A stretch of DNA of 64,000 bases from NCBI GenBank assembly GCA_028281865.1, contig JANQJB010000028.1, positions 1 to 64,000 on the forward strand, written 5' to 3'. Shown here piece after piece: positions 1-64,000 of the stretch. Numbering within the stretch: the stretch's first letter is position 1; every line of letters begins with the position of its first letter. The notes under the pieces were generated by a model. It was given only the letters and a program-made list of their open reading frames with translations, ran no database searches and was not told the DNA's origin. The DNA is from Marinagarivorans sp. GTDB taxonomy: Bacteria > Pseudomonadota > Gammaproteobacteria > Pseudomonadales > Cellvibrionaceae. The translations under genes were made by a program, and so were the position numbers.

Positions 1-265
1 AGATTATTTGTGATTCCGAGCGCTCCACTTCATCCCACTGCGATACCCGAGCAAACCCGTGCTTTTGCCCGTCACCAAATGCACCAAATTGAGGAAAGAT
101 TATTGGCACTCCACCGCGTATCGCTTTGCTCGGTGCAAAGACGGCTTTTTCGCTCAAAAATAATTGCTCTTTACCTGTCCCATCTTTCCACGACGTAATA
201 TGAGCGCCTTGAGGAGTAATATCTAAAGAGGCTTTGGAATTTCGGGCACTAAGCTGAATGGTCAT
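1..265 (-). CDS. D-hexose-6-phosphate mutarotase (YeaD-like), 5' part only
   Basis: The minus strand from the ATG at 265 reads without interruption to the window edge (88 codons), so this is the N-terminal part of a gene that continues beyond position 1. The protein begins MTIQLSARNSKASLDITPQG and contains the stretch IRGGVPIIFPQFGAF followed by KHGFARVSQW. This is the signature of the aldose-1-epimerase-like hexose-6-phosphate mutarotases (YeaD family), in which the Arg of IRGG and the His of HGFAR lie in the sugar-binding cleft. The family interconverts alpha and beta anomers of glucose-6-phosphate in the cytoplasm. No signal peptide is visible. An operator-like inverted repeat lies just upstream (271-305). 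The family call is fairly secure; the substrate is inferred. Confidence 0.85.
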   Translation of the reverse strand, partial: MTIQLSARNSKASLDITPQGAHITSWKDGTGKEQLFLSEKAVFAPSKAIRGGVPIIFPQFGAFGDGQKHGFARVSQWDEVERSESQII

Positions 266-270
266 AGGCG

Positions 271-305
271 TTAGAATTGGCTCGGTACTAAAGCGCCGAT
301 TCTAA
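271..305. promoter_or_regulatory. Operator-like inverted repeat upstream of the mutarotase gene
   Basis: Two 10-bp arms, TTAGAATTGG (271-280) and CCGATTCTAA (296-305), are inverted with one mismatch and separated by 15 bp. They start 6 bp upstream of the mutarotase start codon at 265. The position suits a repressor site overlapping the promoter or leader, but no regulator is identified and chance is not excluded. Confidence 0.3.
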
Positions 306-374
306 CACTTTTTATATAGAGTGGTATTGCACGCGGGGCTAATACGTGGCTCTAAAGTGTCGCGCAGCTTAAGG

Positions 375-1313
375 TTAGTCGATATCCAGGTCCGAAGAGA
401 AATAGTTTTCGTCGAGCCAATCCCTTATATCTTGGTCCATGGAAGTTGAATTTTCGGGATCAAATAATGCTTCGGAAGTTTTTTCCTTTAACAATTGCGT
501 CCGCGCATCTGCGTTTGTAAGAGCTACAATTGCTTCCGTGAGAACTTCATCCGCATCATCGAGGGCTTCCTCAGCTAGCTCGAAAGCTTCCTCAGGGTTT
601 CCCCATTCGATAAATTTACGCACCGCTTTAGCTCGAAGTTCGACGTCCTCGTGAAAAGCGTATTGCACGACTTTATCTTTAATCAGCTCTGCCTCGTTTG
701 GTGTCACCGGTGTGTAGTTCAACGCATCCAGTGAGGCTTTAACAATATCGGTATCAGCTTGATTGTCCAGGTTGGCTAGCAAACCGAGCCGTACTTCTGC
801 GTGTTCTGTTGCATCGATAGCGCCGAGCAATTTTAAAGCGGCTAATTGTTTATCGCGTTCGGCGGTGAGGCTGTGACTGACTAATGTTGTAATAACTTCG
901 TCCGATTCGCTGAGGTAAATAATATCTTCAAGTTGTTCCTTTTCCTCTGGGAGTGCGTCCATATATCGGTTGATAAACTCCTCGATGAAAAGTGGGTTAT
1001 CGAATGCGCCTCCGTTCACCAGTTCGTGCAAAATGCCAAAATCTTCGCTATTGCCGTAATGATAAGCTGTTAGCATTTTATCGATAAGTTCTTCGTTACT
1101 AAAGCTTTCGTATTGTTCTTCTTTTGTTAGGTTAGTTAGGGCATTAATAGACGCACGTTCGGCCGTTGTTTCATCTGCCACTGTGGATACAGCCGACGGG
1201 CCTTCGAAATTTTTTGAATCTTCATCACCAAAAAACAAAAAGGCAAACCCTGCAAATAGGGCGAGAATACACGCCATATACAAAAACGAAGGGCGAAATA
1301 ATGTTTTTTTCAT
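375..1313 (-). CDS. Single-pass membrane protein with HEAT-like helical repeats
   Basis: 312 residues. After a short basic N-terminus (MKKTLFRPS) there is one hydrophobic segment at about residues 9-28 without a clear cleavage site, so the protein is probably anchored in the inner membrane with its body in the periplasm. The remainder is acidic and almost entirely helical, with repeated Leu/Ala-rich helix pairs (for example LTAERDKQLAALKLLGAI and HEDVELRAKAVRKFIEWG) typical of HEAT/armadillo-like repeats. It lies 52 bp downstream of an ECF sigma factor gene on the same strand and is probably co-transcribed, so it could sense or modulate that sigma factor. It has no recognisable zinc-finger anti-sigma motif. 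Function is unknown. Confidence 0.75.
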   Translation of the reverse strand: MKKTLFRPSFLYMACILALFAGFAFLFFGDEDSKNFEGPSAVSTVADETTAERASINALTNLTKEEQYESFSNEELIDKMLTAYHYGNSEDFGILHELVNGGAFDNPLFIEEFINRYMDALPEEKEQLEDIIYLSESDEVITTLVSHSLTAERDKQLAALKLLGAIDATEHAEVRLGLLANLDNQADTDIVKASLDALNYTPVTPNEAELIKDKVVQYAFHEDVELRAKAVRKFIEWGNPEEAFELAEEALDDADEVLTEAIVALTNADARTQLLKEKTSEALFDPENSTSMDQDIRDWLDENYFSSDLDID

Positions 1314-1365
1314 AAATGAGCTCTACATGGAGTATTAATATTTGATTCGTTCATCCTTATCTATT

Positions 1366-1920
1366 TTATATATACTCTTTTATCTTGTTTCGTGCCCGAT
1401 GTAGCTGTGACTTAAGCGTTCCAACGGGTTTTCCTAGTTGCTCTGATATTTCCGCTAAGGTGTAGCCTTCTATATCGTGCAGACGAGTCACCAAACGCTG
1501 TTCATCACTTAAATTTTTGAGTGAATCCATTATTTTCTTTTCTAGGTATAAATATTCGTGGTGATCTTCAATAACCGGCTCTTCGAGAGGTGTGAGTTCT
1601 TCAATGTCAACTAAGTTGGGTTGTCGCTCACGCTTTCGATACTGGTCAATAAAACAATGATACAAGCACCGATCCAGCCAGCCTCCCAGGTTTTCAATTT
1701 TGTTTAAGTCCTCTCTCTTTGCACAAATATTGGCTAAAAAATCTTGCATTAAATCCTCTGCATCTGCCGCAGAATCTGTAAAACGATAAGCACGTTTATA
1801 TAAATGTTCAAGATGAGGCGCTATATATCTTTCTATATTGTCCGGTTCGTTCCCGGGTGTTTGCGTAAGAGTTTTATCTTGAGCATGCTTGCGCTTAACG
1901 TGACGCGTAATCTCTTTCAT
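1366..1920 (-). CDS. ECF-type RNA polymerase sigma factor
   Basis: 184 residues from the ATG at 1920. The reading frame extends to a TTG at 2010, but the extra 30 residues fall outside the conserved domains and no good ribosome binding site favours that start. Sigma region 2 is seen as HLYKRAYRFTDSAADAEDLM followed by GGWLDRCLYHCFIDQYRKR. Sigma region 4 is seen as LVTRLHDIEGYTLAEISEQL followed by GTLKSQLHRARNKIKEYI, a helix-turn-helix of sigma-70 family group 4. It would direct RNA polymerase to a small regulon. The gene downstream on the same strand encodes a membrane protein with helical repeats rather than a classical anti-sigma factor. The target promoters are not known. Confidence 0.88.
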   Translation of the reverse strand: MKEITRHVKRKHAQDKTLTQTPGNEPDNIERYIAPHLEHLYKRAYRFTDSAADAEDLMQDFLANICAKREDLNKIENLGGWLDRCLYHCFIDQYRKRERQPNLVDIEELTPLEEPVIEDHHEYLYLEKKIMDSLKNLSDEQRLVTRLHDIEGYTLAEISEQLGKPVGTLKSQLHRARNKIKEYI

Positions 1921-2184
1921 GTTTCTTTGCAATGCAATCCGTTCTGATTGTCTGTGCCATAGGCTAAATAATATTTCGTAGATAATGAATTTTTTGGCAG
2001 AACGTTTCAACGCATTACTACCCTGATAGACAATAATGTGTTCCTATTTAATTTTTTATTCTATTTTTTCTACTGTAAATGACTATGTTTAACTAATTAT
2101 TTTATATTTAGTTGTTGCGGCCTTATTTGTTAATTTGTGTGCAGTGTATTTTAATTAGGCAGCACGCTGGGTTTTTTAATCGAA

Positions 2185-2206
2185 TGCCTGCTTTTTGCTG
2201 CAGGCA
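2185..2206. other. Short hairpin in the intergenic region
   Basis: Arms TGCCTGC (2185-2191) and GCAGGCA (2200-2206) are perfectly complementary around an 8-nt loop. It lies about 80 bp downstream of the haem lipoprotein gene (minus strand) and upstream of the sigma factor gene. There is no uridine run on either strand, so it is not a standard intrinsic terminator. It may stabilise an mRNA end. Confidence 0.3.
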
Positions 2207-2285
2207 CATCTCGATTTCTCTGTTAGGTCTCTATTTGTCTCGAGTAATACTCCGAGCTGACCAGTTTACTTTCTCTTGATGGCTT

Positions 2286-2828
2286 CTAAATAGGTGGCCA
2301 AAAATCTCCCGGACACCAAGGAACGCCAACCTCGTCGGACATAAAGGCCGCAAGTGCATTTGCTGTGTCGATATCGACAATAACCATATCATCAGATGGC
2401 ATAAACTCTTCTATAAACTCAGCTAATTCAAGAAACTGGTCGTTGCCGTCTGGGTCACGATAACCATCTATTTCGGAATCAAATAAATCAATCGCCGCTT
2501 GGGGGCCGACCCAAATTCCAATTTCATCATCTGGAGGCACATCCCCATGACACTCGTCGCACCCTATTTCGGCATAAGCAAACAGGCCGTCCAGCACGAT
2601 GTCTTCGCAATTTGATACCTTTACTGTACCCGAACTGCTTGACGAGCTTGTTGAACTACTTGATGAGCTTGAGCTAGAACTAGAAGTTGAGCTAGAACTC
2701 GAAGAGCTAGATGAACTTGAACTGCTTGAGGAAGAGCTTGTGCTCTCGGTTGCTCCGCCGCAAGCCATCAATACGAAGGTGGCGGTTAGTAAAAGCACTC
2801 CCCGCATAAAGTATTTAGATAACAGCAT
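2286..2828 (-). CDS. Poly-serine lipoprotein with one c-type haem site
   Basis: 180 residues. A lipoprotein signal peptide ends at LMACGG (lipobox Cys at residue 23). A nearly pure Ser/Thr linker follows at residues 29-66, a type common in secreted proteins of Cellvibrio-like bacteria. The C-terminal 110 residues are acidic and contain a single haem attachment motif CDECH (residues 90-94), with a Met in EFMPSDDM as a possible second axial ligand. This suggests a monohaem cytochrome c tethered to the envelope, handling electrons in the periplasm or at the cell surface. The cytochrome assignment rests on this one motif. An in-frame ATG seven codons later is an alternative start; the first was kept because GAGG lies 11 bases ahead of it. 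Confidence 0.75.
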   Translation of the reverse strand: MLLSKYFMRGVLLLTATFVLMACGGATESTSSSSSSSSSSSSSSSSSTSSSSSSSSSSSTSSSSSSGTVKVSNCEDIVLDGLFAYAEIGCDECHGDVPPDDEIGIWVGPQAAIDLFDSEIDGYRDPDGNDQFLELAEFIEEFMPSDDMVIVDIDTANALAAFMSDEVGVPWCPGDFWPPI

Positions 2829-2870
2829 AACTTAATGGCCTCAGACTTATGTGAATGCCTTATAGAAATG

Positions 2871-2912
2871 GGATGACAAAAAACGAAAAAGTGGATGCCT
2901 CACGGCACCCAC
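2871..2912 (-). terminator. Rho-independent terminator of the Lys/Arg-rich exported protein gene
   Basis: Read on the minus strand, GTGGGTGCC and GGCATCCAC form a nine-pair stem (one mismatch) with loop GTGA, followed by TTTTTCGTTTTTTG. It sits 29 bp past the stop codon at 2941. Confidence 0.85.
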
Positions 2913-2940
2913 TCATAAAGGATTTACCAAAGAGGCTTGC

Positions 2941-3519
2941 TTAGGCCGCTTCTTTTTCCTCTTTCTTTTTCTTCATTTTTGCTTTCCACGCAGCGCGCTT
3001 AGCTTTGCGTCTTTCCATATACTTCGCACGGCGCTCCGCTAGCTTAGCTGCTTTTTCTGGATTGGCAGCCGCCCATTCAGCGCGTTTTGCTTCTCGCTTA
3101 GCTTTTAGCTCTGCATATTTGTCAGCAGAATCAGCACGGCGATCTTCACGCGATTTTTTATGCTTAGAGCGCATTTCGCGAATCGATGCCTTGATTTTCG
3201 CTCGAAGTTCCTCGTTTTCCATAAGGTACTTTCTAACGGCCATTGACTTAGCCCTATAAGCTTTCTTTAGGTCTGCATAAAGCGCTCGAGCACCTTCTTT
3301 ATCACCCGCTTCCCTCAGAGCTTTAATCATGTCCCGAAGAGCCATAATTTCTGCTTTCTGAGCGTCAAGCTCTTCTTGAGTGATTGCCCCCGCTGCTAGC
3401 ATTTCCTCTATGATCATTTTATGGATCTTCAAGGAACCCTTATGAGAGCCAAAAGCGTTTGCAAATGACGCAGAAAACACCAGCATCAATGCAAACATAG
3501 CTATAGATAGTTTTTTCAT
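2941..3519 (-). CDS. Exported Lys/Arg/Ala-rich helical protein
   Basis: 192 residues with a clean Sec signal peptide (MKKLSIAMFALMLVFSASFA, cleaved after ANA at about residue 22). The mature part is almost wholly charged helix. The first half has heptad-like Leu/Ala spacing (EELDAQKAEIMALRDMIKAL). The second half is an extremely basic Ala-Lys-Arg-Glu tract (KRAAWKAKMKKKKEEKEAA). The small size, periplasmic location and helical make-up recall Spy/CpxP-type periplasmic chaperones, but no LTxxQ motif is present, so this is not claimed. It stands alone with its own terminator. Possible roles include binding polyanions such as acidic polysaccharide, LPS or extracellular DNA; function is unknown. 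Confidence 0.75.
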   Translation of the reverse strand: MKKLSIAMFALMLVFSASFANAFGSHKGSLKIHKMIIEEMLAAGAITQEELDAQKAEIMALRDMIKALREAGDKEGARALYADLKKAYRAKSMAVRKYLMENEELRAKIKASIREMRSKHKKSREDRRADSADKYAELKAKREAKRAEWAAANPEKAAKLAERRAKYMERRKAKRAAWKAKMKKKKEEKEAA

Positions 3520-4076
3520 AACTGTCTCACTTTTATTGTTTCAGTTAATGTTTAAGGTTAATGAGGTATTGAGTTGAAGCTGTTTATAAATACCCCAAAA
3601 CCGCAATTCAACTGTTTCCTCATTATTCTAACGAAGATTTAATGTAGATCGTTGCACTTTATTTGGGGAAAATATAACCAAATATGTCAATTTGTGATGA
3701 GATTCTAATAATTTGGTGAATATGCAGGTCGGTTTTTAGTCGATTGACTATGCTGCTAACTTGGTCACGGAAATATCAATGATTTGATTGTCCAGTTCGA
3801 TAGCATAGGTGACAGATGAAATAGTCAAAATGTCTTTAACAGGAAGTTAACCCGCATTGCACGAGTGACTGTGCGTTCAAATACTGAAGATAATGTTCAA
3901 ATATTGATCGCATGTATGATCAAAAAACGAGCGTGCATGCTATGGAAGAGGGTAATAAGGGGCTTGAGGAACGTGTAGTTGCGCCTAAGTTAAATTGATA
4001 TGACCCAGAATAAGGTGCCTGGGAAGGCTGATGCAATTTTGAGCTTGAAGCGTTTGAAACAGTGGGGCAATTAACA
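3520..4076. other. 557-bp intergenic region, no gene seen
   Basis: No reading frame with a credible start, ribosome binding site or recognisable product is present on either strand. The part nearest 3520 is AT-rich and should hold the promoter of the exported Lys/Arg-rich protein. The half nearest 4076 is the trailer of the leucine-rich-repeat lipoprotein gene; no convincing terminator hairpin is seen there. Confidence 0.6.
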
Positions 4077-5186
4077 CTACTCGCATTCCCTGGGCCCAAC
4101 AATTTCGGTAGCAGCTGATGGCTTGTTATTGACAATTTCTTCAACGCGGTCGCAGGAAATCGGGTTGTTGCCGATAAGCAAAAACTCAAGCTGATGATTT
4201 GATGTTATATCAATATCTTGAACGTCATTGTTGTTTAAATAAAGCTCTCGCAGTTTTTCACTTGAAGAAATATCGATTGAAGACAACTTGTTATCATTAA
4301 GCCGAAGCTCGGTTAGTGAGGCACTATTGGCGAGGTTAATATTTTCGATTTTGTTTTGGTCTAGGTAGGCGTGAGTTAACTTGGTATTGGAAGACAGGTC
4401 TAAGCGCTCTAAGTCGGTCAGCCAGATATACAAATAGTCGAGATTTGGATTATTGGAAATATCTAAAAAAGTTATTGGAGTACGTGCGATAACGAGTTCT
4501 TCCAATTGGTTGTTTTGAGATAAATCAATTTCTGTTAAAGGCGTCGTTGAAATATCGAGAGATACTAGCGCGGGGTAGCGGGATCCATCAAAGGTTGTAT
4601 AACCCGTTGCAACAATATCTAGGTGCTCAATTGAATCATTTTCGGTTAATTCATCAGTAGAAAAAGTCAATCCGCGCGCAGTGAGTTTTTTAAGTGCAGT
4701 ATTCGATTTAATATCGAGTTCTGTAATATCTGTATGTGAAATAACGAGCGTCTCCAGTTCTGGGTTGTTGCTTAGGTCGAGCTCTGAGACGTTGCTAAAA
4801 CCAATATCGAGAATTTTTAACTTATTATTTTGGCTAACGTCAATTGTATCGAAATAGTGGCTAGATAAATCGAGATTGACGAGATTGGTCAATTGATTTA
4901 TGCCGGTTGTGTCTTCGATTCTGGGACAATTGGTCTGAGTAGCACAGCGAACGGCCGTGACCTCCTCAACCGTGCTTGAACGGGTATCGTGGATGCACCT
5001 TGCCAGGACAGGGTCTGGAATTGAAATTTCCTGAAAAAGTGGTGTGTTAATCCAATTCGATTCATCAATCGGACGGCACGGGGCTTCGAGTCCGCCGTAA
5101 CACGATGAAAGCGCAATAACAATAATGATGCTGGCTATCGGCCTGCTGACTCGTTCCTTAATGAAAGATTGTGCAAGATTACCCAT
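4077..5186 (-). CDS. Leucine-rich-repeat lipoprotein
   Basis: 369 residues. An N-terminal signal peptide ends in VIALSSC, giving a lipobox Cys at residue 29. A Cys-containing cap region (several Cys between residues 35 and 90) precedes about eleven repeats of 21-23 residues of the form LxxLDISxxxLTEIDLSQNN, running to the C-terminus, which has its own Cys-bearing cap (ISCDRVEEIVNNK). This is an internalin-like solenoid used for protein or glycan recognition, exposed on the outer membrane or in the periplasm. It lies 177 bp downstream of the ABC exporter operon on the same strand and may be co-transcribed. The fold is clear from the sequence; ligand and role are unknown. Confidence 0.85.
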   Translation of the reverse strand: MGNLAQSFIKERVSRPIASIIIVIALSSCYGGLEAPCRPIDESNWINTPLFQEISIPDPVLARCIHDTRSSTVEEVTAVRCATQTNCPRIEDTTGINQLTNLVNLDLSSHYFDTIDVSQNNKLKILDIGFSNVSELDLSNNPELETLVISHTDITELDIKSNTALKKLTARGLTFSTDELTENDSIEHLDIVATGYTTFDGSRYPALVSLDISTTPLTEIDLSQNNQLEELVIARTPITFLDISNNPNLDYLYIWLTDLERLDLSSNTKLTHAYLDQNKIENINLANSASLTELRLNDNKLSSIDISSSEKLRELYLNNNDVQDIDITSNHQLEFLLIGNNPISCDRVEEIVNNKPSAATEIVGPRECE

Positions 5187-5363
5187 ATAAAGCCTATATC
5201 CGTTCGATTGCTTTATTCTATCTTACTGCGCAAAGCAAATTTATCACCAATTTTGGTGAATATTGGATGCTATGTATACTTAGTTGGCATCCCTTCTGTG
5301 CGATTAATCCGCAATTATAAGGTTGGGTCAATACCAATTAGATGCAATGTAAAGATAGCAATG

Positions 5364-6443
5364 TTATTTAACCAATTTTTTGTATTTGGTGTTTAAATCG
5401 ATGCCATCCAAAATTTCGATATTAATACCGTCGGAAATGCCAACTGTTACTGCACGCTTTTCGAATTCCTGATCTCCAATCTCAATTTCGACAAAAGTAT
5501 TCTCACCTTCGACGATTAAGTCGCCTTCATTTATTGCAAGCACTTGCTCCTTCTTTTCGAGCACGATATCGGCATTAGCGCTGTAACCAGCACGCAGGAA
5601 TACGCTCTCTTTAATATCAATGGAAGCGCGAATTTCGAATTTTATCGTGCCTTGGTCTTCTTCGCCTTTAGGCGATATGTATTCAAGCGTAGCTTTAAAA
5701 TATTCGTCTTCTATAGCGCCGACTTTTAAAATTAATTCCATTCCCAATTTCACTTTGCCAATTTCAGATTCATCGAGTAAACCCTCGAAAATTAAATCCT
5801 GCATATTAGCAACGTTGGCGATAGTAGTGCCGCGGTTGAAAGTATTGGTTTCAGTGACGAAAGTTCCTTCTTTAACCGGTACGTCGAGAACCATGCCTTC
5901 TACAGTTGAACGTACTAAATTTGCGATTTTGCCGGACTCTTTTGACGCGCCTTCTTTTATTAAATCAACGTTATTTTGTGCCGTTCTTACGGCTTCTTGT
6001 CGCAATTGATAGTCCAAAAGAATTTTATTGTAAACTGTTTCACTTATTAGTTTTTCACGAAAAAGTTTACGTTGCCGTTCGTATTCTATGCGTGTGTTTT
6101 CGAGGCTTAATTCTGCTTTTTGCAAGTCGGACTCAGCGCGATTAAGGTGTTGCATATCGGGAATCAATTCGATGCGTGCGATTAAATCATCCTTTTTTAC
6201 TAAATCGCCAGCTTCGACAAAAAGCGTTTCAATGACACCTGATACCTGTGGCTTAATTTCAATTTCTTTGCGTGGGATAATTTTTCCTGTGGCGACAGTT
6301 TTTTCAATAATATCGATCTTAAAAGCTTGAGATATATCAAAAATTACGGGTTTTTCCTGCGATTTTTGATAAAGGAAAATCGCAGTACCGGCAAAAGTAC
6401 CGAGTATTAACAATCCAATTAATATAAGGCTAAATTTTTTCAT
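5364..6443 (-). CDS. HlyD/MacA-family periplasmic adaptor subunit
   Basis: 359 residues. One N-terminal membrane anchor (residues 5-25) is followed by a lipoyl-like half motif (VSGVIETLFVEAGDLVKKDD), a long helical hairpin (about residues 95-165), the second lipoyl half (VRSTVEGMVLDVPVKEGTFV) and beta-barrel and membrane-proximal domains. This is the layout of the membrane fusion proteins that connect an inner-membrane transporter with an outer-membrane channel. It is the last gene of the operon ATPase, permease, permease, adaptor, so it is the MacA-like partner of these MacB-like transporters. The substrate is not known; no outer-membrane channel gene is seen nearby, so a TolC encoded elsewhere is presumed. 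Confidence 0.9.
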   Translation of the reverse strand: MKKFSLILIGLLILGTFAGTAIFLYQKSQEKPVIFDISQAFKIDIIEKTVATGKIIPRKEIEIKPQVSGVIETLFVEAGDLVKKDDLIARIELIPDMQHLNRAESDLQKAELSLENTRIEYERQRKLFREKLISETVYNKILLDYQLRQEAVRTAQNNVDLIKEGASKESGKIANLVRSTVEGMVLDVPVKEGTFVTETNTFNRGTTIANVANMQDLIFEGLLDESEIGKVKLGMELILKVGAIEDEYFKATLEYISPKGEEDQGTIKFEIRASIDIKESVFLRAGYSANADIVLEKKEQVLAINEGDLIVEGENTFVEIEIGDQEFEKRAVTVGISDGINIEILDGIDLNTKYKKLVK

Positions 6444-6478
6444 GGTCCTGATAATGTCCTAAATTATTTTTTCTGCGC

Positions 6479-7735
6479 TTATTCATCTTGCAATGCCACA
6501 ATTGGGTCAATATTGGCGGCTTTGCTTGCTGGTAGTATCGAGGCGAGCAAGCCGGCAATCACCAAGGCCAGTATTGCGAAACTGGCCGTTGTAAAATCAA
6601 TTTCCGCCTTCCCAAACATAGTATTCGGCGTACTAGCAAGAACATTGGTAATGACTTCCAGCGTAAAGACGCCGGCAACAAGTCCGAGATAACCGGCAAA
6701 AATAGTCAATACCAAAGCTTCCTGTACGATCGTACTAATAATATTTCCCGGCGTTGCGCCGAGTGCTTTGCGGACGCCAATTTCGCGTGTGCGCTCTTTG
6801 ACAATAATTAACATGATGTTACCTACACCGATTACGCCGGCAATTAAAGTCCCTATTGCGACGATCCAGCTAAAAGTTCGAATAGCGGTATAAAGTCCGC
6901 GAACTTTATCGTACTGGTTTTGGGTATTCCAACGACCGATCACGCCGCGTTCCTCGGGATGAATACCTTTTCGGTCTTTCAATAATGCGATGACCTTTTT
7001 CTCTACAACGCTCGCCGGAATACCTTCTTTAGGCGTAAATTGTAAATAGCCGATCCATCCCATTTGATTAAATGTCGCACGTTGTGTGGAGTTAGGCAGA
7101 ATAATACGTTCTAAATCTGCGTCGGCGTTGCCACCGAGTGCGCTGGGTTTTACTGTACCAATAATCTTAAAATCAACGCCGCCAATTTTTAAGCTTTGTC
7201 CAATGGGGTTTTCATCGGGTTCAAATAAAACGTCCTGTACTTTTGGTGCAATTACAGCAACTTTGCGTCGGTCGCGAAAATCCAGGTCGTTTATAACGCG
7301 GCCCTCGACAAGCTGAATGCCGGCCATAATAAAGTAAGAAGGCTCGACGCCGCGCACACCAAAGGTACCACTTTTTTCATTACGCACAACATATTGGTCG
7401 ACTTGCCAGCCGTTTAAATCATTAATGCCGCTGAGCAAGCCGAGCTCGGGTATTTTTTGTCGTATCGCTAACAGGTCTTCGTCTTTTAAATGTAAACGTC
7501 GTCCAATGGGTAAGCCGCGATAAGGCATTTGAGTTCGTCCCGAACTCCATAAATAAACTGAATTGGTGTTTTCGCCAAAACCAGCCATCATGCCGCGCTC
7601 AAACCCGCTGCCCACGCCTAACAATATCACCAGCATAAAAATCCCCCAGAACACGCCAAAGGCTGTTAAGGTTGTGCGCAGTTTATGCTGTTTAAGCGTA
7701 AAAAATACTTCTTGCCATTTATCCAGATCAATCAT
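6479..7735 (-). CDS. MacB/FtsX-type ABC transporter permease (second)
   Basis: 418 residues from the ATG at 7735. This start overlaps the stop of the preceding permease gene as ATGA, which indicates translational coupling; a longer in-frame start at 7780 would overlap the neighbour by 49 bp and is rejected. The protein has an N-terminal transmembrane helix (LRTTLTAFGVFWGIFMLVIL), a large periplasmic domain of MacB_PCD type (about residues 45-270) and three C-terminal helices of the FtsX domain, including the conserved EIGVRKALGATPGNI. It shares this plan and much sequence with the upstream permease, so the pair probably forms a heterodimer driven by the ATPase encoded at 8995-9699. Confidence 0.9.
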   Translation of the reverse strand: MIDLDKWQEVFFTLKQHKLRTTLTAFGVFWGIFMLVILLGVGSGFERGMMAGFGENTNSVYLWSSGRTQMPYRGLPIGRRLHLKDEDLLAIRQKIPELGLLSGINDLNGWQVDQYVVRNEKSGTFGVRGVEPSYFIMAGIQLVEGRVINDLDFRDRRKVAVIAPKVQDVLFEPDENPIGQSLKIGGVDFKIIGTVKPSALGGNADADLERIILPNSTQRATFNQMGWIGYLQFTPKEGIPASVVEKKVIALLKDRKGIHPEERGVIGRWNTQNQYDKVRGLYTAIRTFSWIVAIGTLIAGVIGVGNIMLIIVKERTREIGVRKALGATPGNIISTIVQEALVLTIFAGYLGLVAGVFTLEVITNVLASTPNTMFGKAEIDFTTASFAILALVIAGLLASILPASKAANIDPIVALQDE

Positions 7736-8988
7736 TCGCTGCGCATGGCCTCCACCGGCGAAATTTTTGCTGCTTTCCAAGCGGGAGCAAACCCCGCAAG
7801 CATGCCTGCCGTCACCAAAATAACGATTGATGAAATAGCGATATCGAAATTGACTTCCGGTCGCTTAAAATATTGTGTATTAACGTCAAATGTATTGAGT
7901 AAATAATTACTTAATTCAACCAAACCAACGCCGCATACCAAGCCCATATAGCCGGCAATGCCAGTGACTAAAACTGATTCAAATAAAAGCGAAAATACAA
8001 TGCTGGCAGGTGTCGCCCCCATCGCTTTGCGAACACCAATTTCGACTGTCCGTTCTTTTACGGTAATCATCATAATGTTACTAATGCCGACGACGCCTGC
8101 CATTAAAGTACCGACGCCGACGAACCAAATAAATAGATTTATAGCGCTAAACATCGAACGGGTGCGTTCAGCTTGTTCTAGCGAATTATATAGACGTATG
8201 GCTCCGCGATCGTCTGGCGATACACGATGGCGCTGTTTTAATAAGGCGCCTACTTGGCGTTCAACTTCGTAAGGGTCGTAATCCGGTTTTGGTTGATAGG
8301 TGAGTATTTTAAGTTCGCGTTTTCCTCTGCCAAAAACGGGTTGGTAAACGCTTAACGGTATATAAATTCGCTCGGAAGAGCGTCCGTTGCGCTCACTATC
8401 GTAAAAAAGCCCAACTACACGAAACGAAATGTTGTTAATCTCTATAAACTTTCCAATTGGGTTTTCGTTTGGGAAAAGGCGTTCGCGCACCAGTGTGCCG
8501 ATCACAGCGATTTTCCTGGTATCGTATTCATCCAGCGAATTTATACGTCGACCCGCATGGTATTCCTGCCCAATTTTAATTTTAAAATAATCATCGCCCA
8601 CACCAAAAACGCCAAATTTACCAAAGCGCTTTTCATGTGTAATCAATACATCCCCGCCGTTGGTACTGCCAACCGGGTTTTCCGAGGAGATCCAGAGCAC
8701 GCCGGGAATTTCTTTTTTAATGGCGTCGACGTCGCCTTGGGTAAATTTAATTCGCCTACCTGCAGCCATACCTTTGTAAGGTAGAGAAGTTTTACGCGAC
8801 CAAATCCACACGCTGTCTTGGGCATTAGTTTGAAAATCGGCAACCGCGCCATTTTTTAAACCCGTGCCTGCGCCCAGCAACAAAATAAGCAGAAAGATAC
8901 CCCAGAACACACCAAATGCTGTGAGGAAGGTGCGCAACTTATTTTGTTTAAGCGTAAAGTAGGTCTCTTGCAGTGCATCAATAAACAT
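7732..8988 (-). CDS. MacB/FtsX-type ABC transporter permease (first)
   Basis: 418 residues with the FtsX architecture: N-terminal helix (LRTFLTAFGVFWGIFLLILL), MacB-like periplasmic domain, and three C-terminal helices with VEIGVRKAMGATPASI. It starts 6 bp after the ATPase stop codon and ends in an ATGA overlap with the second permease, so all are translated from one mRNA. In the MacB family the ATPase domain is fused to a single permease; here it is a separate gene and the permease is duplicated, as in many lipoprotein-, peptide- or antimicrobial-export systems. The substrate is unknown. Confidence 0.9.
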   Translation of the reverse strand: MFIDALQETYFTLKQNKLRTFLTAFGVFWGIFLLILLLGAGTGLKNGAVADFQTNAQDSVWIWSRKTSLPYKGMAAGRRIKFTQGDVDAIKKEIPGVLWISSENPVGSTNGGDVLITHEKRFGKFGVFGVGDDYFKIKIGQEYHAGRRINSLDEYDTRKIAVIGTLVRERLFPNENPIGKFIEINNISFRVVGLFYDSERNGRSSERIYIPLSVYQPVFGRGKRELKILTYQPKPDYDPYEVERQVGALLKQRHRVSPDDRGAIRLYNSLEQAERTRSMFSAINLFIWFVGVGTLMAGVVGISNIMMITVKERTVEIGVRKAMGATPASIVFSLLFESVLVTGIAGYMGLVCGVGLVELSNYLLNTFDVNTQYFKRPEVNFDIAISSIVILVTAGMLAGFAPAWKAAKISPVEAMRSE

Positions 8989-8994
8989 AACATG

Positions 8995-9699
8995 CTAACC
9001 TGTTTGCGCGCTCTTCGCGGTGTCGTCGGTTAGTCCCGAGTTTTCAATGCGTCCGTCTTTTAGAACAATCAGCCGTTCGGTTGCGTCTGCAATTTCCCGC
9101 TCGTGTGTCACTATTACGATGGTTTTTCCCAGGCTGTGAACCTCCTTAAATAGTTTCATTATCTCGATGGTGGTTGCACTATCGAGCGCGCCGGTGGGTT
9201 CGTCAGCCAGCACAATACGCGGGTTAGTCACCAGAGCGCGCGCAATTGCGACGCGCTGCTTTTGCCCTCCGGATAGTTCGTTCGGCATATGATCGGCGCG
9301 ATCGCTTAGGCCAACGAGTTCCATATATTCCGCAGCGCGTTTGTTGCGCTCCTTGCGTCCAACCTTCTGGTAATACAGCGGTAGTGCGACGTTGTCGGTA
9401 GCGTTTTTAAAAGGTAGTAAGTTAAAGGATTGAAAAACAAAACCGATAAATTTGTTGCGCAAGTAAGCAGCTTGTTTTTCGGAGAGGTGTTTGATTTCCT
9501 GCTTGTCGAGGAAATAATCACCGCTATCGTGATGGTCGAGTATGCCTAGGATGTTGAGCAGGGTGGATTTGCCCGAGCCCGATGAGCCCATAACGGAAAC
9601 GAGCTCTCCTTCGTGAATCGTAAGGTCTACGCCCTTCAGAACGTGCAGCCGCCGCTCCTTTTCTCCGTAGTATTTGTGAATATTATCCAGGTTAATCAT
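8995..9699 (-). CDS. ABC transporter ATP-binding subunit, MacB/LolD type
   Basis: 234 residues from the ATG at 9699, which matches the family start (MINLDNIHKYYG); a TTG six codons earlier is less likely. Walker A is GSSGSGKSTLLNILG, the Q-loop is FVFQSFNLLPF, the signature is LSGGQKQRVAIARALV, Walker B is IVLADEPTGALD and the H-loop His is in IVIVTHE. It powers the two FtsX-type permeases encoded directly downstream. MacB/LolD ATPases typically drive mechanotransmission (extraction of lipoproteins or export of substrates from the periplasm) rather than classical membrane transport; applying that mechanism here is inference. Confidence 0.93.
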   Translation of the reverse strand: MINLDNIHKYYGEKERRLHVLKGVDLTIHEGELVSVMGSSGSGKSTLLNILGILDHHDSGDYFLDKQEIKHLSEKQAAYLRNKFIGFVFQSFNLLPFKNATDNVALPLYYQKVGRKERNKRAAEYMELVGLSDRADHMPNELSGGQKQRVAIARALVTNPRIVLADEPTGALDSATTIEIMKLFKEVHSLGKTIVIVTHEREIADATERLIVLKDGRIENSGLTDDTAKSAQTG

Positions 9700-9990
9700 T
9701 GGGCAAAACTTGTGCAAATGCGGTGTGCGTGGCCGATTTTATCGCCTTCAAAAGTTATATTTAAGTCCTAAACCGGGCAATTGCAAGAAGATCGGAAGTT
9801 AGATGGACTACCGAGGGCCGGGTTGGTTCCGTACTCAGCGTTTATTTTACATGAAGCTAGGTTTTTTAGGGCTTGGGTCTATGCAAATGTTCAGTTGTAA
9901 CTAATACTCTATTGTAGTTAGCTGACGAGCGGTGGTGCGAACCAATCCGCAAGCCCCCCCTTAATCGTGAATTGGAGAGGATAAAGCTAT

Positions 9991-10356
9991 ATGCGTCAAA
10001 CAGAAAATTGTAAGGTTCGTAGGCTTAGGCAAACAATTATTCTTGTTGCGACTCTTGCCTGCGTGGTAGCTTGCAGTAAACCACTTCCACCTGATAAAAA
10101 AGATTTTGTGGGCGAATGGCAAAATGATGTTGTATGGATGATGTTTCATGCTGACGGCTCTTTCAATTATCTGCGTAAAGAAGGTAGCACGTCCGTCGAA
10201 ATTAATGCACCGGTATTAGAAATTGCCGATGATAAATTTCGTGTTGGGGTGTGGGTATGGGATACAGAATTTGTAATTAATGAGAACCCCCATCAGCGCG
10301 ACGGCGTGTGGTATATGGTTATTGATGGGCGTGTGTTAACGAAACTGACAAATTAA
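9991..10356 (+). CDS. Small lipoprotein of unknown function
   Basis: 121 residues. A basic N-terminus (KVRRLRQT) and a hydrophobic segment end in the lipobox VVACSK (Cys at about residue 28). The mature part of about 93 residues is rich in aromatic and charged residues and looks like a small beta barrel or lipocalin-like fold (VGEWQNDVVWMMFHADGSFNY and DGVWYMVIDGRVL). The GEW opening and the F-x-x-DGSF pattern recall lipocalin-like or META-type domains, but I cannot assign a family. It is divergent from the ABC exporter operon, with 291 bp between the two start codons. Confidence 0.7.
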   Translation: MRQTENCKVRRLRQTIILVATLACVVACSKPLPPDKKDFVGEWQNDVVWMMFHADGSFNYLRKEGSTSVEINAPVLEIADDKFRVGVWVWDTEFVINENPHQRDGVWYMVIDGRVLTKLTN

Positions 10357-10451
10357 TTTTCAGCCGTTAATTTGATTTTTTGCGCCGATTTAAATGCGTG
10401 ATAAAAGTTATTTTTGTCGCTTGAATTAGCGTCGGAGCCGATTTATAAATT

Positions 10452-10490
10452 AATAAAAATAAAAAAAGGCACTTGAAAATCGAAGCGCCT
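10452..10490 (-). terminator. Rho-independent terminator of the DUF1592-DUF1552 operon
   Basis: On the minus strand, AGGCGCTT and AAGTGCCT pair (one G-U) around an 8-nt loop and are followed by TTTTTTTATTTTTATT. It lies 30 bp beyond the stop codon of the DUF1552 gene. Confidence 0.85.
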
Positions 10491-10519
10491 ATAAACAAAA
10501 AAAATAAAGCGAAGCACAA

Positions 10520-11701
10520 TTATGCGGTGAGGCTATTCAGTACTCCATCTAATACAGCAGTGCTTGTTCCACCATTAATAACATTGCCTGTATCAAACTC
10601 CGGTCGTTTGGTTGCAACTAGCCAAGGGCTATTGCTCGAACTATGGGAGGCGCCATTACCAAAATCGGTGGTTTCGCAAAACACCGTTTTATCTATCATC
10701 GTTCCACCCGTTGGGTCGGGGGTATCAATCAACTGTTGTATGATATAAGCTGAAACGCTGCTTAAATAACGTTTTATTTCGACTTGATCACCGTGGCCTC
10801 GGCCGTGCAAGGTTTGGTGATGGCCTTCAGAGAAACTTCCGTTGTAACGCCAATCGCATTGGCTTGTACTCAATTGAATGGTGACAACGTTGGTTAGGCC
10901 GCAGCGCATTGCGGTGATGCCAATATCCGCCATTAATTTTAAATGTTCAGCCGCGTCCATACTTGGGCTTTGTAAGTTAAATTGCGGTTCGCTGCATCCC
11001 TCAGGTGGAACAAATTTGGCTGCGTCGGCTAAACGCTTATCTAATTTACTTAAGGCATCAAGATGCGTTTCCAGACGTTCAAGTTCGTGTTGGCCAAATT
11101 TCTTTTTTAATGCATCTAGGGCAATTTTATTCGCATCAAGAGCAATTTTTTGTTTATCGTATAAAGCCTGAGCTGCACCACCGGGTGGTGGACCACCGAA
11201 GAGTTGTTTGTAAGCTTGTTGTGGATTTTCCTCGGGTTTTTTCGGTTGACCGTTGATGCGTCCCATAATGTCGTGGGTATTACCAACGTCGTAACCTAAA
11301 TTAATATCGGTGTAAGGAGTATCGCTGCCAATAATATTTGCCAGTTGGGTATCGATAGTGTTGCCTCCGCCGCCGCCCATACCACCCGAACTAAAACCGT
11401 GTCCACCGCCGATCATCGTGACATTATGAAAATTACAACAATAGGCCACATCGGCATAGGGTTCTGATGCGGCATTCATTGCGCTAATACTCGATGGAAA
11501 CCACGCATTGCCCGGAGCGCCGCCCGGGTAATAAATCAAAAACGCACGTTTTGCATCTTCTGCGGCTTCGACAAAGCGGTTATACATCATGCCGGCTATT
11601 AATGGCGAGCTACGCAGAATGCTCGTGCCTATTCCTGCGCTGCTGGCCATTTTTAAAAACTGCCGACGCTGTATAGGATTATTGGAAATATGCTTAAGCA
11701 T
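10520..11701 (-). CDS. DUF1552 family protein with Tat signal
   Basis: 393 residues. The N-terminus has a twin-arginine motif (IQRRQFLKMA) and a hydrophobic stretch, so the protein is folded before export. The body matches the DUF1552 family as I know it: AFLIYYPGGAPGNAWFPS near the start, a central acidic helical region, and a C-terminal half with TMIDKTVFCETTDFGNGASH. Some annotators relate the fold to alkaline-phosphatase or DUF1501-like secreted proteins, but no activity is established. It follows the cytochrome-DUF1592 gene by 31 bp on the same strand; the two families are nearly always paired in planctomycetes, myxobacteria and Cellvibrio-like bacteria, which implies a joint role, probably in handling extracellular polymers. 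Confidence 0.88.
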   Translation of the reverse strand: MLKHISNNPIQRRQFLKMASSAGIGTSILRSSPLIAGMMYNRFVEAAEDAKRAFLIYYPGGAPGNAWFPSSISAMNAASEPYADVAYCCNFHNVTMIGGGHGFSSGGMGGGGGNTIDTQLANIIGSDTPYTDINLGYDVGNTHDIMGRINGQPKKPEENPQQAYKQLFGGPPPGGAAQALYDKQKIALDANKIALDALKKKFGQHELERLETHLDALSKLDKRLADAAKFVPPEGCSEPQFNLQSPSMDAAEHLKLMADIGITAMRCGLTNVVTIQLSTSQCDWRYNGSFSEGHHQTLHGRGHGDQVEIKRYLSSVSAYIIQQLIDTPDPTGGTMIDKTVFCETTDFGNGASHSSSNSPWLVATKRPEFDTGNVINGGTSTAVLDGVLNSLTA

Positions 11702-11732
11702 AACTGTTAACCTGTTAATATATAGTGGCAGC

Positions 11733-14282
11733 TTAATTTTTTGCTGTACGATAGCGTAGTAAATCTTGCATCATAATTTCGACAAACACCGCCCGCGGGC
11801 TATGATTTTCAATTTGAAATTTTGCCAGTGCGCGATCTTCTGCACAGGCAAAGTCAATGCTTTGGTTTGCTGTTAAACTATCTTCTGTTGTTTTATCGAT
11901 GGCGTTTGCATTAATTGGCATACCGGTAATGTAGCGGAATGTTTTGTCCACGAGGCAGGCGCGCGCGCCGGGAAGTGTTGCGACGATCTTTGACAATTCT
12001 TTTGCACCGGTAAAAGCAATGCTTTCACTTAAATCGTTTACGTCGTTGGGCCCATATAATAAACCCCTTGCGTCGATGGGTAAGTTCATGCCGGTGCTGC
12101 CTTTTTCACTGTCACGCCAAAGCCCTGTTGGACCGAAGTCTTCCATTCCAAATAAGGGGTTAAGAATTTCTTTATGGCAGCCGTCGCAAGCTGGGCTATC
12201 GGTAATAATGTTGTAAAAACCGGCTGTCGTTAATGTACCTTGCTCGTCCAGTTCGCGCGCGATAGCCAGTTGTTTCTCTCTATCGGCCTCTAACAACGGA
12301 GGGTCTTCTATTTGTTGGCAAAGCACATCACGACGCAAATGTGTGGCGCGTAGAATCGGCGCAGATTCTTCAGGGTGTGCATGCAAGCTCATAAATGCAC
12401 CTGTCGTCAGCATGCCTCCGCGCTTTTCGAGGTTATCGACAATTACCCATTGTTCAGGGCTGTTGGTATTAGCGTTTATATCGTAATAATCTGCCAAGGT
12501 GCTGTTAACGACAGTGAAATCACCGCGATAAAAATCGGTAAATGTGCGCGTGCCGCTGGTGTCGTAAAAAATCGATTGGAAAAGTCGCCTGACTTCTTCC
12601 GCCATCGCGTGACGAACTTCAGTTGTATAGCTGGGAAATAATACGTTATTGCGGTCTGCTCCCGGTTCCGTAATGGCATCGGTTCCAAACCAATACGCGG
12701 CAATATCGCCGACCCGGTTTTTCCCCCGTTGGGTGTCAAGTAAACGGTTAATGTGAGCGCGAACATTGGCAGAGGATTCTAGTTCTCCCGCTTCGGCGGC
12801 CTCTAATAAATTATCGTCAGGTGTACTGCCGGTGGTTAAAAAACTAATTAGTGTCGCATATTCGTAGGCGTCGAGTACGAAGGCATCTTCATCGGCGTTG
12901 CGCAATTTATCTGTGTCGGGTTTGGGTGGCTCAACATATTGTGCTTCGCCAAATACAATATCGCCGACATATAAATAGCGTCTTTGTGAATGCGCACCAA
13001 AATTTTTGTTCTCTATTTGAAAATGCTTTGTTCCGGTTTGACCTTCGATATGAAAGCGTAAAATTCGGCCGCCGGGCGAATTAATCTCCTGTTGTGCAAT
13101 ATCTTGCCCACCAATTTTGAGTAACATGGTAGGCCAGGAGCCGTCTGCAGGTTCGCCCTTAATTTTTATTTTGACAATGTCATTGCCGGTAAATGTGTAT
13201 TCTGTTATCGATCTATTGATGCTGCCATAAAGTGGAATACGACGGTAGCCATCGACAAGATTACTTGAACCCAAGTCCGCCGCACTAACGGTAACGGCGT
13301 TTACTGCTTCCAGTCGCGGTTCAAAACCCACGCCGTCGAGCACGTCTTTAATACGTAGACCCATTTCCGAGCGGTAGAGAAACTGCGGCGAACTTAATGC
13401 TGTTGCCATCGCCATCTCGTGCGCTTCGTCCTCGGTATGTGCGCTAAAAATATCGTAATAAGTATTAATTTCTGTTTCAGTAAGCGGCCGTCTAAATAGG
13501 CGTGGTAAAAATTCGTCAACGATAACCGTTGAGCAATCTTTTTCACCGCAACCGTCGGGTTTGTTGTTGGCAACAGCCCAAGCGGCAACTTCCCAGGCGT
13601 TCAACCAATATTTATTCGTGCTGTTTTGGTCGATATTAGCAGTGCCGTTATTTGGAAACCCGCCTTTATAGTTATCGCTAACAATGTTGTGTGGAAAGTC
13701 TTCAGGTAAACCTAGTAGGTCGACCAAGCTGGCTTTATATTCATCGACGGTCAAAACGCGTAAGGTACGAGGGCTGTAATTAATCGGTCGGCTCGTATCG
13801 CAAGATAAAGCAACTTCACTTATCCACGTGCGTATATAAGCTGCAACATCGGCGGCACACTGGTCGATACAATCATTTGGATCGTGGTTTGGCAACGGTG
13901 GCATTGAGCGCTGAATTTTATTAAATAGCGTATGCTCGGTGAAATTATTAGCGTTTAGCGCTGCCGTTGCATCTCCGCCATTCGCTGTTTTTATACCACG
14001 TGTCCCGTGACAGTTTTGGCACTGCTGTTTATAAAGGTCGCTACCCTGAACCGCGTTGCCAATAAAACCGCCCGAAGAACTGTTGCTTGATGAGGAGCTG
14101 CTTGACGAAGAGCTGTTAGATGAAGAGCTACTAGAGCTAGAAGAAAGACCGCCTGAAGTGGATGACGAACTTGAACTACTAGAACTGGTAGACGATGACG
14201 ACGTATTTTTACCGTTGTCTTGCGCTCCGCCGCAGCTAGAAATAAATAGTACGATACTTAATGCTGTAACCAGAGTTCGCAT
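11733..14282 (-). CDS. Poly-serine lipoprotein: cytochrome c, DUF1587/1592/1588/1585 domains
   Basis: 849 residues. The lipobox is FISSCGG (Cys 17), with a poly-serine linker at residues 28-69. A cytochrome c domain follows with CQNCH at 87-91 and Met in SMPPL as likely axial ligand. Next come a DUF1587-like segment (LRVLTVDEYKASLVDLLGL), a DUF1595-like segment (LFRRPLTETEINTYYDIF), an inserted beta-sandwich at about residues 320-440 (TEYTFTGNDIVKIKIKGEP) resembling a calcium-dependent xylan-binding module, DUF1592 (AAYWFGTDAI and ADYYDIN), DUF1588 with a second haem-like motif CDGCH, and DUF1585 at the C-terminus. The protein is anchored in the envelope and probably oxidises or senses a polysaccharide-linked substrate. 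It forms an operon with the DUF1552 gene. Function is unproven. Confidence 0.88.
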   Translation of the reverse strand: MRTLVTALSIVLFISSCGGAQDNGKNTSSSSTSSSSSSSSSTSGGLSSSSSSSSSNSSSSSSSSSSNSSSGGFIGNAVQGSDLYKQQCQNCHGTRGIKTANGGDATAALNANNFTEHTLFNKIQRSMPPLPNHDPNDCIDQCAADVAAYIRTWISEVALSCDTSRPINYSPRTLRVLTVDEYKASLVDLLGLPEDFPHNIVSDNYKGGFPNNGTANIDQNSTNKYWLNAWEVAAWAVANNKPDGCGEKDCSTVIVDEFLPRLFRRPLTETEINTYYDIFSAHTEDEAHEMAMATALSSPQFLYRSEMGLRIKDVLDGVGFEPRLEAVNAVTVSAADLGSSNLVDGYRRIPLYGSINRSITEYTFTGNDIVKIKIKGEPADGSWPTMLLKIGGQDIAQQEINSPGGRILRFHIEGQTGTKHFQIENKNFGAHSQRRYLYVGDIVFGEAQYVEPPKPDTDKLRNADEDAFVLDAYEYATLISFLTTGSTPDDNLLEAAEAGELESSANVRAHINRLLDTQRGKNRVGDIAAYWFGTDAITEPGADRNNVLFPSYTTEVRHAMAEEVRRLFQSIFYDTSGTRTFTDFYRGDFTVVNSTLADYYDINANTNSPEQWVIVDNLEKRGGMLTTGAFMSLHAHPEESAPILRATHLRRDVLCQQIEDPPLLEADREKQLAIARELDEQGTLTTAGFYNIITDSPACDGCHKEILNPLFGMEDFGPTGLWRDSEKGSTGMNLPIDARGLLYGPNDVNDLSESIAFTGAKELSKIVATLPGARACLVDKTFRYITGMPINANAIDKTTEDSLTANQSIDFACAEDRALAKFQIENHSPRAVFVEIMMQDLLRYRTAKN

Positions 14283-15100
14283 TTATATGACGCCCTTACA
14301 GGTAATAAAAAAATAAAGAGCGCAGCGTATAAACGGTATTTTACGTAATATATTTCACTGCGCTAATCGCGGAGGTTATTTCTACGATAGATTGCGGAAT
14401 ATGTTACTGCAAGTAACATGATTTTGCGGAAACCAAAACACGTTTTTATTGTGCTCGTATTCAAATAATTGGATTTATTTTGAGATAATTAAAATTAAAT
14501 GGAATAGGGTCAGACACTTTTGGTAATAAAAATGTGCTTTCTCGAATAAAATGTCTGACCCTTTTTTATATGACTCCTTGGGCAAATAGTGTTGGCAAAT
14601 CTCCGCCGCAGCGCTTTACTCGTGTCAATTATCGTCTCTAACGCTGGAACGACTTCTTCCCGTTGTCGTGCTTTTAAACCACAATCCAGGCTTGCCTATA
14701 GTTGCTTTTGCGAAATAAGTTGCTTTTGCGAAATATATTGCGCCCATTCAACGCTTAACCGCGCATAAAAACATCTAAGCCAATTTCTGTTTGCTCTGTT
14801 AACAGCTGCTTGAATGTCCAATTTTATTCGTTGCAAAGCACAAATAGATTTTGCTTGTGGGAAGGAACCAATGGTTACGGCCGGAAATAAAGCTAATTTT
14901 AGCTCATTTGGTTGGCCATTCACTGCGCCAATAACTCTCATGCGCAAACTCAAATTCGTGTTTGGCGCGAATTGTCGGCGATCTAAGATTGTGAGCCCTG
15001 ATCATGGGAATCTCTGCTAGCACTTGATAGCACATCTATCTAAGAAAACTATTATTATGAATTAAAACAGTATATATTCCGGTATTCATTAATAAAATTC
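14283..15100. other. 818-bp intergenic region with repeats, no convincing gene
   Basis: It holds the promoter side of the DUF1592 gene, a palindrome at 14506-14562, and two copies of an 18-bp unit (GTTGCTTTTGCGAAAT) at 14701-14734. A short minus-strand frame (14696-14953) runs through the repeat and ends in a duplicated ISQKQL; it has no recognisable domain or ribosome binding site and was not called a gene. The last 100 bp form the metR promoter region and are AT-rich. Confidence 0.5.
14506..14562. repeat. Imperfect palindrome with GGGTCAGACA ends
   Basis: Arms AGGGTCAGACACTTTT (14506-14521) and AAAATGTCTGACCCT (14548-14562) are inverted, differing by one extra C, around a 26-nt loop; six T follow the right arm. 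Similar GGGTCAGACA palindromes are known to me from intergenic regions linked to REP-associated tyrosine transposases (Y1_Tnp). No such transposase is seen here, so this would be an orphan mobile palindrome. Confidence 0.6.
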
Positions 15101-15997
15101 ATGAATAATATGTTGGATCGTCACCATCTTGCGATAATTATTGAGGTTGAGCGCCAGGGCTCATTAACTGCTGCTGCAGAGAGTTTGTGTTTAACGCAGT
15201 CCGCGTTGAGCCATAGCGTGAAAAAGCTGGAGCAGCAACTGGGTACCGAAATTTGGTTACGCGAAAAACGCCATCTGCGTTTGACGCAAGCGGGAGAGTA
15301 TTTGCTGACATGCGCTCAGCGGATGTTGCCGCAATTTGAGCATGCAGAGTCGGTAATCCGACAATTTGCCAAGGGTGAGCGAGGAGACTTGCGTATTGGT
15401 ATGGAGTGCCATCCGTGTTATCGCTGGTTACTAAAAATTGTTGAACCTTTTTTACAGCAATGGCCCGATGTAAATATTGATGTTAAGCAACAATTTACTT
15501 TTGGTGGCGTCGATGCGCTCGTGCACTATGAAATTGATTTACTGGTGACGCCCGACCCTGTTGTTCACAAAGAATTAGAATTTTTTCCAGTGTTTGACTA
15601 TGAACAAGTGTTGGTCGTACATCCCGATCACCCTTTATGTAAAAAAAAATCCGTAAGCCCAACACATCTCGCTGATGAGACGATTATTACCTACCCAGTA
15701 GAGGCTGGGCGTTTAGATATATTTAATTTGTTTTTGATGCCGGCAAACATCCAGCCTGGACACCATAAAACGGTGGAAGCGACAGATATTATGCTGCAGT
15801 TAGTCGCAGCGGGTCGAGGCGTTGCTGCACTTCCACGTTGGCTGGTAGATGAGTACTCCCAGACCATGCCTCTGCGAACATTGCGTTTAGGCAAAAATGG
15901 CATTAAAAAACAGATCCATTTGGGCTTGCGTGTAGGTGAAAAGCAAATCGATTATTTACAGGGGTTTTTGCAATTCGCTAAACTAAACACCAGTTGA
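15101..15997 (+). CDS. metR: MetR, LysR-family regulator of methionine biosynthesis
   Basis: 298 residues. The winged helix-turn-helix is at residues 5-65 (GSLTAAAESLCLTQSALSHS) and the LysR substrate-binding domain at about 92-295. The effector domain carries motifs I recognise from E. coli MetR: ECHPCYRWL, VFDYEQVLVVHPDHPL, TYPVEAGRLDIFNLFL and AAGRGVAALPRWLV. MetR activates metE, metH and related genes with homocysteine as co-effector. No met structural gene is adjacent, but the SAM-cycle genes lie about 25-30 kb away in this window under what appears to be a separate regulator (SahR). An in-frame ATG three codons in is an alternative start. Confidence 0.92.
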   Translation: MNNMLDRHHLAIIIEVERQGSLTAAAESLCLTQSALSHSVKKLEQQLGTEIWLREKRHLRLTQAGEYLLTCAQRMLPQFEHAESVIRQFAKGERGDLRIGMECHPCYRWLLKIVEPFLQQWPDVNIDVKQQFTFGGVDALVHYEIDLLVTPDPVVHKELEFFPVFDYEQVLVVHPDHPLCKKKSVSPTHLADETIITYPVEAGRLDIFNLFLMPANIQPGHHKTVEATDIMLQLVAAGRGVAALPRWLVDEYSQTMPLRTLRLGKNGIKKQIHLGLRVGEKQIDYLQGFLQFAKLNTS

Positions 15998-16025
15998 AGT
16001 GAATCAATATTAAATGGAGTCAGTG

Positions 16026-17930
16026 ATGAAAAACATAATAGTCATTTGTATCTTATGTTTCTACGCGCTATGTGGAAATGCTAAAGATCGAAATACAAAG
16101 GCAACGGAAGAGAAGGGATTACCTGAACTCATCCCCCTAGAGTATTTCGCAAAATTACCAAAATTTTCTACTCCCGTTATCTCTCCTTACGGCAATAAAA
16201 TGGCCGCGACCTTGACCTTTGAGGGTAAAGAGACGGTAGTGATGATGGACTACAAGGCGGGTAAAAAATTTGAAATTAGTAATTTTGTGCCACTGCATTC
16301 GGGAGATCGGTTTTTTAATTGGTACCGTTGGGTAAATGACGAACGTTTGGTTTTAAGTGTCCGTTTGATTACTGAGTGGCAGAATGAGAAATACACTGCT
16401 GCACGTATCGCCAGTGTTGGTAGTGATGGAGAGGGCTTTTTTTTCTTTAAGACCAAGGCTAACTCGCGCGGCTTATATAAGCAATTCAGTGAGGTGATAA
16501 GTTGGTTGAAACACGATCCGAAACATATACTGGCTAGCCTCGATCGGGAAAAATTAGATAATTCTGGTTTTTTCCCAACTGTTCACAAGGTGAACGTCGA
16601 TACCGGGAAGCGAGAGCTTATTCAAGATCCGGCGCGACTTATTCGCGACTGGGTAGCCGATGACCTAGGGGGTATAAGAATAGGTGTTTCGTACGAGAGG
16701 CTTTCCAGCAAAGATGCTCGGCGAAAAATACACTATCGAGAAACGAGTAATAGTCCATGGGAAGTTATACATAATGAGAGAATTTTGGAACACTCGTCTA
16801 TGTACCCTCGGCGCTTTGACAGAGAGGACCCAAATTTGCTGCTTGTGACATCGGACGGTTTGGTTAATAAAGAAAATGATGAAGATGATATCGATTATTT
16901 TATTTATGATTTAAAGGGACGCAAAATAAATGGGCCCTACGTTGATGATCAAGAAGAAAAAATAAGAAAAATGGTAAAGGAAGCATTGCCGAACGCAAAA
17001 ATAAAAATCGTATCGGAAGACAATGATCGGGAGCGTTTTATTATTGAGGTTTATGCAGATACGATTCCAGCACAATATTTTTTCTACGATAAAAAACAGA
17101 ATGTCTTTTTACTTGTCGGTCGCGAACACCCAGAATTAATGAATAAGCCACTCGCCGAGATGCGCCGTGTCACGTATAAGGCCCGCGACGGTATGGAAAT
17201 ACCGGGGTTTTTAACGTTGCCGTTAGGCGTGAAGGAAAGTAATTTGCCCGTCATCATATATCCACATGGAGGGCCTTGGGCAAGGGATTATTGGGGCTTC
17301 GATCGTTACGTACAGTTTTTAGCGAATAGAGGTTATGCCGTTTTTCAGCCACAGTTTCGAGGTTCTACCGGTTTTGGCATTCAGCATGAAGAGGCAGGTT
17401 ACAAACAGTGGGGGCTCGCTATGCAAGATGACCTTACCGATGGAGCTGAGTGGTTGATTAAAAAGGGAATAGCCGACCCCAATCGTATTTGTATCATGGG
17501 CGGCAGTTATGGTGGTTATGCCGCAGCAATGGGCTTAATCAAAACACCTGAGCTATATCGTTGCGGCGTAAGTATCAACGGTGTAATGGATTTCCCGGAG
17601 CTCATTCGAAATATTAATTTGTATTACTTCGGAAGCTTTGCTGCCTCCATCAATTCAAAATATGGTTCTGGAAAGGTTTCACCGCTTCATCAAGCAGATA
17701 AAATAAAGGCTCCACTTCTGCTAATTCATGGGGAAAAAGATGCTATTGTTGCATTTAAAGAATCTGAAAAAATGGCAAAAAAAATGCGTAAATTAAAAAA
17801 AGAGGTAGAATTTATTCCTTTGCCAGGCGGTGAACACTGGCGCACTACAGAGCCTAATGAGTTAATCAAGTTCAAAGCGATGGAGCGATTTTTTGCCAAA
17901 CACTTAGGTGGAAGAACAACGGCCAAATAA
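16026..17930 (+). CDS. Exported S9-family prolyl oligopeptidase-like peptidase
   Basis: 634 residues from the ATG at 16026, chosen because GGAG lies 7 bases upstream and the protein then opens with a signal peptide (MKNIIVICILCFYALCGNA). The first 380 residues should form a beta-propeller. The C-terminal alpha/beta hydrolase domain has the nucleophile in GGSYGGYAAAMG (Ser at about residue 494), the Asp in HGEKDAIV (about 570) and the His in PGGEHW (about 602), the catalytic triad of S9 peptidases (acylaminoacyl peptidase and DPP-IV group). It probably trims peptides in the periplasm. It starts 28 bp after metR on the same strand and converges with the dioxygenase-like gene with only 5 bp between stops. 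Confidence 0.92.
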   Translation: MKNIIVICILCFYALCGNAKDRNTKATEEKGLPELIPLEYFAKLPKFSTPVISPYGNKMAATLTFEGKETVVMMDYKAGKKFEISNFVPLHSGDRFFNWYRWVNDERLVLSVRLITEWQNEKYTAARIASVGSDGEGFFFFKTKANSRGLYKQFSEVISWLKHDPKHILASLDREKLDNSGFFPTVHKVNVDTGKRELIQDPARLIRDWVADDLGGIRIGVSYERLSSKDARRKIHYRETSNSPWEVIHNERILEHSSMYPRRFDREDPNLLLVTSDGLVNKENDEDDIDYFIYDLKGRKINGPYVDDQEEKIRKMVKEALPNAKIKIVSEDNDRERFIIEVYADTIPAQYFFYDKKQNVFLLVGREHPELMNKPLAEMRRVTYKARDGMEIPGFLTLPLGVKESNLPVIIYPHGGPWARDYWGFDRYVQFLANRGYAVFQPQFRGSTGFGIQHEEAGYKQWGLAMQDDLTDGAEWLIKKGIADPNRICIMGGSYGGYAAAMGLIKTPELYRCGVSINGVMDFPELIRNINLYYFGSFAASINSKYGSGKVSPLHQADKIKAPLLLIHGEKDAIVAFKESEKMAKKMRKLKKEVEFIPLPGGEHWRTTEPNELIKFKAMERFFAKHLGGRTTAK

Positions 17931-17935
17931 CGCTG

Positions 17936-18577
17936 TTACGTGTTGGCCAATACAATTCTAAATTGGAAATTAACATTATCCGTCGTAGATAAGATTAAAG
18001 CTTTTTGCTTTTCGGCGGATAAAGATCGCAAAATAATATCTGAGCGATTTAATTTTTCGCCTGGGAAGTACATTTGCGATGTCAGCGAACGGTAGCCATT
18101 TTTTGATACTTTAAAATGAATATGCGGCGTTCGCATATTAGAGCGGGAAATCGCGTAGGCGCCCGGTTTAATTGTTTTAACTGAAAATTTTCCATTGTCA
18201 TCAGCTGGAAAAACTGCCCAACCTTGAAAATAAGGGTCGACGGGAACGTCGCTATTATCGTAGGGGTGTTGATACTTTCCATGTGTGTTGGCTTGCCATA
18301 TATCCACAATCGCGTTTTTTATCGGCGAGCCATATTGGTCGACAACTTCACCGCTTAAATAAATAATCTTGCCTTTCGCCTGTCCTTTTTTGCCTGCAAT
18401 CTGAGTTAAATCGGTATCTTTATCGGCTTGTTCATTAATGGGATAAAACGGCCCCTCGGTCTGTCGAGGGGTAACCAATAAGGAGCTTTTTTGCCCCGCT
18501 AATGTGGGAACGCTTGCGCCAGCCGACAATTGCAGCAATCTGCGGCGCGATAAGTTGAGTTGTTTTGGCTTGGGCAT
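17936..18577 (-). CDS. Exported intradiol ring-cleavage dioxygenase-like protein
   Basis: 213 residues. A twin-arginine leader (NLSRRRLLQLSAG) directs the folded, metal-loaded protein across the membrane. The body is the intradiol dioxygenase C domain: TPRQTEGPFYP, VVDQYGSPIKNAIVDIWQAN, then the expected non-haem iron(III) ligands, Tyr in GKYQHP, Tyr in GAYAIS, and two His in TPHIHFKV. All four ligands of protocatechuate 3,4-dioxygenase type are present, so catalysis is possible. It lacks the N-terminal dimerisation part of catechol dioxygenases. In a biomass degrader such exported enzymes may act on lignin-derived aromatics; that substrate is inference. It faces the GH6 gene divergently. Confidence 0.88.
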   Translation of the reverse strand: MPKPKQLNLSRRRLLQLSAGASVPTLAGQKSSLLVTPRQTEGPFYPINEQADKDTDLTQIAGKKGQAKGKIIYLSGEVVDQYGSPIKNAIVDIWQANTHGKYQHPYDNSDVPVDPYFQGWAVFPADDNGKFSVKTIKPGAYAISRSNMRTPHIHFKVSKNGYRSLTSQMYFPGEKLNRSDIILRSLSAEKQKALILSTTDNVNFQFRIVLANT

Positions 18578-18663
18578 AAGGTTTCTTGCAGCTATAACAA
18601 AGCTTCTTCAACAAAGCTTCTTCGATTATTCATTCCTTCTACTTTAATGATACGCGGCCTTAT

Positions 18664-18700
18664 CCAGAATTTCTGGTTTCACGGAATAAGCTTATTCGTG
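18664..18700. promoter_or_regulatory. Two adjacent palindromes between divergent dioxygenase and GH6 genes
   Basis: CCAGAATTTCTGG (18664-18676) is a perfect 13-bp palindrome. Four bases on, CACGGAATAAG followed by CTTATTCGTG (18680-18700) is an inverted repeat with one extra G. Both lie in the shared upstream region of two divergent exported-enzyme genes, where operators would be expected. No binding protein is identified. Confidence 0.4.
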
Positions 18701-18854
18701 ATAACCCTCACAAAACCAAAGAAAGGGACTCTAGAATGACTGTCACCATCTGTTCAAATGAGAGCTATTGACCAAATTGATCAATAAATAATCGCTAATG
18801 TGATCGCGACTCCGATGTGTCCGGATAGGTAACATAATTGTGTGGAATCGTGAC

Positions 18855-21767
18855 ATGAAAAATTTTTCATATTATAAAAATAAACTATCTTTGCTTATTT
18901 TAGTTATAAACCTTGCCGCTTGTGGTGGCGGAGGTGGCAGCGGGAGCGTTAACCCTACGTCAAGCTCTTCATCAAATTCGTCCTCTACTTCGGCGTCCGG
19001 TAATGCTGCTTCCTCTGGTAGCACCTCTGCATCGAGTAGTTCTTCCTCGTCAAGCGCAAGTAGTGCTTCATCAGGTGCGTCTGGAAGTGTGCCGACGTTT
19101 AAAGCCGATCAACCTATACGCGCTGATGTTTCCGGTACGGGGCCGGTTGTTGGTTTAGCGCCGTTGCGTGTAGCGTTTAATTCACGCAAATCGAATTTCC
19201 CAAGTGATTCAAGCGTAAGTTGGGATTTTGGTGATGGAACTCGCTCGGATGTCAGAAACCCTTTTCATATTTATAGCGCTGCTGGTACTTACAGTGTGAG
19301 TTTTAATTTAATCGATAAGAACGGCAATGAATACCGTGATTCAATTGCGATTACCGTTATCAATAACGTTGACTTAAACGGTGAGCTAAGGGCGAAAATA
19401 AATGCCAGTGAAATTCGCGGCGATATTCCGTTGACAGTAAACTTAAGTGCGGAAAATTCAATTGCGACAAATAAAATTGTTTCTTACGAATGGGATTTTG
19501 GTAGCGGCGTCTATGATTATGGTTCAAGCATTTCGCGCACTTTTACCGAAGCGAAAGAACACTCTGTTGTATTGCGTATAACGGATGAGTTTGGAAAAAC
19601 AGCGCAAGAAGAAATTCAAATCACTTCGTTGTTAACTGTGCCTAAAGGCAATCCGGTTGACCCTTCAAATTATCAAACGGATGGTAACCCTTTTACAAAT
19701 TCCGCTTTTTACGTGAGCCCGGATATTGAAAAACTGCAAAATCAATCGTTAGCAAAAATTGATAAAGATTTAGAACCTGATTTATACAACGATATCAAAT
19801 TCGTGCAGCAAATGCCGTCGGCTGTTTGGTTAGATAGAACCATCGCTATTTATGGTGGTGACGACAATGCTGGGCGTTTATCACTGGCTGGTCATTTAGA
19901 CGAGGCAGTAAAGCAACAACAAGCGCTGGCCGTCGATGGAAAATTGCCGCCGATGACAGCGGTGATTATTGTTTACAATTTACCAGATCGCGATTGCGCT
20001 GCGCTGGCATCTAATGGTTTGCTTAATGAAACAAACGATGCCAATGGCGATGGCGAACCCGACGGAACAGGGATGCAGGAATATCGAGAAAAATATATCG
20101 ATGTTATTGCCAATATATTTTCGCAATATCCAACTTTACGTATTGTTGCAATGCTTGAACCGGATGGTTACCCCAATATGATTACCAATGTCGGCATTGG
20201 TTTTGAAAAATGCGATAAAGTTTTTGCCGCCGGTGTTTATGAAAAAGCTTTGCAGTATGCAATCGCGAAATTTGCGCCGCTCGATAATGTTTATACGTAT
20301 TTGGATATTGGTCACTCGGGTTGGTTGGGCTGGTCGGATAATTTATTTGGCGCTATCAGGGGTTTTACTAATCTTGTTGCTGATGCAACGCCCTCAGGCG
20401 ATTTAAGTGTTATTCGCGGTTTTGCGTCGAATACTTCGGGTTACACACCGTTGGATGAACCTTTTATTTCATCGAGTTACGATGCACGTCAGCGCTTGGC
20501 ACAATATTATGAATGGAACCAGTATGTCGACGAGCACAGTTTTATCGATGCGCTTTATCGTGATTTTACTGAGGAGGGCTTTTCCGATAATTTGGGTTTT
20601 ATTATCGATACGGCGCGCAATGGTTGGGGTGGTGAAAAACGTCCGACCGGTGAAGGTGCACCCGCTTCGAAAGACGATGAAAAATTCCGTATTGACTTAC
20701 GTAAGCATCGCGGCCACTGGTGTAATGTCGCCGATGCCGGCATAGGTGAAATTCCGCAGGCGAACCCTGATCCCTCTCGGCCTTATCTCGATGCTTATTT
20801 TTGGATGAAACCTCCGGGTGAATCGGATGGTATTTCTGACCCTACGGCAATTGATCCTAATGATGAGGGTAAATCTTATGATCCGATGTGCGGTGGCGAG
20901 TCGAGTAATTTAACCCGCGTTGCCGCGGATGTACTGCAGGATGCTCCGCACGCGGGCCATTGGTTTCATGAACAATTTGTGATGTTAATTAATAACGCGT
21001 ATCCGCCCTTGGGTTTAAAGCAGGCGCCGGGTAGTACGCGTATCGCTACCTTTCAAGATGATTTTGATTTGGGGCGCAGCCCAATGTGGGGAGTTGTTGC
21101 GGATGGTGAAGGTACGGTTGGTGATAGTGATGAATTGTTTTTTGGTGTTAGTGGTCAGTCGGTAGAGTTTTCGGTTAGTTCTGCTACTCAACATAATGAT
21201 TCTGTTGGTAGTCTTGAGTTGGACGAGGGTGCCTTAAAAGGTGCGGCGAGTAATATGTTTGGCCGCGTGAGAATTATGGATAAATCTGAAGATGTTGAAG
21301 AGCCGGATTCTTGGGTTTTAGTTAATGCAGTGGGTGCTAAAAATGCGTTGCAGTTGCATACGCTTTCGTATCGCCTTGGCATTAAAAATCAAAAATTAAC
21401 GGCGTTTGTCGATTCAGATCGTCGCGGGCCAACCTGTGAAATTATGTCGGATGTTGAATTGCCGAAAGATCAATGGTCCTGTTTAGAATGGAATTTTAAT
21501 ACGCAAAATAATTATATTGCAGTTTGGTTGGATGGTGAAAAAATTGCTGCGTTTGATATTTCTGAAGATGCTGATAAGGGTTGTGAAAAGCAGTCGTGGA
21601 TAGCGCCGGATTCTTGGAAGGAATTTACGATTGGTGTTTCGAAGTTTAGGCCGCACCATAGTCAGCAGTCGCAGAGTCAGGAGCCGAAAGAGCCGGTGAA
21701 TACGACGGTGTTTTTGGATGATTTTGCTGTGGGGACGGAGAGGCTTTATTGTAAATCTTTAAGATAG
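18855..21767 (+). CDS. Secreted GH6 cellulase with two PKD domains and a C-terminal lectin-like domain
   Basis: 970 residues from the ATG at 18855; a GTG five codons upstream is possible. A lipoprotein signal ends in NLAACGGGG, followed by a Ser/Ala-rich linker (about residues 33-78) and two PKD domains (WDFGDGTRSDVRNPFHIYSA and YEWDFGSGVYDYG). The GH6 catalytic domain spans about 280-720. Its signature is VYNLPDRDCAALASNG, with the conserved Asp near residue 380; the proposed catalytic acid is Asp in VAMLEPDGYP (near 437); DIGHSGWLGW and GFIIDTARNGWGG line the tunnel or cleft. GH6 enzymes cut beta-1,4-glucan with inversion, from the non-reducing end or internally. The last 240 residues form a concanavalin-like sandwich (LHTLSYRLGIKNQKLTAFVD), perhaps a binding module. 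Confidence 0.92.
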   Translation: MKNFSYYKNKLSLLILVINLAACGGGGGSGSVNPTSSSSSNSSSTSASGNAASSGSTSASSSSSSSSASSASSGASGSVPTFKADQPIRADVSGTGPVVGLAPLRVAFNSRKSNFPSDSSVSWDFGDGTRSDVRNPFHIYSAAGTYSVSFNLIDKNGNEYRDSIAITVINNVDLNGELRAKINASEIRGDIPLTVNLSAENSIATNKIVSYEWDFGSGVYDYGSSISRTFTEAKEHSVVLRITDEFGKTAQEEIQITSLLTVPKGNPVDPSNYQTDGNPFTNSAFYVSPDIEKLQNQSLAKIDKDLEPDLYNDIKFVQQMPSAVWLDRTIAIYGGDDNAGRLSLAGHLDEAVKQQQALAVDGKLPPMTAVIIVYNLPDRDCAALASNGLLNETNDANGDGEPDGTGMQEYREKYIDVIANIFSQYPTLRIVAMLEPDGYPNMITNVGIGFEKCDKVFAAGVYEKALQYAIAKFAPLDNVYTYLDIGHSGWLGWSDNLFGAIRGFTNLVADATPSGDLSVIRGFASNTSGYTPLDEPFISSSYDARQRLAQYYEWNQYVDEHSFIDALYRDFTEEGFSDNLGFIIDTARNGWGGEKRPTGEGAPASKDDEKFRIDLRKHRGHWCNVADAGIGEIPQANPDPSRPYLDAYFWMKPPGESDGISDPTAIDPNDEGKSYDPMCGGESSNLTRVAADVLQDAPHAGHWFHEQFVMLINNAYPPLGLKQAPGSTRIATFQDDFDLGRSPMWGVVADGEGTVGDSDELFFGVSGQSVEFSVSSATQHNDSVGSLELDEGALKGAASNMFGRVRIMDKSEDVEEPDSWVLVNAVGAKNALQLHTLSYRLGIKNQKLTAFVDSDRRGPTCEIMSDVELPKDQWSCLEWNFNTQNNYIAVWLDGEKIAAFDISEDADKGCEKQSWIAPDSWKEFTIGVSKFRPHHSQQSQSQEPKEPVNTTVFLDDFAVGTERLYCKSLR

Positions 21768-21797
21768 ATTTAATTTTGTGGGCTTCGTAGAGGGGCC

Positions 21798-21910
21798 GTT
21801 CAAGACCTTGGGTAATACTTTTTGAGACCGCTGCCAGTACGTCCCTGTAAGCTCCCTCACCAACTTCCTGTTGTTGAGGGTCTCAAAAAGTATTACCCAA
21901 GGTCTTGAAC
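21798..21910. repeat. Long inverted repeat, class A loop (copy 1)
   Basis: Arms at 21798-21829 and 21879-21910 are 32 bp each and perfectly complementary, around a 49-nt loop. The loop includes TACGTCCCTGTAAGCTCCCT and an inner hairpin (CTCACCAAC with GTTGTTGAG). It lies between the convergent GH6 and GH43 genes, ending 29 bp past the GH43 stop, so it could terminate transcription from both sides. The loop matches the copy at 41705-41795 in inverted orientation, while the stem sequences are unrelated. Confidence 0.85.
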
Positions 21911-21939
21911 TTTGTGCCATCGATTGAATTTTTTTCTTT

Positions 21940-23526
21940 TTAATTTAGGCCGCGGTATTGGTAGTCTTTAAATTTTGCTTTTCCTTTGCCGCTGGCGTAA
22001 AGAATAATTTTTTGTGTGGATTCTGTTGAAAGTGCTGCGCCCCATTCGTGTTTGTGCCAGTTAATGCCATCTTCGCTGTAATGGAAGGTAACGTCGTGGT
22101 CGACGTTGCGCACGCGGAGCCAGGCTTTATTGTTTTTAAATTTTAATGGAGCAACTGGGCGGCCGCGGCGGGGGTGGATGACTTTTTTGTCGATAAATTC
22201 TAGGCCGACAAAACCTTGCGAACTTAACATGCCCATGCCGGCTGTTGTGCCTTTGTCGGTTTCGACTTTTACGGTTAATTCGTAGCTGTTATTTACCGGT
22301 TGTTGTGCAATGCGTGTTGCGTTTTTAGGGCTATCGCCAGAAGCGGTCAAGGTAAGTGCACCGCCGCCGGAGCGGATACGTTTTTTATGGTCGGGCATAT
22401 GGTCGAGGAAGTCCCACTGGATCGCGAGTTCTTTTGTTTTAAAATTATCAGAAAGCGGCATGCCATGGCCGACGTTTTCGCCTGCCGGTATTAAATACGG
22501 TGGGTTTTTGCTGGTTGAGGTTTCGACTTTTGGCCAGCCGCTTTGGGTCCATTTAATCGGTACCATTAACGTATTGCGTCCGCTGGAACGGCGGCTGTTC
22601 GGTATAGCGTGGTAGACCATCCACCAAGTGCCATCATTGGCTTCTAAAATTGTACCGTGGCCTTGTGACCACCAGCTTTCATCGCGGCTCCATGTTCTCA
22701 GTAACGGTGTATTGGGGTCGTTTTCCCAAGGGCCAAGTGGATCGCGCGAGCGTGCGACGATGGCCATATGGCTGGTCGAAGGGCCGACGGTGCCGCCGAT
22801 GGCGCTAACCATATAGTACCAATCATTACGCATAAAGAGTTTCGGGCTTTCTAAACATTCACATTCGATCACCCAATCTTTTGGAATCGGCCAGCCGTTG
22901 TAGACTTTTTTTGCTGGCGCTGTCGCTTTTAGTCCATCGCGCGAAAGAGGGGCAGCCATACCTTTATTTACATAAACAAAACGCTCGCCTTGCGGAGTAA
23001 CAATATGGCCGGGGTCGATGCCGGTGATATTGCCTAAATCAATCGGCTTGCTCCAAGGGCCAGCGGGGTCGGTGGCGGTAATTACGTAGTTGGAAAAACT
23101 TAAATGCTGCTCGGGTGCGGTTGGGTTGCGCATCCGCAACGGTAGGTACAAATAAAATTTGCCATCGTGGTGGATAAGGTCCGTCGCCCAAATATTGCCA
23201 ACGCCGGCAAGCGAATCAATACGCGCTAACGGCCGCCAATTAACTAAGTCGCGGCTATGCCAAATAATTGGGCCGCGGTTATCGTGGGCGCAGTGGGTCA
23301 TATAGTAGTCTTTATTGACGCGCACAACGGTGGGGTCGTGGTAGTGGCTGGGTAATAGCGGGTTTATGAAAGTGCCGTTGCCTTGGTCGGGGATCGGCTG
23401 ATTTTCTTTAAGCACTTGAGCCACACGCTCAGCGTCGGCGTCGGTTTGTATGTAGCTATTGGCGGTGGTGAAGCTGGAAAAAAATAGCAGGCTAATAGCT
23501 AGGTATTTTAATTGTTTAAGGGGCAT
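21940..23526 (-). CDS. Secreted GH43-family glycosidase
   Basis: 528 residues with a signal peptide (LKYLAISLLFFSSFTTANS). The five-bladed propeller occupies about residues 50-350. The general-base Asp is in HYHDPTVVR (residue 64), the pKa-modulating Asp in GIDPGHI and the general-acid Glu in LESPKLF. A C-terminal beta-sandwich (about 370-525, WDFLDHMPDHKKR to YASGKGKAKFKD) resembles the DUF1349/GH43_C2 module found in beta-xylosidases and arabinofuranosidases. The family cleaves xylo- or arabino-oligosaccharides with inversion. It is convergent with the GH6 gene, so the two are not an operon but may be regulated together by plant cell-wall sugars. The exact substrate is not resolved. Confidence 0.9.
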   Translation of the reverse strand: MPLKQLKYLAISLLFFSSFTTANSYIQTDADAERVAQVLKENQPIPDQGNGTFINPLLPSHYHDPTVVRVNKDYYMTHCAHDNRGPIIWHSRDLVNWRPLARIDSLAGVGNIWATDLIHHDGKFYLYLPLRMRNPTAPEQHLSFSNYVITATDPAGPWSKPIDLGNITGIDPGHIVTPQGERFVYVNKGMAAPLSRDGLKATAPAKKVYNGWPIPKDWVIECECLESPKLFMRNDWYYMVSAIGGTVGPSTSHMAIVARSRDPLGPWENDPNTPLLRTWSRDESWWSQGHGTILEANDGTWWMVYHAIPNSRRSSGRNTLMVPIKWTQSGWPKVETSTSKNPPYLIPAGENVGHGMPLSDNFKTKELAIQWDFLDHMPDHKKRIRSGGGALTLTASGDSPKNATRIAQQPVNNSYELTVKVETDKGTTAGMGMLSSQGFVGLEFIDKKVIHPRRGRPVAPLKFKNNKAWLRVRNVDHDVTFHYSEDGINWHKHEWGAALSTESTQKIILYASGKGKAKFKDYQYRGLN

Positions 23527-23700
23527 AGTGGGGGCTCGTTTGGATTACGTGTTTTTATTATTGGGGTAATTATTATTCGAACAGCAATTTAACCCCAAGC
23601 AAAGTTGCGATTGTACTTGAAGGTGCTGCCAACGGTCTCGGCTATGGGTTTAAATATACCTTATTTAGTAGTTGTTTTATGAATCTTAAATAACAACGTT

Positions 23701-23728
23701 TCCAGGTTTGGGATGTCCATCCAAGCCT
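23701..23728. other. Hairpin between GH43 and M23-like genes
   Basis: CCAGGTTTGG and CCAAGCCTGG pair over ten positions (one G-U) around an 8-nt loop. No uridine run follows. It lies in the shared upstream region of two divergent genes and could be a leader hairpin of the M23-like gene, which starts 65 bp later. Confidence 0.3.
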
Positions 23729-23792
23729 GGTAAGCTAAGCGCCTTTATTTAACGGGTTAGTTGCTTTAGATAGCATAATTAGGGGGGAGCAA

Positions 23793-24575
23793 ATGGAAGT
23801 TTTGGATTCTTCAGTTGGGCGCGGTGGGCGTAATCGCTACCGCGATGTGATAACTGTTCAAAATCTACTCAATGATTGTCGTCACGCGCTGCCGAGTTTG
23901 GCGTTTTTGGATGTCGATGGTGATTGTGGTCCCGGAACGATTGCTGCGATTGAGCAATTTCAACGCGATATTTTGGGTGTAAATTCACCGGATGGCAGAG
24001 TCGATCCCAACGGTCGAACCATACGGCGCTTAAATGAGTTGTCGGAGGAGCAACCTGGCGAGCAGGCACCGCAATCCAGTGGTCGTATTGGCGAATGTTT
24101 TTTTCCTGTTAAACGCCGTTTAGACGCTTCCTATAAAGACGGGCCGCGTCGTTTTGGTAGTAATCGTAGCAGAGGTCGTAAACATGCGGGTTGCGATTTA
24201 TACGCGCCGGCGGGCACGCCTATTTTTGCGATGCAAGATGGCGAGGTGATGCGTGATGTCAGTCTTTTTTATGCCGGAACTTTTTCGCTGGAAGTAAAAC
24301 ACAAGGATTTTGTTGCGCGTTACTGCGAAATTAAAGGCGCATTGCGCGGTATTAAAAAAGGCACAAAAATCCGCAAAGGGCAATTAATTGGAAAAATTGG
24401 CAAGCTGCAATTGAATAATTTTGATAAAACGATGCTGCATCTGGAAATTTATAAAGGCAACGCTGCGGGGCGCCTGACCAATAAAAATAATCTGCCGTTT
24501 AAGCGCCGCCAAGATTTAATGGACCCCACGCCGATTTTGGATAAGGCGCAGCGTCGACGTAGAAATATGCGTTGA
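23793..24575 (+). CDS. Peptidoglycan-binding/M23-like protein without signal peptide
   Basis: 260 residues behind a strong ribosome binding site (AGGGGGGAG). There is no signal peptide. Residues 10-80 form a peptidoglycan-binding-like domain (VDGDCGPGTIAAIEQFQRDI, then PDGRVDPNGRT). Residues 100-240 resemble the LytM/M23 fold with zinc ligands His131 and Asp135 (KHAGCDLYAP) and His216 (MLHLEIY). The first His of the usual HxH motif is Met214, and the usual YxHL is YCEI, so both non-ligand catalytic His positions seem lost. It could be a non-enzymatic peptidoglycan binder, or a cargo protein exported by a non-Sec route: the PDGRVDP-type domain is, from memory, common in type VI secretion-linked proteins. 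No secretion genes are adjacent. Confidence 0.75.
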   Translation: MEVLDSSVGRGGRNRYRDVITVQNLLNDCRHALPSLAFLDVDGDCGPGTIAAIEQFQRDILGVNSPDGRVDPNGRTIRRLNELSEEQPGEQAPQSSGRIGECFFPVKRRLDASYKDGPRRFGSNRSRGRKHAGCDLYAPAGTPIFAMQDGEVMRDVSLFYAGTFSLEVKHKDFVARYCEIKGALRGIKKGTKIRKGQLIGKIGKLQLNNFDKTMLHLEIYKGNAAGRLTNKNNLPFKRRQDLMDPTPILDKAQRRRRNMR

Positions 24576-24886
24576 TTATTTTATCTGGCTTGAGTTAAAC
24601 GAATAATAAAAACTGCTGATTTTTTAAACAGGATTTTGTTTGGCTTCCGCTAAAAGTGCCGCTCTAATTATTCTTAATCCCTTTCTTTTATTTGACTCAA
24701 CGCACAGTTAATCTGGCAATTCTCGACTTTTTCCCGCCAAAAAGTACGAACCAATCTCAATTTGTGGAAAATAAAATGCGAATCATTTGCGTTAGTAATA
24801 ATATTTAAATGCTAGGTCAAATTTGACATGTTCATTGCGCGTTTTTCTGCGTGCGACCTGTCATGTTATTGGAGGAGAAGAAATCA
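24576..24886. other. 311-bp intergenic region
   Basis: AT-rich. No gene seen. It should contain the promoter for the beta-propeller cluster that begins with the decayed copy at 24887; no terminator with a uridine run is evident after the M23-like gene. Confidence 0.5.
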
Positions 24887-25089
24887 ATGATTCGATTAGA
24901 TACGATAAATGGGTTTAGGGCTTTGCCACTTATACCTGCTGCTTTAAGCATAAGTGCCTTTCTGTTTTCTTTGATACTTATCACTTCTTGTCTTGGATAC
25001 GGTAGTCCCCGATCTGCGAAAACCCGGTGACTGTCGATTTGGATATAAATAGTTCTACCCCTATTCAACTAGATCGAAATACGCGATAA
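24887..25089 (+). pseudogene. Frameshifted 5' remnant of an LVIVD-type lipoprotein gene
   Basis: An ATG at 24887 behind GGAGGAGAAG encodes 47 residues with a lipoprotein signal (FSLILITSCLGYGSPRSAK) and stops at 25030. In the next frame, from 25027, the reading continues as VTVDLDINSSTPIQLDRNTR to a TAA at 25089. Joined, the two parts align with the start of the next gene (ISCIGEPPRSSG, then NTVDLDQA), and the ribosome-binding regions (TTATTGGAGGA) are also alike. I read this as a truncated, frameshifted paralogue of the gene at 25123. A short functional lipoprotein of 47 residues is the alternative. Confidence 0.6.
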
Positions 25090-25122
25090 GTGAGTTTATT
25101 TATCGTTTTATTGGAGGAAACA

Positions 25123-25767
25123 ATGATTAGATCGGATTTTTTAAATTGGAATGTTTCATACCGGAAAAAATACCACCCCCAAACAAACTACCCCAATACA
25201 AACCACAAAAAAAATAAGCAACTTTATTTTTCGATTCATACTTGCGCAATTCGCAAACTGAGTGCAATTTTGTTGTCCTCATCGGTATTAATCTCCTGCA
25301 TTGGCGAACCTCCGCGCAGCTCTGGTTTATGGTGTATTAATAGTGTCGAAGCCAATACAGTGGACCTAGATCAAGCGCGCAAAGGTGTGCGTTTTGAGAG
25401 CCCGAGGGATATTGAAGATAACGGACGTATAATTCTTTATAAGCATTTATTGATGATTAATGATCCCGGCATTGGCTTCCATGTATTTGATAATCGCGAT
25501 CCATCGGATCCAAAAGCCTTGGGTTTTATGCGTGTGCCGGGCAATTATGATTTAACCATCAAAGACGATGTTCTGTACGCGGATAGTTACATCGATTTAA
25601 TTGCCTTTGGCTTAGACGAAAATGGAAAGCCCTACGAAATGTCGCGAGCTTTGTCTGTTTTTGAAGGTCGAGTAGAAACCGTTATTCACCAGCAAACACC
25701 AACGCTTGTTGAATATGAGTTTTTAGCGTGGCGAGACAAAAAAGCCGTTGAAGAATCGTGTCGCTAG
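25123..25767 (+). CDS. LVIVD-repeat-like lipoprotein
   Basis: 214 residues from the ATG at 25123, which has TTGGAGGAAA in front; an upstream GTG at 25090 is rejected. The N-terminus is unusually long and polar (about 45 residues) before the hydrophobic stretch and lipobox VLISCIG. The mature part has blade-like segments (RIILYKHLLMINDPGIGFHV, then FDNRDPSDPKALGF), typical of LVIVD/beta-propeller repeats found in surface proteins. At 214 residues it can form only about two to three blades, so it may be truncated or pair with the following protein. It is the first intact gene of a three-gene operon (9 bp to the next gene). Confidence 0.7.
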   Translation: MIRSDFLNWNVSYRKKYHPQTNYPNTNHKKNKQLYFSIHTCAIRKLSAILLSSSVLISCIGEPPRSSGLWCINSVEANTVDLDQARKGVRFESPRDIEDNGRIILYKHLLMINDPGIGFHVFDNRDPSDPKALGFMRVPGNYDLTIKDDVLYADSYIDLIAFGLDENGKPYEMSRALSVFEGRVETVIHQQTPTLVEYEFLAWRDKKAVEESCR

Positions 25768-25776
25768 GAGGGAATC

Positions 25777-26535
25777 ATGTTAATTAAATTATGTTTTATT
25801 TATTTTGTTTGCGTTTTTATAAATAGTTGTGGTTCTGACACAGGGGGCAGTGCCTCTGGGCCACTGGGAAATCAATCCGTGGCTGGGTCGACAGCGACTT
25901 TTTTAACCTACAAAAATACGCTGTTTGCATTGGACCGCGGAATCCTCAAGGTTTTTGATATTTCGCTTCCTACGCCAAGACTGGAAAATGAAATCAATGT
26001 GTTTGGTGCACAGACCTTGCATATTTATGAAGACTATCTTTATATGGGCGGTGTAATTGGTGTTGATATTTTTGATATTTCGATACCGCAGGTGCCGCTT
26101 AATGTAGGGTTTTATAGCCACGTTAGAAGTTGTGATCCCATTGTTGTTGAAGATGATATTGGCTATGTCACACTTCGCACCGCAGGAGATTGCGGTCGTA
26201 TTAGCCGTGATTCGCTCGATATATTGGATGTGAGTGATCCTAGCAAGCCAACCCTACTTAAATCATTTCCTATGAGTTCGCCTTGGGGGCTTGCAAAAAC
26301 ACCTGATTTTCTCGCGGTGTGTCAAGAGGGGATTGGTTTGGCATTAGTTGATGTTGTTGACATCGATGATATTTCGCTTATCTCCCGGCATTCAGCAATT
26401 AAATGTTTCGATTTAATTTATTACGATGAACGCTTGGTGACAACGGCGGATAACGGTATTGGTCAATATGCTATTGAAGGTGAAACACTCACGCCGCTTA
26501 GTATCATTCCCATTAAAAATTTCCGTGCTAGATAA
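25777..26535 (+). CDS. LVIVD-type beta-propeller lipoprotein
   Basis: 252 residues. A signal peptide ends in FINSCGSD (lipobox Cys at residue 18). Blades repeat as LFALDRGILKVFDISLPTPR, YMGGVIGVDIFDISIPQVPL, LDILDVSDPSKPTLLKSFPM and GLALVDVVDIDDISLISRHS, which is the LVIVD pattern (a strand ending in xVxDIS, Pro, then a new strand). About five to six blades can be counted, so it could close a small propeller. It is probably exposed at the outer membrane as a binding platform. Its last 75 residues, ending IPIKNFRAR, are duplicated in a decayed copy at 27475-27741. It is followed after 13 bp by an outer-membrane barrel gene. Confidence 0.78.
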   Translation: MLIKLCFIYFVCVFINSCGSDTGGSASGPLGNQSVAGSTATFLTYKNTLFALDRGILKVFDISLPTPRLENEINVFGAQTLHIYEDYLYMGGVIGVDIFDISIPQVPLNVGFYSHVRSCDPIVVEDDIGYVTLRTAGDCGRISRDSLDILDVSDPSKPTLLKSFPMSSPWGLAKTPDFLAVCQEGIGLALVDVVDIDDISLISRHSAIKCFDLIYYDERLVTTADNGIGQYAIEGETLTPLSIIPIKNFRAR

Positions 26536-26548
26536 GGATATTTGGAAT

Positions 26549-27406
26549 ATGAAAAAAATTAGATTAATTAATTTTGCTATTGTAAACGTTGCGATAATTT
26601 TTTTGACTTGCAACTCGTACGCGTCCGATAATAGTTATCAATACGAGGCAATATTAAGTTACTCGTCTACGCATTGGCCTGATGTTGAGACACGCGTTGT
26701 CTCGGGAGATTTTAACTATTATTTAGCGCCGGTTGAATACTCAAATTATCCTTCCTCTGAAAACGCATTTATGGCGCGCGCGAGTAGTCTAACCTTTACG
26801 TTTGGCGATTCAGTATCCAAATTTGATAGCTATATTAACGATTTGTACTCTGATCGCTATGGCATAGGCGGTCGCTTCTTTTTTGATAATACACCCCTCT
26901 ATGTAAAAGTATTTTATGAAGGCGGTGATGATGAAGATTATCGAAGTTTGAGCGGCGGTTTTATTACGCCGTTTTTGATTACGTATGAAGCGTCCCTGTA
27001 CGAGCGTACGCGCTTTGTAGTCGGCGGAGAGGATTTGGAACTAGAAGGTCAACGCTTATGGATAAAAGTGCAAAATTTCTTTGCTAATGGTGATGGCTAT
27101 AGAGTAGTGGTTTTCCGGGAAGATGAAGAGACTACAGAAAAATCTTATAAAAGCCGCACTCAAAAGGTTAGGTACACATATTTTATCAGGACGGGATTTA
27201 ACCTCAGTGCATCCTACGAATATATTGATGCGACCTATGGCACCAATACGAATCGGGCACTAGGCGTTGAGTGGGAGTACCGGCCTGATATTATATTCTC
27301 AGTTGAATTAGGCGACATGGAGGAAGATCGTAATTTTCGCCTTTCAATAGCAAGAGGGGATCAGCAAGGAGATTTTGGAAGTTTTGGCGTTACTTTTAGG
27401 TTTTAA
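26549..27406 (+). CDS. Putative outer-membrane beta-barrel protein
   Basis: 285 residues from the ATG at 26549, chosen because AAGGA lies upstream and a signal peptide follows (MKKIRLINFAIVNVAIIFLT, cleaved near SYAS). The mature chain alternates hydrophobic and polar residues with many Tyr/Phe and short turns (YTYFIRTGFNLSASYEYIDA, RNFRLSIARGDQQGDFGSFG) and ends in Phe (VTFRF), the classical C-terminal signal for BAM-dependent insertion. About 12-14 strands are plausible. Being in an operon with two LVIVD lipoproteins, it could anchor or export them. The family is not recognised. Confidence 0.72.
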   Translation: MKKIRLINFAIVNVAIIFLTCNSYASDNSYQYEAILSYSSTHWPDVETRVVSGDFNYYLAPVEYSNYPSSENAFMARASSLTFTFGDSVSKFDSYINDLYSDRYGIGGRFFFDNTPLYVKVFYEGGDDEDYRSLSGGFITPFLITYEASLYERTRFVVGGEDLELEGQRLWIKVQNFFANGDGYRVVVFREDEETTEKSYKSRTQKVRYTYFIRTGFNLSASYEYIDATYGTNTNRALGVEWEYRPDIIFSVELGDMEEDRNFRLSIARGDQQGDFGSFGVTFRF

Positions 27407-27452
27407 ATTGAGGTTGCTTATCACAGGCTAGAAGGATTCTAAGTTCGGAATC

Positions 27453-27476
27453 AAAGCCGGCGTTTGCTGGTTTTTT
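27453..27476 (+). terminator. Rho-independent terminator of the LVIVD/barrel operon
   Basis: CCGGC and GCTGG pair (one G-U) around GTTT and are followed by six T; the A-run before and T-run after extend the stem. It lies 50 bp past the barrel stop, separating the operon from the decayed copy at 27475. Confidence 0.7.
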
Positions 27477-27741
27477 GTATCAATACTCTGTTGATTTGGC
27501 CTATATGCCAAACTTTCTCGCAGTATGCCAGGAAGGTGACGGTCTAGCGTTAGTCGATGTCAACGATATCGAAAATATTGAAATTATTTCGCAATACGGT
27601 GGAATAAATTGTTTTGACTTAATTTATTCTGATGAGCGATTAATTACAACAGCAAGTGATGGTATCGGGCAATATGCGGTGGATGGAGAGGTATTAACAA
27701 ACTTAAGCACAATTCCTATAAAAAATTTCCGTGCACGTTAA
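27475..27741 (+). pseudogene. Decayed C-terminal copy of the LVIVD beta-propeller gene
   Basis: The 88-codon frame matches the last 75 residues of the lipoprotein at 25777-26535: FLAVCQEGDGLALVDV against FLAVCQEGIGLALVDV, CFDLIYSDERLITTA against CFDLIYYDERLVTTA, and an identical ending IPIKNFRAR. It has no signal peptide, no ribosome binding site and begins directly behind a terminator, so it should not be expressed. It is the 3' remnant of an old duplication, diverged but with the reading frame still open. Confidence 0.75.
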
Positions 27742-28066
27742 CGAGAAATATTGAATTAAAAAAATAGGGATGAGCTTATTAAACAAGATAATTTGATTTT
27801 GCAGCGAGTTTTTTCTGACTCTAAAATTCATAGGGGAGAATATTCTGAGCATGTAGTGGGTTTTACTATATGCTGACATTATTCAGAGGCATTTTAAAAA
27901 AGAAAATTTTCCCTTGTCGAATTAATGCTTTTTTTGCGATGATATGTCCCGCGCTGTTCGGACGGCAGCGATGATTAATATAGTGGCAATAACTTTTATA
28001 ACAGCCCGTTCCATTTCTTACTATTCTTTAGGCCTCAAACCATTCTGAGGTTCGGACGAGAGAGTC
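27742..28066. other. Upstream region and leader of the beta-helix protein gene
   Basis: No gene on either strand. Several short hairpins lie before the gene: CGCTG/CAGCG (27952-27956 with 27966-27970) and CCTCA/TGAGG (28033-28037 with 28046-28050). The 9-mer GTTCGGACG occurs twice (27956-27964 and 28050-28058). Together with the alternative hairpins at 28057-28092 this looks like a structured 5' leader. Confidence 0.4.
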
Positions 28067-28092
28067 CCTCTTATCTCGAGAGGAGTTTTTTT
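28057..28092 (+). promoter_or_regulatory. Candidate transcription attenuator (alternative hairpins)
   Basis: CCTCT (28067-28071) and AGAGG (28079-28083) form a terminator-like stem followed by AG and seven T (28086-28092), only 20 bp before the start codon. An alternative stem, CGAGA (28057-28061) with TCTCG (28074-28078), uses the same bases and would prevent terminator formation. Mutually exclusive hairpins ahead of a coding sequence are the hallmark of attenuators and riboswitches. I could not assign the leader to a known riboswitch class. Confidence 0.45.
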
Positions 28093-28111
28093 AATAGGAA
28101 GGTGTTAATTC

Positions 28112-30142
28112 ATGAAATATTCAATTCTTAAACAAAGGCGAAATAAATTTTCGATGTTTGCGCGTTGTCGTGCGGCACTGGGAGTCGCGTTGCTTGGCGG
28201 AGGCCTTCTATGGTCGGCTGTATCCTCACAAGCCGCGACGTATCAGGCGAGCAATGCACAGCAATTAATTAATGCAGTTGAATCTGCCAATACTTCACCC
28301 GAAGCCGATATTATTGAGCTACAACCTGGCGAGTATGTGTTGCAAAACACATTGGTTGTCTTAGACGACCTGGATATTCGCGGCCCTGGAACAAGTGATG
28401 GTTGCCTCGGTTTTGACGACCCGAGCAAGTTCAGTTTTCCGATGACCTCTTTTGGCAGTGTCAGCTGTGACGGTAAACAGGGCGAAGACCCAGGTGCTGT
28501 CGTGATAAAAATGGCTCAAGGTGCCAACCAACGAGTTTTGGCTTTAACTGACCACGGCGATAATGTTAGGCCCTCACTGACGCTGCGGCATTTAACCGTT
28601 ACTGGTGGTCGACACACAGGGGGAGGCTCCGGTGGTGGAGGTATAACGGTAATTGCTGGCGAACTGGGTCTTTATAACGTTGTTGTTGAAAATAATGAAG
28701 TCACCGGCAGCCAAGGTGCTGGGATTTGGATTCAGAGTGCTTCCGTGGGCGGCCTGCCCAATTTAATTATTGCCAACAGCACTATTCGCGGCAATATTAA
28801 CCTCACGTCAACTCCCAGTGGCGTCGGTGTGCAGGCAAGTGGTGGTGGGCTTTTTATCACCAATGATAATAGTTTTAACGTGATTGTTGGCTCGACTATT
28901 AACGGTAACTATGCGGGTCGCGGTGGCGGTCTTGTGGTTAAAGGGCGCACAATACTTTTAAAAAGCACCGTCAGTGGCAATATCGCTAGATTAACAGGTG
29001 GTGGCGTTTTGCATTGGGGCGGCGGCGATCAAGATCCGCAGCTGCTCAATATTAAGGACAGTACCATCACCAATAATATTTCATCTTATATCGATCGCGT
29101 TCCGTCCGAAGAATCAAAAGGCGCTGGTATAAAACTGATCGTGCGTCTCGGCGGCTTCTTTGGTGATGCGGCGCGCGCCGCTATTGAAGGCAGCTTGGTG
29201 CTGAATAACTTAGATTGTGGTGCTCGTGATCCAGATAATGATTGTTTTGGAGTTGGTAACGAGTTTTCGTTTCAGTCTTTGGGCGGCAACGTTGGTAGTG
29301 CTGGATGCGGATTTAGTGCAACGCCCTTTGTCCCTGTACTTAACCCTCCAACCGGCACTCAAATTCAGGTGCAAGATACCATACCCAATATCGGTTCAAC
29401 ATTGCGCCCCGAATCGACGAGCGTTTGTAATAATCCCACTAACGTTGATGATCCGGCCGGGCTGAGAAGTGCTCTGCAGGCGCTAGCCGATCGGGATTTG
29501 CGTGTCTATGATCGTGACTTATTTCGCGAGATATTAATTACTGAAAAATTGGCAGATAACGGCGGTCCGACGCAGACACACGCTCTGCCAGCCGACAGCC
29601 CCGCGATAAAGAGTCACGAGCACATCATTTCACTTGGCTACAGAGGCCCTGTTCATCCCGTGATTGCGATGGGATGTCCGTTGGACGATCAGCGCGATGC
29701 GCTCATTGGTCTTCAGTTTGAATGTGATTCGGGATCTTATCAAACTGAAGGTATCCTTCCCGACTTAGGCCCGGAACCGCAAGATTGTTCAAACGCTCCC
29801 AAGTGGAATAAGAAAAAGAAATATAACGCCGGCGCTAAAGTTAAGCACAATGGAGTGCTCTACGAAGCTCTGGTTAATATTGGTAAGAAAAAACCTTCGC
29901 CCGATAAAAATGACAATTGGAAGGAGCTTGGTCCCTGTGACTCTGGCGGTGGCAATGGAGGAGGTGGTGGTGGCAGCTCATCACCTTGTGATGGCGTCAA
30001 TGGCTGGAACAAAAAGAAAAAGTATAACGCTGGTGCGGAAGTCAAATATAAAGGCAACCTCTACCGCGCGCTGCAGAATATTCCAAAGAAAAAGCCAGCA
30101 CCCGATAAAAACAATTCATGGTTGTTAGTTGAGGCTTGTTAA
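28112..30142 (+). CDS. Secreted beta-helix protein with two C-terminal CBM5/12-like modules
   Basis: 676 residues behind AGGAAGGTG. The N-terminus is long and basic (MKYSILKQRRNKFSMFARC) followed by a hydrophobic core and AAT cleavage region. Residues 45-330 form a right-handed parallel beta-helix (ELQPGEYVLQNTLVVLDDLD, LTLRHLTVTGG, LVVKGRTILLKSTVSGN), as in pectate-lyase-like folds. Near residue 490, NGGPTQTHALPADSPAI is the 'choice-of-anchor Q' motif of such secreted proteins. Two modules of about 45 residues at the C-terminus (WNKKKKYNAGAKVKHNGVLY and WNKKKKYNAGAEVKYKGNLY) match the CBM5/12 chitin-binding fold, joined by a Gly-rich linker. No catalytic residues could be assigned, so it may be a binding or adhesion protein. 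Confidence 0.85.
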   Translation: MKYSILKQRRNKFSMFARCRAALGVALLGGGLLWSAVSSQAATYQASNAQQLINAVESANTSPEADIIELQPGEYVLQNTLVVLDDLDIRGPGTSDGCLGFDDPSKFSFPMTSFGSVSCDGKQGEDPGAVVIKMAQGANQRVLALTDHGDNVRPSLTLRHLTVTGGRHTGGGSGGGGITVIAGELGLYNVVVENNEVTGSQGAGIWIQSASVGGLPNLIIANSTIRGNINLTSTPSGVGVQASGGGLFITNDNSFNVIVGSTINGNYAGRGGGLVVKGRTILLKSTVSGNIARLTGGGVLHWGGGDQDPQLLNIKDSTITNNISSYIDRVPSEESKGAGIKLIVRLGGFFGDAARAAIEGSLVLNNLDCGARDPDNDCFGVGNEFSFQSLGGNVGSAGCGFSATPFVPVLNPPTGTQIQVQDTIPNIGSTLRPESTSVCNNPTNVDDPAGLRSALQALADRDLRVYDRDLFREILITEKLADNGGPTQTHALPADSPAIKSHEHIISLGYRGPVHPVIAMGCPLDDQRDALIGLQFECDSGSYQTEGILPDLGPEPQDCSNAPKWNKKKKYNAGAKVKHNGVLYEALVNIGKKKPSPDKNDNWKELGPCDSGGGNGGGGGGSSSPCDGVNGWNKKKKYNAGAEVKYKGNLYRALQNIPKKKPAPDKNNSWLLVEAC

Positions 30143-30164
30143 GTTCTTTACCACTTTGAATAAA

Positions 30165-30188
30165 AGCCCGCATTTGCGGGTTTTTTTA
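30165..30188 (+). terminator. Rho-independent terminator of the beta-helix gene
   Basis: CCCGCA and TGCGGG pair around TT and are followed by seven T, about 25 bp after the stop codon. Confidence 0.9.
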
Positions 30189-30357
30189 TTGCTGGAAACA
30201 GGACATTGCCGTTAGGTGAATTGTTTCAGCACGATTTGCACGACACCCAAGCCAAATGTTTGTGACCGGTTTCGCATTTTGCTTGCTTGGGGAGCATCGT
30301 AGTTAGGCCTTAGAATGTCCAACGGAGTTCAAATATTCTTACCGTAAGGAGTCAACT

Positions 30358-31038
30358 GTGGATAAAAATTTTTCATTTATTTCACTTATTACGTTCTTTT
30401 GTGCATTTTTGTTAGCAGGTTGTTCGACAACAGAATCTCACCGAGTTGTTGAAACGCAAAAAGTCGAGAGCTATCGCACTTCCTATTCAGGGCCGAAAAC
30501 TACCCTTGTTGTTGGCAAATTTGATAATCGTTCCAATTATATGCAGGGTTTATTTTCATCGGGGATTGACCGGCTGGGCAATCAGGCAAAAACGATTTTG
30601 AAAACACATTTACAGCAAACCAATCGTTTCTCGTTAGTGGACCGCGAAAACTTTGCCGAAATTCAACAAGAAGCCAATATTCGTGGCCAGGCTCAGGCAC
30701 TAAAAGGCGCACGCTATGCTATTAGTGGCGGTGTAAGTGAATTTGGTCGTAAGGTGGTTGGTGACAAACAGCTGTTTGGAATCGTCGGCTCAGGTAAAAA
30801 ACAAATTGCTTATGCCAAAGTCTCGGTTACGGTGGTCGACGTCGTTTCTTCGGAAATTATTTATTCTACTCAGGGCGCCGGCGAGTATGCATTGAGCGAA
30901 AGAGAAGTATTAGGTTTCGGTTCAAACGCAGGATATGATGCGACATTAAATGGCAAGGTTTTAAATTTAGCGATTACCGAAGCCGTTAACAATATGGTAA
31001 GGGATTTAGAAACGGGAGCGTTTCGGGTTGAAATATAG
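30358..31038 (+). CDS. CsgG-family lipoprotein
   Basis: 226 residues from a GTG start behind TAAGGAG. The lipobox is LLAGCSTT (Cys 22). The body follows the CsgG/HfaB pattern: TTLVVGKFDNRSNYMQGLFS, ILKTHLQQTNRFSLVDRENF, YAISGGVSEFGRKVVGDKQ and AYAKVSVTVVDVVSSEIIYS. CsgG forms the outer-membrane secretion pore for curli; shorter relatives like this one are envelope lipoproteins. It leads a three-gene operon with DUF4810 and DUF799 lipoproteins, an arrangement also known in Neisseria (the NMB1162-1164 locus) and many gammaproteobacteria, where the three probably form one outer-membrane complex. No curli subunit genes are present here. Confidence 0.88.
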   Translation: MDKNFSFISLITFFCAFLLAGCSTTESHRVVETQKVESYRTSYSGPKTTLVVGKFDNRSNYMQGLFSSGIDRLGNQAKTILKTHLQQTNRFSLVDRENFAEIQQEANIRGQAQALKGARYAISGGVSEFGRKVVGDKQLFGIVGSGKKQIAYAKVSVTVVDVVSSEIIYSTQGAGEYALSEREVLGFGSNAGYDATLNGKVLNLAITEAVNNMVRDLETGAFRVEI

Positions 31039-31084
31039 TTTTTATCTTAATGACATAAACCGAAAAAATAATTAGGGAAGCCGC

Positions 31085-31450
31085 GTGAAGAAATTATTCT
31101 TAGTTGTAAATATTTTTTTATTTGCTCAGGCGTGCACGACAACACCACAAAATCTCTATTATTGGGGCGAGTACGAGAGTTTAGTTTATGAAATGTATGC
31201 CAAACCGGGAAAGGCTACACCGGCAATACAAATTGATAAACTAACTGAGGCGATTAAATTAGCCGAAGGTAAAGGCTTGTTACCCGGGCCGGGAATGTAC
31301 GCGCATTTAGGTTTTATGTATGCCATCGTTAATAAGCCCGCGCAATCACAAGCGGCATTTGAGAAGGAGCTTGAGTTATTTCCCGAATCTCAGACTTTAA
31401 TTGAAGGAATGCTCAAACGCGCAGCCCAACAAAACAAGGAGGTTTTTTGA
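31085..31450 (+). CDS. DUF4810 family lipoprotein
   Basis: 121 residues from a GTG start with AGGGAAG in front. The lipobox is FAQACTT (Cys 17). The remainder is helical and matches the DUF4810 pattern: LYYWGEYESLVYEMYAKPGK, then a TPR-like pair (GPGMYAHLGFMYAIVNKPAQ, AAFEKELELFPESQTLIEGM). It is 46 bp behind the CsgG-like gene and its stop overlaps the next start (TGATG). It probably acts as a helical scaffold partner within the CsgG/DUF799 complex in the outer membrane; function not established. Confidence 0.85.
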   Translation: MKKLFLVVNIFLFAQACTTTPQNLYYWGEYESLVYEMYAKPGKATPAIQIDKLTEAIKLAEGKGLLPGPGMYAHLGFMYAIVNKPAQSQAAFEKELELFPESQTLIEGMLKRAAQQNKEVF

Positions 31451-32124
31451 TGTTTAATGATGCATCTCTTTTGAAACTGAAATTTATTTTGATCATTACG
31501 GTATTTGGGATTTGCGGTTGTGGCAGTATGCCAGCCTACGATTATTCTGCGTTGATGGCGAGTAGTCCTCGATCCATCTTAGTTATTCCCCCAGAAAATA
31601 ATTCTGTTGAGGTAAATGCATCTTATACGTTTATTTCAACCATTACCGAGCCATTGGCGGAAAAGGGTTATTACGTTTTCCCTGTGGCAGTGATCGATCA
31701 TTTTTTAAAAGAAAACGGTCTGCCGACGCCTGCAGAAATGAATTCAGTGCCGCTAGATAAGTTGCGCCAACATATTGGCCCTGACGCTGTTTTATATGTG
31801 ACGATAAACAATTGGGGGCAAAAATATCAAGTCATTCAGTCCAAGGCCGTTGTAAGCGCGCAAATGAAATTAATTGACGCGCGCGACGGTAGCTTGTTAT
31901 GGCAAGCCCGTGCTTATGCCGAGCAAAATTCTTCGGACTCGAATAATAATGGGCTCGCCGGTGCATTAATTGGCGCTCTTGTTGATCAAATTGCCGGGTC
32001 TATTGTGGATAATACCTTTAGGCTGAGCCGTCGGGCGAATAATAGTGCTATTAACCACAGCGGTACTGGGCTTCTTGATGGGCCTTATCGGATTCAAAGA
32101 AAATTGGAAACGGGACGGCAGTAA
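31450..32124 (+). CDS. DUF799 (GNA1162) family lipoprotein
   Basis: 224 residues from the ATG at 31450, which overlaps the previous stop codon. The signal peptide ends in VFGICGCGS (lipobox Cys near 20). Family features are SILVIPPENNSVEVNASYTF, GYYVFPVAVIDHFLKENGL, LPTPAEMNSVPLDKLRQHIG and VVSAQMKLIDARDGSLLWQA. The Neisseria homologue GNA1162 is an outer-membrane lipoprotein with a TolB-N-terminal-like fold. Together with the two genes in front it makes up the conserved CsgG-DUF4810-DUF799 operon, of still unclear role in envelope or secretion. The Ser/Asn-rich C-terminus is not conserved to my knowledge. Confidence 0.87.
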   Translation: MFNDASLLKLKFILIITVFGICGCGSMPAYDYSALMASSPRSILVIPPENNSVEVNASYTFISTITEPLAEKGYYVFPVAVIDHFLKENGLPTPAEMNSVPLDKLRQHIGPDAVLYVTINNWGQKYQVIQSKAVVSAQMKLIDARDGSLLWQARAYAEQNSSDSNNNGLAGALIGALVDQIAGSIVDNTFRLSRRANNSAINHSGTGLLDGPYRIQRKLETGRQ

Positions 32125-32757
32125 AGTATTGTTCTTGCGGAAACATTCTCTTTTAGCTTTTTACATTAGATGGTGCTATCTGAGCCGTTAATCGGTTTTG
32201 TTGCCACTAATTCCAGGGTCATATTTTATTTAGTGGTGTCAGATTTGACCTGATAGAAAATAACCTGGATTTTGCGGATTGAATTGCTACGTATCTAGAA
32301 AGTTTTTATGTAAAGAGTTTTGATGTAAAAATTTTTAAGATGAAAGATCCCCACTAACTTTAAATAAACAAAAATAATGATGAAATGTCTAGAAGGATTG
32401 ATATGGTGAATAAGACACTTAATGCTTGTTTCTGAAAACTCCCTGTGCATGCTTCACAATTGGCGTTAAATCACTATTTCTCTTTTTTTAATTCAAATAT
32501 ATAAGGTGTTTCGTGTTTTAGGTCACGAATTTAAATCATTAAATAGCCTATGCTAGTTGATGAACTTATTTATTCTAATTCTATTTTCTTATTGAAAACT
32601 ACCAGGGAAGTTTCCATCTTTAACGATAATAATAAAACAGCACGTTTTAAAGATTCGTTCGCCGTAGATTAAGTTTTTAATCGTCTAATAACTAAAAACA
32701 AGTGCCGATACCGTAGTTAAATTTAATTAACACCCACAGATCCGGTGGAGGTTTACG
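32125..32757. other. 633-bp intergenic region, no gene seen
   Basis: AT-rich. It contains an imperfect palindrome at about 32212-32272 (CCAGGGTCAT with AATAACCTGG at the ends and TCAGATTTGACCTGA inside) and then the promoter region of the poly-serine lipoprotein gene, whose ribosome binding site GGTGGAGG precedes the ATG at 32758. No terminator with a clear uridine run was found for the CsgG operon. Confidence 0.5.
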
Positions 32758-33681
32758 ATGCTTAAAGTCATCTTTATAAACACTTTTTTTGTATTGGCTA
32801 TATCGATTTTAGCTGCTTGTAGCGGTGACAATGCCCCTGCGGGTTCGAGCTCGTCTTCAAGTAGTTCTTCTTCAAGTAGCTCGTCGTCGAGTAGTTCTTC
32901 TTCATCTAGCTCGTCTTCCAGCAGCTCTTCCTCTTCAAGTTCGTCATCGTCAAGTAGTAGTTCTTCGAGCAGCAGTTCAAGCAGCAGTTCTTCTTCCGGC
33001 AACGTCAAACCGGAAGACCCTTATATGGGAATGCTGGGAACTTTGCCGCAATTAGCTGCGGGTCATCCGCAGGAAAATTGCCCAGAACCAAAAGAGCAAA
33101 CGGGACCCTTTTTGGAAAAAAATGGTTTAGTTGTTTTTGAAGCAGAGAGCACGGCAAAATCCGGAGGTTATAGATTTAGAACTGAACGCGAAAATTATAC
33201 GGGTACCGGTTATTACCATACGGGCAATGGCGGCGGAATTGAATGGAAATTTAAAATTCAAAATGCCGGTGAATACAATATGATTTGGCGTAATTCTAAA
33301 GGCTCGAACAACGATAAATTGAACGATTCCTTTATTTCCATTTCGAATGCGAAAGGTAGACTCTGTGCAAATGGCAGAAAAAAAATATTTGTCGGCGGCG
33401 AGCACCCAGCGGGCACTTGGTCTTGGCATTCGACTTGTGAGGGTTGCGGCGCTCACCCTCCACAGCCGATTACCTGTACGTTTAACGAAGGTGAAGTCGT
33501 GACAATGACCTTAACCCTCCGCTCCAATGGGCATGCAGTGGATCGTATTGTTTGGTACAACGCCGAGCATCAGCCGGAAAACCTGAAGTGGGGCTTCCAA
33601 ACTTTGCTTGACCACGACGACCTTTACAGCTCACCTTATGAACAAGTGCTTGCCAATTTGTGTGAGTCTGAGCAGGAATAA
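32758..33681 (+). CDS. Poly-serine lipoprotein with a carbohydrate-binding-like domain
   Basis: 307 residues. The lipobox is LAACSG (Cys 21), followed by an uninterrupted run of about 50 serines (residues 30-80), the longest linker in the window. The C-terminal 220 residues form a beta-sandwich resembling CBM6/CBM35-type modules: GLVVFEAESTAKSGGYRF, YTGTGYYHTGNGGGIEWKFK, NAGEYNMIWRNSKGSN and MTLTLRSNGHAVDRIVWYN. The 'EAEs...TGtGY...GEY' pattern is typical of galactose-binding-like modules on polysaccharidases. No catalytic domain is attached, so it is probably a surface glycan-binding lipoprotein, held away from the membrane by the flexible linker. Confidence 0.82.
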   Translation: MLKVIFINTFFVLAISILAACSGDNAPAGSSSSSSSSSSSSSSSSSSSSSSSSSSSSSSSSSSSSSSSSSSSSSSSSSSSGNVKPEDPYMGMLGTLPQLAAGHPQENCPEPKEQTGPFLEKNGLVVFEAESTAKSGGYRFRTERENYTGTGYYHTGNGGGIEWKFKIQNAGEYNMIWRNSKGSNNDKLNDSFISISNAKGRLCANGRKKIFVGGEHPAGTWSWHSTCEGCGAHPPQPITCTFNEGEVVTMTLTLRSNGHAVDRIVWYNAEHQPENLKWGFQTLLDHDDLYSSPYEQVLANLCESEQE

Positions 33682-33695
33682 ATAAGCGGGCGCAA

Positions 33696-33736
33696 GATTA
33701 GCTAATCGCCCGATGTTCAAAAGTTTTAACATCGGG
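33696..33736. other. Stem-loop behind the poly-serine lipoprotein gene
   Basis: GATTAGCTAATC (33696-33707) is a perfect palindrome, directly followed by CCCGATGTT and AACATCGGG (33709-33717 with 33728-33736). It lies just after the stop codon and lacks a uridine run, so it may be a 3'-end stabilising structure rather than an intrinsic terminator. Confidence 0.45.
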
Positions 33737-33836
33737 CTAATCGCATGTCGCTAAATTTTATTTGACAAAGTAGGGCTGATAAAAACATAATTGCGCCCTC
33801 AACAAAATGGATTTCACTTAAAAAGGAACTTTTATT

Positions 33837-34391
33837 ATGTCTTTTCGTTTCACTTCTTTTGTAGTTTTTCTCTTTTTTCAATCTGCTCTGGCGCATGCTG
33901 GCTTGCTGCTTACTTTTTCTGAAAACCCCAGTGGTGGCGCATTGCTGCATATCGAAGGTCAAGGTGTTATTGGCGCAAATTTAGGCAAACGCGTTGATTT
34001 TTTTAACTTAAGTGGCGGCGACCCATTTGCAACCGAGCTTGAGGAATTTGATTTGTCTGTTGACATGATCAATTTCACGCAGGCGAGTCGCTTAACTCAA
34101 ATTAGGCTCGACAGTGACACAAGTGGTGACGACTTCTTTTTAAATTTCGATAATTCTTTAAAAAGCGGTGAACCGTTTAATGTAAACGAATGGCTCGAAT
34201 TTAACTTGTTCGATTATACGTTGCTAACTCCGGGCGTTTATAAGGACGAAACGGATTCAGAAAGTGTTGCGTTAGGTGGTTTTCAGTTGGTGATTGAAGA
34301 AGCTGAGCATGCCACTGCAGTCGATGCACCACATAGCTTGGCGCTTTTTGGTTTTGTTGCGTTGTTTGTGTTGCGTAAGCGTTTGCGATAA
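33837..34391 (+). CDS. Exported PEP-CTERM-like protein
   Basis: 184 residues behind AAAAGGAAC. The signal peptide is MSFRFTSFVVFLFFQSALA, cleaved near AHAG. The middle is an acidic beta-rich domain (LLLTFSENPSGGALLHIEGQ, RLTQIRLDSDTSGDDFFLNF). The C-terminus, APHSLALFGFVALFVLRKRL, has the tripartite plan of PEP-CTERM sorting signals (short Pro motif, hydrophobic helix, basic end), although the canonical VPEP is replaced by DAPHS. Such proteins are processed by exosortase and end up in the extracellular polysaccharide or on the surface. No exosortase gene is in the window. The domain itself is not assigned. Confidence 0.72.
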   Translation: MSFRFTSFVVFLFFQSALAHAGLLLTFSENPSGGALLHIEGQGVIGANLGKRVDFFNLSGGDPFATELEEFDLSVDMINFTQASRLTQIRLDSDTSGDDFFLNFDNSLKSGEPFNVNEWLEFNLFDYTLLTPGVYKDETDSESVALGGFQLVIEEAEHATAVDAPHSLALFGFVALFVLRKRLR

Positions 34392-34400
34392 AAATCAAAA

Positions 34401-34431
34401 GCACGCGTCGCAAAATAATTGCGGCGCGTGC
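34401..34431. terminator. Bidirectional terminator between PEP-CTERM-like gene and ilvD
   Basis: GCACGCGTCGCAA and TTGCGGCGCGTGC pair over 13 positions (one G-U) around a 5-nt loop. T-rich stretches lie on both sides (TTAACTTTT on plus, TTTTGATTTTT on minus). It serves two convergent genes. Confidence 0.8.
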
Positions 34432-34472
34432 TTAACTTTTAAGTTATTTAAAAAACTATTCGAAAATTAAAA

Positions 34473-36320
34473 CTATCCAAAAAAATCTTTTTGCAGGCGC
34501 TCTTTATCCCGCACAGCGCCTTTGTCTGCACTTAAGGTTTGCAAAGCGTAAGCTTGCAGTGCGGTAGTGACATTGCGTTTTCTCGGCTTTGATGGTCGCC
34601 AGCCGCTGAGGTCTTTTTCCTCACGACGTTTTTCCAGTTCAGCCTCGTCGACCAATACATCGATTGTGCGGTTGGGAATATCGATTCGTATTTTGTCGCC
34701 GTTTTGAATCAAACCGATGGTTCCACCCGCGGCAGCTTCTGGGCTAGCGTGACCAATTGACAGGCCTGAACTACCGCCGCTAAAGCGGCCGTCGGTTAAT
34801 AAAGCACAGCTTTTACCCAGGCCTTTCGATTTTAAATACGAGGTTGGGTAAAGCATTTCCTGCATCCCCGGACCACCGCGCGGTCCCTCATAAATCACTA
34901 CTAATACCGAGCCCGGCTTCACCTTGTCAGCGAGAATATGTTCGACCGCTTCGTCTTGAGATTCCACTACATGTGCCGTGCCCTCAAATACCAAAATCGA
35001 TTCGTCGACACCTGCCGTTTTCACCACACACCCATCCAAGGCGATATTACCTCGCAACACGGCGAGCCCGCCTTCCTGCGAATAAGCGTGTTCGAGCGAG
35101 CGAATACAGCCATTCTCACGGTCGGCGTCGAGGCTTGACCAGCGAGTGTCTTGGCTAAATGCGGTTTGTGTCGGTATGCCGGCGGGGCCTGCTTTATAGT
35201 AAGTTTTTACCTCCTCACTTGCCCTGCGCATAATATCCCACTCGTCTATCGCAGCGCCTATCGTCGCACTGTGAATTGTCGAGCAACTGCGGTCGAGCAT
35301 ATTAGCGCGATCAAGCTCTCCCAAAATACCGTAGATACCTCCGGCGCGATGCACATCTTCGATATGATACTTCTGCGTATTAGGTGCGACCTTGCATAGC
35401 TGAGGAACCTCGCGGCTCAGCTGGTCAATATCTTTTAACGTAAAATCAACTTCTGCCTCTTGGGCGATACCAAGCAAATGCAAAATTGTGTTAGTAGAAC
35501 CGCCCATGGCGATATCGAGCGTCATCGCATTGATAAACGCGCTTTTGCTGCCGATGGAACGAGGCAAAACAGACGCGTCCTCGTCGTCATAATAAGCTTT
35601 CGCAATTTCGACAATACGAGAACCCGCGCGGCGAAAGAGCTTTTCGCGATCAGCGTGGGTGGCAAGCACAGTACCGTTGCCAGGGAAACTTAGGCCAAGC
35701 GCCTCAGTTAAGCAATTCATCGAGTTTGCGGTAAACATTCCCGAGCACGAACCACAAGTTGGGCATGCACTGCGCTCATACTCTGCAACCGTCTCATCAT
35801 CCGCATCACTGGCGGCGACAACCATTGCGTCGACAAGGTCGAGCTTGTGCTCGGCAAGTTTGGTTTTTCCGGCTTCCATCGGCCCGCCGGAAACAAAAAT
35901 AGTCGGAATGTTTAAGCGCATAGTGGCAAGCAGCATTCCGGGAGTGATTTTGTCGCAGTTGGAAATGCAGACCATGGCATCGGCGCAGTGGCCGTTGACC
36001 ATATATTCAACCGAATCGGCGATTAAATCACGGCTTGGCAAACTGTAGAGCATGCCATCGTGACCCATGGCGATGCCGTCGTCGACTGCGATGGTATTAA
36101 ACTCTTTTGCGACACCACCGGCAGCTTCAATTTCTCGAGCAACCAGTTGGCCAAGATCTTTTAAATGAACGTGCCCTGGTACAAATTGCGTGAACGAATT
36201 AACGACAGCAATTATGGGTTTTTGAAAATCGTCATCTTTCATACCTGTGGCGCGCCAAAGTGAACGCGCACCGGCCATATTGCGACCTTCAGTAGTCGTC
36301 TTCGAACGGTATCTGGGCAT
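34473..36320 (-). CDS. ilvD: Dihydroxy-acid dehydratase
   Basis: 615 residues, the normal length for IlvD. It dehydrates 2,3-dihydroxy-isovalerate and 2,3-dihydroxy-3-methylvalerate to the 2-oxo acids in valine and isoleucine synthesis, in the cytoplasm. Iron-sulfur cluster cysteines are in [11 protein letters not shown] and in [18 protein letters not shown]; other family blocks are [54 protein letters not shown] and [20 protein letters not shown]. It stands alone; upstream lies an interspersed inverted repeat (36446-36572). Expression might be set by branched-chain amino acids, but no leader peptide is seen. Confidence 0.97.
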
Positions 36321-36445
36321 AACAATCTCTATAACAGCGAGTGAAGGGAAGAGGCGAAGAATAGCAAATTTTGGGGCCCTCAGCAGCCGCGATGAAGCTG
36401 TTTTTATGAGCTGAAAAGTTGTATGAAGAAGTGTTTCGGCACTGA

Positions 36446-36572
36446 GTTACTATGGAACAGTTACTTCTTTTAGGGCTGTGAAAATCGTGGACGATTTTGA
36501 CAGAGCCCCCAAGGATGGGTTGAGGGGGGGCGCCGAGCCTGGCGCTAAAAGAAGTAACTGTTCCATAGTAAC
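36446..36572. repeat. Long inverted repeat, class B loop (copy 1)
   Basis: Arms at 36446-36473 and 36545-36572 are 28 bp each and perfectly complementary. The 71-nt loop holds two nested hairpins (AAAATCGT with ACGATTTT, and GCGCC with GGCGC) and, read on the minus strand, ACCCATCCTTGGGGGCTC. That motif recurs in the copy at 41535-41632. It lies between the stop of the response-regulator gene and the start of ilvD, both minus, so it could end transcription before ilvD. Confidence 0.85.
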
Positions 36573-36607
36573 GGTCCCTGATTTACAGCGAGTTCAAGCA
36601 ATTTGCA

Positions 36608-38302
36608 CTACTGCAATTTTGTCATCACGTCGGGATAAATCTTGCTCAACTGTTTTTGAATAAACGCAAAGCGCTTAAATTGTTTATCTTCCGGTTTGAT
36701 TTCGCCAACAATCCGCATACTGCGCAAACACATTTTCGCCGATTTATCATTTGGCCCAAGCGCCTCGCTCTGCGCGAGAATGGCCTGTACAAGGTTCAAG
36801 TTTAAACCAACATGCTTCGGGTAAGCGGCAATAGCATCGTTGAAAACAGCGATCGCACTATCAAAATCTTTTTTGTCGTAAGCCGAAATACCTGAGCGTG
36901 TAAGTTTTGTTGCGACATCCTTACCGTCGTCACTGACAGGCTCGCTGGTTATACCATCGATAACCCGCATAAGTTTTTTATCATCCGGATGCTTAGCTGC
37001 TAAAGAATTTAAGATTGCGCGCGCCTGGTCCTCTTCCTCCATCGCATAGAGCGAACGGGCAAATTCCAAACTGGTGTTAGTAGAAGGCAAATGAAGCTTG
37101 CTGTAGGAATCCTTCGCCTTTTGCAGCGTCTTCTGGGCAGTTTCCATTTCCCCTTGGCTCTTTTCCAGTTGCGATTCGACCATGAGCGACTGTGCCTCAA
37201 CATCAGGCTTATTGGAATAGCGTTTGCGGGCTCGGTCAAGATAGGAATTCGCCTGTTTAACCAGCGTTTTGGACTCAGGTGATTTATCACCGTCAGTAAC
37301 ATCAGCTACTTTGCGCACATAATTAAAATAATCTTGCGGCGACTCATGGCAAGAATTGTTGCCCCACTTGATCGCATTTTGATGTGATTTAAGTGAGACT
37401 TGGTCGTCGCCATTGACGTCGGCAAGCTCGGCAAGTTGACGGTGGCGCTTAACCGATTTGGGTGAGATGGATGTTGCTCGCTCCGTTGCCTTTTGCGCGC
37501 TAATCATATCGTTTCGACGCGTATAAACTTCTGCGAGCATATCGTGAGCTTCGATATAGCGCTCATCATCAGTGATAATCTCTTCAAACAATTCTTCCGC
37601 TGCGTCGAGTTTACCCTGCTCAAGGAAAGTTTTGCCTAAACCAATTTTTGCCCAGGCTAGTGGCTTTTTCTCAAGCACATTCTCATAAATGTCTTGCGCG
37701 TCTTTTAAGTATCGCAGTAAGAAAAGCAGCTGCGCTTTCATTTTAATCACGTCTTTCGCATAGCGGCTACCCGCATTGATAACCTCGTTGCAGCGCTCAA
37801 CCGCGACTTTATAGTCGCCGTCTGAAATGGCAGTTTTGATAGGTAAAAGGGCTTCGTGACGAATAATTGCCCGGTTTAAACGTGTACGCAATGATTGTTC
37901 TGTGTAGGGTTTGGTGATGTAGTCATCGGGCTGGCATTCTAGGGCACCGAGCACCATTTCACGTGAAGATTCACCCGTTAGCATCACAAACAAGCTAGTC
38001 ATTAACAGCACACGCAAATGACGCACTTCTTCCAACACTTGCTGGCCGTCCTTGCCCGCTCCAAGATTGTAATCGGAAATGACAATATCGAACTTTTTGT
38101 TCGAACACAGCTTGATAGCTTCTTCGCCGTTGGCCGCCGTTTCAACTGACTGAGCGCCGAATGTGCGCAATGAACGCTTGAGTGACCCGCGAATTTCCGG
38201 GAAATCGTCGATCACCAGTACCTTCTTGGTATTGTAAATTTTGACGATATCGATTTGCCGCATATCGTCTGGAGATGTGTGGTCGAGATCCAGTTCAGCC
38301 AT
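36608..38302 (-). CDS. Response regulator with C-terminal tetratricopeptide repeats
   Basis: 564 residues. The receiver domain (about residues 25-145) has the acidic pair in KVLVIDDFPEIRGSL, the phospho-acceptor Asp in FDIVISDYNLG, Thr in VMLTGESS and Lys in DDYITKPYT, so it can be phosphorylated. The remaining 400 residues are helical TPR-like repeats (YLKDAQDIYENVLEKKPLAW, KLDAAEELFEEIITDDERYI, DFDSAIAVFNDAIAAYPKHV). There is no DNA-binding or enzymatic output domain, so output must be by protein-protein contact. Similar receiver-TPR proteins occur in Pseudomonas, Shewanella and Vibrio, where their function is largely unknown. No histidine kinase gene is adjacent. Confidence 0.92.
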   Translation of the reverse strand: MAELDLDHTSPDDMRQIDIVKIYNTKKVLVIDDFPEIRGSLKRSLRTFGAQSVETAANGEEAIKLCSNKKFDIVISDYNLGAGKDGQQVLEEVRHLRVLLMTSLFVMLTGESSREMVLGALECQPDDYITKPYTEQSLRTRLNRAIIRHEALLPIKTAISDGDYKVAVERCNEVINAGSRYAKDVIKMKAQLLFLLRYLKDAQDIYENVLEKKPLAWAKIGLGKTFLEQGKLDAAEELFEEIITDDERYIEAHDMLAEVYTRRNDMISAQKATERATSISPKSVKRHRQLAELADVNGDDQVSLKSHQNAIKWGNNSCHESPQDYFNYVRKVADVTDGDKSPESKTLVKQANSYLDRARKRYSNKPDVEAQSLMVESQLEKSQGEMETAQKTLQKAKDSYSKLHLPSTNTSLEFARSLYAMEEEDQARAILNSLAAKHPDDKKLMRVIDGITSEPVSDDGKDVATKLTRSGISAYDKKDFDSAIAVFNDAIAAYPKHVGLNLNLVQAILAQSEALGPNDKSAKMCLRSMRIVGEIKPEDKQFKRFAFIQKQLSKIYPDVMTKLQ

Positions 38303-38458
38303 AATGTTATGCCCTGTGGTGCGCTCGATGTTGCGCAGTTCAAAAAATTACACCTTTATTTCAGTCTAGACGCGATGTCTGCTATAGGCGAATGTTGGCT
38401 GCACGTGAATTGTGCTCACTGTGACTAGAGCGAAGGCGCAGGGGATTGCTGGCAGTTT

Positions 38459-39787
38459 TCAGCTGCTGCTCAGGTCTTTGACAAAAACCTTGGATTTGCG
38501 CTGAAAGTTATACAGAGCTTTGCGTTCGACTGGCAGGATGCTGGGAACAGTTTCGATAAAGCCCTGCTCAAGAAACCAGTGCGCGGCTTGAGTTGTGAGC
38601 ACGAATAAGTGCTGCATTTTTAAACGCTGTGCTTGGCGCTCCAAGTGTGTAAGTAACTTTTTTGCACGGCCGCCATTGCGGTAATCCGTGTGTATGGCAA
38701 CGCAGGCCAGCTCACCAGAATTTGCTTGGCTAAACGGATAGAGAGCGGCGCATCCGATAATCACCGAATCCTTTTCCATAACCGTAAAACAGGCGATTTC
38801 ACGTTCGAGTAATTCGCGCGAGCGCCTAACCAAAATACCCTCATCTTCAAGCGGTTTAAGCAGATTGAGAATGCCTGAAACGTCCTCGAAGCGGGCTCGG
38901 CGGATCGCTTCGTAGTTATCGCGATAGACCATCGTACCTGCTCCGTCGCGAGTGAAGAGCTCTTTTAACAACGCGCCATCTTCATTGGATGAGATTACGT
39001 GGGCACGCGAGATTCCTCCATCACAGGCTTTATGGCAGGCCTTAAGTGAAAAATAGGTGTTATTGCTGCTTTTTTTCGGGTGCTTGACCAAAAACTTTTC
39101 GCATTTGAGTAAGGTCATTTCGCGATAAATTTTGCCGGCATCGTCGTAAATAGGGCCGTCGTCGTTATAGACAATAAGTTTATCGGCATTTACCGCGAGC
39201 GCCGTTTCAACTGCGATATCGTCGAAGCCGACATTAAAAATCTCGCCCGATACTGAAAAACCAAGTGGTGAAACGAGCGCAATCGAGCCGTTTTCAATAA
39301 TTTGTTTAACGCCTTCGCTGTCTATGCTGCGCACTTTTCCAGTGAGCTGATAGTCGACGCCGTCGAGCACGCCTATCGGCATGGCAGTGACAAAGTTGCC
39401 GCTGCGCACTCGAATTTTCGCGCCGTAAAGAGGCGAGTTTGGCAGCCCGGTAGAGAAGGCAGATTCCAGCTTCAAGCGCGTCAGTTCGATTGCACTAAGG
39501 ACGTGTGGCAATTGTTCGCGTGTGGTTATGCGCCAGCCGTTAACGATTTCTGTCTGAAGTTTCGCATCGGTGAGTTGCTTTTCTATCTGTCGGCGCGCTC
39601 CGTGCACAACAACTAAACGAATACCGAGACTTTGCAACAACGCAATATCCGAAACAATATTGTTGAAATTCTTGTTCTCGATACTGTCGCCAGGAAGCAT
39701 CAGCACAAAGGTCTTGCCTCTGTGCGAATTGATATAGGGCGCTGAATGCCTAAACCAGCTTATGTCGATTTGCGTGGACTTATTCAC
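38459..39787 (-). CDS. argA: N-acetylglutamate synthase
   Basis: 442 residues from a GTG at 39787, the start that gives the same length and alignment as E. coli ArgA (443 residues, FRHS at residue 12 or 13); the open frame reaches a TTG at 39847. It makes N-acetyl-L-glutamate from glutamate and acetyl-CoA, the first step of arginine synthesis, and is normally inhibited by arginine. The amino-acid-kinase-like domain (about 15-290) has FRHSAPYINSHRGKTFVLML and GIRLVVVHGARRQIEKQL. The GNAT domain (about 295-442) has GILVRRSRELLEREI, ACVAIHTDYRNGGRAKKLL and LFVLTTQAAHWFLEQGF. It is a bifunctional-looking AAK-GNAT protein of the classical gammaproteobacterial type. Confidence 0.95.
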   Translation of the reverse strand: MNKSTQIDISWFRHSAPYINSHRGKTFVLMLPGDSIENKNFNNIVSDIALLQSLGIRLVVVHGARRQIEKQLTDAKLQTEIVNGWRITTREQLPHVLSAIELTRLKLESAFSTGLPNSPLYGAKIRVRSGNFVTAMPIGVLDGVDYQLTGKVRSIDSEGVKQIIENGSIALVSPLGFSVSGEIFNVGFDDIAVETALAVNADKLIVYNDDGPIYDDAGKIYREMTLLKCEKFLVKHPKKSSNNTYFSLKACHKACDGGISRAHVISSNEDGALLKELFTRDGAGTMVYRDNYEAIRRARFEDVSGILNLLKPLEDEGILVRRSRELLEREIACFTVMEKDSVIIGCAALYPFSQANSGELACVAIHTDYRNGGRAKKLLTHLERQAQRLKMQHLFVLTTQAAHWFLEQGFIETVPSILPVERKALYNFQRKSKVFVKDLSSS

Positions 39788-39908
39788 TGCAAGATTAACT
39801 CGGTGCGTGCAAATATCGGTAATGATTGAGGAGTATAACACTAGCAATGATAAGGAAAATTAAAACAAATCTCCTGAAAAAACAAACGGGAAGGTTGGAG
39901 GCCGATTT

Positions 39909-40637
39909 TTACTGCCAGTCTCCCCACAGATATTGCGCCAAGCTCAGCGCAGCGATTGGTGCAGTCTCAGTTCTCAGCACGCGTGGCCCTAGGCGGATTC
40001 CGCGAAACCCTTTAAGTGTTGCGAGTTCAATTTCGTCTTCACTCAAGCCGCCTTCCGGACCGATGAGTAGCGTAACGGATTTTGGCGGCTCGATATCGTT
40101 CGGAATCTTGCTCGCATCGGGAACTAAGATCCACTTTATTCCTGAGAACTCCCGTGCGATGAAATCTTCAATCTTTGTTGAGTCGTTAACCACTGGCAGC
40201 TTGTTGCGCCCGCTTTGCTCACAGGCGCTGATGGATACTTGCCGCCAGTGCTCGATTTTTTTCTGCAGACGATCCCCCTTTAATTTTACTTCGCAACGTT
40301 CGGTAAATATCGGCGTAATTTCACTGACACCTAACTCTGTCGCTTTTTGCACGGCCCAATCCATGCGTTCGCCCCTGGAGATAGCGAGCGCCAGATGTGT
40401 ATAAAGAGGCGATTCGTTTGCATAGTGATGCTGCTGAAGGACTTCAATCGTGAGGGACTTTTTATATGTTGCGATGACTTGAGCTGAGTAGCTAAAACCA
40501 TCTCCATTAAACAGTGTGAGTGGGCGACTGTTTTCGATACGTAATACGTGGAGAAGGTAATGAGCCTTTGCTCCCTCGACGGTAATTTCTGAAGGCGCGT
40601 CGAGCACGCCCTCCAAATATACGCGGGGAATGCGCAT
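39909..40637 (-). CDS. rsmE: 16S rRNA (uracil-1498-N3)-methyltransferase
   Basis: 242 residues. It methylates U1498 of 16S rRNA with SAM. The N-terminal PUA-like part (MRIPRVYLEG, KAHYLLHVLRI) is followed by the SPOUT methyltransferase domain with ALAISRGERMDWAVQKATEL, ITPIFTERCEVK, LLIGPEGGLSEDEIELA and LGPRVLRTETAPIAALSLAQ, the knotted SAM site. Its start overlaps the metF stop by one base (TAATG), so it is translated with metF; the SAM consumer is thus placed behind the SAM-cycle genes. Confidence 0.96.
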   Translation of the reverse strand: MRIPRVYLEGVLDAPSEITVEGAKAHYLLHVLRIENSRPLTLFNGDGFSYSAQVIATYKKSLTIEVLQQHHYANESPLYTHLALAISRGERMDWAVQKATELGVSEITPIFTERCEVKLKGDRLQKKIEHWRQVSISACEQSGRNKLPVVNDSTKIEDFIAREFSGIKWILVPDASKIPNDIEPPKSVTLLIGPEGGLSEDEIELATLKGFRGIRLGPRVLRTETAPIAALSLAQYLWGDWQ

Positions 40638-41485
40638 TAATCTGCTGAAATTAAACCAAGGTTATCGATAATTTTTAAGCAATGTTCGGCTTGGTTCATG
40701 GTATAAAAATGCAAACCTGGAGCATCGTTTTCGAGCAGCGTTTCGCAGAGCTCTGTGACCAGGTCGAGCCCAAAAGCTTTTAAGCTTGCTTCGTCATCGC
40801 CAAAGCCATCCAAACGTTTGCAAATCCAGCGAGGTATTTCGGCACCACACTTTTGGCTAAAACGCTGCAAGTTTTGGAAGTTAATGATTGGCATTATGCC
40901 GGGGTAGATTGGTTTATCGATGCCGATCTTGTCGCAGGCCTCGTGAAAGTAAAAATAGGCGTCGGGATTGTAAAAGTACTGCGTAATAGCCGAATCTGCT
41001 CCAGCATCAAACTTGCCTTGTAGGTATTTGATATCGGCATCGTAGCTGGGCGCTTCCGGATGAATTTCGGGATAAGCTGCAACTTCCAAATGAAAATGTT
41101 CACCAAAATGTTCGCGAATAAAGGCGACTAGTTCGTTGGCATACACCATGGAAACTCCACCGCCCATACCCGACGGTCGATCCCCGCGCAAAGCGACAAT
41201 GCGTTTTACGCCGATGTTTTGATACTGTTGAATCAGTTCTCTCATCATTTCTTCGGTGTCACCACCAAAAGATAGGTGGGGAGCAACGGCGAGTTCTTCG
41301 CGGGTTATTTCTTCCACGATCGAGCGTGTATTGTCGCGCGTTGAGCCACCGGCACCGTAAGTGACGGAAAAGAATTCAGGCTGCAGGTTGGCGAGTTGTT
41401 CGCGAACTTTTTTGAGTTTTTCTCTTCCTGCATCGGTTTTTGGCGGGAAGAATTCAAAGCTGATGCGGATGTCGTTCTCGGTCAT
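40637..41485 (-). CDS. metF: Methylenetetrahydrofolate reductase
   Basis: 282 residues from the ATG at 41485 (MTENDIRISFEFFPPKTDAG), which fits the family start; a GTG 29 codons earlier would run into a repeat element and is rejected. It reduces 5,10-methylene-THF to 5-methyl-THF with FAD and NAD(P)H, supplying the methyl group for methionine. Family blocks are SFEFFPPKTDAG, FFSVTYGAGGSTRDNT, VALRGDRPSG and ITQYFYNPDAYFYF; the barrel-shaped fold binds FAD. It lies in the sahR-metK-ahcY-metF-rsmE row, separated from ahcY by 366 bp that hold two interspersed inverted repeats. Confidence 0.96.
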   Translation of the reverse strand: MTENDIRISFEFFPPKTDAGREKLKKVREQLANLQPEFFSVTYGAGGSTRDNTRSIVEEITREELAVAPHLSFGGDTEEMMRELIQQYQNIGVKRIVALRGDRPSGMGGGVSMVYANELVAFIREHFGEHFHLEVAAYPEIHPEAPSYDADIKYLQGKFDAGADSAITQYFYNPDAYFYFHEACDKIGIDKPIYPGIMPIINFQNLQRFSQKCGAEIPRWICKRLDGFGDDEASLKAFGLDLVTELCETLLENDAPGLHFYTMNQAEHCLKIIDNLGLISAD

Positions 41486-41534
41486 GGGGTTGGCCACTCG
41501 GATTTTGTTTTTCTTCGTAGAGAGTTCGAGGCAT

Positions 41535-41632
41535 GGGTCGGTGAAAATTTTCTGGACACGCCGTGAACCCATCCATGGGGGCTCGAACGCGCGATTCCCG
41601 CGCGCGACGGTCCAGAAAATTTCCCCCGACCC
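41535..41632. repeat. Long inverted repeat, class B loop (copy 2)
   Basis: Arms at 41535-41557 and 41610-41632 are 23 bp with two mismatches. The 52-nt loop contains ACCCATCCATGGGGGCTCGA and a GC-rich hairpin (CGCGCG with GCGCGC). The loop motif matches the copy at 36446-36572 in inverse orientation. The stems of the two copies differ. Confidence 0.8.
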
Positions 41633-41697
41633 CTACCTCTGCGTGCGAGGTAAAATTCGTTAATTTTAATGGAGCAATAAACCTCGCTCGTAAGCTA

Positions 41698-41802
41698 GTT
41701 TGGTATTGGGTACGCGAAAGTGGAACCCTCACAGCAGGGAGCTGTGAGGGAGCTACAGGGATGTATTTACGTGTTTCCACTTTCGCGTACCCAATGGCAA
41801 AC
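41698..41802. repeat. Long inverted repeat, class A loop (copy 2)
   Basis: Arms at 41705-41725 and 41775-41795 are 21 bp and perfectly complementary, and GTTTG/CAAAC extends them at 41698-41702 and 41798-41802. The loop is 49 nt, the same length as the copy at 21798-21910; read on the minus strand it has TACATCCCTGTAGCTCCCTC followed by an inner hairpin (CCCTCACAGC with GCTGTGAGGG). It lies directly behind the ahcY stop codon (minus strand). Confidence 0.85.
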
Positions 41803-41851
41803 GGGGCAAAAAACAAACTCGCCCCACATGCCAAGCAATTCAATGCCAAAC

Positions 41852-43276
41852 TTAGTACTTATAACTCTCCGGCTTATAAGGCCCGTCAACAGCAACGTTA
41901 ATATAGTCAGCTTGCGTCGGTGTGAGCTGAGTCAAAACACCGCCAAAGCCTTCTACCATATCTTTCGCAACTTCCTCATCAAGCTTTTTCGGCAGTACTT
42001 TTACGTACAGGTTAGCTTGTTTTTCATTTGCCGGAAGGTCGGCAAACTTTGCTTCGTACAAGTGAATTTGCGCCAGAACTTGGTTCGCGAACGAGCCGTC
42101 CATAATGCGTGATGGATGACCGGTGGCGTTGCCAAGGTTGATCAAGCGGCCTTCGGATAGAAGAATTAAATGATCATTCTGCGCTTTATTGCGATAGATT
42201 TTGTGGACTTGGGGTTTAACTTCTTCCCACTCCCACTGATCGCGCATAAAAGCGGTATCGATCTCGTTATCAAAGTGGCCGATGTTGCAGACAACAGCGC
42301 CCGATTTTAACGTTTGCAACATCGCTGCGTCGCACACATTGATATTGCCAGTTGTGGTGACAATTAAATCGGTTGTGCCCAACAGATCTTTGTTGATGTC
42401 AGAAATTTCACCGGTGTTAATGCCATTTTGATAAGGTGAAACAACTTCAAAACCGTCCATGCAGGCTTGCATTGCACAGATAGGGTCGATTTCTGAAATT
42501 TTTACGATCATCCCCTCTTGGCGCAAAGACGCTGCAGAGCCTTTACCAACGTCGCCATAACCAACGACCAAGGCTTTTTTGCCCGATAGTAAATGGTCTG
42601 TGCCGCGTTTGATACCGTCATTTAAGCTATGCCGGCAGCCGTATTTGTTGTCGTTTTTCGATTTGGTGACCGCGTCGTTTACGTTAATTGCCGGAACTTT
42701 GAGGGTGCCTTCTTCAAGCATTTCTAGCAAGCGGTGCACGCCGGTAGTGGTTTCTTCAGAGATACCGTGAATATTGTCGAGCACGCCCGGGTATTTCTCG
42801 TGTGCGAGTTGGGTGAGGTCTCCGCCGTCGTCGAGGATCATGTTTGAATCCCAAACTTCGCCGTCTTTAAGAATGGTCTGCTCAATGCACCACCAGAATT
42901 CGTCTTCGGTTTCACCCTTCCAAGCGAACACGGGTATACCCGCTGCGGCGATTGCTGCTGCAGCGTGATCTTGGGTTGAAAAGATATTGCATGAGGACCA
43001 ACGAACTTCGGCGCCAAGTGCAATCAAAGTTTCGATCAACACGGCGGTTTGAATGGTCATGTGGATGCAGCCCATGATTTTCGCGTTCTTGAGCGGTTGG
43101 CTGCCCGCGTATTTTTTGCGCAGTGCCATCAAGGCTGGCATTTCACCTTCGGCGATTTCGATTTCGCGGCGGCCCCAGGCGGCAAGCTTGTCAAATTCCT
43201 CCTGTGAACAATTAACAACTTTAAAATCGTTGAAATTGCTGGGTGCGAGAATGTCGTTTTTAAGTGCAACAGTCAT
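41852..43276 (-). CDS. ahcY: S-adenosylhomocysteinase
   Basis: 474 residues. It splits S-adenosylhomocysteine reversibly to adenosine and homocysteine with tightly bound NAD, in the cytoplasm. Family blocks: [54 protein letters not shown] (active-site Lys and Asp), [15 protein letters not shown] (NAD binding), [11 protein letters not shown], and the C-terminal [11 protein letters not shown]-like tail ending PYKPESYKY. The length fits bacterial enzymes with the extra internal segment. It is 14 bp behind metK and shares the operator in front of sahR by operon membership. Confidence 0.97.
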
Positions 43277-43290
43277 GTGAGTCTCCCGTT

Positions 43291-44445
43291 TTAAAGAGCC
43301 GCTTTTAAGGCTTCAGCTTTGTCTGTTTTTTCCCAAGTGAAATCGCTGATTTCACGCCCAAAGTGCCCGTAAGCCGCGCTTTGACGGTAAATGGGGCGCA
43401 ACAGGTCGAGCATTTCAATTAGGCCGCGAGGGCGTAAGTCGAAATACTCGCGAACGAGTTCAGAGATTTTGGCATCGTCGATATTGCCAGTGCCAAAAGT
43501 GTTGATTGAGATTGAGGTTGGTTCGGCGACGCCAATGGCAGAGGAAACTTGAATCTCGCATTTTTCGGCAAGGCCAGCGGCGACAATATTTTTCGCCACA
43601 TAGCGGCCCGCGTAAGCTGCGGAGCGGTCAACTTTTGATGGGTCTTTTCCGGAGAATGCACCGCCACCGTGACGTGCCATCCCGCCGTAGGTATCAACAA
43701 TAATTTTACGACCCGTTAAACCGCAGTCGCCTACCGGCCCACCGATAATGAATTGGCCGGTGGGGTTAATGTGGTATTGGGTATCGCTGTGCAGCCACTC
43801 TTCTGGCAGAGTCGGCTTGATGATGGTTTCCATCACCGCTTCGCGAATATCTGCTTGCGAAATATCGGGGTCGTGTTGAGTAGAAAGTACGACAGCGTCA
43901 ATAGCGGCCGGCTTGCCATTTTCGTAGCGCAGGCTTACTTGGCTCTTTGCGTCGGGGCGCAGCCAGGCGAGGGTGCCGTTTTTACGCATTTGTGCTTGGC
44001 GTTCAACCAGACGATGCGAATAGTAGATGGGGGCAGGCATTAATACGTCTGTCTCATTAGTTGCGAAGCCGAACATTAAACCTTGGTCGCCAGCGCCCAT
44101 ATCTTTGTTGTCGCCTTCATCGACGCCCATGGCGATATCGCCGGATTGCTTGCCGATGGCATTAAGCACCGCGCAAGAAGCACCGTCAAAACCGACGTCG
44201 CTGCTGTTATAGCCGATTTCAAGAATCACATCGCGCACTAGGTCTTCCAGGTCAATATACGTGTTGGTCCGCACTTCACCGGCGATAACGGCCATACCGG
44301 TTTTGACCATAGTCTCGACAGCAACACGGGCGTTTTTATCTTCCGCGATGATTGCGTCTAGTACCGCATCAGATATTTGGTCCGCCATTTTGTCGGGGTG
44401 GCCTTCGGAAACAGACTCCGAAGTAAAAGTAGAATATTCAGACAT
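43291..44445 (-). CDS. metK: S-adenosylmethionine synthetase
   Basis: 384 residues from the ATG at 44445, with GAGGAG eight bases ahead; the GTG five codons earlier is part of that ribosome binding site. It makes SAM from methionine and ATP. Family blocks: [20 protein letters not shown] (methionine and ATP binding), [37 protein letters not shown] and [20 protein letters not shown] (phosphate loop). It lies 24 bp behind sahR and 14 bp before ahcY, forming the SAM synthesis and SAH removal unit. Confidence 0.97.
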
Positions 44446-44469
44446 CTTGGTTCTCCTCACTCAAGTTGG

Positions 44470-45438
44470 TTAACGTTTAAAATACTGCTGAAATTGAATT
44501 TGAAAGCCATTGCGCAGTGCGAGATAGCTGCTTTGGCCTGGGCTGAAGCCGGCTTCTGCCGCCCAGCGGTTGAGTTCTTCTGGTTCAAAACCCATCCATA
44601 AATCACCGCAGGCTTCCCTGGCCCACTCTTGCTCGTGATTGCACAGATCTGTTACTAAAATGGCGCCATCAGCTTTGATTGAGCGGCTAACGTCGATGAA
44701 TATTTGCTGGGGAGCAGGTGTGTGGTGCAAGACCATATTCATCAGCGCACAATCAAAGTGTTCGGGGTAGTCGTTAAGGGCTTCGGTATCGCTGTGGACG
44801 AGCTCGACTTTGTTTAAATCTTTCTCTTTAACCAGTGATTCTGCCTTGTCGAGCATGGCTTGGCTGTTATCAATCGCAACGACTTGATCGAATTCCTGGT
44901 CTAGAAGCGGGAGCAGCTCACCCTCGCCAGGGCCTATTTCGAGCACGGCATTGCGCGATGGCAGGGGTGTCTGTTTAAGCAGGTCCTTAACGCTTGGTTC
45001 ATAGACTGAAAATGCCGCAATTAGCTCTTGTTGTTCACGAAACTTGCTGGCATTTTCGCTGAAAAAGTCACTTGATACCTTGCTTCGGCTAGTGTGAATG
45101 TTATCGAGTCGTGTTTGAGCTTCTTTGTCGAGGTTTAAGTTTACAAGGCTGAGCTGAATCGCTTGTTTTGCGTTAAACAGAGGGTCAATTGGATTCAGTA
45201 CAGCGCTGCGATAGAAAATTGAATTCCCTTCTCTGCGCGTACTGACTAGGCCTGCGTTGGCTAAGACCTTTAGATGGTGACTCATGCCTGACTGTTTAAC
45301 GTCAAACACCTCGACCAACTCAAGCACCCCGTAAGAACCACGCGAAAGCAGCGCCAGAATATCAAGGCGCAGGTTGTCGCCGGCAGCTTTAAAAAGTCCG
45401 GCAAGTTCGCTTTGTACGGGGGTGTTCGATTCAGTCAT
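44470..45438 (-). CDS. sahR: SahR-type regulator: ArsR helix-turn-helix fused to a methyltransferase-like domain
   Basis: 322 residues. Residues 10-85 are an ArsR winged helix (AAGDNLRLDILALLSRGSYG, DVKQSGMSHHLKVLANAGLV). The rest is a class I SAM-methyltransferase fold with motif I VLEIGPGEGELLPLL (165-179) and the acidic residue VVAIDNSQAMLDKA, which in this family is thought to bind S-adenosylhomocysteine rather than catalyse. SahR regulators described in Proteobacteria control ahcY, metK, metF and related genes in response to SAH. Here it heads the metK-ahcY-metF row, and a perfect palindrome lies 26 bp upstream of its start, consistent with autoregulation. The name rests on architecture and context. 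Confidence 0.85.
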   Translation of the reverse strand: MTESNTPVQSELAGLFKAAGDNLRLDILALLSRGSYGVLELVEVFDVKQSGMSHHLKVLANAGLVSTRREGNSIFYRSAVLNPIDPLFNAKQAIQLSLVNLNLDKEAQTRLDNIHTSRSKVSSDFFSENASKFREQQELIAAFSVYEPSVKDLLKQTPLPSRNAVLEIGPGEGELLPLLDQEFDQVVAIDNSQAMLDKAESLVKEKDLNKVELVHSDTEALNDYPEHFDCALMNMVLHHTPAPQQIFIDVSRSIKADGAILVTDLCNHEQEWAREACGDLWMGFEPEELNRWAAEAGFSPGQSSYLALRNGFQIQFQQYFKR

Positions 45439-45463
45439 GTGCCTCAGTTTAGCAAGCGTAGGG

Positions 45464-45491
45464 ATCTATATCAAAATATTTTGATATAGAT
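45464..45491. promoter_or_regulatory. Perfect 28-bp palindrome, probable SahR operator
   Basis: The half-site ATCTATATCAAAAT is followed by its exact reverse complement. It lies 26 bp upstream of the sahR start codon. It is long, perfect and AT-rich, as expected for an ArsR-family dimer site. Control of the whole sahR-metK-ahcY row from here is inference. Confidence 0.8.
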
Positions 45492-45677
45492 ATGCGGAAT
45501 TGATTGTTCCAGATATTTTTTATGATTTTTCGTTCAGATGGATAGATTAAGCAGTAGTGTCTGTACGAAGAAGTAAAGTTGGGCCGGTACTTTGAATACC
45601 ATGAGAGTGGAATCACAGCATCAATCGCAGGTGAATGAGAAGATTGCGTACCTAATTTTTACTATCGGTGAATCTAA

Positions 45678-45690
45678 GGAGGTAGCGCTC
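45678..45690 (+). promoter_or_regulatory. ops-like element (RfaH recruitment) before the glycan cluster
   Basis: GGAGGTAGCGCTC resembles the ops consensus GGCGGTAGCGTG, with the central GGTAGCG intact. It sits about 83 bp before the first gene of a long surface-glycan cluster, where ops or JUMPstart elements are typical. RfaH binding at such sites suppresses termination and couples translation over long operons. Two positions differ from the consensus, so this is a prediction. Confidence 0.5.
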
Positions 45691-45772
45691 AGCTATATCA
45701 TTTAAACTATCTTCTCTATTCCAAGCTGTATTTTCTCTTAAGTTTAAATTTCGTAGCAGGACCATTTAACAT

Positions 45773-47440
45773 ATGCAGATTGTCATTCCGATGTCGGGTT
45801 TTGGTGAGCGATTTCGTAGAGCCGGTTACACCGTTCCAAAACCGCTAATTGAAGTGGAAGGTAAACCAATCATTTCTCATGTAATTGATATGTTTCCTGG
45901 CGAAGAAGGAATCGTATTTATTTGCAATCAAGAACATCTTGATGTGCCAGAATTTCGGATGGCTGAAATAATTTTAGACAGCTGCCCAACAGCAAAGATA
46001 CTCGGAATCCCTCCTCACAAGTTGGGTCCAATTCATGCGATTCTGCAAGTCGAAGAGTTTATTGATAAGTCTGGGCCGGTATTGGTCAACTACTGCGATT
46101 TTACCTGTTACTGGGATTGGCAGGATTTTTGTCATTTTGTTAGTTCTCCAAAATGCGATGGTGCAATTCCCGCATATCGCCATTTTCATCCTCACACCTT
46201 GGGTACAACTAATTACGCCTACATGAGAGAAAAAAATCGCTGGGCTCTGGCAATTCAAGAAAAACAACCTTATACCGATAATCGCATGGAAGAGTACGCT
46301 TCAAGTGGGACTTATTATTTTGCGGACGGCGCAAAAATGCTCGAAACGTTTAAAGAGCTCGAGGAAAAAGATATTAACTTAGGCGGCGAATACTACGTAA
46401 GTTTGGCTTACATACCTATGCTGGAGCGCGGTGCCGATATTGGGATTTATGACTTGCAGCATTTTATGCAGTGGGGAACTCCGGGTGATGTCGATGAATA
46501 CAATGCTTGGTCTAAAGCATTTCATACTTTAAATAATGCTGAGCCAAAATCGCGAACCGCTTTTGGAACCGTTATTGTGCCGATGGCGGGTCTAGGTAAA
46601 CGCTTCGCCGATGAAGGCTATAAACAAACTAAGCCATTAATCGAAGTTTCCGGTAGGTCGATGGTGTTGCAAGCAGTTGATGATCTTCCTGCGGCTGAAA
46701 AGTATGTTTTTATTATGCGTGAAGATATGCCAGGTTACGATGGCACCTGTGAAACCTTGCGAGCTACTTACACGGGGTGTGAGTTGGTAGCGGTTCCGAA
46801 TGTAACCGAAGGGCAGGCGTGTTCTGCTAAGCTGGGAATTGATTCGCTCGACGGAAAGGCAGCGGGCCCGATTACATTTGGAGCTTGTGATTTTGGTTGT
46901 TTATATGACGAAGAACAATTAAGCGCTTTGATCACTCAGGATGTGGACGTGATTGTTTGGGCAGTGCGTGGCAACGTAAACGCGATTCGCCGCCCGCAAA
47001 TGTTTGGCTGGATTGACGCGAATGATAACGGAGACATCAGTAGCGTTTCCGTAAAAACACCTCTGGCAAATCCGGAAAACGACCCGATTGTGCTGGGGAC
47101 GTTTACATTTAAGAATACTGCTGTGTTTAATAAATGCTATGCACGGTTATTGGAGCAGGATGATCGCATCAACGGCGAGTTTTATCTAGATAGCTGTATC
47201 AACCATGCCCTAGCGCTGGGCTTTAAATGTAAAATTTTTGAAGTTGATAGTTATTTATCGTGGGGAACACCTAATGACCTGCGCACGTTTGAATATTGGC
47301 AGTCGTGTTTCCACAAATGGGATTCTCATCCGTATCGCTTGGAGAATGACAGACGCGTACCGAAAGAAAAAGTGAATGATCTTTCTCAGCGGTTTAAGAA
47401 GGTTTTACCTGAACCACTTCAAGAAAAACAAGCAGGTTAA
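45773..47440 (+). CDS. Tandem sugar/polyol-phosphate nucleotidyltransferase
   Basis: 555 residues made of two homologous NTP_transferase domains (about 1-255 and 263-525). Each opens with the nucleotide-binding signature: IVIPMSGFGERFRRAGYTVP with KPLIEV, and VIVPMAGLGKRFADEGYKQT with KPLIEV. Each also has a metal-binding Asp-containing strand (YCDFTCYWDWQDF, and FGACDFGCLYDEEQL) and a YLSWGTPNDL or QHFMQWGTPGDV motif. The fold transfers NMP to a phosphorylated sugar, polyol or similar group. In Campylobacter capsule loci, related single-domain enzymes activate unusual phosphorylated building blocks. Two active-looking halves in one chain are uncommon. It is the first gene of the cluster; the next starts 20 bp later. 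Confidence 0.82.
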   Translation: MQIVIPMSGFGERFRRAGYTVPKPLIEVEGKPIISHVIDMFPGEEGIVFICNQEHLDVPEFRMAEIILDSCPTAKILGIPPHKLGPIHAILQVEEFIDKSGPVLVNYCDFTCYWDWQDFCHFVSSPKCDGAIPAYRHFHPHTLGTTNYAYMREKNRWALAIQEKQPYTDNRMEEYASSGTYYFADGAKMLETFKELEEKDINLGGEYYVSLAYIPMLERGADIGIYDLQHFMQWGTPGDVDEYNAWSKAFHTLNNAEPKSRTAFGTVIVPMAGLGKRFADEGYKQTKPLIEVSGRSMVLQAVDDLPAAEKYVFIMREDMPGYDGTCETLRATYTGCELVAVPNVTEGQACSAKLGIDSLDGKAAGPITFGACDFGCLYDEEQLSALITQDVDVIVWAVRGNVNAIRRPQMFGWIDANDNGDISSVSVKTPLANPENDPIVLGTFTFKNTAVFNKCYARLLEQDDRINGEFYLDSCINHALALGFKCKIFEVDSYLSWGTPNDLRTFEYWQSCFHKWDSHPYRLENDRRVPKEKVNDLSQRFKKVLPEPLQEKQAG

Positions 47441-47460
47441 CGCTGAAAGAGACTGTCTTC

Positions 47461-47865
47461 TTGTTAAAAAAAGAAATTAGCGTTTTTTTAATTGTTGGTG
47501 GCTCAACTGTATTGGTTGACCTGTTTTTTTATAAAATACTTTTAATTTTATCGTTTGCCGGGGTCGATTTAGCTAAGGCTGTTAGTTTTATTATTGGCAC
47601 TATTTACGCGTATTTCGCCAATCGATTTTGGACCTTTAGCCACAATAAGCCTAAAGGTCGATTTATGGTCTTTGTTGTTGTTTATTTGTTGGGTCTAGTG
47701 GCGAATGTAAGTGTTAATTCTGGTGTATTGCGTTTGCTGCCGGAACAACATGAGCTGTCCATTTATGCAGCTTTTCTTATTGCTACGGGTGTTTCTGCAA
47801 CGCTTAATTTTATTGGTATGAAATTTTTTGTTTTTAATAAACGAGTAGAAGAAACTAGCGCATGA
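47461..47865 (+). CDS. GtrA-family membrane protein
   Basis: 134 residues from a TTG start with AAAGAGA ahead. Four transmembrane segments alternate with short loops (EISVFLIVGGSTVLVDLFFY, AKAVSFIIGTIYAYFANRFW, FMVFVVVYLLGLVANVSVNS, TGVSATLNFIGMKFFVFNK). This is the GtrA fold, thought to flip undecaprenyl-phosphate-linked sugars across the inner membrane in three-component O-antigen glucosylation systems. Here its stop overlaps the next start (ATGA), and the next gene is a GT2 enzyme, matching the GtrA-GtrB order. Confidence 0.9.
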   Translation: MLKKEISVFLIVGGSTVLVDLFFYKILLILSFAGVDLAKAVSFIIGTIYAYFANRFWTFSHNKPKGRFMVFVVVYLLGLVANVSVNSGVLRLLPEQHELSIYAAFLIATGVSATLNFIGMKFFVFNKRVEETSA

Positions 47866-48563
47866 AGTTTTCCTTGGTTATCCCGTGTTATAACGAGTCG
47901 GCTAATTTGCCGTTGCTATTCGAACGCTGTAAAAAACTAGTTGATGCGGCCGAGGGAAAAGTTGAAGTTGTTATTGTTAACAATGGCTCTTCTGATGATT
48001 CCGACGAAGTATTAAATCAATTAATGTCCCAGAGCTCGGCTTGTCGCATGGTGAAGGTCGAAGTCAACCAGGGGTATGGCTTTGGTATTTTGAGCGGCTT
48101 AAAGAGCTGCGAATCCGACGTTATTGGCTGGACTCATGCAGATTTGCAAACTGACCCAATGGATTTGCTTGATGCAATTAGAATTTATGAAAAACAGGGC
48201 GAACAGCCTTTTGTCAAAGGCAAACGTTACGGTAGGCCAATTGCAGATACATTTTTTACCGTTGGTATGAGCTTCTTTGAAACAATTCTTATGCGGACCG
48301 GGCTATGGGATATTAATGCGCAGCCAACGCTCTTTCCGAAGAGCTTTTTTCAAACCTGGGATAATCCGCCTTTCGATTTTTCTCTCGATCTATACGCTTA
48401 TTACATGGCCAAAAAAGCCGGTTTGCGTATATTTCGTTTTCCTGTCCTTTTTGGGGAGCGGACCCACGGTGTTTCTAATTGGAATGTCGATTGGGAATCA
48501 AAGAAAAAATTTATCAAACGAACCATTGATTACAGCTTTGAGCTTAAGAAAAAGGTTAAGTAA
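47862..48563 (+). CDS. GT2-family glycosyltransferase (GtrB/DPM1-like)
   Basis: 233 residues. The N-terminus is the GT-A opening LVIPCYNESANLPLLFERCK, followed by VVIVNNGSSDDSDEVLNQLM and the metal and donor motif THADLQTDPMDL. It resembles dolichol- and undecaprenyl-phosphate glycosyltransferases of the DPM1/GtrB group but lacks the C-terminal membrane helices of GtrB, so it is peripheral. It probably loads a sugar onto the lipid carrier that the neighbouring GtrA protein flips. It overlaps gtrA by four bases and the next gene by one base. Confidence 0.9.
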   Translation: MKFSLVIPCYNESANLPLLFERCKKLVDAAEGKVEVVIVNNGSSDDSDEVLNQLMSQSSACRMVKVEVNQGYGFGILSGLKSCESDVIGWTHADLQTDPMDLLDAIRIYEKQGEQPFVKGKRYGRPIADTFFTVGMSFFETILMRTGLWDINAQPTLFPKSFFQTWDNPPFDFSLDLYAYYMAKKAGLRIFRFPVLFGERTHGVSNWNVDWESKKKFIKRTIDYSFELKKKVK

Positions 48564-49159
48564 TGGAGTATATCGCACATCGAATCAATACAGCCCAAGG
48601 GTTGAAAGACTTAGATCCTCGTTATGGAGTGGAGGTCGATATCCGCAGCAACGGGGATGTTATGTATATTCATCATGATCCATTCTGTGATGGTGAGATA
48701 TTTGAGCAGTGGGTTCGGTCGTTCAAGCATGGCACACTCATTTTAAATGTTAAAGAGGAGGGTCTAGAGCAACGCTTGTTAGATGTCATGTCTCAGCATG
48801 GTATTGATAATTTTTTCTTTCTCGATCAATCGTTTCCTTTTCTCGTTAAATGGTCGAAAAAAGGGCTTAATCGCGCCGCCGTTAGAGTGTCTGAATTTGA
48901 AAATATTGAAACAGCACTGACCTTAAAAGGCAAAGTCGATTGGGTTTGGGTGGATTGCTTTACACGTTTTCCGATTACAGGAGAAGAGGCAATAGAGTTA
49001 AAAACTGCCGGCTTTAAGCTTTGTTTGGTCTCGCCAGAGCTACAAGGGCGCGATGCAAAAAAAGAAATTCCCGAGTTGTATGCACTTTTGCAAGAACAAA
49101 ATATTTGTGCGGAAGCTGTATGTACAAAACGCCCCGATATTTGGGAATCGCTGAGTTAA
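48563..49159 (+). CDS. Glycerophosphodiester phosphodiesterase-like protein
   Basis: 198 residues, no signal peptide. The GDPD metal- and phosphate-binding signature is present: IAHRINTAQG (His-Arg), YGVEVDIRSNGD (Glu and Asp) and YIHHDPF (His). The remaining barrel strands can be followed (TLILNVKEEG, NFFFLDQSFPFLVKWSK, VDWVWVDCF). It is shorter than typical GDPDs (about 240-250 residues). Within the cluster, start and stop overlaps on both sides suggest that it acts on a glycerol- or polyol-phosphate intermediate of the pathway. A non-hydrolytic relative is also possible. Confidence 0.75.
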   Translation: MEYIAHRINTAQGLKDLDPRYGVEVDIRSNGDVMYIHHDPFCDGEIFEQWVRSFKHGTLILNVKEEGLEQRLLDVMSQHGIDNFFFLDQSFPFLVKWSKKGLNRAAVRVSEFENIETALTLKGKVDWVWVDCFTRFPITGEEAIELKTAGFKLCLVSPELQGRDAKKEIPELYALLQEQNICAEAVCTKRPDIWESLS

Positions 49160-51213
49160 TGGCGATAAAACTTTTTCGTCATCCACTCTTTTTGGTGGGT
49201 TTAGCTATTCGTTTGGTACTTATTAGTATTGCTGACCCCTATGCAGCATTTACTTGGTATGTGCCGTTTATGGAATCCACTTTAACTGATTTTTCCTTGG
49301 ACCCATGGCAGGGTTATTTGGATGCTGAAGGTGATCAGCAGGCATTTCCTTATGGCTATGTCATGTGGCTAATTTTACTACCTCTGACTTCGTTATTTTC
49401 GATTATTGGGCTTGAAGGTTATTTTGGGTATGCGACTACCTTGTTAGCAGTCGATGCTCTATTGCTCTACGTACTCAAAAAGTTTTTGAATATTCGTAAT
49501 CAGCTATTGCTTGTTGCTTATTGGTTGTCACCCATTGTTATTTTTGCCACTTATTGGCTTGGGTTTAATGATTTGATTCCGGTAACACTTTTATGCTGTG
49601 GACTTTATGCTTTTCGCCAGCAAAAACCAATCTTAAGTGGTGTGCTTTGTGCCGCTGCGGTCTCTGCGAAGTTAAGCATGGTATTGCCGATTCCATTTTT
49701 AGTTATTTACTTGTTTCGCACACGCTCGGTAAGACATTTATGGAAAGGTTTTGCCGTTGGGCTCTCTTGCGGACTAGTTGCGTTTATAGGACCTTTTTTG
49801 TTGTCTGCAGCAGGCATGGTGATGTTGTTCAAAAATCCAGAAATGCAGAAAACATACGAGTTTGCGATTGCGATAAGTGATAGTGTGAAAGTGTACATTC
49901 TTCCCCTCGCCTATTTGTTTATGCTTTATGTTGCTTGGCAGGTGCGCCGAATTACTTTTGAGCTTTTTTACGCAATATTGAGTATCGCGTTTTTATTGGT
50001 GTTGCTATGTACACCAGCCGCTCCTGGTTGGTTCCTGTGGTTTATTCCTCTTGTTTTAGGCTTTTTGGCTCATGGAAAGCTGCAAGATACGATAGTGATT
50101 ACACTTTTTTCATTGGTTTACGTTATTTCAGTCTTTTTAATTGCCGAGCAACCTGTCTTATTGGGAACAACTCTCGCTACGGATACTGCAAATACATTTA
50201 GAAAATTGGCTGGAACTCATGGCATTAATTTGCTGAACACGGGTTTACTTGCCTTAGGCCTGGTTATTGCGTTGCGAATATGGCGCGGTGCGGTAAGCGA
50301 AAATGATTATTTCCGCTTGAGCCGAAAACCTGTTGTATTAGGCGTTGCGGGTGATTCGGGTGCGGGCAAAGACTTTTTAGTCGACGGCCTTATTGATCTC
50401 TTTGGTAAACACTCATCGGTGCATATCTCTGGAGATGATTACCATTTATGGGATCGCCATAAACCGATGTGGCAAGTGCTAACACACTTGAATCCGAAGG
50501 CGAATGATCTGGAAAGATTTGCCAAAGACTTAATGGCACTAATTGACGGGAAGTCAATCAGTTCTCGGCACTATGATCATGAAATTGGTAAAATGACTTT
50601 GCCTCGTGTGCTCGATAGCAACGATTTTATTCTCGCAAGCGGTTTGCATACGATGCATCTACCGATATTGCGAAACTGCTATGACCTGAGCATCTATTTA
50701 GACATCGACGAAGATTTGCGCCGCTATTTCAAAATTGAGCGCGATGTTAAACAAAGAGGACACACACTTGAGAAAGTGCTGGCCTCTATTAAAAAACGCG
50801 AACGCGACAGCGAAAAATTTGTGCGTCCGCAAGCTGAGTATGCAGATCTTGTTTTATCGCTTAAACCAGCGAACCCCGAAGTTTTTAATTCGATAGATGA
50901 ACACAACCAGCTGCGGTTGAAGCTTGTTGTAGTTTCTCGCCTAGGTATGAACGAAGAATCACTCAAACGAGTGCTTGTTGGAATTTGCGGTCTGTATGTC
51001 GATATGAATGTTTCAGAAGAGAAAAATGAAATAGCGCTAACAATTGAAGGTGACACAACAGGAGAGGATATTGCACTAGCAGCCAAGAGTTTGTTTAGTG
51101 AAATTCTTGAGTTTTTAGATTACTCACCTAAATGGAAAGATGGTGTGTCGGGCTTAATGCAGCTCGTTGTTCTTTCGCATATTAATCAGTCTCTGAGCCG
51201 ACGCTTACTATAA
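49159..51213 (+). CDS. Integral-membrane GT-C-like protein fused to a PRK/uridine-kinase-like domain
   Basis: 684 residues from the ATG at 49159, which overlaps the previous stop (TAATG). Residues 1-375 contain about ten membrane helices with an aromatic, acidic first loop (PYAAFTWYVPFMESTL), reminiscent of GT-C mannosyltransferases. Residues 390-570 form a P-loop kinase: Walker A GVAGDSGAGKDFL (395-407), ISGDDYHLWDRH, LTHLNPKANDLERFAKDL and RHYDHEIGKM, which match the phosphoribulokinase/uridine kinase family. The last 115 residues are an unassigned alpha/beta domain. I know of no described protein with this combination. It suggests phosphorylation of a small molecule at the membrane, coupled to transfer. 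The next gene starts at the stop codon (TAATG). Confidence 0.82.
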   Translation: MAIKLFRHPLFLVGLAIRLVLISIADPYAAFTWYVPFMESTLTDFSLDPWQGYLDAEGDQQAFPYGYVMWLILLPLTSLFSIIGLEGYFGYATTLLAVDALLLYVLKKFLNIRNQLLLVAYWLSPIVIFATYWLGFNDLIPVTLLCCGLYAFRQQKPILSGVLCAAAVSAKLSMVLPIPFLVIYLFRTRSVRHLWKGFAVGLSCGLVAFIGPFLLSAAGMVMLFKNPEMQKTYEFAIAISDSVKVYILPLAYLFMLYVAWQVRRITFELFYAILSIAFLLVLLCTPAAPGWFLWFIPLVLGFLAHGKLQDTIVITLFSLVYVISVFLIAEQPVLLGTTLATDTANTFRKLAGTHGINLLNTGLLALGLVIALRIWRGAVSENDYFRLSRKPVVLGVAGDSGAGKDFLVDGLIDLFGKHSSVHISGDDYHLWDRHKPMWQVLTHLNPKANDLERFAKDLMALIDGKSISSRHYDHEIGKMTLPRVLDSNDFILASGLHTMHLPILRNCYDLSIYLDIDEDLRRYFKIERDVKQRGHTLEKVLASIKKRERDSEKFVRPQAEYADLVLSLKPANPEVFNSIDEHNQLRLKLVVVSRLGMNEESLKRVLVGICGLYVDMNVSEEKNEIALTIEGDTTGEDIALAAKSLFSEILEFLDYSPKWKDGVSGLMQLVVLSHINQSLSRRLL

Positions 51214-51974
51214 TGAAAGTTTTTGATGCCAAAATATACCAAAAAGTACCCGATGGTATTTTGTTCGATACCGATAATACTTTGTATGATTATGCGCATG
51301 CCCATACGGCGGCAATGGATGCGATCAAAACTAAAATTACGACTTCTTTGTCTATTAGTGGAGAGCAATTCGATAAGGTATTTAAAGAAGCGCGCAAAGA
51401 AGTAAAAGCTCATTTAGGCAATACGGCATCATCGCACAGCCGCTTGTTGTACTTCCAAAAATTTCTCGAAAATTTGGGTTTGGGTTCACAGGTATTACTT
51501 GCTCTTGATTACGAGCAGACTTATTGGCGAACATTTTTAAGTAACGCTGTGTTGTTTCCGGATGTTCGAGAATTGTTAGATGAGATTCGATTGTTGGGCA
51601 TACCGAGCGTAATTGTGACCGATTTAACAGCTCAAATTCAATTTCGTAAAATAGTCTATTTTGGTTTGGATCACTTTTTTGATTATATTGTGACGAGTGA
51701 AGAGGCTGGCTACGATAAACCACACGAGTCGCCGTTTTTAATTGCACTAAGAAAAATCAAGCCAGAAGGGAATTGTTATTGGATGATTGGTGACAACCCA
51801 GTAAATGATATTCAAGGGGCAAAGGAAAAAATCGGCGCTATTACCCTGCAAAAGGTTCATGAAGGTGTAAAAATAGGCGAGGGTGCCACAGCACCGGATT
51901 GTCTGTTTTATGAATTCAGTGAATTACGTAATTTATTGAAAAAAATAGTAAAAGATACGCGAGTAATAACATGA
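51213..51974 (+). CDS. HAD-superfamily phosphatase
   Basis: 253 residues. HAD motif I is GILFDTDNTLYDYAH, motif II is SVIVTDLTAQIQ, motif III Lys is in AGYDKPHESPF and motif IV is CYWMIGDNPVNDIQGAK. A helical cap (residues 30-115) places it in subfamily I. It has no signal peptide, so it works in the cytoplasm. It overlaps the kinase-fusion gene and the aldolase gene by one and four bases. A kinase, an aldolase and a phosphatase in one coupled unit would fit synthesis of a sugar-like building block by aldol addition and dephosphorylation; that order is speculative. Confidence 0.88.
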   Translation: MKVFDAKIYQKVPDGILFDTDNTLYDYAHAHTAAMDAIKTKITTSLSISGEQFDKVFKEARKEVKAHLGNTASSHSRLLYFQKFLENLGLGSQVLLALDYEQTYWRTFLSNAVLFPDVRELLDEIRLLGIPSVIVTDLTAQIQFRKIVYFGLDHFFDYIVTSEEAGYDKPHESPFLIALRKIKPEGNCYWMIGDNPVNDIQGAKEKIGAITLQKVHEGVKIGEGATAPDCLFYEFSELRNLLKKIVKDTRVIT

Positions 51975-52975
51975 GGCAGTTAGTCACGCAATATAGCGCT
52001 GATGTCGGTAAAGACTTTGATTATGTGCAAGGCGCAGGTGGAAATATTTCTTGGAAAGAAGACAATACACTTTGGGTCAAAGCATCGGGCACCTGGCTGG
52101 CAGATGCAGCGGATCAGGATATTTTTGTTCCCGTTGATCTGGCGTTTATTAACGAGTGTATTGAAAAAAAACAATTCGATGAAAAATTTGTATCAAAAGA
52201 TCCTACGTCGGGTTTAAAACCTTCTATCGAAACAATTTTACATGCGGTAATGCCACATAGAGTGGTTTCTCATACACATTTAATTGATGCTATTTATTAC
52301 CTTGTGCAGCCGAATTACCGTGAATTACTAACGGATCTTTTGGGAGATGAAATACGTTGGGGTGTTGTTAAGTATGCAATGCCAGGCCCCAAACTCGGTA
52401 AGGAAGCGGCGGAGTTGTTAGAAGCTGGTAATTATGACGTTGTATTTTTAGCGAACCATGGAGTTATTGTAGGAGGCGATACGGTTGAGGAAGTTGAAGC
52501 TATATATGAAAATGTAAGGCAAAGTCTAAAAGCAAATTTGCCAAAAATGGAGTTTGCAACTTTAAATCATGCGACAACAAATAAAAGTATCAATGACTAT
52601 CAGGTAAATCCGGATGAGGAATACCAAGGTTTAGCGCTTGACAAAGCGGTAGTCAAGCGTTTGCGTGATCGTTGGGCCGTCTATCCCGATCACGTTGTGT
52701 TTTTAGGTGCTGTCCCACCAATTTTCGAATCCGAGTCGGAACTGCAACACGCGCTAGCAAGTGATGATGTTAATTCGGACTATGCAATAGTTCCTGGCCA
52801 GGGAGTCTTTGTAAAAGCATCAATTAGCATGAGCAAGATTGCCATGCTTAATTTTTATTACCGTGTACTTAAATATACGGAAGATTTACCGAACGTGGCT
52901 GTTTTAAATGAAGCGGAAATATGTGAGTTGCTCAATTGGGATTCCGAGAAATACCGACAGCAGATAGAAAAATAA
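51971..52975 (+). CDS. Class II aldolase/adducin-family protein
   Basis: 334 residues. The N-terminal 215 residues are the aldolase II fold: VQGAGGNISWKEDNTLWVKA (phosphate binding), SIETILHAVMPHRVVSHTHL with zinc-binding His residues, and VVFLANHGVIVGGDTVEEVE with a further His. The C-terminal 115 residues (LRDRWAVYPDHVVFLGAVPP onward) form a second domain absent from short aldolases of this family. Class II aldolases cleave or form ketose-1-phosphates such as fuculose- or rhamnulose-1-phosphate. Here, with a HAD phosphatase, a kinase and a nucleotidyltransferase, it probably makes the building block that is activated by the first gene. The reaction is unproven. Confidence 0.85.
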   Translation: MRQLVTQYSADVGKDFDYVQGAGGNISWKEDNTLWVKASGTWLADAADQDIFVPVDLAFINECIEKKQFDEKFVSKDPTSGLKPSIETILHAVMPHRVVSHTHLIDAIYYLVQPNYRELLTDLLGDEIRWGVVKYAMPGPKLGKEAAELLEAGNYDVVFLANHGVIVGGDTVEEVEAIYENVRQSLKANLPKMEFATLNHATTNKSINDYQVNPDEEYQGLALDKAVVKRLRDRWAVYPDHVVFLGAVPPIFESESELQHALASDDVNSDYAIVPGQGVFVKASISMSKIAMLNFYYRVLKYTEDLPNVAVLNEAEICELLNWDSEKYRQQIEK

Positions 52976-53001
52976 TACCCAATTAAAGATCAACAATAAA
53001 T

Positions 53002-55158
53002 ATGAACGATACTACAGACCGTAATGACGAAAGTGTTGCTGCTCAATCGAATGAGCCAAGCGAGAGTGCCGAAGTCGATTCGCAAGGCACTGAAGGTGTT
53101 GTACAAGATCAATACGTAGGTAATCCTGATGTAAGCAGTGCAGATAGCGCATCAGATTCAATAATACCGTTGGCGTCGGAAGCACCGCATAAAGCCGATA
53201 ACAATCAGATATCTAAATCTTTGGCGCTGTCTGGTTTCAAGAGTATTGTTTTAAATCTATTACGCGTACCCTACGTTCCACTCGTAATTTTGCTAGTTTG
53301 TTATGCAGTACTCAATGGTTGGATGACTTTTTCGGCTGAGTATAAAAATTATTTATTTAGCGATATGTTTGGCTATCTAAATCGACCCATACGAATATTT
53401 GTGGGTGATGAAAAGGCTTATGGCTCCTGGGTTGGCTTCGCCCCGTTTTATTCGCGTATTCTTGCAACCCCTTACGCTTGGATGGTTCTTCTTGGAATTG
53501 AAAAATATTTCGTCGAATTTATTCTGGTATTGAATATCCTGATGTCAGTGATATCGGGTTTTGCATTATACTCAATAGCAAAAATTGCGACCGGCAAGAG
53601 AGTTGTTGGTCTCTGTTTGGCTGGAGCTTACCTTTTTTCTTACCCTCATCTCTATTTTAATGCTTTCGTATTGACTGAACCGTTTACCGTACCGTTAATC
53701 ATTACCTGTGTTTGGTTAATGATGATTTGGCGATGTAGCTATAAAATTATTATTTGTGGCTTTTTGTTGGCTGTTGCAGTGGGAATTCGTCCCTCAAATG
53801 GTTTTCTGGGTTTGCCTTTTGCGCTGTATATCTTTCTCGCAGGAGTGGAATTTAAAAAACGTAGTATAAAAGAATGGTGGCAAATAGCGTTTCCCAGGGG
53901 GCTGCGTGCCGCTGCATTTAGCATTGCTTTTTTTACCACTATCTTTGTCATCGTCGCTGAAAATTCTCGGGTCTCAGATGGCAGAATGAAGGGTTTGACC
54001 TCTCATTCAGGGTATAACTATTTGTTAGGGCAAGCACAAGTACATCGGATTTTTAGTTCCTGGGATGGCATCACCTATGTTTTTGTTCCTGCGTCAGTTG
54101 CGCATCACCCAGAATTGGGTACATTGCGCACCAGTGTCCCAATTTACGACTCAAAAAGATTTTTTGAAGAAGGGAATAAAATATTAGACGCTTACCCTCA
54201 GCTTTGGCTAGAGCATGCTAAAAAATATAAATATTTGTTTTTTGATAACCTGTTTCCCGCAGTGCCCGCGCATCCAGGTTTTTTCCCGTTCATGAATGCA
54301 TTTCGATTTATCGTGTTTTATATGTTTTTCTTTTGTGGTTTAACTTATATCACCTTAAAAGAAAAAGATACGCCCAGGTCAGTTATATATTTTAGTTATG
54401 CAGCGTTTTTCTTGCCCGCGGCGTCGTTATATATGTTTACTGTTACGCACAAGTATTTCTTTAACTTCTCATATACGGTTTTTATTCTTTTTGTTTTCGG
54501 CATCTACAGTGCAATTATTCATTTTAAAAAATATAGGAAGTTTATTTATGGCTATATAGCCTTTGTCGTTCTGTCTTCGGCGGCTTATGCTGGATATCGC
54601 CTTAATAGCATTATCAATATCGATCAAAACCTGATGGTAACAATTAGTCAAAATAGCAAGCCCATTAGAAGTCTTGACGATAATCGTAATATTAGCCATA
54701 GTAAAACTTTTCATATTGATCAACTGGAGTTTTTTGAGCGTCATAGGATGGAGCATCCGACTTTAGGTAAATTGGGTTTTAAAACCCATTTCTTTATGGA
54801 TGTTGAAACGGAGATGGAAGTTCTTAAACAAGGGGCTTACCGATTTACGTTTTTTGTTGATGATGGCTACGAAGTGACGATTAACGGAGATCGATTAATG
54901 GGAGTTCGAGGTCCCGTTCGAATGGCGGATGGCCAGAGATTCCGCAGTATAGTGCTTGACCCCGGTGTCCATAAAATTAAAATTCGTATGTATCAGGGTA
55001 GGGACTTACATGGGTTGGCAGGGTATTACAGGAGGGAGGATACATTTCCCCTTGTCCCCGGTTTAATTGCGCAACCAAAAATGGGCAGAGGACTGGCCAT
55101 TGGTTTGGACGATAAGTATACCCGCTTTAGCTCCCCAGGTGTTTCCCAAAATAATTAA
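53002..55158 (+). CDS. GT-C-type membrane glycosyltransferase-like protein with PA14-like C-terminus
   Basis: 718 residues. An unusual acidic, Ser/Glu-rich cytoplasmic tail of about 75 residues precedes the first membrane helix (VPLVILLVCYAVLNGWMTF). About eleven helices follow, with the first periplasmic loop bearing the acidic motif LFSDMFGYLNRP and a later VLTEPFTVP, as in GT39/GT83-type lipid-linked glycosyltransferases. Residues 575-700 (GAYRFTFFVDDGYEVTINGD, DPGVHKIKIRMYQGRDLHG) resemble the PA14 sugar-binding fold. It would use a lipid-linked donor in the periplasm and recognise its acceptor with the PA14 part. It is 26 bp behind the aldolase gene. Confidence 0.8.
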   Translation: MNDTTDRNDESVAAQSNEPSESAEVDSQGTEGVVQDQYVGNPDVSSADSASDSIIPLASEAPHKADNNQISKSLALSGFKSIVLNLLRVPYVPLVILLVCYAVLNGWMTFSAEYKNYLFSDMFGYLNRPIRIFVGDEKAYGSWVGFAPFYSRILATPYAWMVLLGIEKYFVEFILVLNILMSVISGFALYSIAKIATGKRVVGLCLAGAYLFSYPHLYFNAFVLTEPFTVPLIITCVWLMMIWRCSYKIIICGFLLAVAVGIRPSNGFLGLPFALYIFLAGVEFKKRSIKEWWQIAFPRGLRAAAFSIAFFTTIFVIVAENSRVSDGRMKGLTSHSGYNYLLGQAQVHRIFSSWDGITYVFVPASVAHHPELGTLRTSVPIYDSKRFFEEGNKILDAYPQLWLEHAKKYKYLFFDNLFPAVPAHPGFFPFMNAFRFIVFYMFFFCGLTYITLKEKDTPRSVIYFSYAAFFLPAASLYMFTVTHKYFFNFSYTVFILFVFGIYSAIIHFKKYRKFIYGYIAFVVLSSAAYAGYRLNSIINIDQNLMVTISQNSKPIRSLDDNRNISHSKTFHIDQLEFFERHRMEHPTLGKLGFKTHFFMDVETEMEVLKQGAYRFTFFVDDGYEVTINGDRLMGVRGPVRMADGQRFRSIVLDPGVHKIKIRMYQGRDLHGLAGYYRREDTFPLVPGLIAQPKMGRGLAIGLDDKYTRFSSPGVSQNN

Positions 55159-55180
55159 TTTTTCTAAATGGAGTAGTCGC

Positions 55181-55558
55181 ATGAAAGATGACTTGAAAAT
55201 TGTAGATCGCCGTACTTTGATTGCATTTGCTTGCGGTGCACTTTCTGCCAGTGGTGTATTTATTTTTATTCCTGACGGTAGTAAGCCTATTAGTCAACAG
55301 GAGCTCATTGCCGTTATCAAACAGCTTAATCCGCCCAAGAGTCTTGTTGCTCATATTAAACAGACTTGGCTAGGTAAAAGTAATCTACTTGATGAGCTTT
55401 ACGAAAACATTCAAAAAAAGCTTAAAGATATTCCCTCCACCAGGGTTGCAATTGAAGCCCAGATTACGGAAGACTATGAAGCAAATAAAGTAATGGTGGT
55501 TGATGGTTGGATAATGTCTCGTACAGAAGTAGCTCTATGTTTGATGGCGAATGGTTAA
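55181..55558 (+). CDS. Tat-type small subunit associated with a GMC oxidoreductase
   Basis: 125 residues from the ATG at 55181 with GGAG ahead. The N-terminus has a twin-arginine motif and hydrophobic stretch (VDRRTLIAFACGALSASGVF). The C-terminus VVDGWIMSRTEVALCLMANG resembles, from memory, short Tat-signal proteins that precede GMC oxidoreductase genes. These probably act like the gamma subunit of gluconate/sorbitol dehydrogenases, carrying the flavoprotein across the membrane by hitchhiking. The next gene, 6 bp later, encodes a GMC oxidoreductase without its own signal, which supports this. Confidence 0.72.
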   Translation: MKDDLKIVDRRTLIAFACGALSASGVFIFIPDGSKPISQQELIAVIKQLNPPKSLVAHIKQTWLGKSNLLDELYENIQKKLKDIPSTRVAIEAQITEDYEANKVMVVDGWIMSRTEVALCLMANG

Positions 55559-55564
55559 TCGAAA

Positions 55565-57049
55565 ATGATATATCAAGGTGAAGAAATACCTGCAGGTCAA
55601 GAACTTGTCGGAGAAATATGCGTAGTTGGCGCGGGGGCTGCAGGCATTACTTGTGCGCTGGAGTTGGAGCGATATGGTAAAAAGGTTATTCTCTTGGAGG
55701 CCGGAGGCATCGAACGTTCGAAGGAATCACAGCGGCTATATGCGGGAAAATCTACGGGTATGCCGTATAGCATAAGTCATACTCGATTGAGGGTATTTGG
55801 AGGAACGACGGAACATTGGTCTGGGTTTTGTGCGCCGTTAGATAGCGAGGATTTTGAAAGAAAAAACTATATAAAATATAGCGGCTGGCCAATAACAAGA
55901 GAGGAGCTCAACCCATATTACAAAAAAGCTGCAAAAATTCTAAAACTTGGGCAGTATAACGATAATCCAGACCATTGGATTGACGAAAAAAATGGATTTA
56001 TGCGCTATCCATATGGTGAAGATTTAACTGAAAAAATATGGCATTTTAGCCCTCCTGTCCGTTTTGGCCGAGATTATAAAAAGCATTTTGAAAAGTCTGA
56101 GAACGTCGATGTTTTTTTAAACTCTCCTGTTGTGGATATGACGCTAGATGAAAGTACAAGTCGTGTTGGTAGAGTGACGGTCCAAAGTGCTGATAAAAGA
56201 TACTATGTTCGAGCAAAGAAAATAATATTGGCATGTGGGGGCCTAGAAGTTCCTAGACTGTTACTAAATTTTAATAAACAGATAGCCAAAGGTTTGGGTA
56301 ACGAAAGCGATAACGTGGGAAGGTTTTTCCAAGAGCATCCGGAATTTCATCGAGCTGGAACTCTTCTAATTACCGGACCGACGGCTCACTCTAAATTATA
56401 TCGTGGACATACGAGAAAATTAAAAACGCGAATTGCGGGATTTACTCAGATTTCTAACGAGATTAGAGTGCAGAAGAAACTTCTTAGCATGGCATTTTAT
56501 CAGCTTGGGGCGGATCAGTTGGATGATCTTGGAAAAGAAATTCAGTATTATTCAAATAATCTGTATGGACATCAAAAATATAAAGATAACATAAGAGTTT
56601 TTCGCTTTATTGCTGAACAAGAGCCAAATCGAGATTGTCGAGTTCAGCTCGATTCCAAAAAAGATGCTTTGGGTTTGTTTCAGCCAAAACTCAATTTAGG
56701 TCTCACAGATTTTGATATTAGGAGTATGAGAGACTCGGTTTCTACTTTTGCCAATATTATTTCTAAACATAATATCGGCAAAGTAAAACTACTCTATCCT
56801 GAAATGCTTGAATCTACTAGGGAAGTAGTCAAAAAGTATATGGGATGGGGTAACCATCATATGGGGGCTACACGTATGTCTAAAAACCCTAGCGAAGGAG
56901 TCGTAGATACAAATTGCAAGGTGCACACAGTTGATAATTTGTATATTGGTTCGCCCTCTGTCTTTGTAACATCAGGTTGTTCGAACCCAACTTTTACGAT
57001 AGTCGCATTGGCGGTAAGATTGGCAGAACACGTGAATAACACGCTTTAA
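55565..57049 (+). CDS. GMC-family FAD oxidoreductase
   Basis: 494 residues. The FAD-binding Rossmann motif is EICVVGAGAAGITCALELER with the ribose-binding Glu in VILLEAGG. RLRVFGGTTEHWSGFCAPLD positions the isoalloxazine ring. The C-terminal GMC block has WGNHHMGATRMS, with the active-site His, and LYIGSPSVFVTSGCSNPTFT. GMC enzymes oxidise alcohol groups of sugars, polyols or choline. There is no signal peptide; export with the Tat small subunit in front is likely. In this cluster it may oxidise a hydroxyl group of the glycan substituent in the periplasm. The electron acceptor is unknown. Confidence 0.88.
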   Translation: MIYQGEEIPAGQELVGEICVVGAGAAGITCALELERYGKKVILLEAGGIERSKESQRLYAGKSTGMPYSISHTRLRVFGGTTEHWSGFCAPLDSEDFERKNYIKYSGWPITREELNPYYKKAAKILKLGQYNDNPDHWIDEKNGFMRYPYGEDLTEKIWHFSPPVRFGRDYKKHFEKSENVDVFLNSPVVDMTLDESTSRVGRVTVQSADKRYYVRAKKIILACGGLEVPRLLLNFNKQIAKGLGNESDNVGRFFQEHPEFHRAGTLLITGPTAHSKLYRGHTRKLKTRIAGFTQISNEIRVQKKLLSMAFYQLGADQLDDLGKEIQYYSNNLYGHQKYKDNIRVFRFIAEQEPNRDCRVQLDSKKDALGLFQPKLNLGLTDFDIRSMRDSVSTFANIISKHNIGKVKLLYPEMLESTREVVKKYMGWGNHHMGATRMSKNPSEGVVDTNCKVHTVDNLYIGSPSVFVTSGCSNPTFTIVALAVRLAEHVNNTL

Positions 57050-57275
57050 CACATTTTTTCTAAGTAACTATTTGCGTTGCTATTCTGGCGCTGGTTTACA
57101 GCTTTTTGTATCGCGGTAAGTCCGCGGCCCTATCTAAAATAGAAGTGCATGAATTATCTAGCTTAGATATTTAGTAAAGTTTATGCACTCTATAATGCAT
57201 TTATAGTTAAAACGTGCTCTTGTAAGTAATACAGCATTAACTGAGAAGTAAATTTGATAATGAGGGCTCGGTTCA

Positions 57276-58919
57276 GTGTATAGCTATTTTTATAACCAGA
57301 CTCCCAGGTTTAAAAAAAATATCTTTAAATTGCTTGTTTGTAGTTCGATATTGGTTGTTATAGCGGTAGGCTTTTTTCTTAGGTTTGATGGAATTGCATC
57401 GCATGTCACTTATATTGATGAGCTGATGATATTGACGGAAGGTGATTGGAATTCTCGTGGGAAAGAGGATTCTTACTCCTCAAGCTCGGCTCTTGAATTT
57501 GCCAAAAAAGTAGCCGAAAAAAGAGGTGTGACCTATGCTCCTTTGCAGTTTGTTTTTACTTACGCACTAGTTAAGAATTTAAAGCCCTTGTCTATGGAAG
57601 GTGTGGCTGCTGCTCGAATACCTAGTGCAGTGTTTGGTTGCTTATCTATTTTGATTTTCTTAGTAATAATGCTAAGGGTAAATGAGTTTAAAGCATCGTT
57701 TGCTTATGTGTTTCCCCTCGCCTTGCTCGCTGTTTCTCAATTGGCGATTATTAATTCTCAACAAGCTCATACATATTCTATTGGTCTTTTCGCCTTTTTT
57801 TTGCTGATAGCAGTATTGACCTATTTCGTGTATCTACAGAATTTATGGTTGGTATTGCTGCTGACCTTTTTTCTCGCTCTTATACCAACGTCTAATTATT
57901 TGGTTATTCCGATATTGCTTTCGTCAATATTTATTAGTGTTATCTGTATCTTCGTAAGGTCCAATCGCGATAACCAATGGAAAACAACATCTTACAAACT
58001 AGTTTTCATGTCTTTGCCAATCATGATCAGTGTTTTAGTCGCTTTATGGGTTTTGGTTAATAAGTCCGGTGCATCTATTCCTTGGTGGGTAAGAAGAAAT
58101 TATGCATTGAAAGAAAATACAGATTATTCAATATTTGAGTTGGTCAGCGTAATTATAAGAAATTTGAGTCATATAGGGGAGGTTGTTTTTATAAATAGTG
58201 AAGTCATTATTTTAAATAGTATTCCAGCCGTGGCTTCTGCTATTTTTATTGTATTAGGTGTTGCGTTGTTTTTGATAAAGCGTAAAAAACTCAATTGTAC
58301 TTTGCTTCCTTTGCTGCTGGTTGTGTCTAGCTTTGTGGTGTTGATTGCATTATTTTTGAATAAATCTATTGCTCTTGCTCCAAGCAGACACGCGTTAGTT
58401 TTTATTCCGATATTGCTCATAGTCATTTTTTACAGTCTTCTATATGCCGAGAGAATTTTTTCCGATAGTAAGTTATTGCTTTCGACATTTAATACAGTGA
58501 TTGTTGTACTTTCTTTTGGCTTGGTTATTTCTGGTGTCACAAATCATTTAAATACAGCATACAAAAAAGAAGAGGCAATTTCAGCTGAAAGAGTAATGAT
58601 ATTTAGTAAGCAATTGAACATTAAAACTGTTTTAACAGACTGGAATAGCTATAATAAATTATATCTTCAGTTTGAAAAGTACATAAAATCGGGTGATATT
58701 ATATTAAAAGCCACTGGAGACGAGAAGAAATTTCCAGAGCCGCCTTTCCTTCTCGTTGGTTCGGCTGTAGAGCAAAAGGGTGTATATTGGTCGCATAGAT
58801 ATCGTCGACATCGTTCGAAGATATTATATGAAGAGAGATATGATTATGATATGGAGCCTAGTACGAGGATACGCTATTGGCCTAATCAAATGGTTATATA
58901 TCTAGTAGAGAAAAAATAA
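57276..58919 (+). CDS. GT39-like integral membrane glycosyltransferase
   Basis: 547 residues from a GTG start. About eleven membrane helices. The first periplasmic loop holds HVTYIDELMILTEGDWNSRG, with an Asp-Glu pair where GT-C enzymes have their catalytic acidic residue, and YAPLQFVFTYALVKNLKP. The C-terminal 100 residues are soluble and end RYWPNQMVIYLVEKK. It has a convergent paralogue at 59065-60789 with the same motifs. It lies 226 bp behind the GMC gene and may have its own promoter. Confidence 0.82.
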   Translation: MYSYFYNQTPRFKKNIFKLLVCSSILVVIAVGFFLRFDGIASHVTYIDELMILTEGDWNSRGKEDSYSSSSALEFAKKVAEKRGVTYAPLQFVFTYALVKNLKPLSMEGVAAARIPSAVFGCLSILIFLVIMLRVNEFKASFAYVFPLALLAVSQLAIINSQQAHTYSIGLFAFFLLIAVLTYFVYLQNLWLVLLLTFFLALIPTSNYLVIPILLSSIFISVICIFVRSNRDNQWKTTSYKLVFMSLPIMISVLVALWVLVNKSGASIPWWVRRNYALKENTDYSIFELVSVIIRNLSHIGEVVFINSEVIILNSIPAVASAIFIVLGVALFLIKRKKLNCTLLPLLLVVSSFVVLIALFLNKSIALAPSRHALVFIPILLIVIFYSLLYAERIFSDSKLLLSTFNTVIVVLSFGLVISGVTNHLNTAYKKEEAISAERVMIFSKQLNIKTVLTDWNSYNKLYLQFEKYIKSGDIILKATGDEKKFPEPPFLLVGSAVEQKGVYWSHRYRRHRSKILYEERYDYDMEPSTRIRYWPNQMVIYLVEKK

Positions 58920-59064
58920 ATGCTTGAGACTCGAAATTAATTTATCGCATCTTTATTTTCATGGTGGCTTGATCGCCTTTCAATTTTGGACTCGTATATT
59001 CTTTTAATTCAGATTGATAAAGTATTGGTTAAATCAATCGGAAGTCTTTTGTTAATAGACAGGC

Positions 59065-60789
59065 TTAGATTTGCTTTTGTGTGGGCTCAAATAGGTAGGC
59101 CTTCATTTGGTTTGGCCAATACGAAATTTTATCAGAAGGCTCAAAATCATATTCCTTTCTAGATTCATAAATCAAATTTGATCGATATCTTTTATATCGT
59201 TGTCCGTTATATAAATATCTGAATTTCAATGTGTCTTGCCCCACCACTAAGAACTTCTTCTTGGGAAGCTTTGATTCATCCCCTTCCAAAATTACCAGCT
59301 CTATTTTGTCCGAAAGAATATAAGGTTCTAAGAAAATATAAAATTTATCGTAACTATAATAATCGGTTGCGATTGTTTTTACATCATTTTCTTCCGCTAG
59401 CGTGACTATTTTCTTTGCGTTGAAAGATTCTTGCTTGTTATATGAGAATGTTTTGTATTGCAAGGCGGAAAAAATTAAAACAAAAATTGCTACCGTCGTA
59501 TTAAATACGTTCATATGCCACTTGCCGATGTGATATCGGTCGAGTACGGTGTAAAAAAAAGATATTGAATAAAATAAGAGTATTACGCTCGCTGCTCCGA
59601 AAATAAGCATATGGCGACTAGGGGAAATTGCCATTTTTTTAAAGAAAAATAGAGAAATGAAAATCAAAAAAGTAAACAACGTGCATAATAACGGGAATAG
59701 GGACTGATTTTTAAAAATTCTAATATTAGATTTTACGAGATGCGCAAAAGAGACAAATCCTATGATGCTAAGCATGAAAAATACGGAAAGAATTAGAGTA
59801 TTTGCTGATTTCATTCCTCCAATTTTAAACATGGACTCAAGCGTATAATAAATGTTTGTTATGAGTTCGTGTGTTAGTGCAGCAGTTGAAGAATAAAATT
59901 CTTTCATTTTGAATGATTGTACCCACCATGGAATTGACATTGATGCTTTGTGCTCTAGCGTCCAAACAGCGAATGCTATTGAAAGGCCAAATGCTGGGAT
60001 CAAAAACAATATTTTAAAGATTGATAGTTTATAGTAAGTGATTGATTTTTTCTCAGGAAAGGCGATATAAAACCAAGCGATTGCTACGAAAGACACAACG
60101 ATTGGGATTAATAAATAATTGGAAAACGGGAGTAGCATAAAGATTATGCTTAATGCCCCGCACAAAAGAATATTTTTGCTTTTTATTATAATCAATAAAG
60201 AATAAATAAGAAAAATAAATGCAAAAACCCCTAACATGTATGGGTGGGCCTGCTGAGAGTTTATAATATAGATTTGCGCTGATGAATATAGTGATAATGG
60301 GAGTAGAATAGCGGAAGTGATTTTTCTGTTATTGATTTCATACAGTAATAGAAACATGAATATCAGCGATAATATTCCTGCGATGACACTGGGGATCCTG
60401 GCTTGTTCTAGGGCTATTTTCGAGAGTGGGCGAGCTCCTTTTACAAATTGATAAGTGGCCAGAAATTGCAACGGAGCATAGCTTACGCCACGGGCATCAA
60501 ATAATTTTTTTGTGAATTCATATGAAGAATTGCTGTGGTAAGAATATTCTTTGCCGTTAGAGTTCCATTGCCCCTCGCTCAAAATCATTAATTCGTCTAT
60601 GTAGGTCACATGATTTTTATAGCCATCAACTCGAAAGAAAATTCCACTGACGAGAATGATAATAATGATCAGGACGTATATTTTATCCCAATTAAGAGGT
60701 TTTATTTTTTGATGGTTTAGAACTGTATAAGACTTATTATAATTTTCATCACCGTTAATGCTAGAAAACCTCGCCAAAGAAGTATACAT
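59065..60789 (-). CDS. GT39-like integral membrane glycosyltransferase (paralogue)
   Basis: 574 residues. It shares with the preceding plus-strand protein HVTYIDELMILSEGQWNSNG, GVSYAPLQFLATYQFVKGAR, QARIPSVIAGILSL, NSQQAHPYMLGVFAF, SIPWWVQSFKMKEF, SPSRHMLIFGAA and an end of the form SYWPNQMKAYLFE. It has about 40 additional N-terminal residues. It is convergent with its paralogue (145 bp between stops), so the pair arose by an inverted duplication or by separate gain. Both would transfer sugars from lipid carriers on the periplasmic face; acceptor and donor are unknown. Base composition is more AT-rich than the housekeeping genes of the window. Confidence 0.82.
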   Translation of the reverse strand: MYTSLARFSSINGDENYNKSYTVLNHQKIKPLNWDKIYVLIIIIILVSGIFFRVDGYKNHVTYIDELMILSEGQWNSNGKEYSYHSNSSYEFTKKLFDARGVSYAPLQFLATYQFVKGARPLSKIALEQARIPSVIAGILSLIFMFLLLYEINNRKITSAILLPLSLYSSAQIYIINSQQAHPYMLGVFAFIFLIYSLLIIIKSKNILLCGALSIIFMLLPFSNYLLIPIVVSFVAIAWFYIAFPEKKSITYYKLSIFKILFLIPAFGLSIAFAVWTLEHKASMSIPWWVQSFKMKEFYSSTAALTHELITNIYYTLESMFKIGGMKSANTLILSVFFMLSIIGFVSFAHLVKSNIRIFKNQSLFPLLCTLFTFLIFISLFFFKKMAISPSRHMLIFGAASVILLFYSISFFYTVLDRYHIGKWHMNVFNTTVAIFVLIFSALQYKTFSYNKQESFNAKKIVTLAEENDVKTIATDYYSYDKFYIFLEPYILSDKIELVILEGDESKLPKKKFLVVGQDTLKFRYLYNGQRYKRYRSNLIYESRKEYDFEPSDKISYWPNQMKAYLFEPTQKQI

Positions 60790-61453
60790 TGCGACCCGCC
60801 CCCACTCTTAACAGCTATTTACATGTTATATGTTTCTTATCATTGGTGCAGGCTAGCAATAGTGTTAAGGTATGTCATATACGTAAAATTACGTATTTTG
60901 TGATAGTTGGGACGCCTTTGGAAGTCGTAGTCGTCCTGAGGCAGTAAACCAGAGACTAGTTTCTTGATTTGTTTCGTGTTTAGGTCATTCGTTTGATTCT
61001 AAAAACTGGCGCGGCTGCATTGCGTATAGGCGTTTCGGTGACATTGTGCGCCAGAATGGACGAAAAGCGCGAGAGTTCTTATGGGTTTAATATGTTCGAA
61101 GTTGTCGGTGTCGGTACAGACGACTTAACAATCAAAGATGCTGGTCGTATGGGTTTAGGTAAAACGGCAGCGAGAATGCTCATTGTAATCTATGGTGATT
61201 CCGTCTTCGGGATAGCTGGTGATCAGATCAAGGGGGTTTGTGGCAGTCGCCGGGAAAACTTCTGGGACAGAGAATTTAACGTTTGTTCGCTGGGTCTTTG
61301 ATTTATACAATCAAATTAGAGGCATACGTTTGTTTGTATTGAGCAAACTATTTCTCTGCGCTGGATTATCCAATACTATTTTTAAAGATACTAGAATTCA
61401 GAATAGCTTTACTTGAAATAATGGTCAGCCAGCTAAAGAGTTAAACTCGCTCT
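60790..61453. other. 664-bp intergenic region
   Basis: It contains a plus-strand frame of 102 codons (60993-61301) with no ribosome binding site and no recognisable domain, which I do not call as a gene. The composition is close to coding in parts (61010-61310), so a decayed gene is possible. The part next to 60790 holds the promoter of the minus-strand GT39-like gene. Confidence 0.4.
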
Positions 61454-64000
61454 CTAAAAAAACTGTAGATCATCAAGGTAAAAAGTTATCGTATCATCAG
61501 TGTTTTTAGGTGCTATTTTTAATCTCCGCTTAATGTTGCCAACTTCAAATGGAAGAGTTATATTTTGCCATGAATTTGCAGTAATTGTTACTTCTTCCTT
61601 TATATCTCGTGTTTCGGCAGTAAAACCGTGGTTGATATAAGATCCACCGCACAGCATTAGAATTGAGTCACTTTCAACTTTCAAAGTGATTTCTTCACTA
61701 CCAGGATAGTAGATCCAGAAGCTGATGTTTTGAATTCCCCTATTGGAATCATTGAGTGAGGCTAAGAAGTCTCGTGCAACCAGTTTGGCGCTGCTATTTC
61801 CTCGATATACGAAATTTGGATCGAAATTATATTCGATAGAGTCTAACCCGATTTCACTATCCTCGAAATCTCCACCCATTGTAATTATAGTCCCGATATT
61901 GGATGCAGTAATTAGGGGGTATGCTTCCCCTTTTAATCTTGAAGAATAGTTCTGGAGGTAAGATTTTTCCGAAGAAGAACAATAAGCATTTACAAAGTCT
62001 TCTTGAGGGTTTTCTCGGTTTATCAAAGTATCAATTTTTACTCCAGCGCTTTCCCATGTTCCAAACTGATAGTCTTCGCCGTGTACTATAAATAAGGTAT
62101 CGTTATGCGACACTAATTTGTCGTGGAGTGCTATTTGTGAGTCCTCCACATCTAAAATTCCTTTGTTAAATATTTTATTCTCTTGCTGCGAGTCTAATTC
62201 AAGTAACTGATAATTTACTCTAATTTCAGAATTTAAATTAGTATACCTAAATGGAAACGTTAAGCGTGTTCTGTTTGGCTCAATGTGGTTGATAGTTATA
62301 GCGTTGTGTTTTGATGATTTTAGCGAGTAAGAGTATTCTGGTGTTGCGAGCACAAAATTTTCGATGAGCAACGGTGTTGGTTGTGCGGTATCGTACAGTT
62401 CAGATATTATAGAGTTTCTTTTAGATCTTTCTTGACTAAGCAAAACCAGCTGATCATTGGGTAGAGGCTGAATAATCTTGGTGTAACTCGGAATAAGAAA
62501 CCGCTCAGAGATTCTTGGCATAAAAGCATCATCTAATTCTATAATATACAAAGCGTCTTCATTGCGATCGTTAATGTTTGCCATTAGAGTATAAATTTTA
62601 TTTCCTATGAATCTTGCTTCTATTAAATCTTCGTTTGATCTGCCGAAAGTTAGTATACTATCATCGTTTTTATTTGAAGTAGTCGGCAACAGTACGCCGT
62701 TTTCTTCTTCGAGTATGAACAGCTGATGTTTCGCGTTGTTGGAAGTTACAAGGTGAAGCCTGTTTTCAATAACAGCCAAATTTAACGACTGTTTACTATT
62801 GGTCGGTAGTGTGCCCGTAATAGCTCCAGTTGCAACATATTTGGGTAAATCGTTTTCTGCTATAGAAAATTTATGAATGATCGTTTCTGAACTAGCTGAC
62901 TCCAGTTTTTTCGTACTAGTGATAAAAACTGAATCGGAACCAAAGTTAGCAGTATCAGTGGATCCTCCAATGCAGTTATATTTGATGTTTCTGCTTTTTA
63001 AATCGATAGCTGTTAGGAAAATAAAATTTAAGTATCCTAGCTCTGCTTGGTCTTCTAGCAAACACTCGTTGCTGGGTTCTACGCTCATATTTACTAGTTG
63101 ATGTGTAGGCAATAATTTGTCAATCGGAATAGATGCGATGGTATTTTTAAGAGCAGCTTCGTTTTTTTGCTTAGCCTGAAGCAAACTCTCGTTTGTCACT
63201 TCGTGATTCGTAATCAGGTACAATGTGTCATTTATTCTTTTGTACGCCACTAAATTACCTTCAAGTTCGACAGAGTTGCTTCTGGTGGGAGCCATTTTGT
63301 TTTCAACGTTAATCAGTTCTACTAATATAGATTGCCTTTGTTGTTCAATAGTAGCGATGTGTGTGAGTTGGTTTTGCTCGATAATGGGGGTTAGGGTTCT
63401 TTCGTTGGTAACGGATTTTGCACTTGGATCTCTGTACGTACCTATCAATTCAAATGAATTATTTTTCGAGTCGTTGAAAAAAATATCAAATTTGTCATAA
63501 ACTCGTTGTCCTTCGTAGTTATTGCTGGCTGAGGCAAAAATGTACTGATCGTAAAAAATAGAAGTTTGCGAAGGGTCGCTATGGGCGGATAAGTCGTTGA
63601 AAGTTGTATAGTTTCCAATTTCACGCTTATTTATTCGTGGGAAGTGTGAGCTTGTTCTGCAGTTATTAAAGTATGATTGTTGACAGTAAGCAGAAAATGG
63701 TTGCGGCTTTGAATAGGTATAGAGGCGGTAGGCATTTAAAATTCTTTGTTTTACTTCTGTTAGATTTGTAACTTTTAACCTTTTCCCTGTAGCACTAGCC
63801 CATTTCAGTTCTTCTAGCGGCAACTCTTCTGCGTGTCGAACACCTGGGAAGTTGGTTTCAGACTCTTGATTTGTAATTTCTGAGCCGTGTTCTGAGGTTT
63901 TCTGCTCCTTTGCCAAGGTGGATTGCTTACCGTTACTATTGCATGAGATTAATACTGCACCGACAAGAACGATTACGAATATATTCTCTATTTTTTTCAT
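61454..64000 (-). CDS. Large beta-propeller lipoprotein
   Basis: 848 residues, with the start codon at the very edge of the window (ATG at 63998-64000), so the upstream region cannot be checked. The signal peptide ends in LISCNSNG (lipobox Cys at residue 20). Residues 60-620 look like the secreted 'beta propeller domain' family (PF09826): GNLVAYKRINDTLYLITNHE, GSTDTANFGSDSVFITSTKK, YVATGAITGTLPTNSKQSLN and LAVIENRLHLVTSNN. The last 180 residues form a jelly-roll-like domain (GIQNISFWIYYPGSEEITLK), perhaps carbohydrate-binding. It is probably exposed on the cell surface. Role unknown; it borders the glycan cluster but is on the other strand. Confidence 0.78.
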   Translation of the reverse strand: MKKIENIFVIVLVGAVLISCNSNGKQSTLAKEQKTSEHGSEITNQESETNFPGVRHAEELPLEELKWASATGKRLKVTNLTEVKQRILNAYRLYTYSKPQPFSAYCQQSYFNNCRTSSHFPRINKREIGNYTTFNDLSAHSDPSQTSIFYDQYIFASASNNYEGQRVYDKFDIFFNDSKNNSFELIGTYRDPSAKSVTNERTLTPIIEQNQLTHIATIEQQRQSILVELINVENKMAPTRSNSVELEGNLVAYKRINDTLYLITNHEVTNESLLQAKQKNEAALKNTIASIPIDKLLPTHQLVNMSVEPSNECLLEDQAELGYLNFIFLTAIDLKSRNIKYNCIGGSTDTANFGSDSVFITSTKKLESASSETIIHKFSIAENDLPKYVATGAITGTLPTNSKQSLNLAVIENRLHLVTSNNAKHQLFILEEENGVLLPTTSNKNDDSILTFGRSNEDLIEARFIGNKIYTLMANINDRNEDALYIIELDDAFMPRISERFLIPSYTKIIQPLPNDQLVLLSQERSKRNSIISELYDTAQPTPLLIENFVLATPEYSYSLKSSKHNAITINHIEPNRTRLTFPFRYTNLNSEIRVNYQLLELDSQQENKIFNKGILDVEDSQIALHDKLVSHNDTLFIVHGEDYQFGTWESAGVKIDTLINRENPQEDFVNAYCSSSEKSYLQNYSSRLKGEAYPLITASNIGTIITMGGDFEDSEIGLDSIEYNFDPNFVYRGNSSAKLVARDFLASLNDSNRGIQNISFWIYYPGSEEITLKVESDSILMLCGGSYINHGFTAETRDIKEEVTITANSWQNITLPFEVGNIKRRLKIAPKNTDDTITFYLDDLQFF

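Follow-up and report, generated by a model that had tools for sequence, protein, structure and literature searches.

Seven conserved genes and one hypervariable membrane gene in a stretch of Marinagarivorans sp. DNA form a cassette whose very probable role is to synthesize an unusual activated sugar, possibly a pentose, and to link it to the cell surface. The stretch analysed, hereafter the window, comprises 64,000 nucleotides of contig JANQJB010000028.1. Judged by sequence, synteny and predicted fold together, the eight genes travel as a group, and we read the whole as a self-sufficient Gtr-type glycan-modification cassette with its own precursor pathway, a reading to which we assign a probability of about 0.6. 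We are confident that the cassette is a Gtr-like modification system, and the assignment of its product to the pentose class falls slightly short of even odds. The novelty lies in a precursor pathway attached to Gtr-type modification, with a chemistry that is undescribed as far as we found in the literature.

The seven open reading frames from nucleotidyltransferase to aldolase are all intact, lie on the + strand and follow the order first described. The nucleotidyltransferase and GtrA genes are separated by 20 bp, while the genes downstream overlap, by 4 bp (GtrA/GT2), 1 bp (GT2/GDPD, GDPD/GT-C-kinase and GT-C-kinase/HAD) and 4 bp (HAD/aldolase), so that the tight run claimed by the sequence-only reading holds. 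Pfam and NCBIfam assign two NTP_transferase domains, GtrA, GT2, a PRK kinase domain, HAD and Aldolase_II. All seven genes of the earlier list are real, but the list omitted an eighth, which starts 26 bp after the aldolase gene on the same strand. Scans for promoters and terminators returned site numbers not above those of shuffled sequence.

The first gene (45773–47440) encodes a 555-aa nucleotidyltransferase with two complete domains in tandem (PF12804/PF00483), which matches PHROG 3980 with an E-value of 1.2e-103. Both site signatures, GxGxRF...PKPLI and GxGxRF...KPLI, are kept and invariant among 27 relatives, as are the acidic motifs YCD109 and ACD373. It is followed by a GtrA-family membrane protein with a TTG start (47461–47865; PF04138, E 5.9e-18), presumably a flippase for lipid-linked sugars, which is found in 38 of 58 relatives and missing in the other 20. 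The GT2 protein (47862–48563; PF00535, E 1.6e-19), present in 52 of the 58, is a short soluble form (233 aa) that lacks the membrane portion found in GtrB; ArnC as its top NCBIfam match (1.9e-14) and the motifs NGSxD and HADxQxD, invariant in 21 relatives, suggest an undecaprenyl-phosphate sugar synthase. A Roseomonas cluster has neither a GT2 nor a GtrA orthologue, which counts against our reading, and a search of six Roseomonas genomes, run without a positive control, found no close match to the GT2 outside the cluster. GtrA, and in Roseomonas GT2 too, are dispensable parts of the cassette.

The next gene (48563–49159) encodes a 198-aa protein for which Pfam and NCBIfam searches gave no match. 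Its AlphaFold2 model (pLDDT 94.8) is a GDPD-type TIM barrel, with a Foldseek E-value of 1.5e-6 to 3ks5, confirming the earlier call of a GDPD-like protein, and the motifs HR, ExD, HD and NxKE are invariant in its relatives. An invariant Asn62 presumably stands where the metal-ligand Glu of the GDPD 'iEiK' strand would be expected. The substrate may be a phosphodiester intermediate. The protein nevertheless has no place in the scheme proposed below, and one relative carries its gene without the other cassette genes, two observations that also weigh against our reading.

The fifth gene (49159–51213) encodes a rare fusion, that of a GT-C enzyme (approximately residues 1–385) with a metabolic kinase of phosphoribulokinase type (approximately 386–684; PF00485, E 3.5e-33). 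Both halves of the model (pLDDT 90) have clear fold matches, in agreement with the fusion recognized earlier from the letters. The N-terminal half resembles Dol-P-Man/Glc-type GT-C enzymes, with Z-scores of 26.5 for GPI mannosyltransferase I, 25.5 for ALG3, 23.9 for ALG6 and 18.0 for ArnT; D136 is invariant and DPW is kept in most relatives; the predicted membrane fold is that of GT-C enzymes and contains a conserved acidic residue. The C-terminal half aligns with complete phosphoribulokinases over 285 residues (Z 28.5, 30% identity) and scores 198.7 bits against PRK07429, below the curated cut-off of 236. The phosphoribulokinase family is the top-scoring one and is matched by 45/45 cassette kinases, and the fusion itself is kept in all 45 aligned relatives. 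The P-loop, DDYH, YDHxTG and RDxxxRGH motifs are kept, but the glutamate of the PRK EGLH motif is Ser in the window kinase and mostly Ser, sometimes Thr, Asn or Ala, in relatives, so that substrate or mechanism may differ from those of PRK. No RuBisCO match occurs in the host genome, which rules out a Calvin-cycle role for the kinase. A search of the literature on cyanobacteria-specific PRK found nothing relevant to the cassette enzyme.

The 253-aa HAD phosphatase (51213–51974) carries the motif DTDNT and has the ribulose-1,5-bisphosphate (RuBP) 5-phosphatase family NF053830 as its first-ranked match, at 155 bits against a curated cut-off of 330, which makes it a relative of that family and not a member. 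The same family is matched by 24/24 HAD relatives, with the best E-value among all families. The 334-aa class II aldolase (51971–52975; PF00596, E 1.1e-19) has its kin in the N-terminal part of rhamnulose-1-P aldolase/dehydrogenase, and its catalytic Glu87 and zinc triad of His101, His103 and His163 are invariant among 30 relatives. In haloarchaea, RuBP 5-phosphatase and a class II (FucA-type) aldolase cooperate on ribulose-1-P (PMC9700705). Polyol or sugar phosphates had been named earlier as trial substrates for the nucleotidyltransferase; the likenesses of kinase and HAD to PRK and RuBP 5-phosphatase, shared by every family member tested, point to a pentose or pentulose bisphosphate and not to a generic polyol or sugar.

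The omitted eighth gene (53002–55158) encodes a polytopic membrane protein of 718 aa without a Pfam match; at this position in relatives, Pfam searches were mostly empty, with one weak PMT_2. The proteins found there are similar in only 30 of 190 pairs, whereas the conserved genes are similar in all pairs, and in 47 of the 58 loci an additional ORF for a polytopic protein lies near the cassette. Variable gtrC beside conserved gtrAB is a described pattern of gtr cassettes (PMC3688519). Phage gtr (seroconversion) cassettes are recognized by this very mix of conserved GtrA and lipid-linked-sugar synthase genes with a membrane gene that is hypervariable. Transfer had previously been ascribed to the GT-C protein; that fold is present, but the hypervariable eighth gene is the likelier candidate for the acceptor-specific, GtrC-like transferase. 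Two GT-C-like proteins for one sugar are one too many, a further point against our reading.

Dozens of genera, within the Proteobacteria and outside them, carry the same gene set, a finding that disposes of a single-locus oddity. Among 58 relatives, counted as loci with at least 6 kb on either side of the GDPD gene, the fusion and the HAD gene are each present in 58 and the aldolase and nucleotidyltransferase genes each in 55, mostly in the same order, and this co-occurrence indicates that the grouping is not due to chance. With the nucleotidyltransferase as anchor instead, the order was again kept in 3/4 other genomes matched, the GDPD-fold gene included; two of these loci (L101 and L102), on contigs of the same length as the GDPD-anchored L070 and L063, are those loci again and not additional. 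Two P. piscis loci (L049 and L050), identical over 20,591 bases, were counted as one, and a duplication by the cassette was rejected there on account of that identity. Carriers include environmental Pseudomonas, Erwinia, Yersinia proxima, Legionella MAGs and nitrifiers, and some cassettes sit in LPS loci. Carriage on mobile elements concerns loci of other genomes and not the window itself: plasmids of two E. coli strains, one with an IS26 copy on each side of the cassette, and two phage contigs, in which it lies between spanin/fibre genes and the tail sheath or beside terminase and scaffold genes. In cyanophages Bellamy and S-SM2, a nucleotidyltransferase, a GT61-type gene, an aldolase, a small HAD and a GDPD-like gene stand in a row, showing that nucleotidyltransferase, aldolase, HAD and GDPD recur with a different transferase. 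In a related phage nucleotidyltransferase, the fusion partner is RpiB, which isomerizes pentose phosphates.

The predicted activities support the earlier idea of one unit that makes, activates, loads, flips and transfers a substituent. The class II aldolase would supply or remodel a ketose or pentose phosphate, to which the phosphoribulokinase-like domain would add a second phosphate, giving a pentose or pentulose 1,5-bisphosphate. Removal of the terminal phosphate by the HAD enzyme, as in GDP-heptose logic, would leave a sugar 1-phosphate for the nucleotidyltransferase to convert into an NDP-sugar. The GT2 would then move the sugar onto undecaprenyl phosphate, GtrA or a substitute would flip it, and the GT-C half of the fusion, the variable membrane protein or both would transfer it to a surface glycan, LPS or another, with the acceptor selected by the variable gene as by GtrC of Salmonella and Shigella. 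Against this scheme, a ketose 1-phosphate is not anomeric, and what the aldolase produces would not obviously lead to an NDP-sugar unless it were isomerized. More tentatively, the cassette may hold a new route in which the PRK-like kinase and the RuBP-phosphatase-like HAD yield a surface-sugar 1-phosphate through a pentose or pentulose 1,5-bisphosphate, apart from carbon fixation and the breakdown of nucleosides, its kinase tethered to an outward-facing GT-C, and spread by phages and plasmids as a receptor- or serotype-changing cassette.

Other products are conceivable. A CDP-activated polyol or ketose phosphate of the glycerol-, tetritol- or pentulose-phosphate type, joined by phosphodiester bonds, would make the GDPD-fold protein an editor or hydrolase; it would fit the constancy of that protein, on which the 58-locus count is anchored and which nucleotidyltransferase-anchored loci also keep, the two conserved nucleotidyltransferase sites, which allow for two activated compounds, and the ketose 1-phosphate expected from the aldolase. 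We consider it unlikely, as GT2, GtrA and the Dol-P-sugar-type GT-C fold are those of glycoside-transfer enzymes, and LicD, TagB/F and a CDP-alcohol transferase are all absent from the gene set. Similarly improbable is a ketofuranose substituent, such as the xylulose or ribulose side branches of some O-antigens, made by a novel activation route: homologues of kinase, HAD and aldolase all act on ribulose phosphates, and the RpiB fusion agrees, but ketoses require activation at C2, and our literature search found no cassette-bearing strain with a solved ketose-containing glycan.

Least probable, at long odds, is that kinase, HAD and aldolase form a catabolic or salvage shunt, turning ribulose-5-P into DHAP and glycolaldehyde, and are no more than neighbours of a glycosyltransfer set. 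The predicted HAD and aldolase activities do have counterparts in the non-carboxylating pentose bisphosphate pathway of haloarchaea (PMC9700705), for which a PRK-type kinase would supply RuBP. The invariable fusion of that kinase to GT-C speaks against a shunt, as does the persistence of HAD, aldolase and nucleotidyltransferase with the transfer genes across phyla, phages and plasmids. A xylulose-containing O-antigen as the specific product was set aside, the literature giving no gene cluster for comparison.

A self-sufficient Gtr-type cassette would matter for several reasons. Known gtr cassettes recolour O-antigens with host-made sugars, whereas one that carries the precursor pathway with it can introduce a residue new to the host, and a single transfer would then alter serotype and phage receptors alike; its presence in the carriers listed above and on the E. 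coli plasmids makes it relevant to phage-host ecology and serotyping. Its seven conserved proteins are also a defined starting point in the search for a nucleotide sugar that is probably undescribed. The sequence-only reading had held that the combination matches no known pathway and is the best candidate for an undescribed system in the window. Our full-text search, which left most subscription literature out of reach, found no published account or characterized pathway for the whole set, and an already described capsule or O-antigen pathway was discarded on this basis; yet the system, a Gtr-like module, is mobile and widespread and so not confined to the window.

Several characterized systems share parts of the cassette. 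In the GDP-D-glycero-D-manno-heptose route (GmhA, HddA, GmhB, HddC), an anomeric kinase acts, a HAD enzyme strips the terminal phosphate and a nucleotidyltransferase activates the product. The cassette shares this logic, but its kinase has the PRK and not the GHMP fold, it has no sedoheptulose isomerase, and it adds an aldolase and a GDPD-fold protein. With the haloarchaeal pathway it shares the RuBP 5-phosphatase-type HAD and the class II (FucA-type) aldolase, although the aldolases belong to different subfamilies; that pathway degrades nucleosides without any glycosyltransferase and obtains RuBP from R15P isomerase, in place of a PRK-like kinase (PMC9700705). The PRK family, including cyanobacterial PRK 9qkp/9qko, has the whole fold with its C-terminal domain and the motifs in common with the cassette kinase, which differs in its fusion to a membrane GT-C, in the change of EGLH to SGLH or TGLH in most relatives and in a host without RuBisCO. 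In lipid A arabinosylation by ArnC/ArnT and in DPM1/PIG-M/ALG3, a GT2 loads polyprenyl phosphate and a GT-C transfers outside, as predicted for the cassette, but there the GT-C is not fused to a kinase. The gtrABC clusters of Salmonella, Shigella and their phages share with it GtrA, a GT2 that in the cassette is a putative loader of polyprenyl phosphate, a hypervariable polytopic protein that is there a candidate transferase, and phage carriage, P2-type loci included (PMC3688519). They consist of three genes and draw their donor, UDP-glucose, from the host, whereas the cassette has a second, conserved GT-C and brings five extra conserved metabolic genes or domains, namely those for the kinase, the phosphatase, the aldolase, the nucleotidyltransferase and the GDPD-fold protein.

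A check of the gene coordinates placed the seven genes that the sequence-only reading had joined into a coupled glycan building-block pathway exactly where it had put them (45773-52975), on the + strand throughout. They encode a tandem-domain nucleotidyltransferase (NT), GtrA, a GT2 glycosyltransferase, a GDPD-like protein, a fusion of a GT-C glycosyltransferase with a phosphoribulokinase (PRK)-like kinase, a HAD phosphatase and a class II aldolase, with successive gaps of +20, -4, -1, -1, -1 and -4 bp. An eighth gene, missing from that reading, begins 26 bp past the seventh (53002-55158) and belongs to the same unit. The G+C content of the cassette block is 41.6%, versus 48.7% on the left flank and 37.6% on the right, and upstream a gap of about 330 bp separates it from a divergent methionine-cycle group.

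Immediately past the cassette, 55178-57049 (+) encodes a small protein without meaningful family match and then a GMC-family FAD oxidoreductase, which could oxidize a surface sugar. Two mutually similar polytopic proteins follow (57276-58919, + strand; 59065-60789, - strand), having the stretches HVTYIDELMIL and IPWWV in common and no match in a Pfam search, and they are possibly additional GT-C transferases using the cassette's lipid-linked sugar. At 10520-14282 (-) lie two large genes for secreted proteins; CxxCH-like motifs and a long stretch rich in serine occur in one of them, and linkers rich in serine are common throughout the window (further cases at 2286-2828, 18840-21767 and 32758-33681).

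In Pfam searches, NT showed two nucleotidyltransferase domains, both probably active, since the GxGxRF...KPL signature and the invariant Asp of the C-D motif are kept in both among 27 relatives, while GtrA and GT2 gave clear family matches, GT2 being a short soluble form whose top-scoring family is ArnC. The GDPD-like protein, for which family searches returned no match, is predicted with high confidence to fold as a GDPD barrel and retains the HR, ExD and HD motifs, with an invariant Asn at what we take, judging position by eye, to be the place of the GDPD metal-binding Glu. According to its model and fold comparison, the fusion begins with a GT-C membrane enzyme folded like the Dol-P-Man/Glc transferases and continues into a complete PRK-like kinase; each of the 45 relatives aligned has a match to the PRK family, with the EGLH motif of that family changed to SGLH in most and to TGLH in the Roseomonas group. 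The best family by E-value for the HAD, matched by 24/24 members, is ribulose-1,5-bisphosphate (RuBP) 5-phosphatase, the window's own copy scoring under the family cut-off, and the aldolase conserves Glu87 and three His in 30/30 sequences.

Searching with the GDPD protein, one genome per species, gave 168 relatives, 80 of which were retrieved; gene content was counted in the 58 loci with at least 6 kb on either side of the GDPD gene, whose own presence, as the anchor, is 100% by construction. The fusion and the HAD occur in 58/58, the aldolase and NT each in 55/58, GT2 in 52/58 and GtrA in 38/58. The complete order NT-GtrA-GT2-GDPD-fusion-HAD-aldolase is found in 30 of the 58 (one with an additional distant GT2), and the same order minus GtrA in 10, L049 and L050 being counted as one place in this tally. 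These two Pseudomonas piscis MC042 scaffolds differ at none of the 20,591 bases compared, which reflects either an assembly duplication or a large true one. Anchoring on NT instead recovered the set in three of the four other genomes matched, the fourth (41% identity) being without it.

Carriers include Pseudomonas, Erwinia, Yersinia, Massilia, Rugamonas, Polynucleobacter, Nitrosomonas, Lysobacter and Roseomonas, as well as MAGs from other phyla. Counting the window's own genome, GDPD was found in 3/244 genomes of the host's order and NT in 5/369 of its class, a sparseness that suits horizontal transfer. On a 13.5-kb MAG contig (L013), a GDPD-fold gene (7015-7602) stands without the rest of the cassette and adjoins a Wzz-like chain-length gene. 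In Roseomonas (L066, 13503-15943) the cassette lacks GtrA and GT2, and two ORFs come after it, one of 374 aa and the other polytopic, with the look of a Wzx flippase; neither matched in a Pfam search, and the pair may substitute for the missing genes.

The cassette also occurs on two IMG/VR phage contigs, in one adjoining terminase and scaffold genes. In the other (L110), the cassette separates spanin, tail fibre and baseplate genes from a tail sheath gene, in a region likely to serve lysogenic conversion. Contractile-tail phage genes flank the cassette there on both sides (14705-20415 and 1-852), and an ORF near the tail fibre reads like an OafA-type acyltransferase. Across 14.7 kb the left part of L110 shares 99.98% identity with a contig from a Pseudomonas isolate (L015), where mutS comes after the cassette. 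Among 5,426 E. coli genomes two carry the cassette, both on plasmids, and it is also plasmid-borne in Azospirillum and Hirschia. The E. coli ES3 plasmid (L117, 2901-15077) holds all eight genes between two same-orientation IS26 copies, an arrangement that looks like an IS26 composite element; a broken AIDA-repeat gene adjoins it. In other genomes, by labels from reading translations, the cassette sits within LPS or O-antigen loci, flanked by MsbA-like transporter and Kdo-transferase genes (L012) or adjoining wzm/wzt-like and gnd-like genes (Erwinia L028).

Cyanophages S-SM2 (L007, 10004-14063) and Bellamy (L006, 7776-14090) carry consecutive genes for NT, a GT61-type protein (an assignment tested in S-SM2 only), a class II aldolase, a small HAD and a GDPD-like protein, the last likeness being a 40-column profile match (E 6.7e-5) plus motifs by reading. 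The row suggests that NT, aldolase, HAD and GDPD together produce the building block, with an exchangeable transfer part.

Proteins encoded immediately past the aldolase in 20 loci are similar in only 30/190 pairs, whereas GDPD, fusion, HAD and aldolase are similar in 190/190 and NT, GtrA and GT2 in every pair compared. The identical contrast has been reported between variable gtrC and conserved gtrA/gtrB (PMC3688519), and by this analogy we read 53002-55158 as a putative acceptor-specific transferase, which would be the second GT-C-like protein of the set.

Computation establishes gene content, order, catalytic motifs, folds, mobility and the conserved and variable parts; for the whole we infer a make-activate-load-flip-transfer scheme. 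Aldolase, kinase and HAD would yield a sugar 1-phosphate for NT to activate, GT2 would load the activated sugar onto undecaprenyl phosphate, GtrA would flip the lipid-linked sugar and a GT-C enzyme would perform the final transfer. The sugar may be a pentose, as three lines, each weak alone, suggest: the resemblance of the kinase to PRK and of the HAD to RuBP phosphatase; the haloarchaeal precedent of a RuBP-phosphatase-type HAD and a class II aldolase acting together on ribulose phosphates (PMC9700705); and the fusion of a related phage nucleotidyltransferase to an RpiB-type isomerase (Bellamy gene 206).

No description of the gene set was found in the literature searched, which covered only a minor share of subscription journals. 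In its logic the inferred scheme resembles the GDP-heptose pathway, whose enzymes are unrelated. The eight-gene cassette probably works in the manner of a gtr cassette but lies outside the strict definition of one because it brings its own donor pathway.
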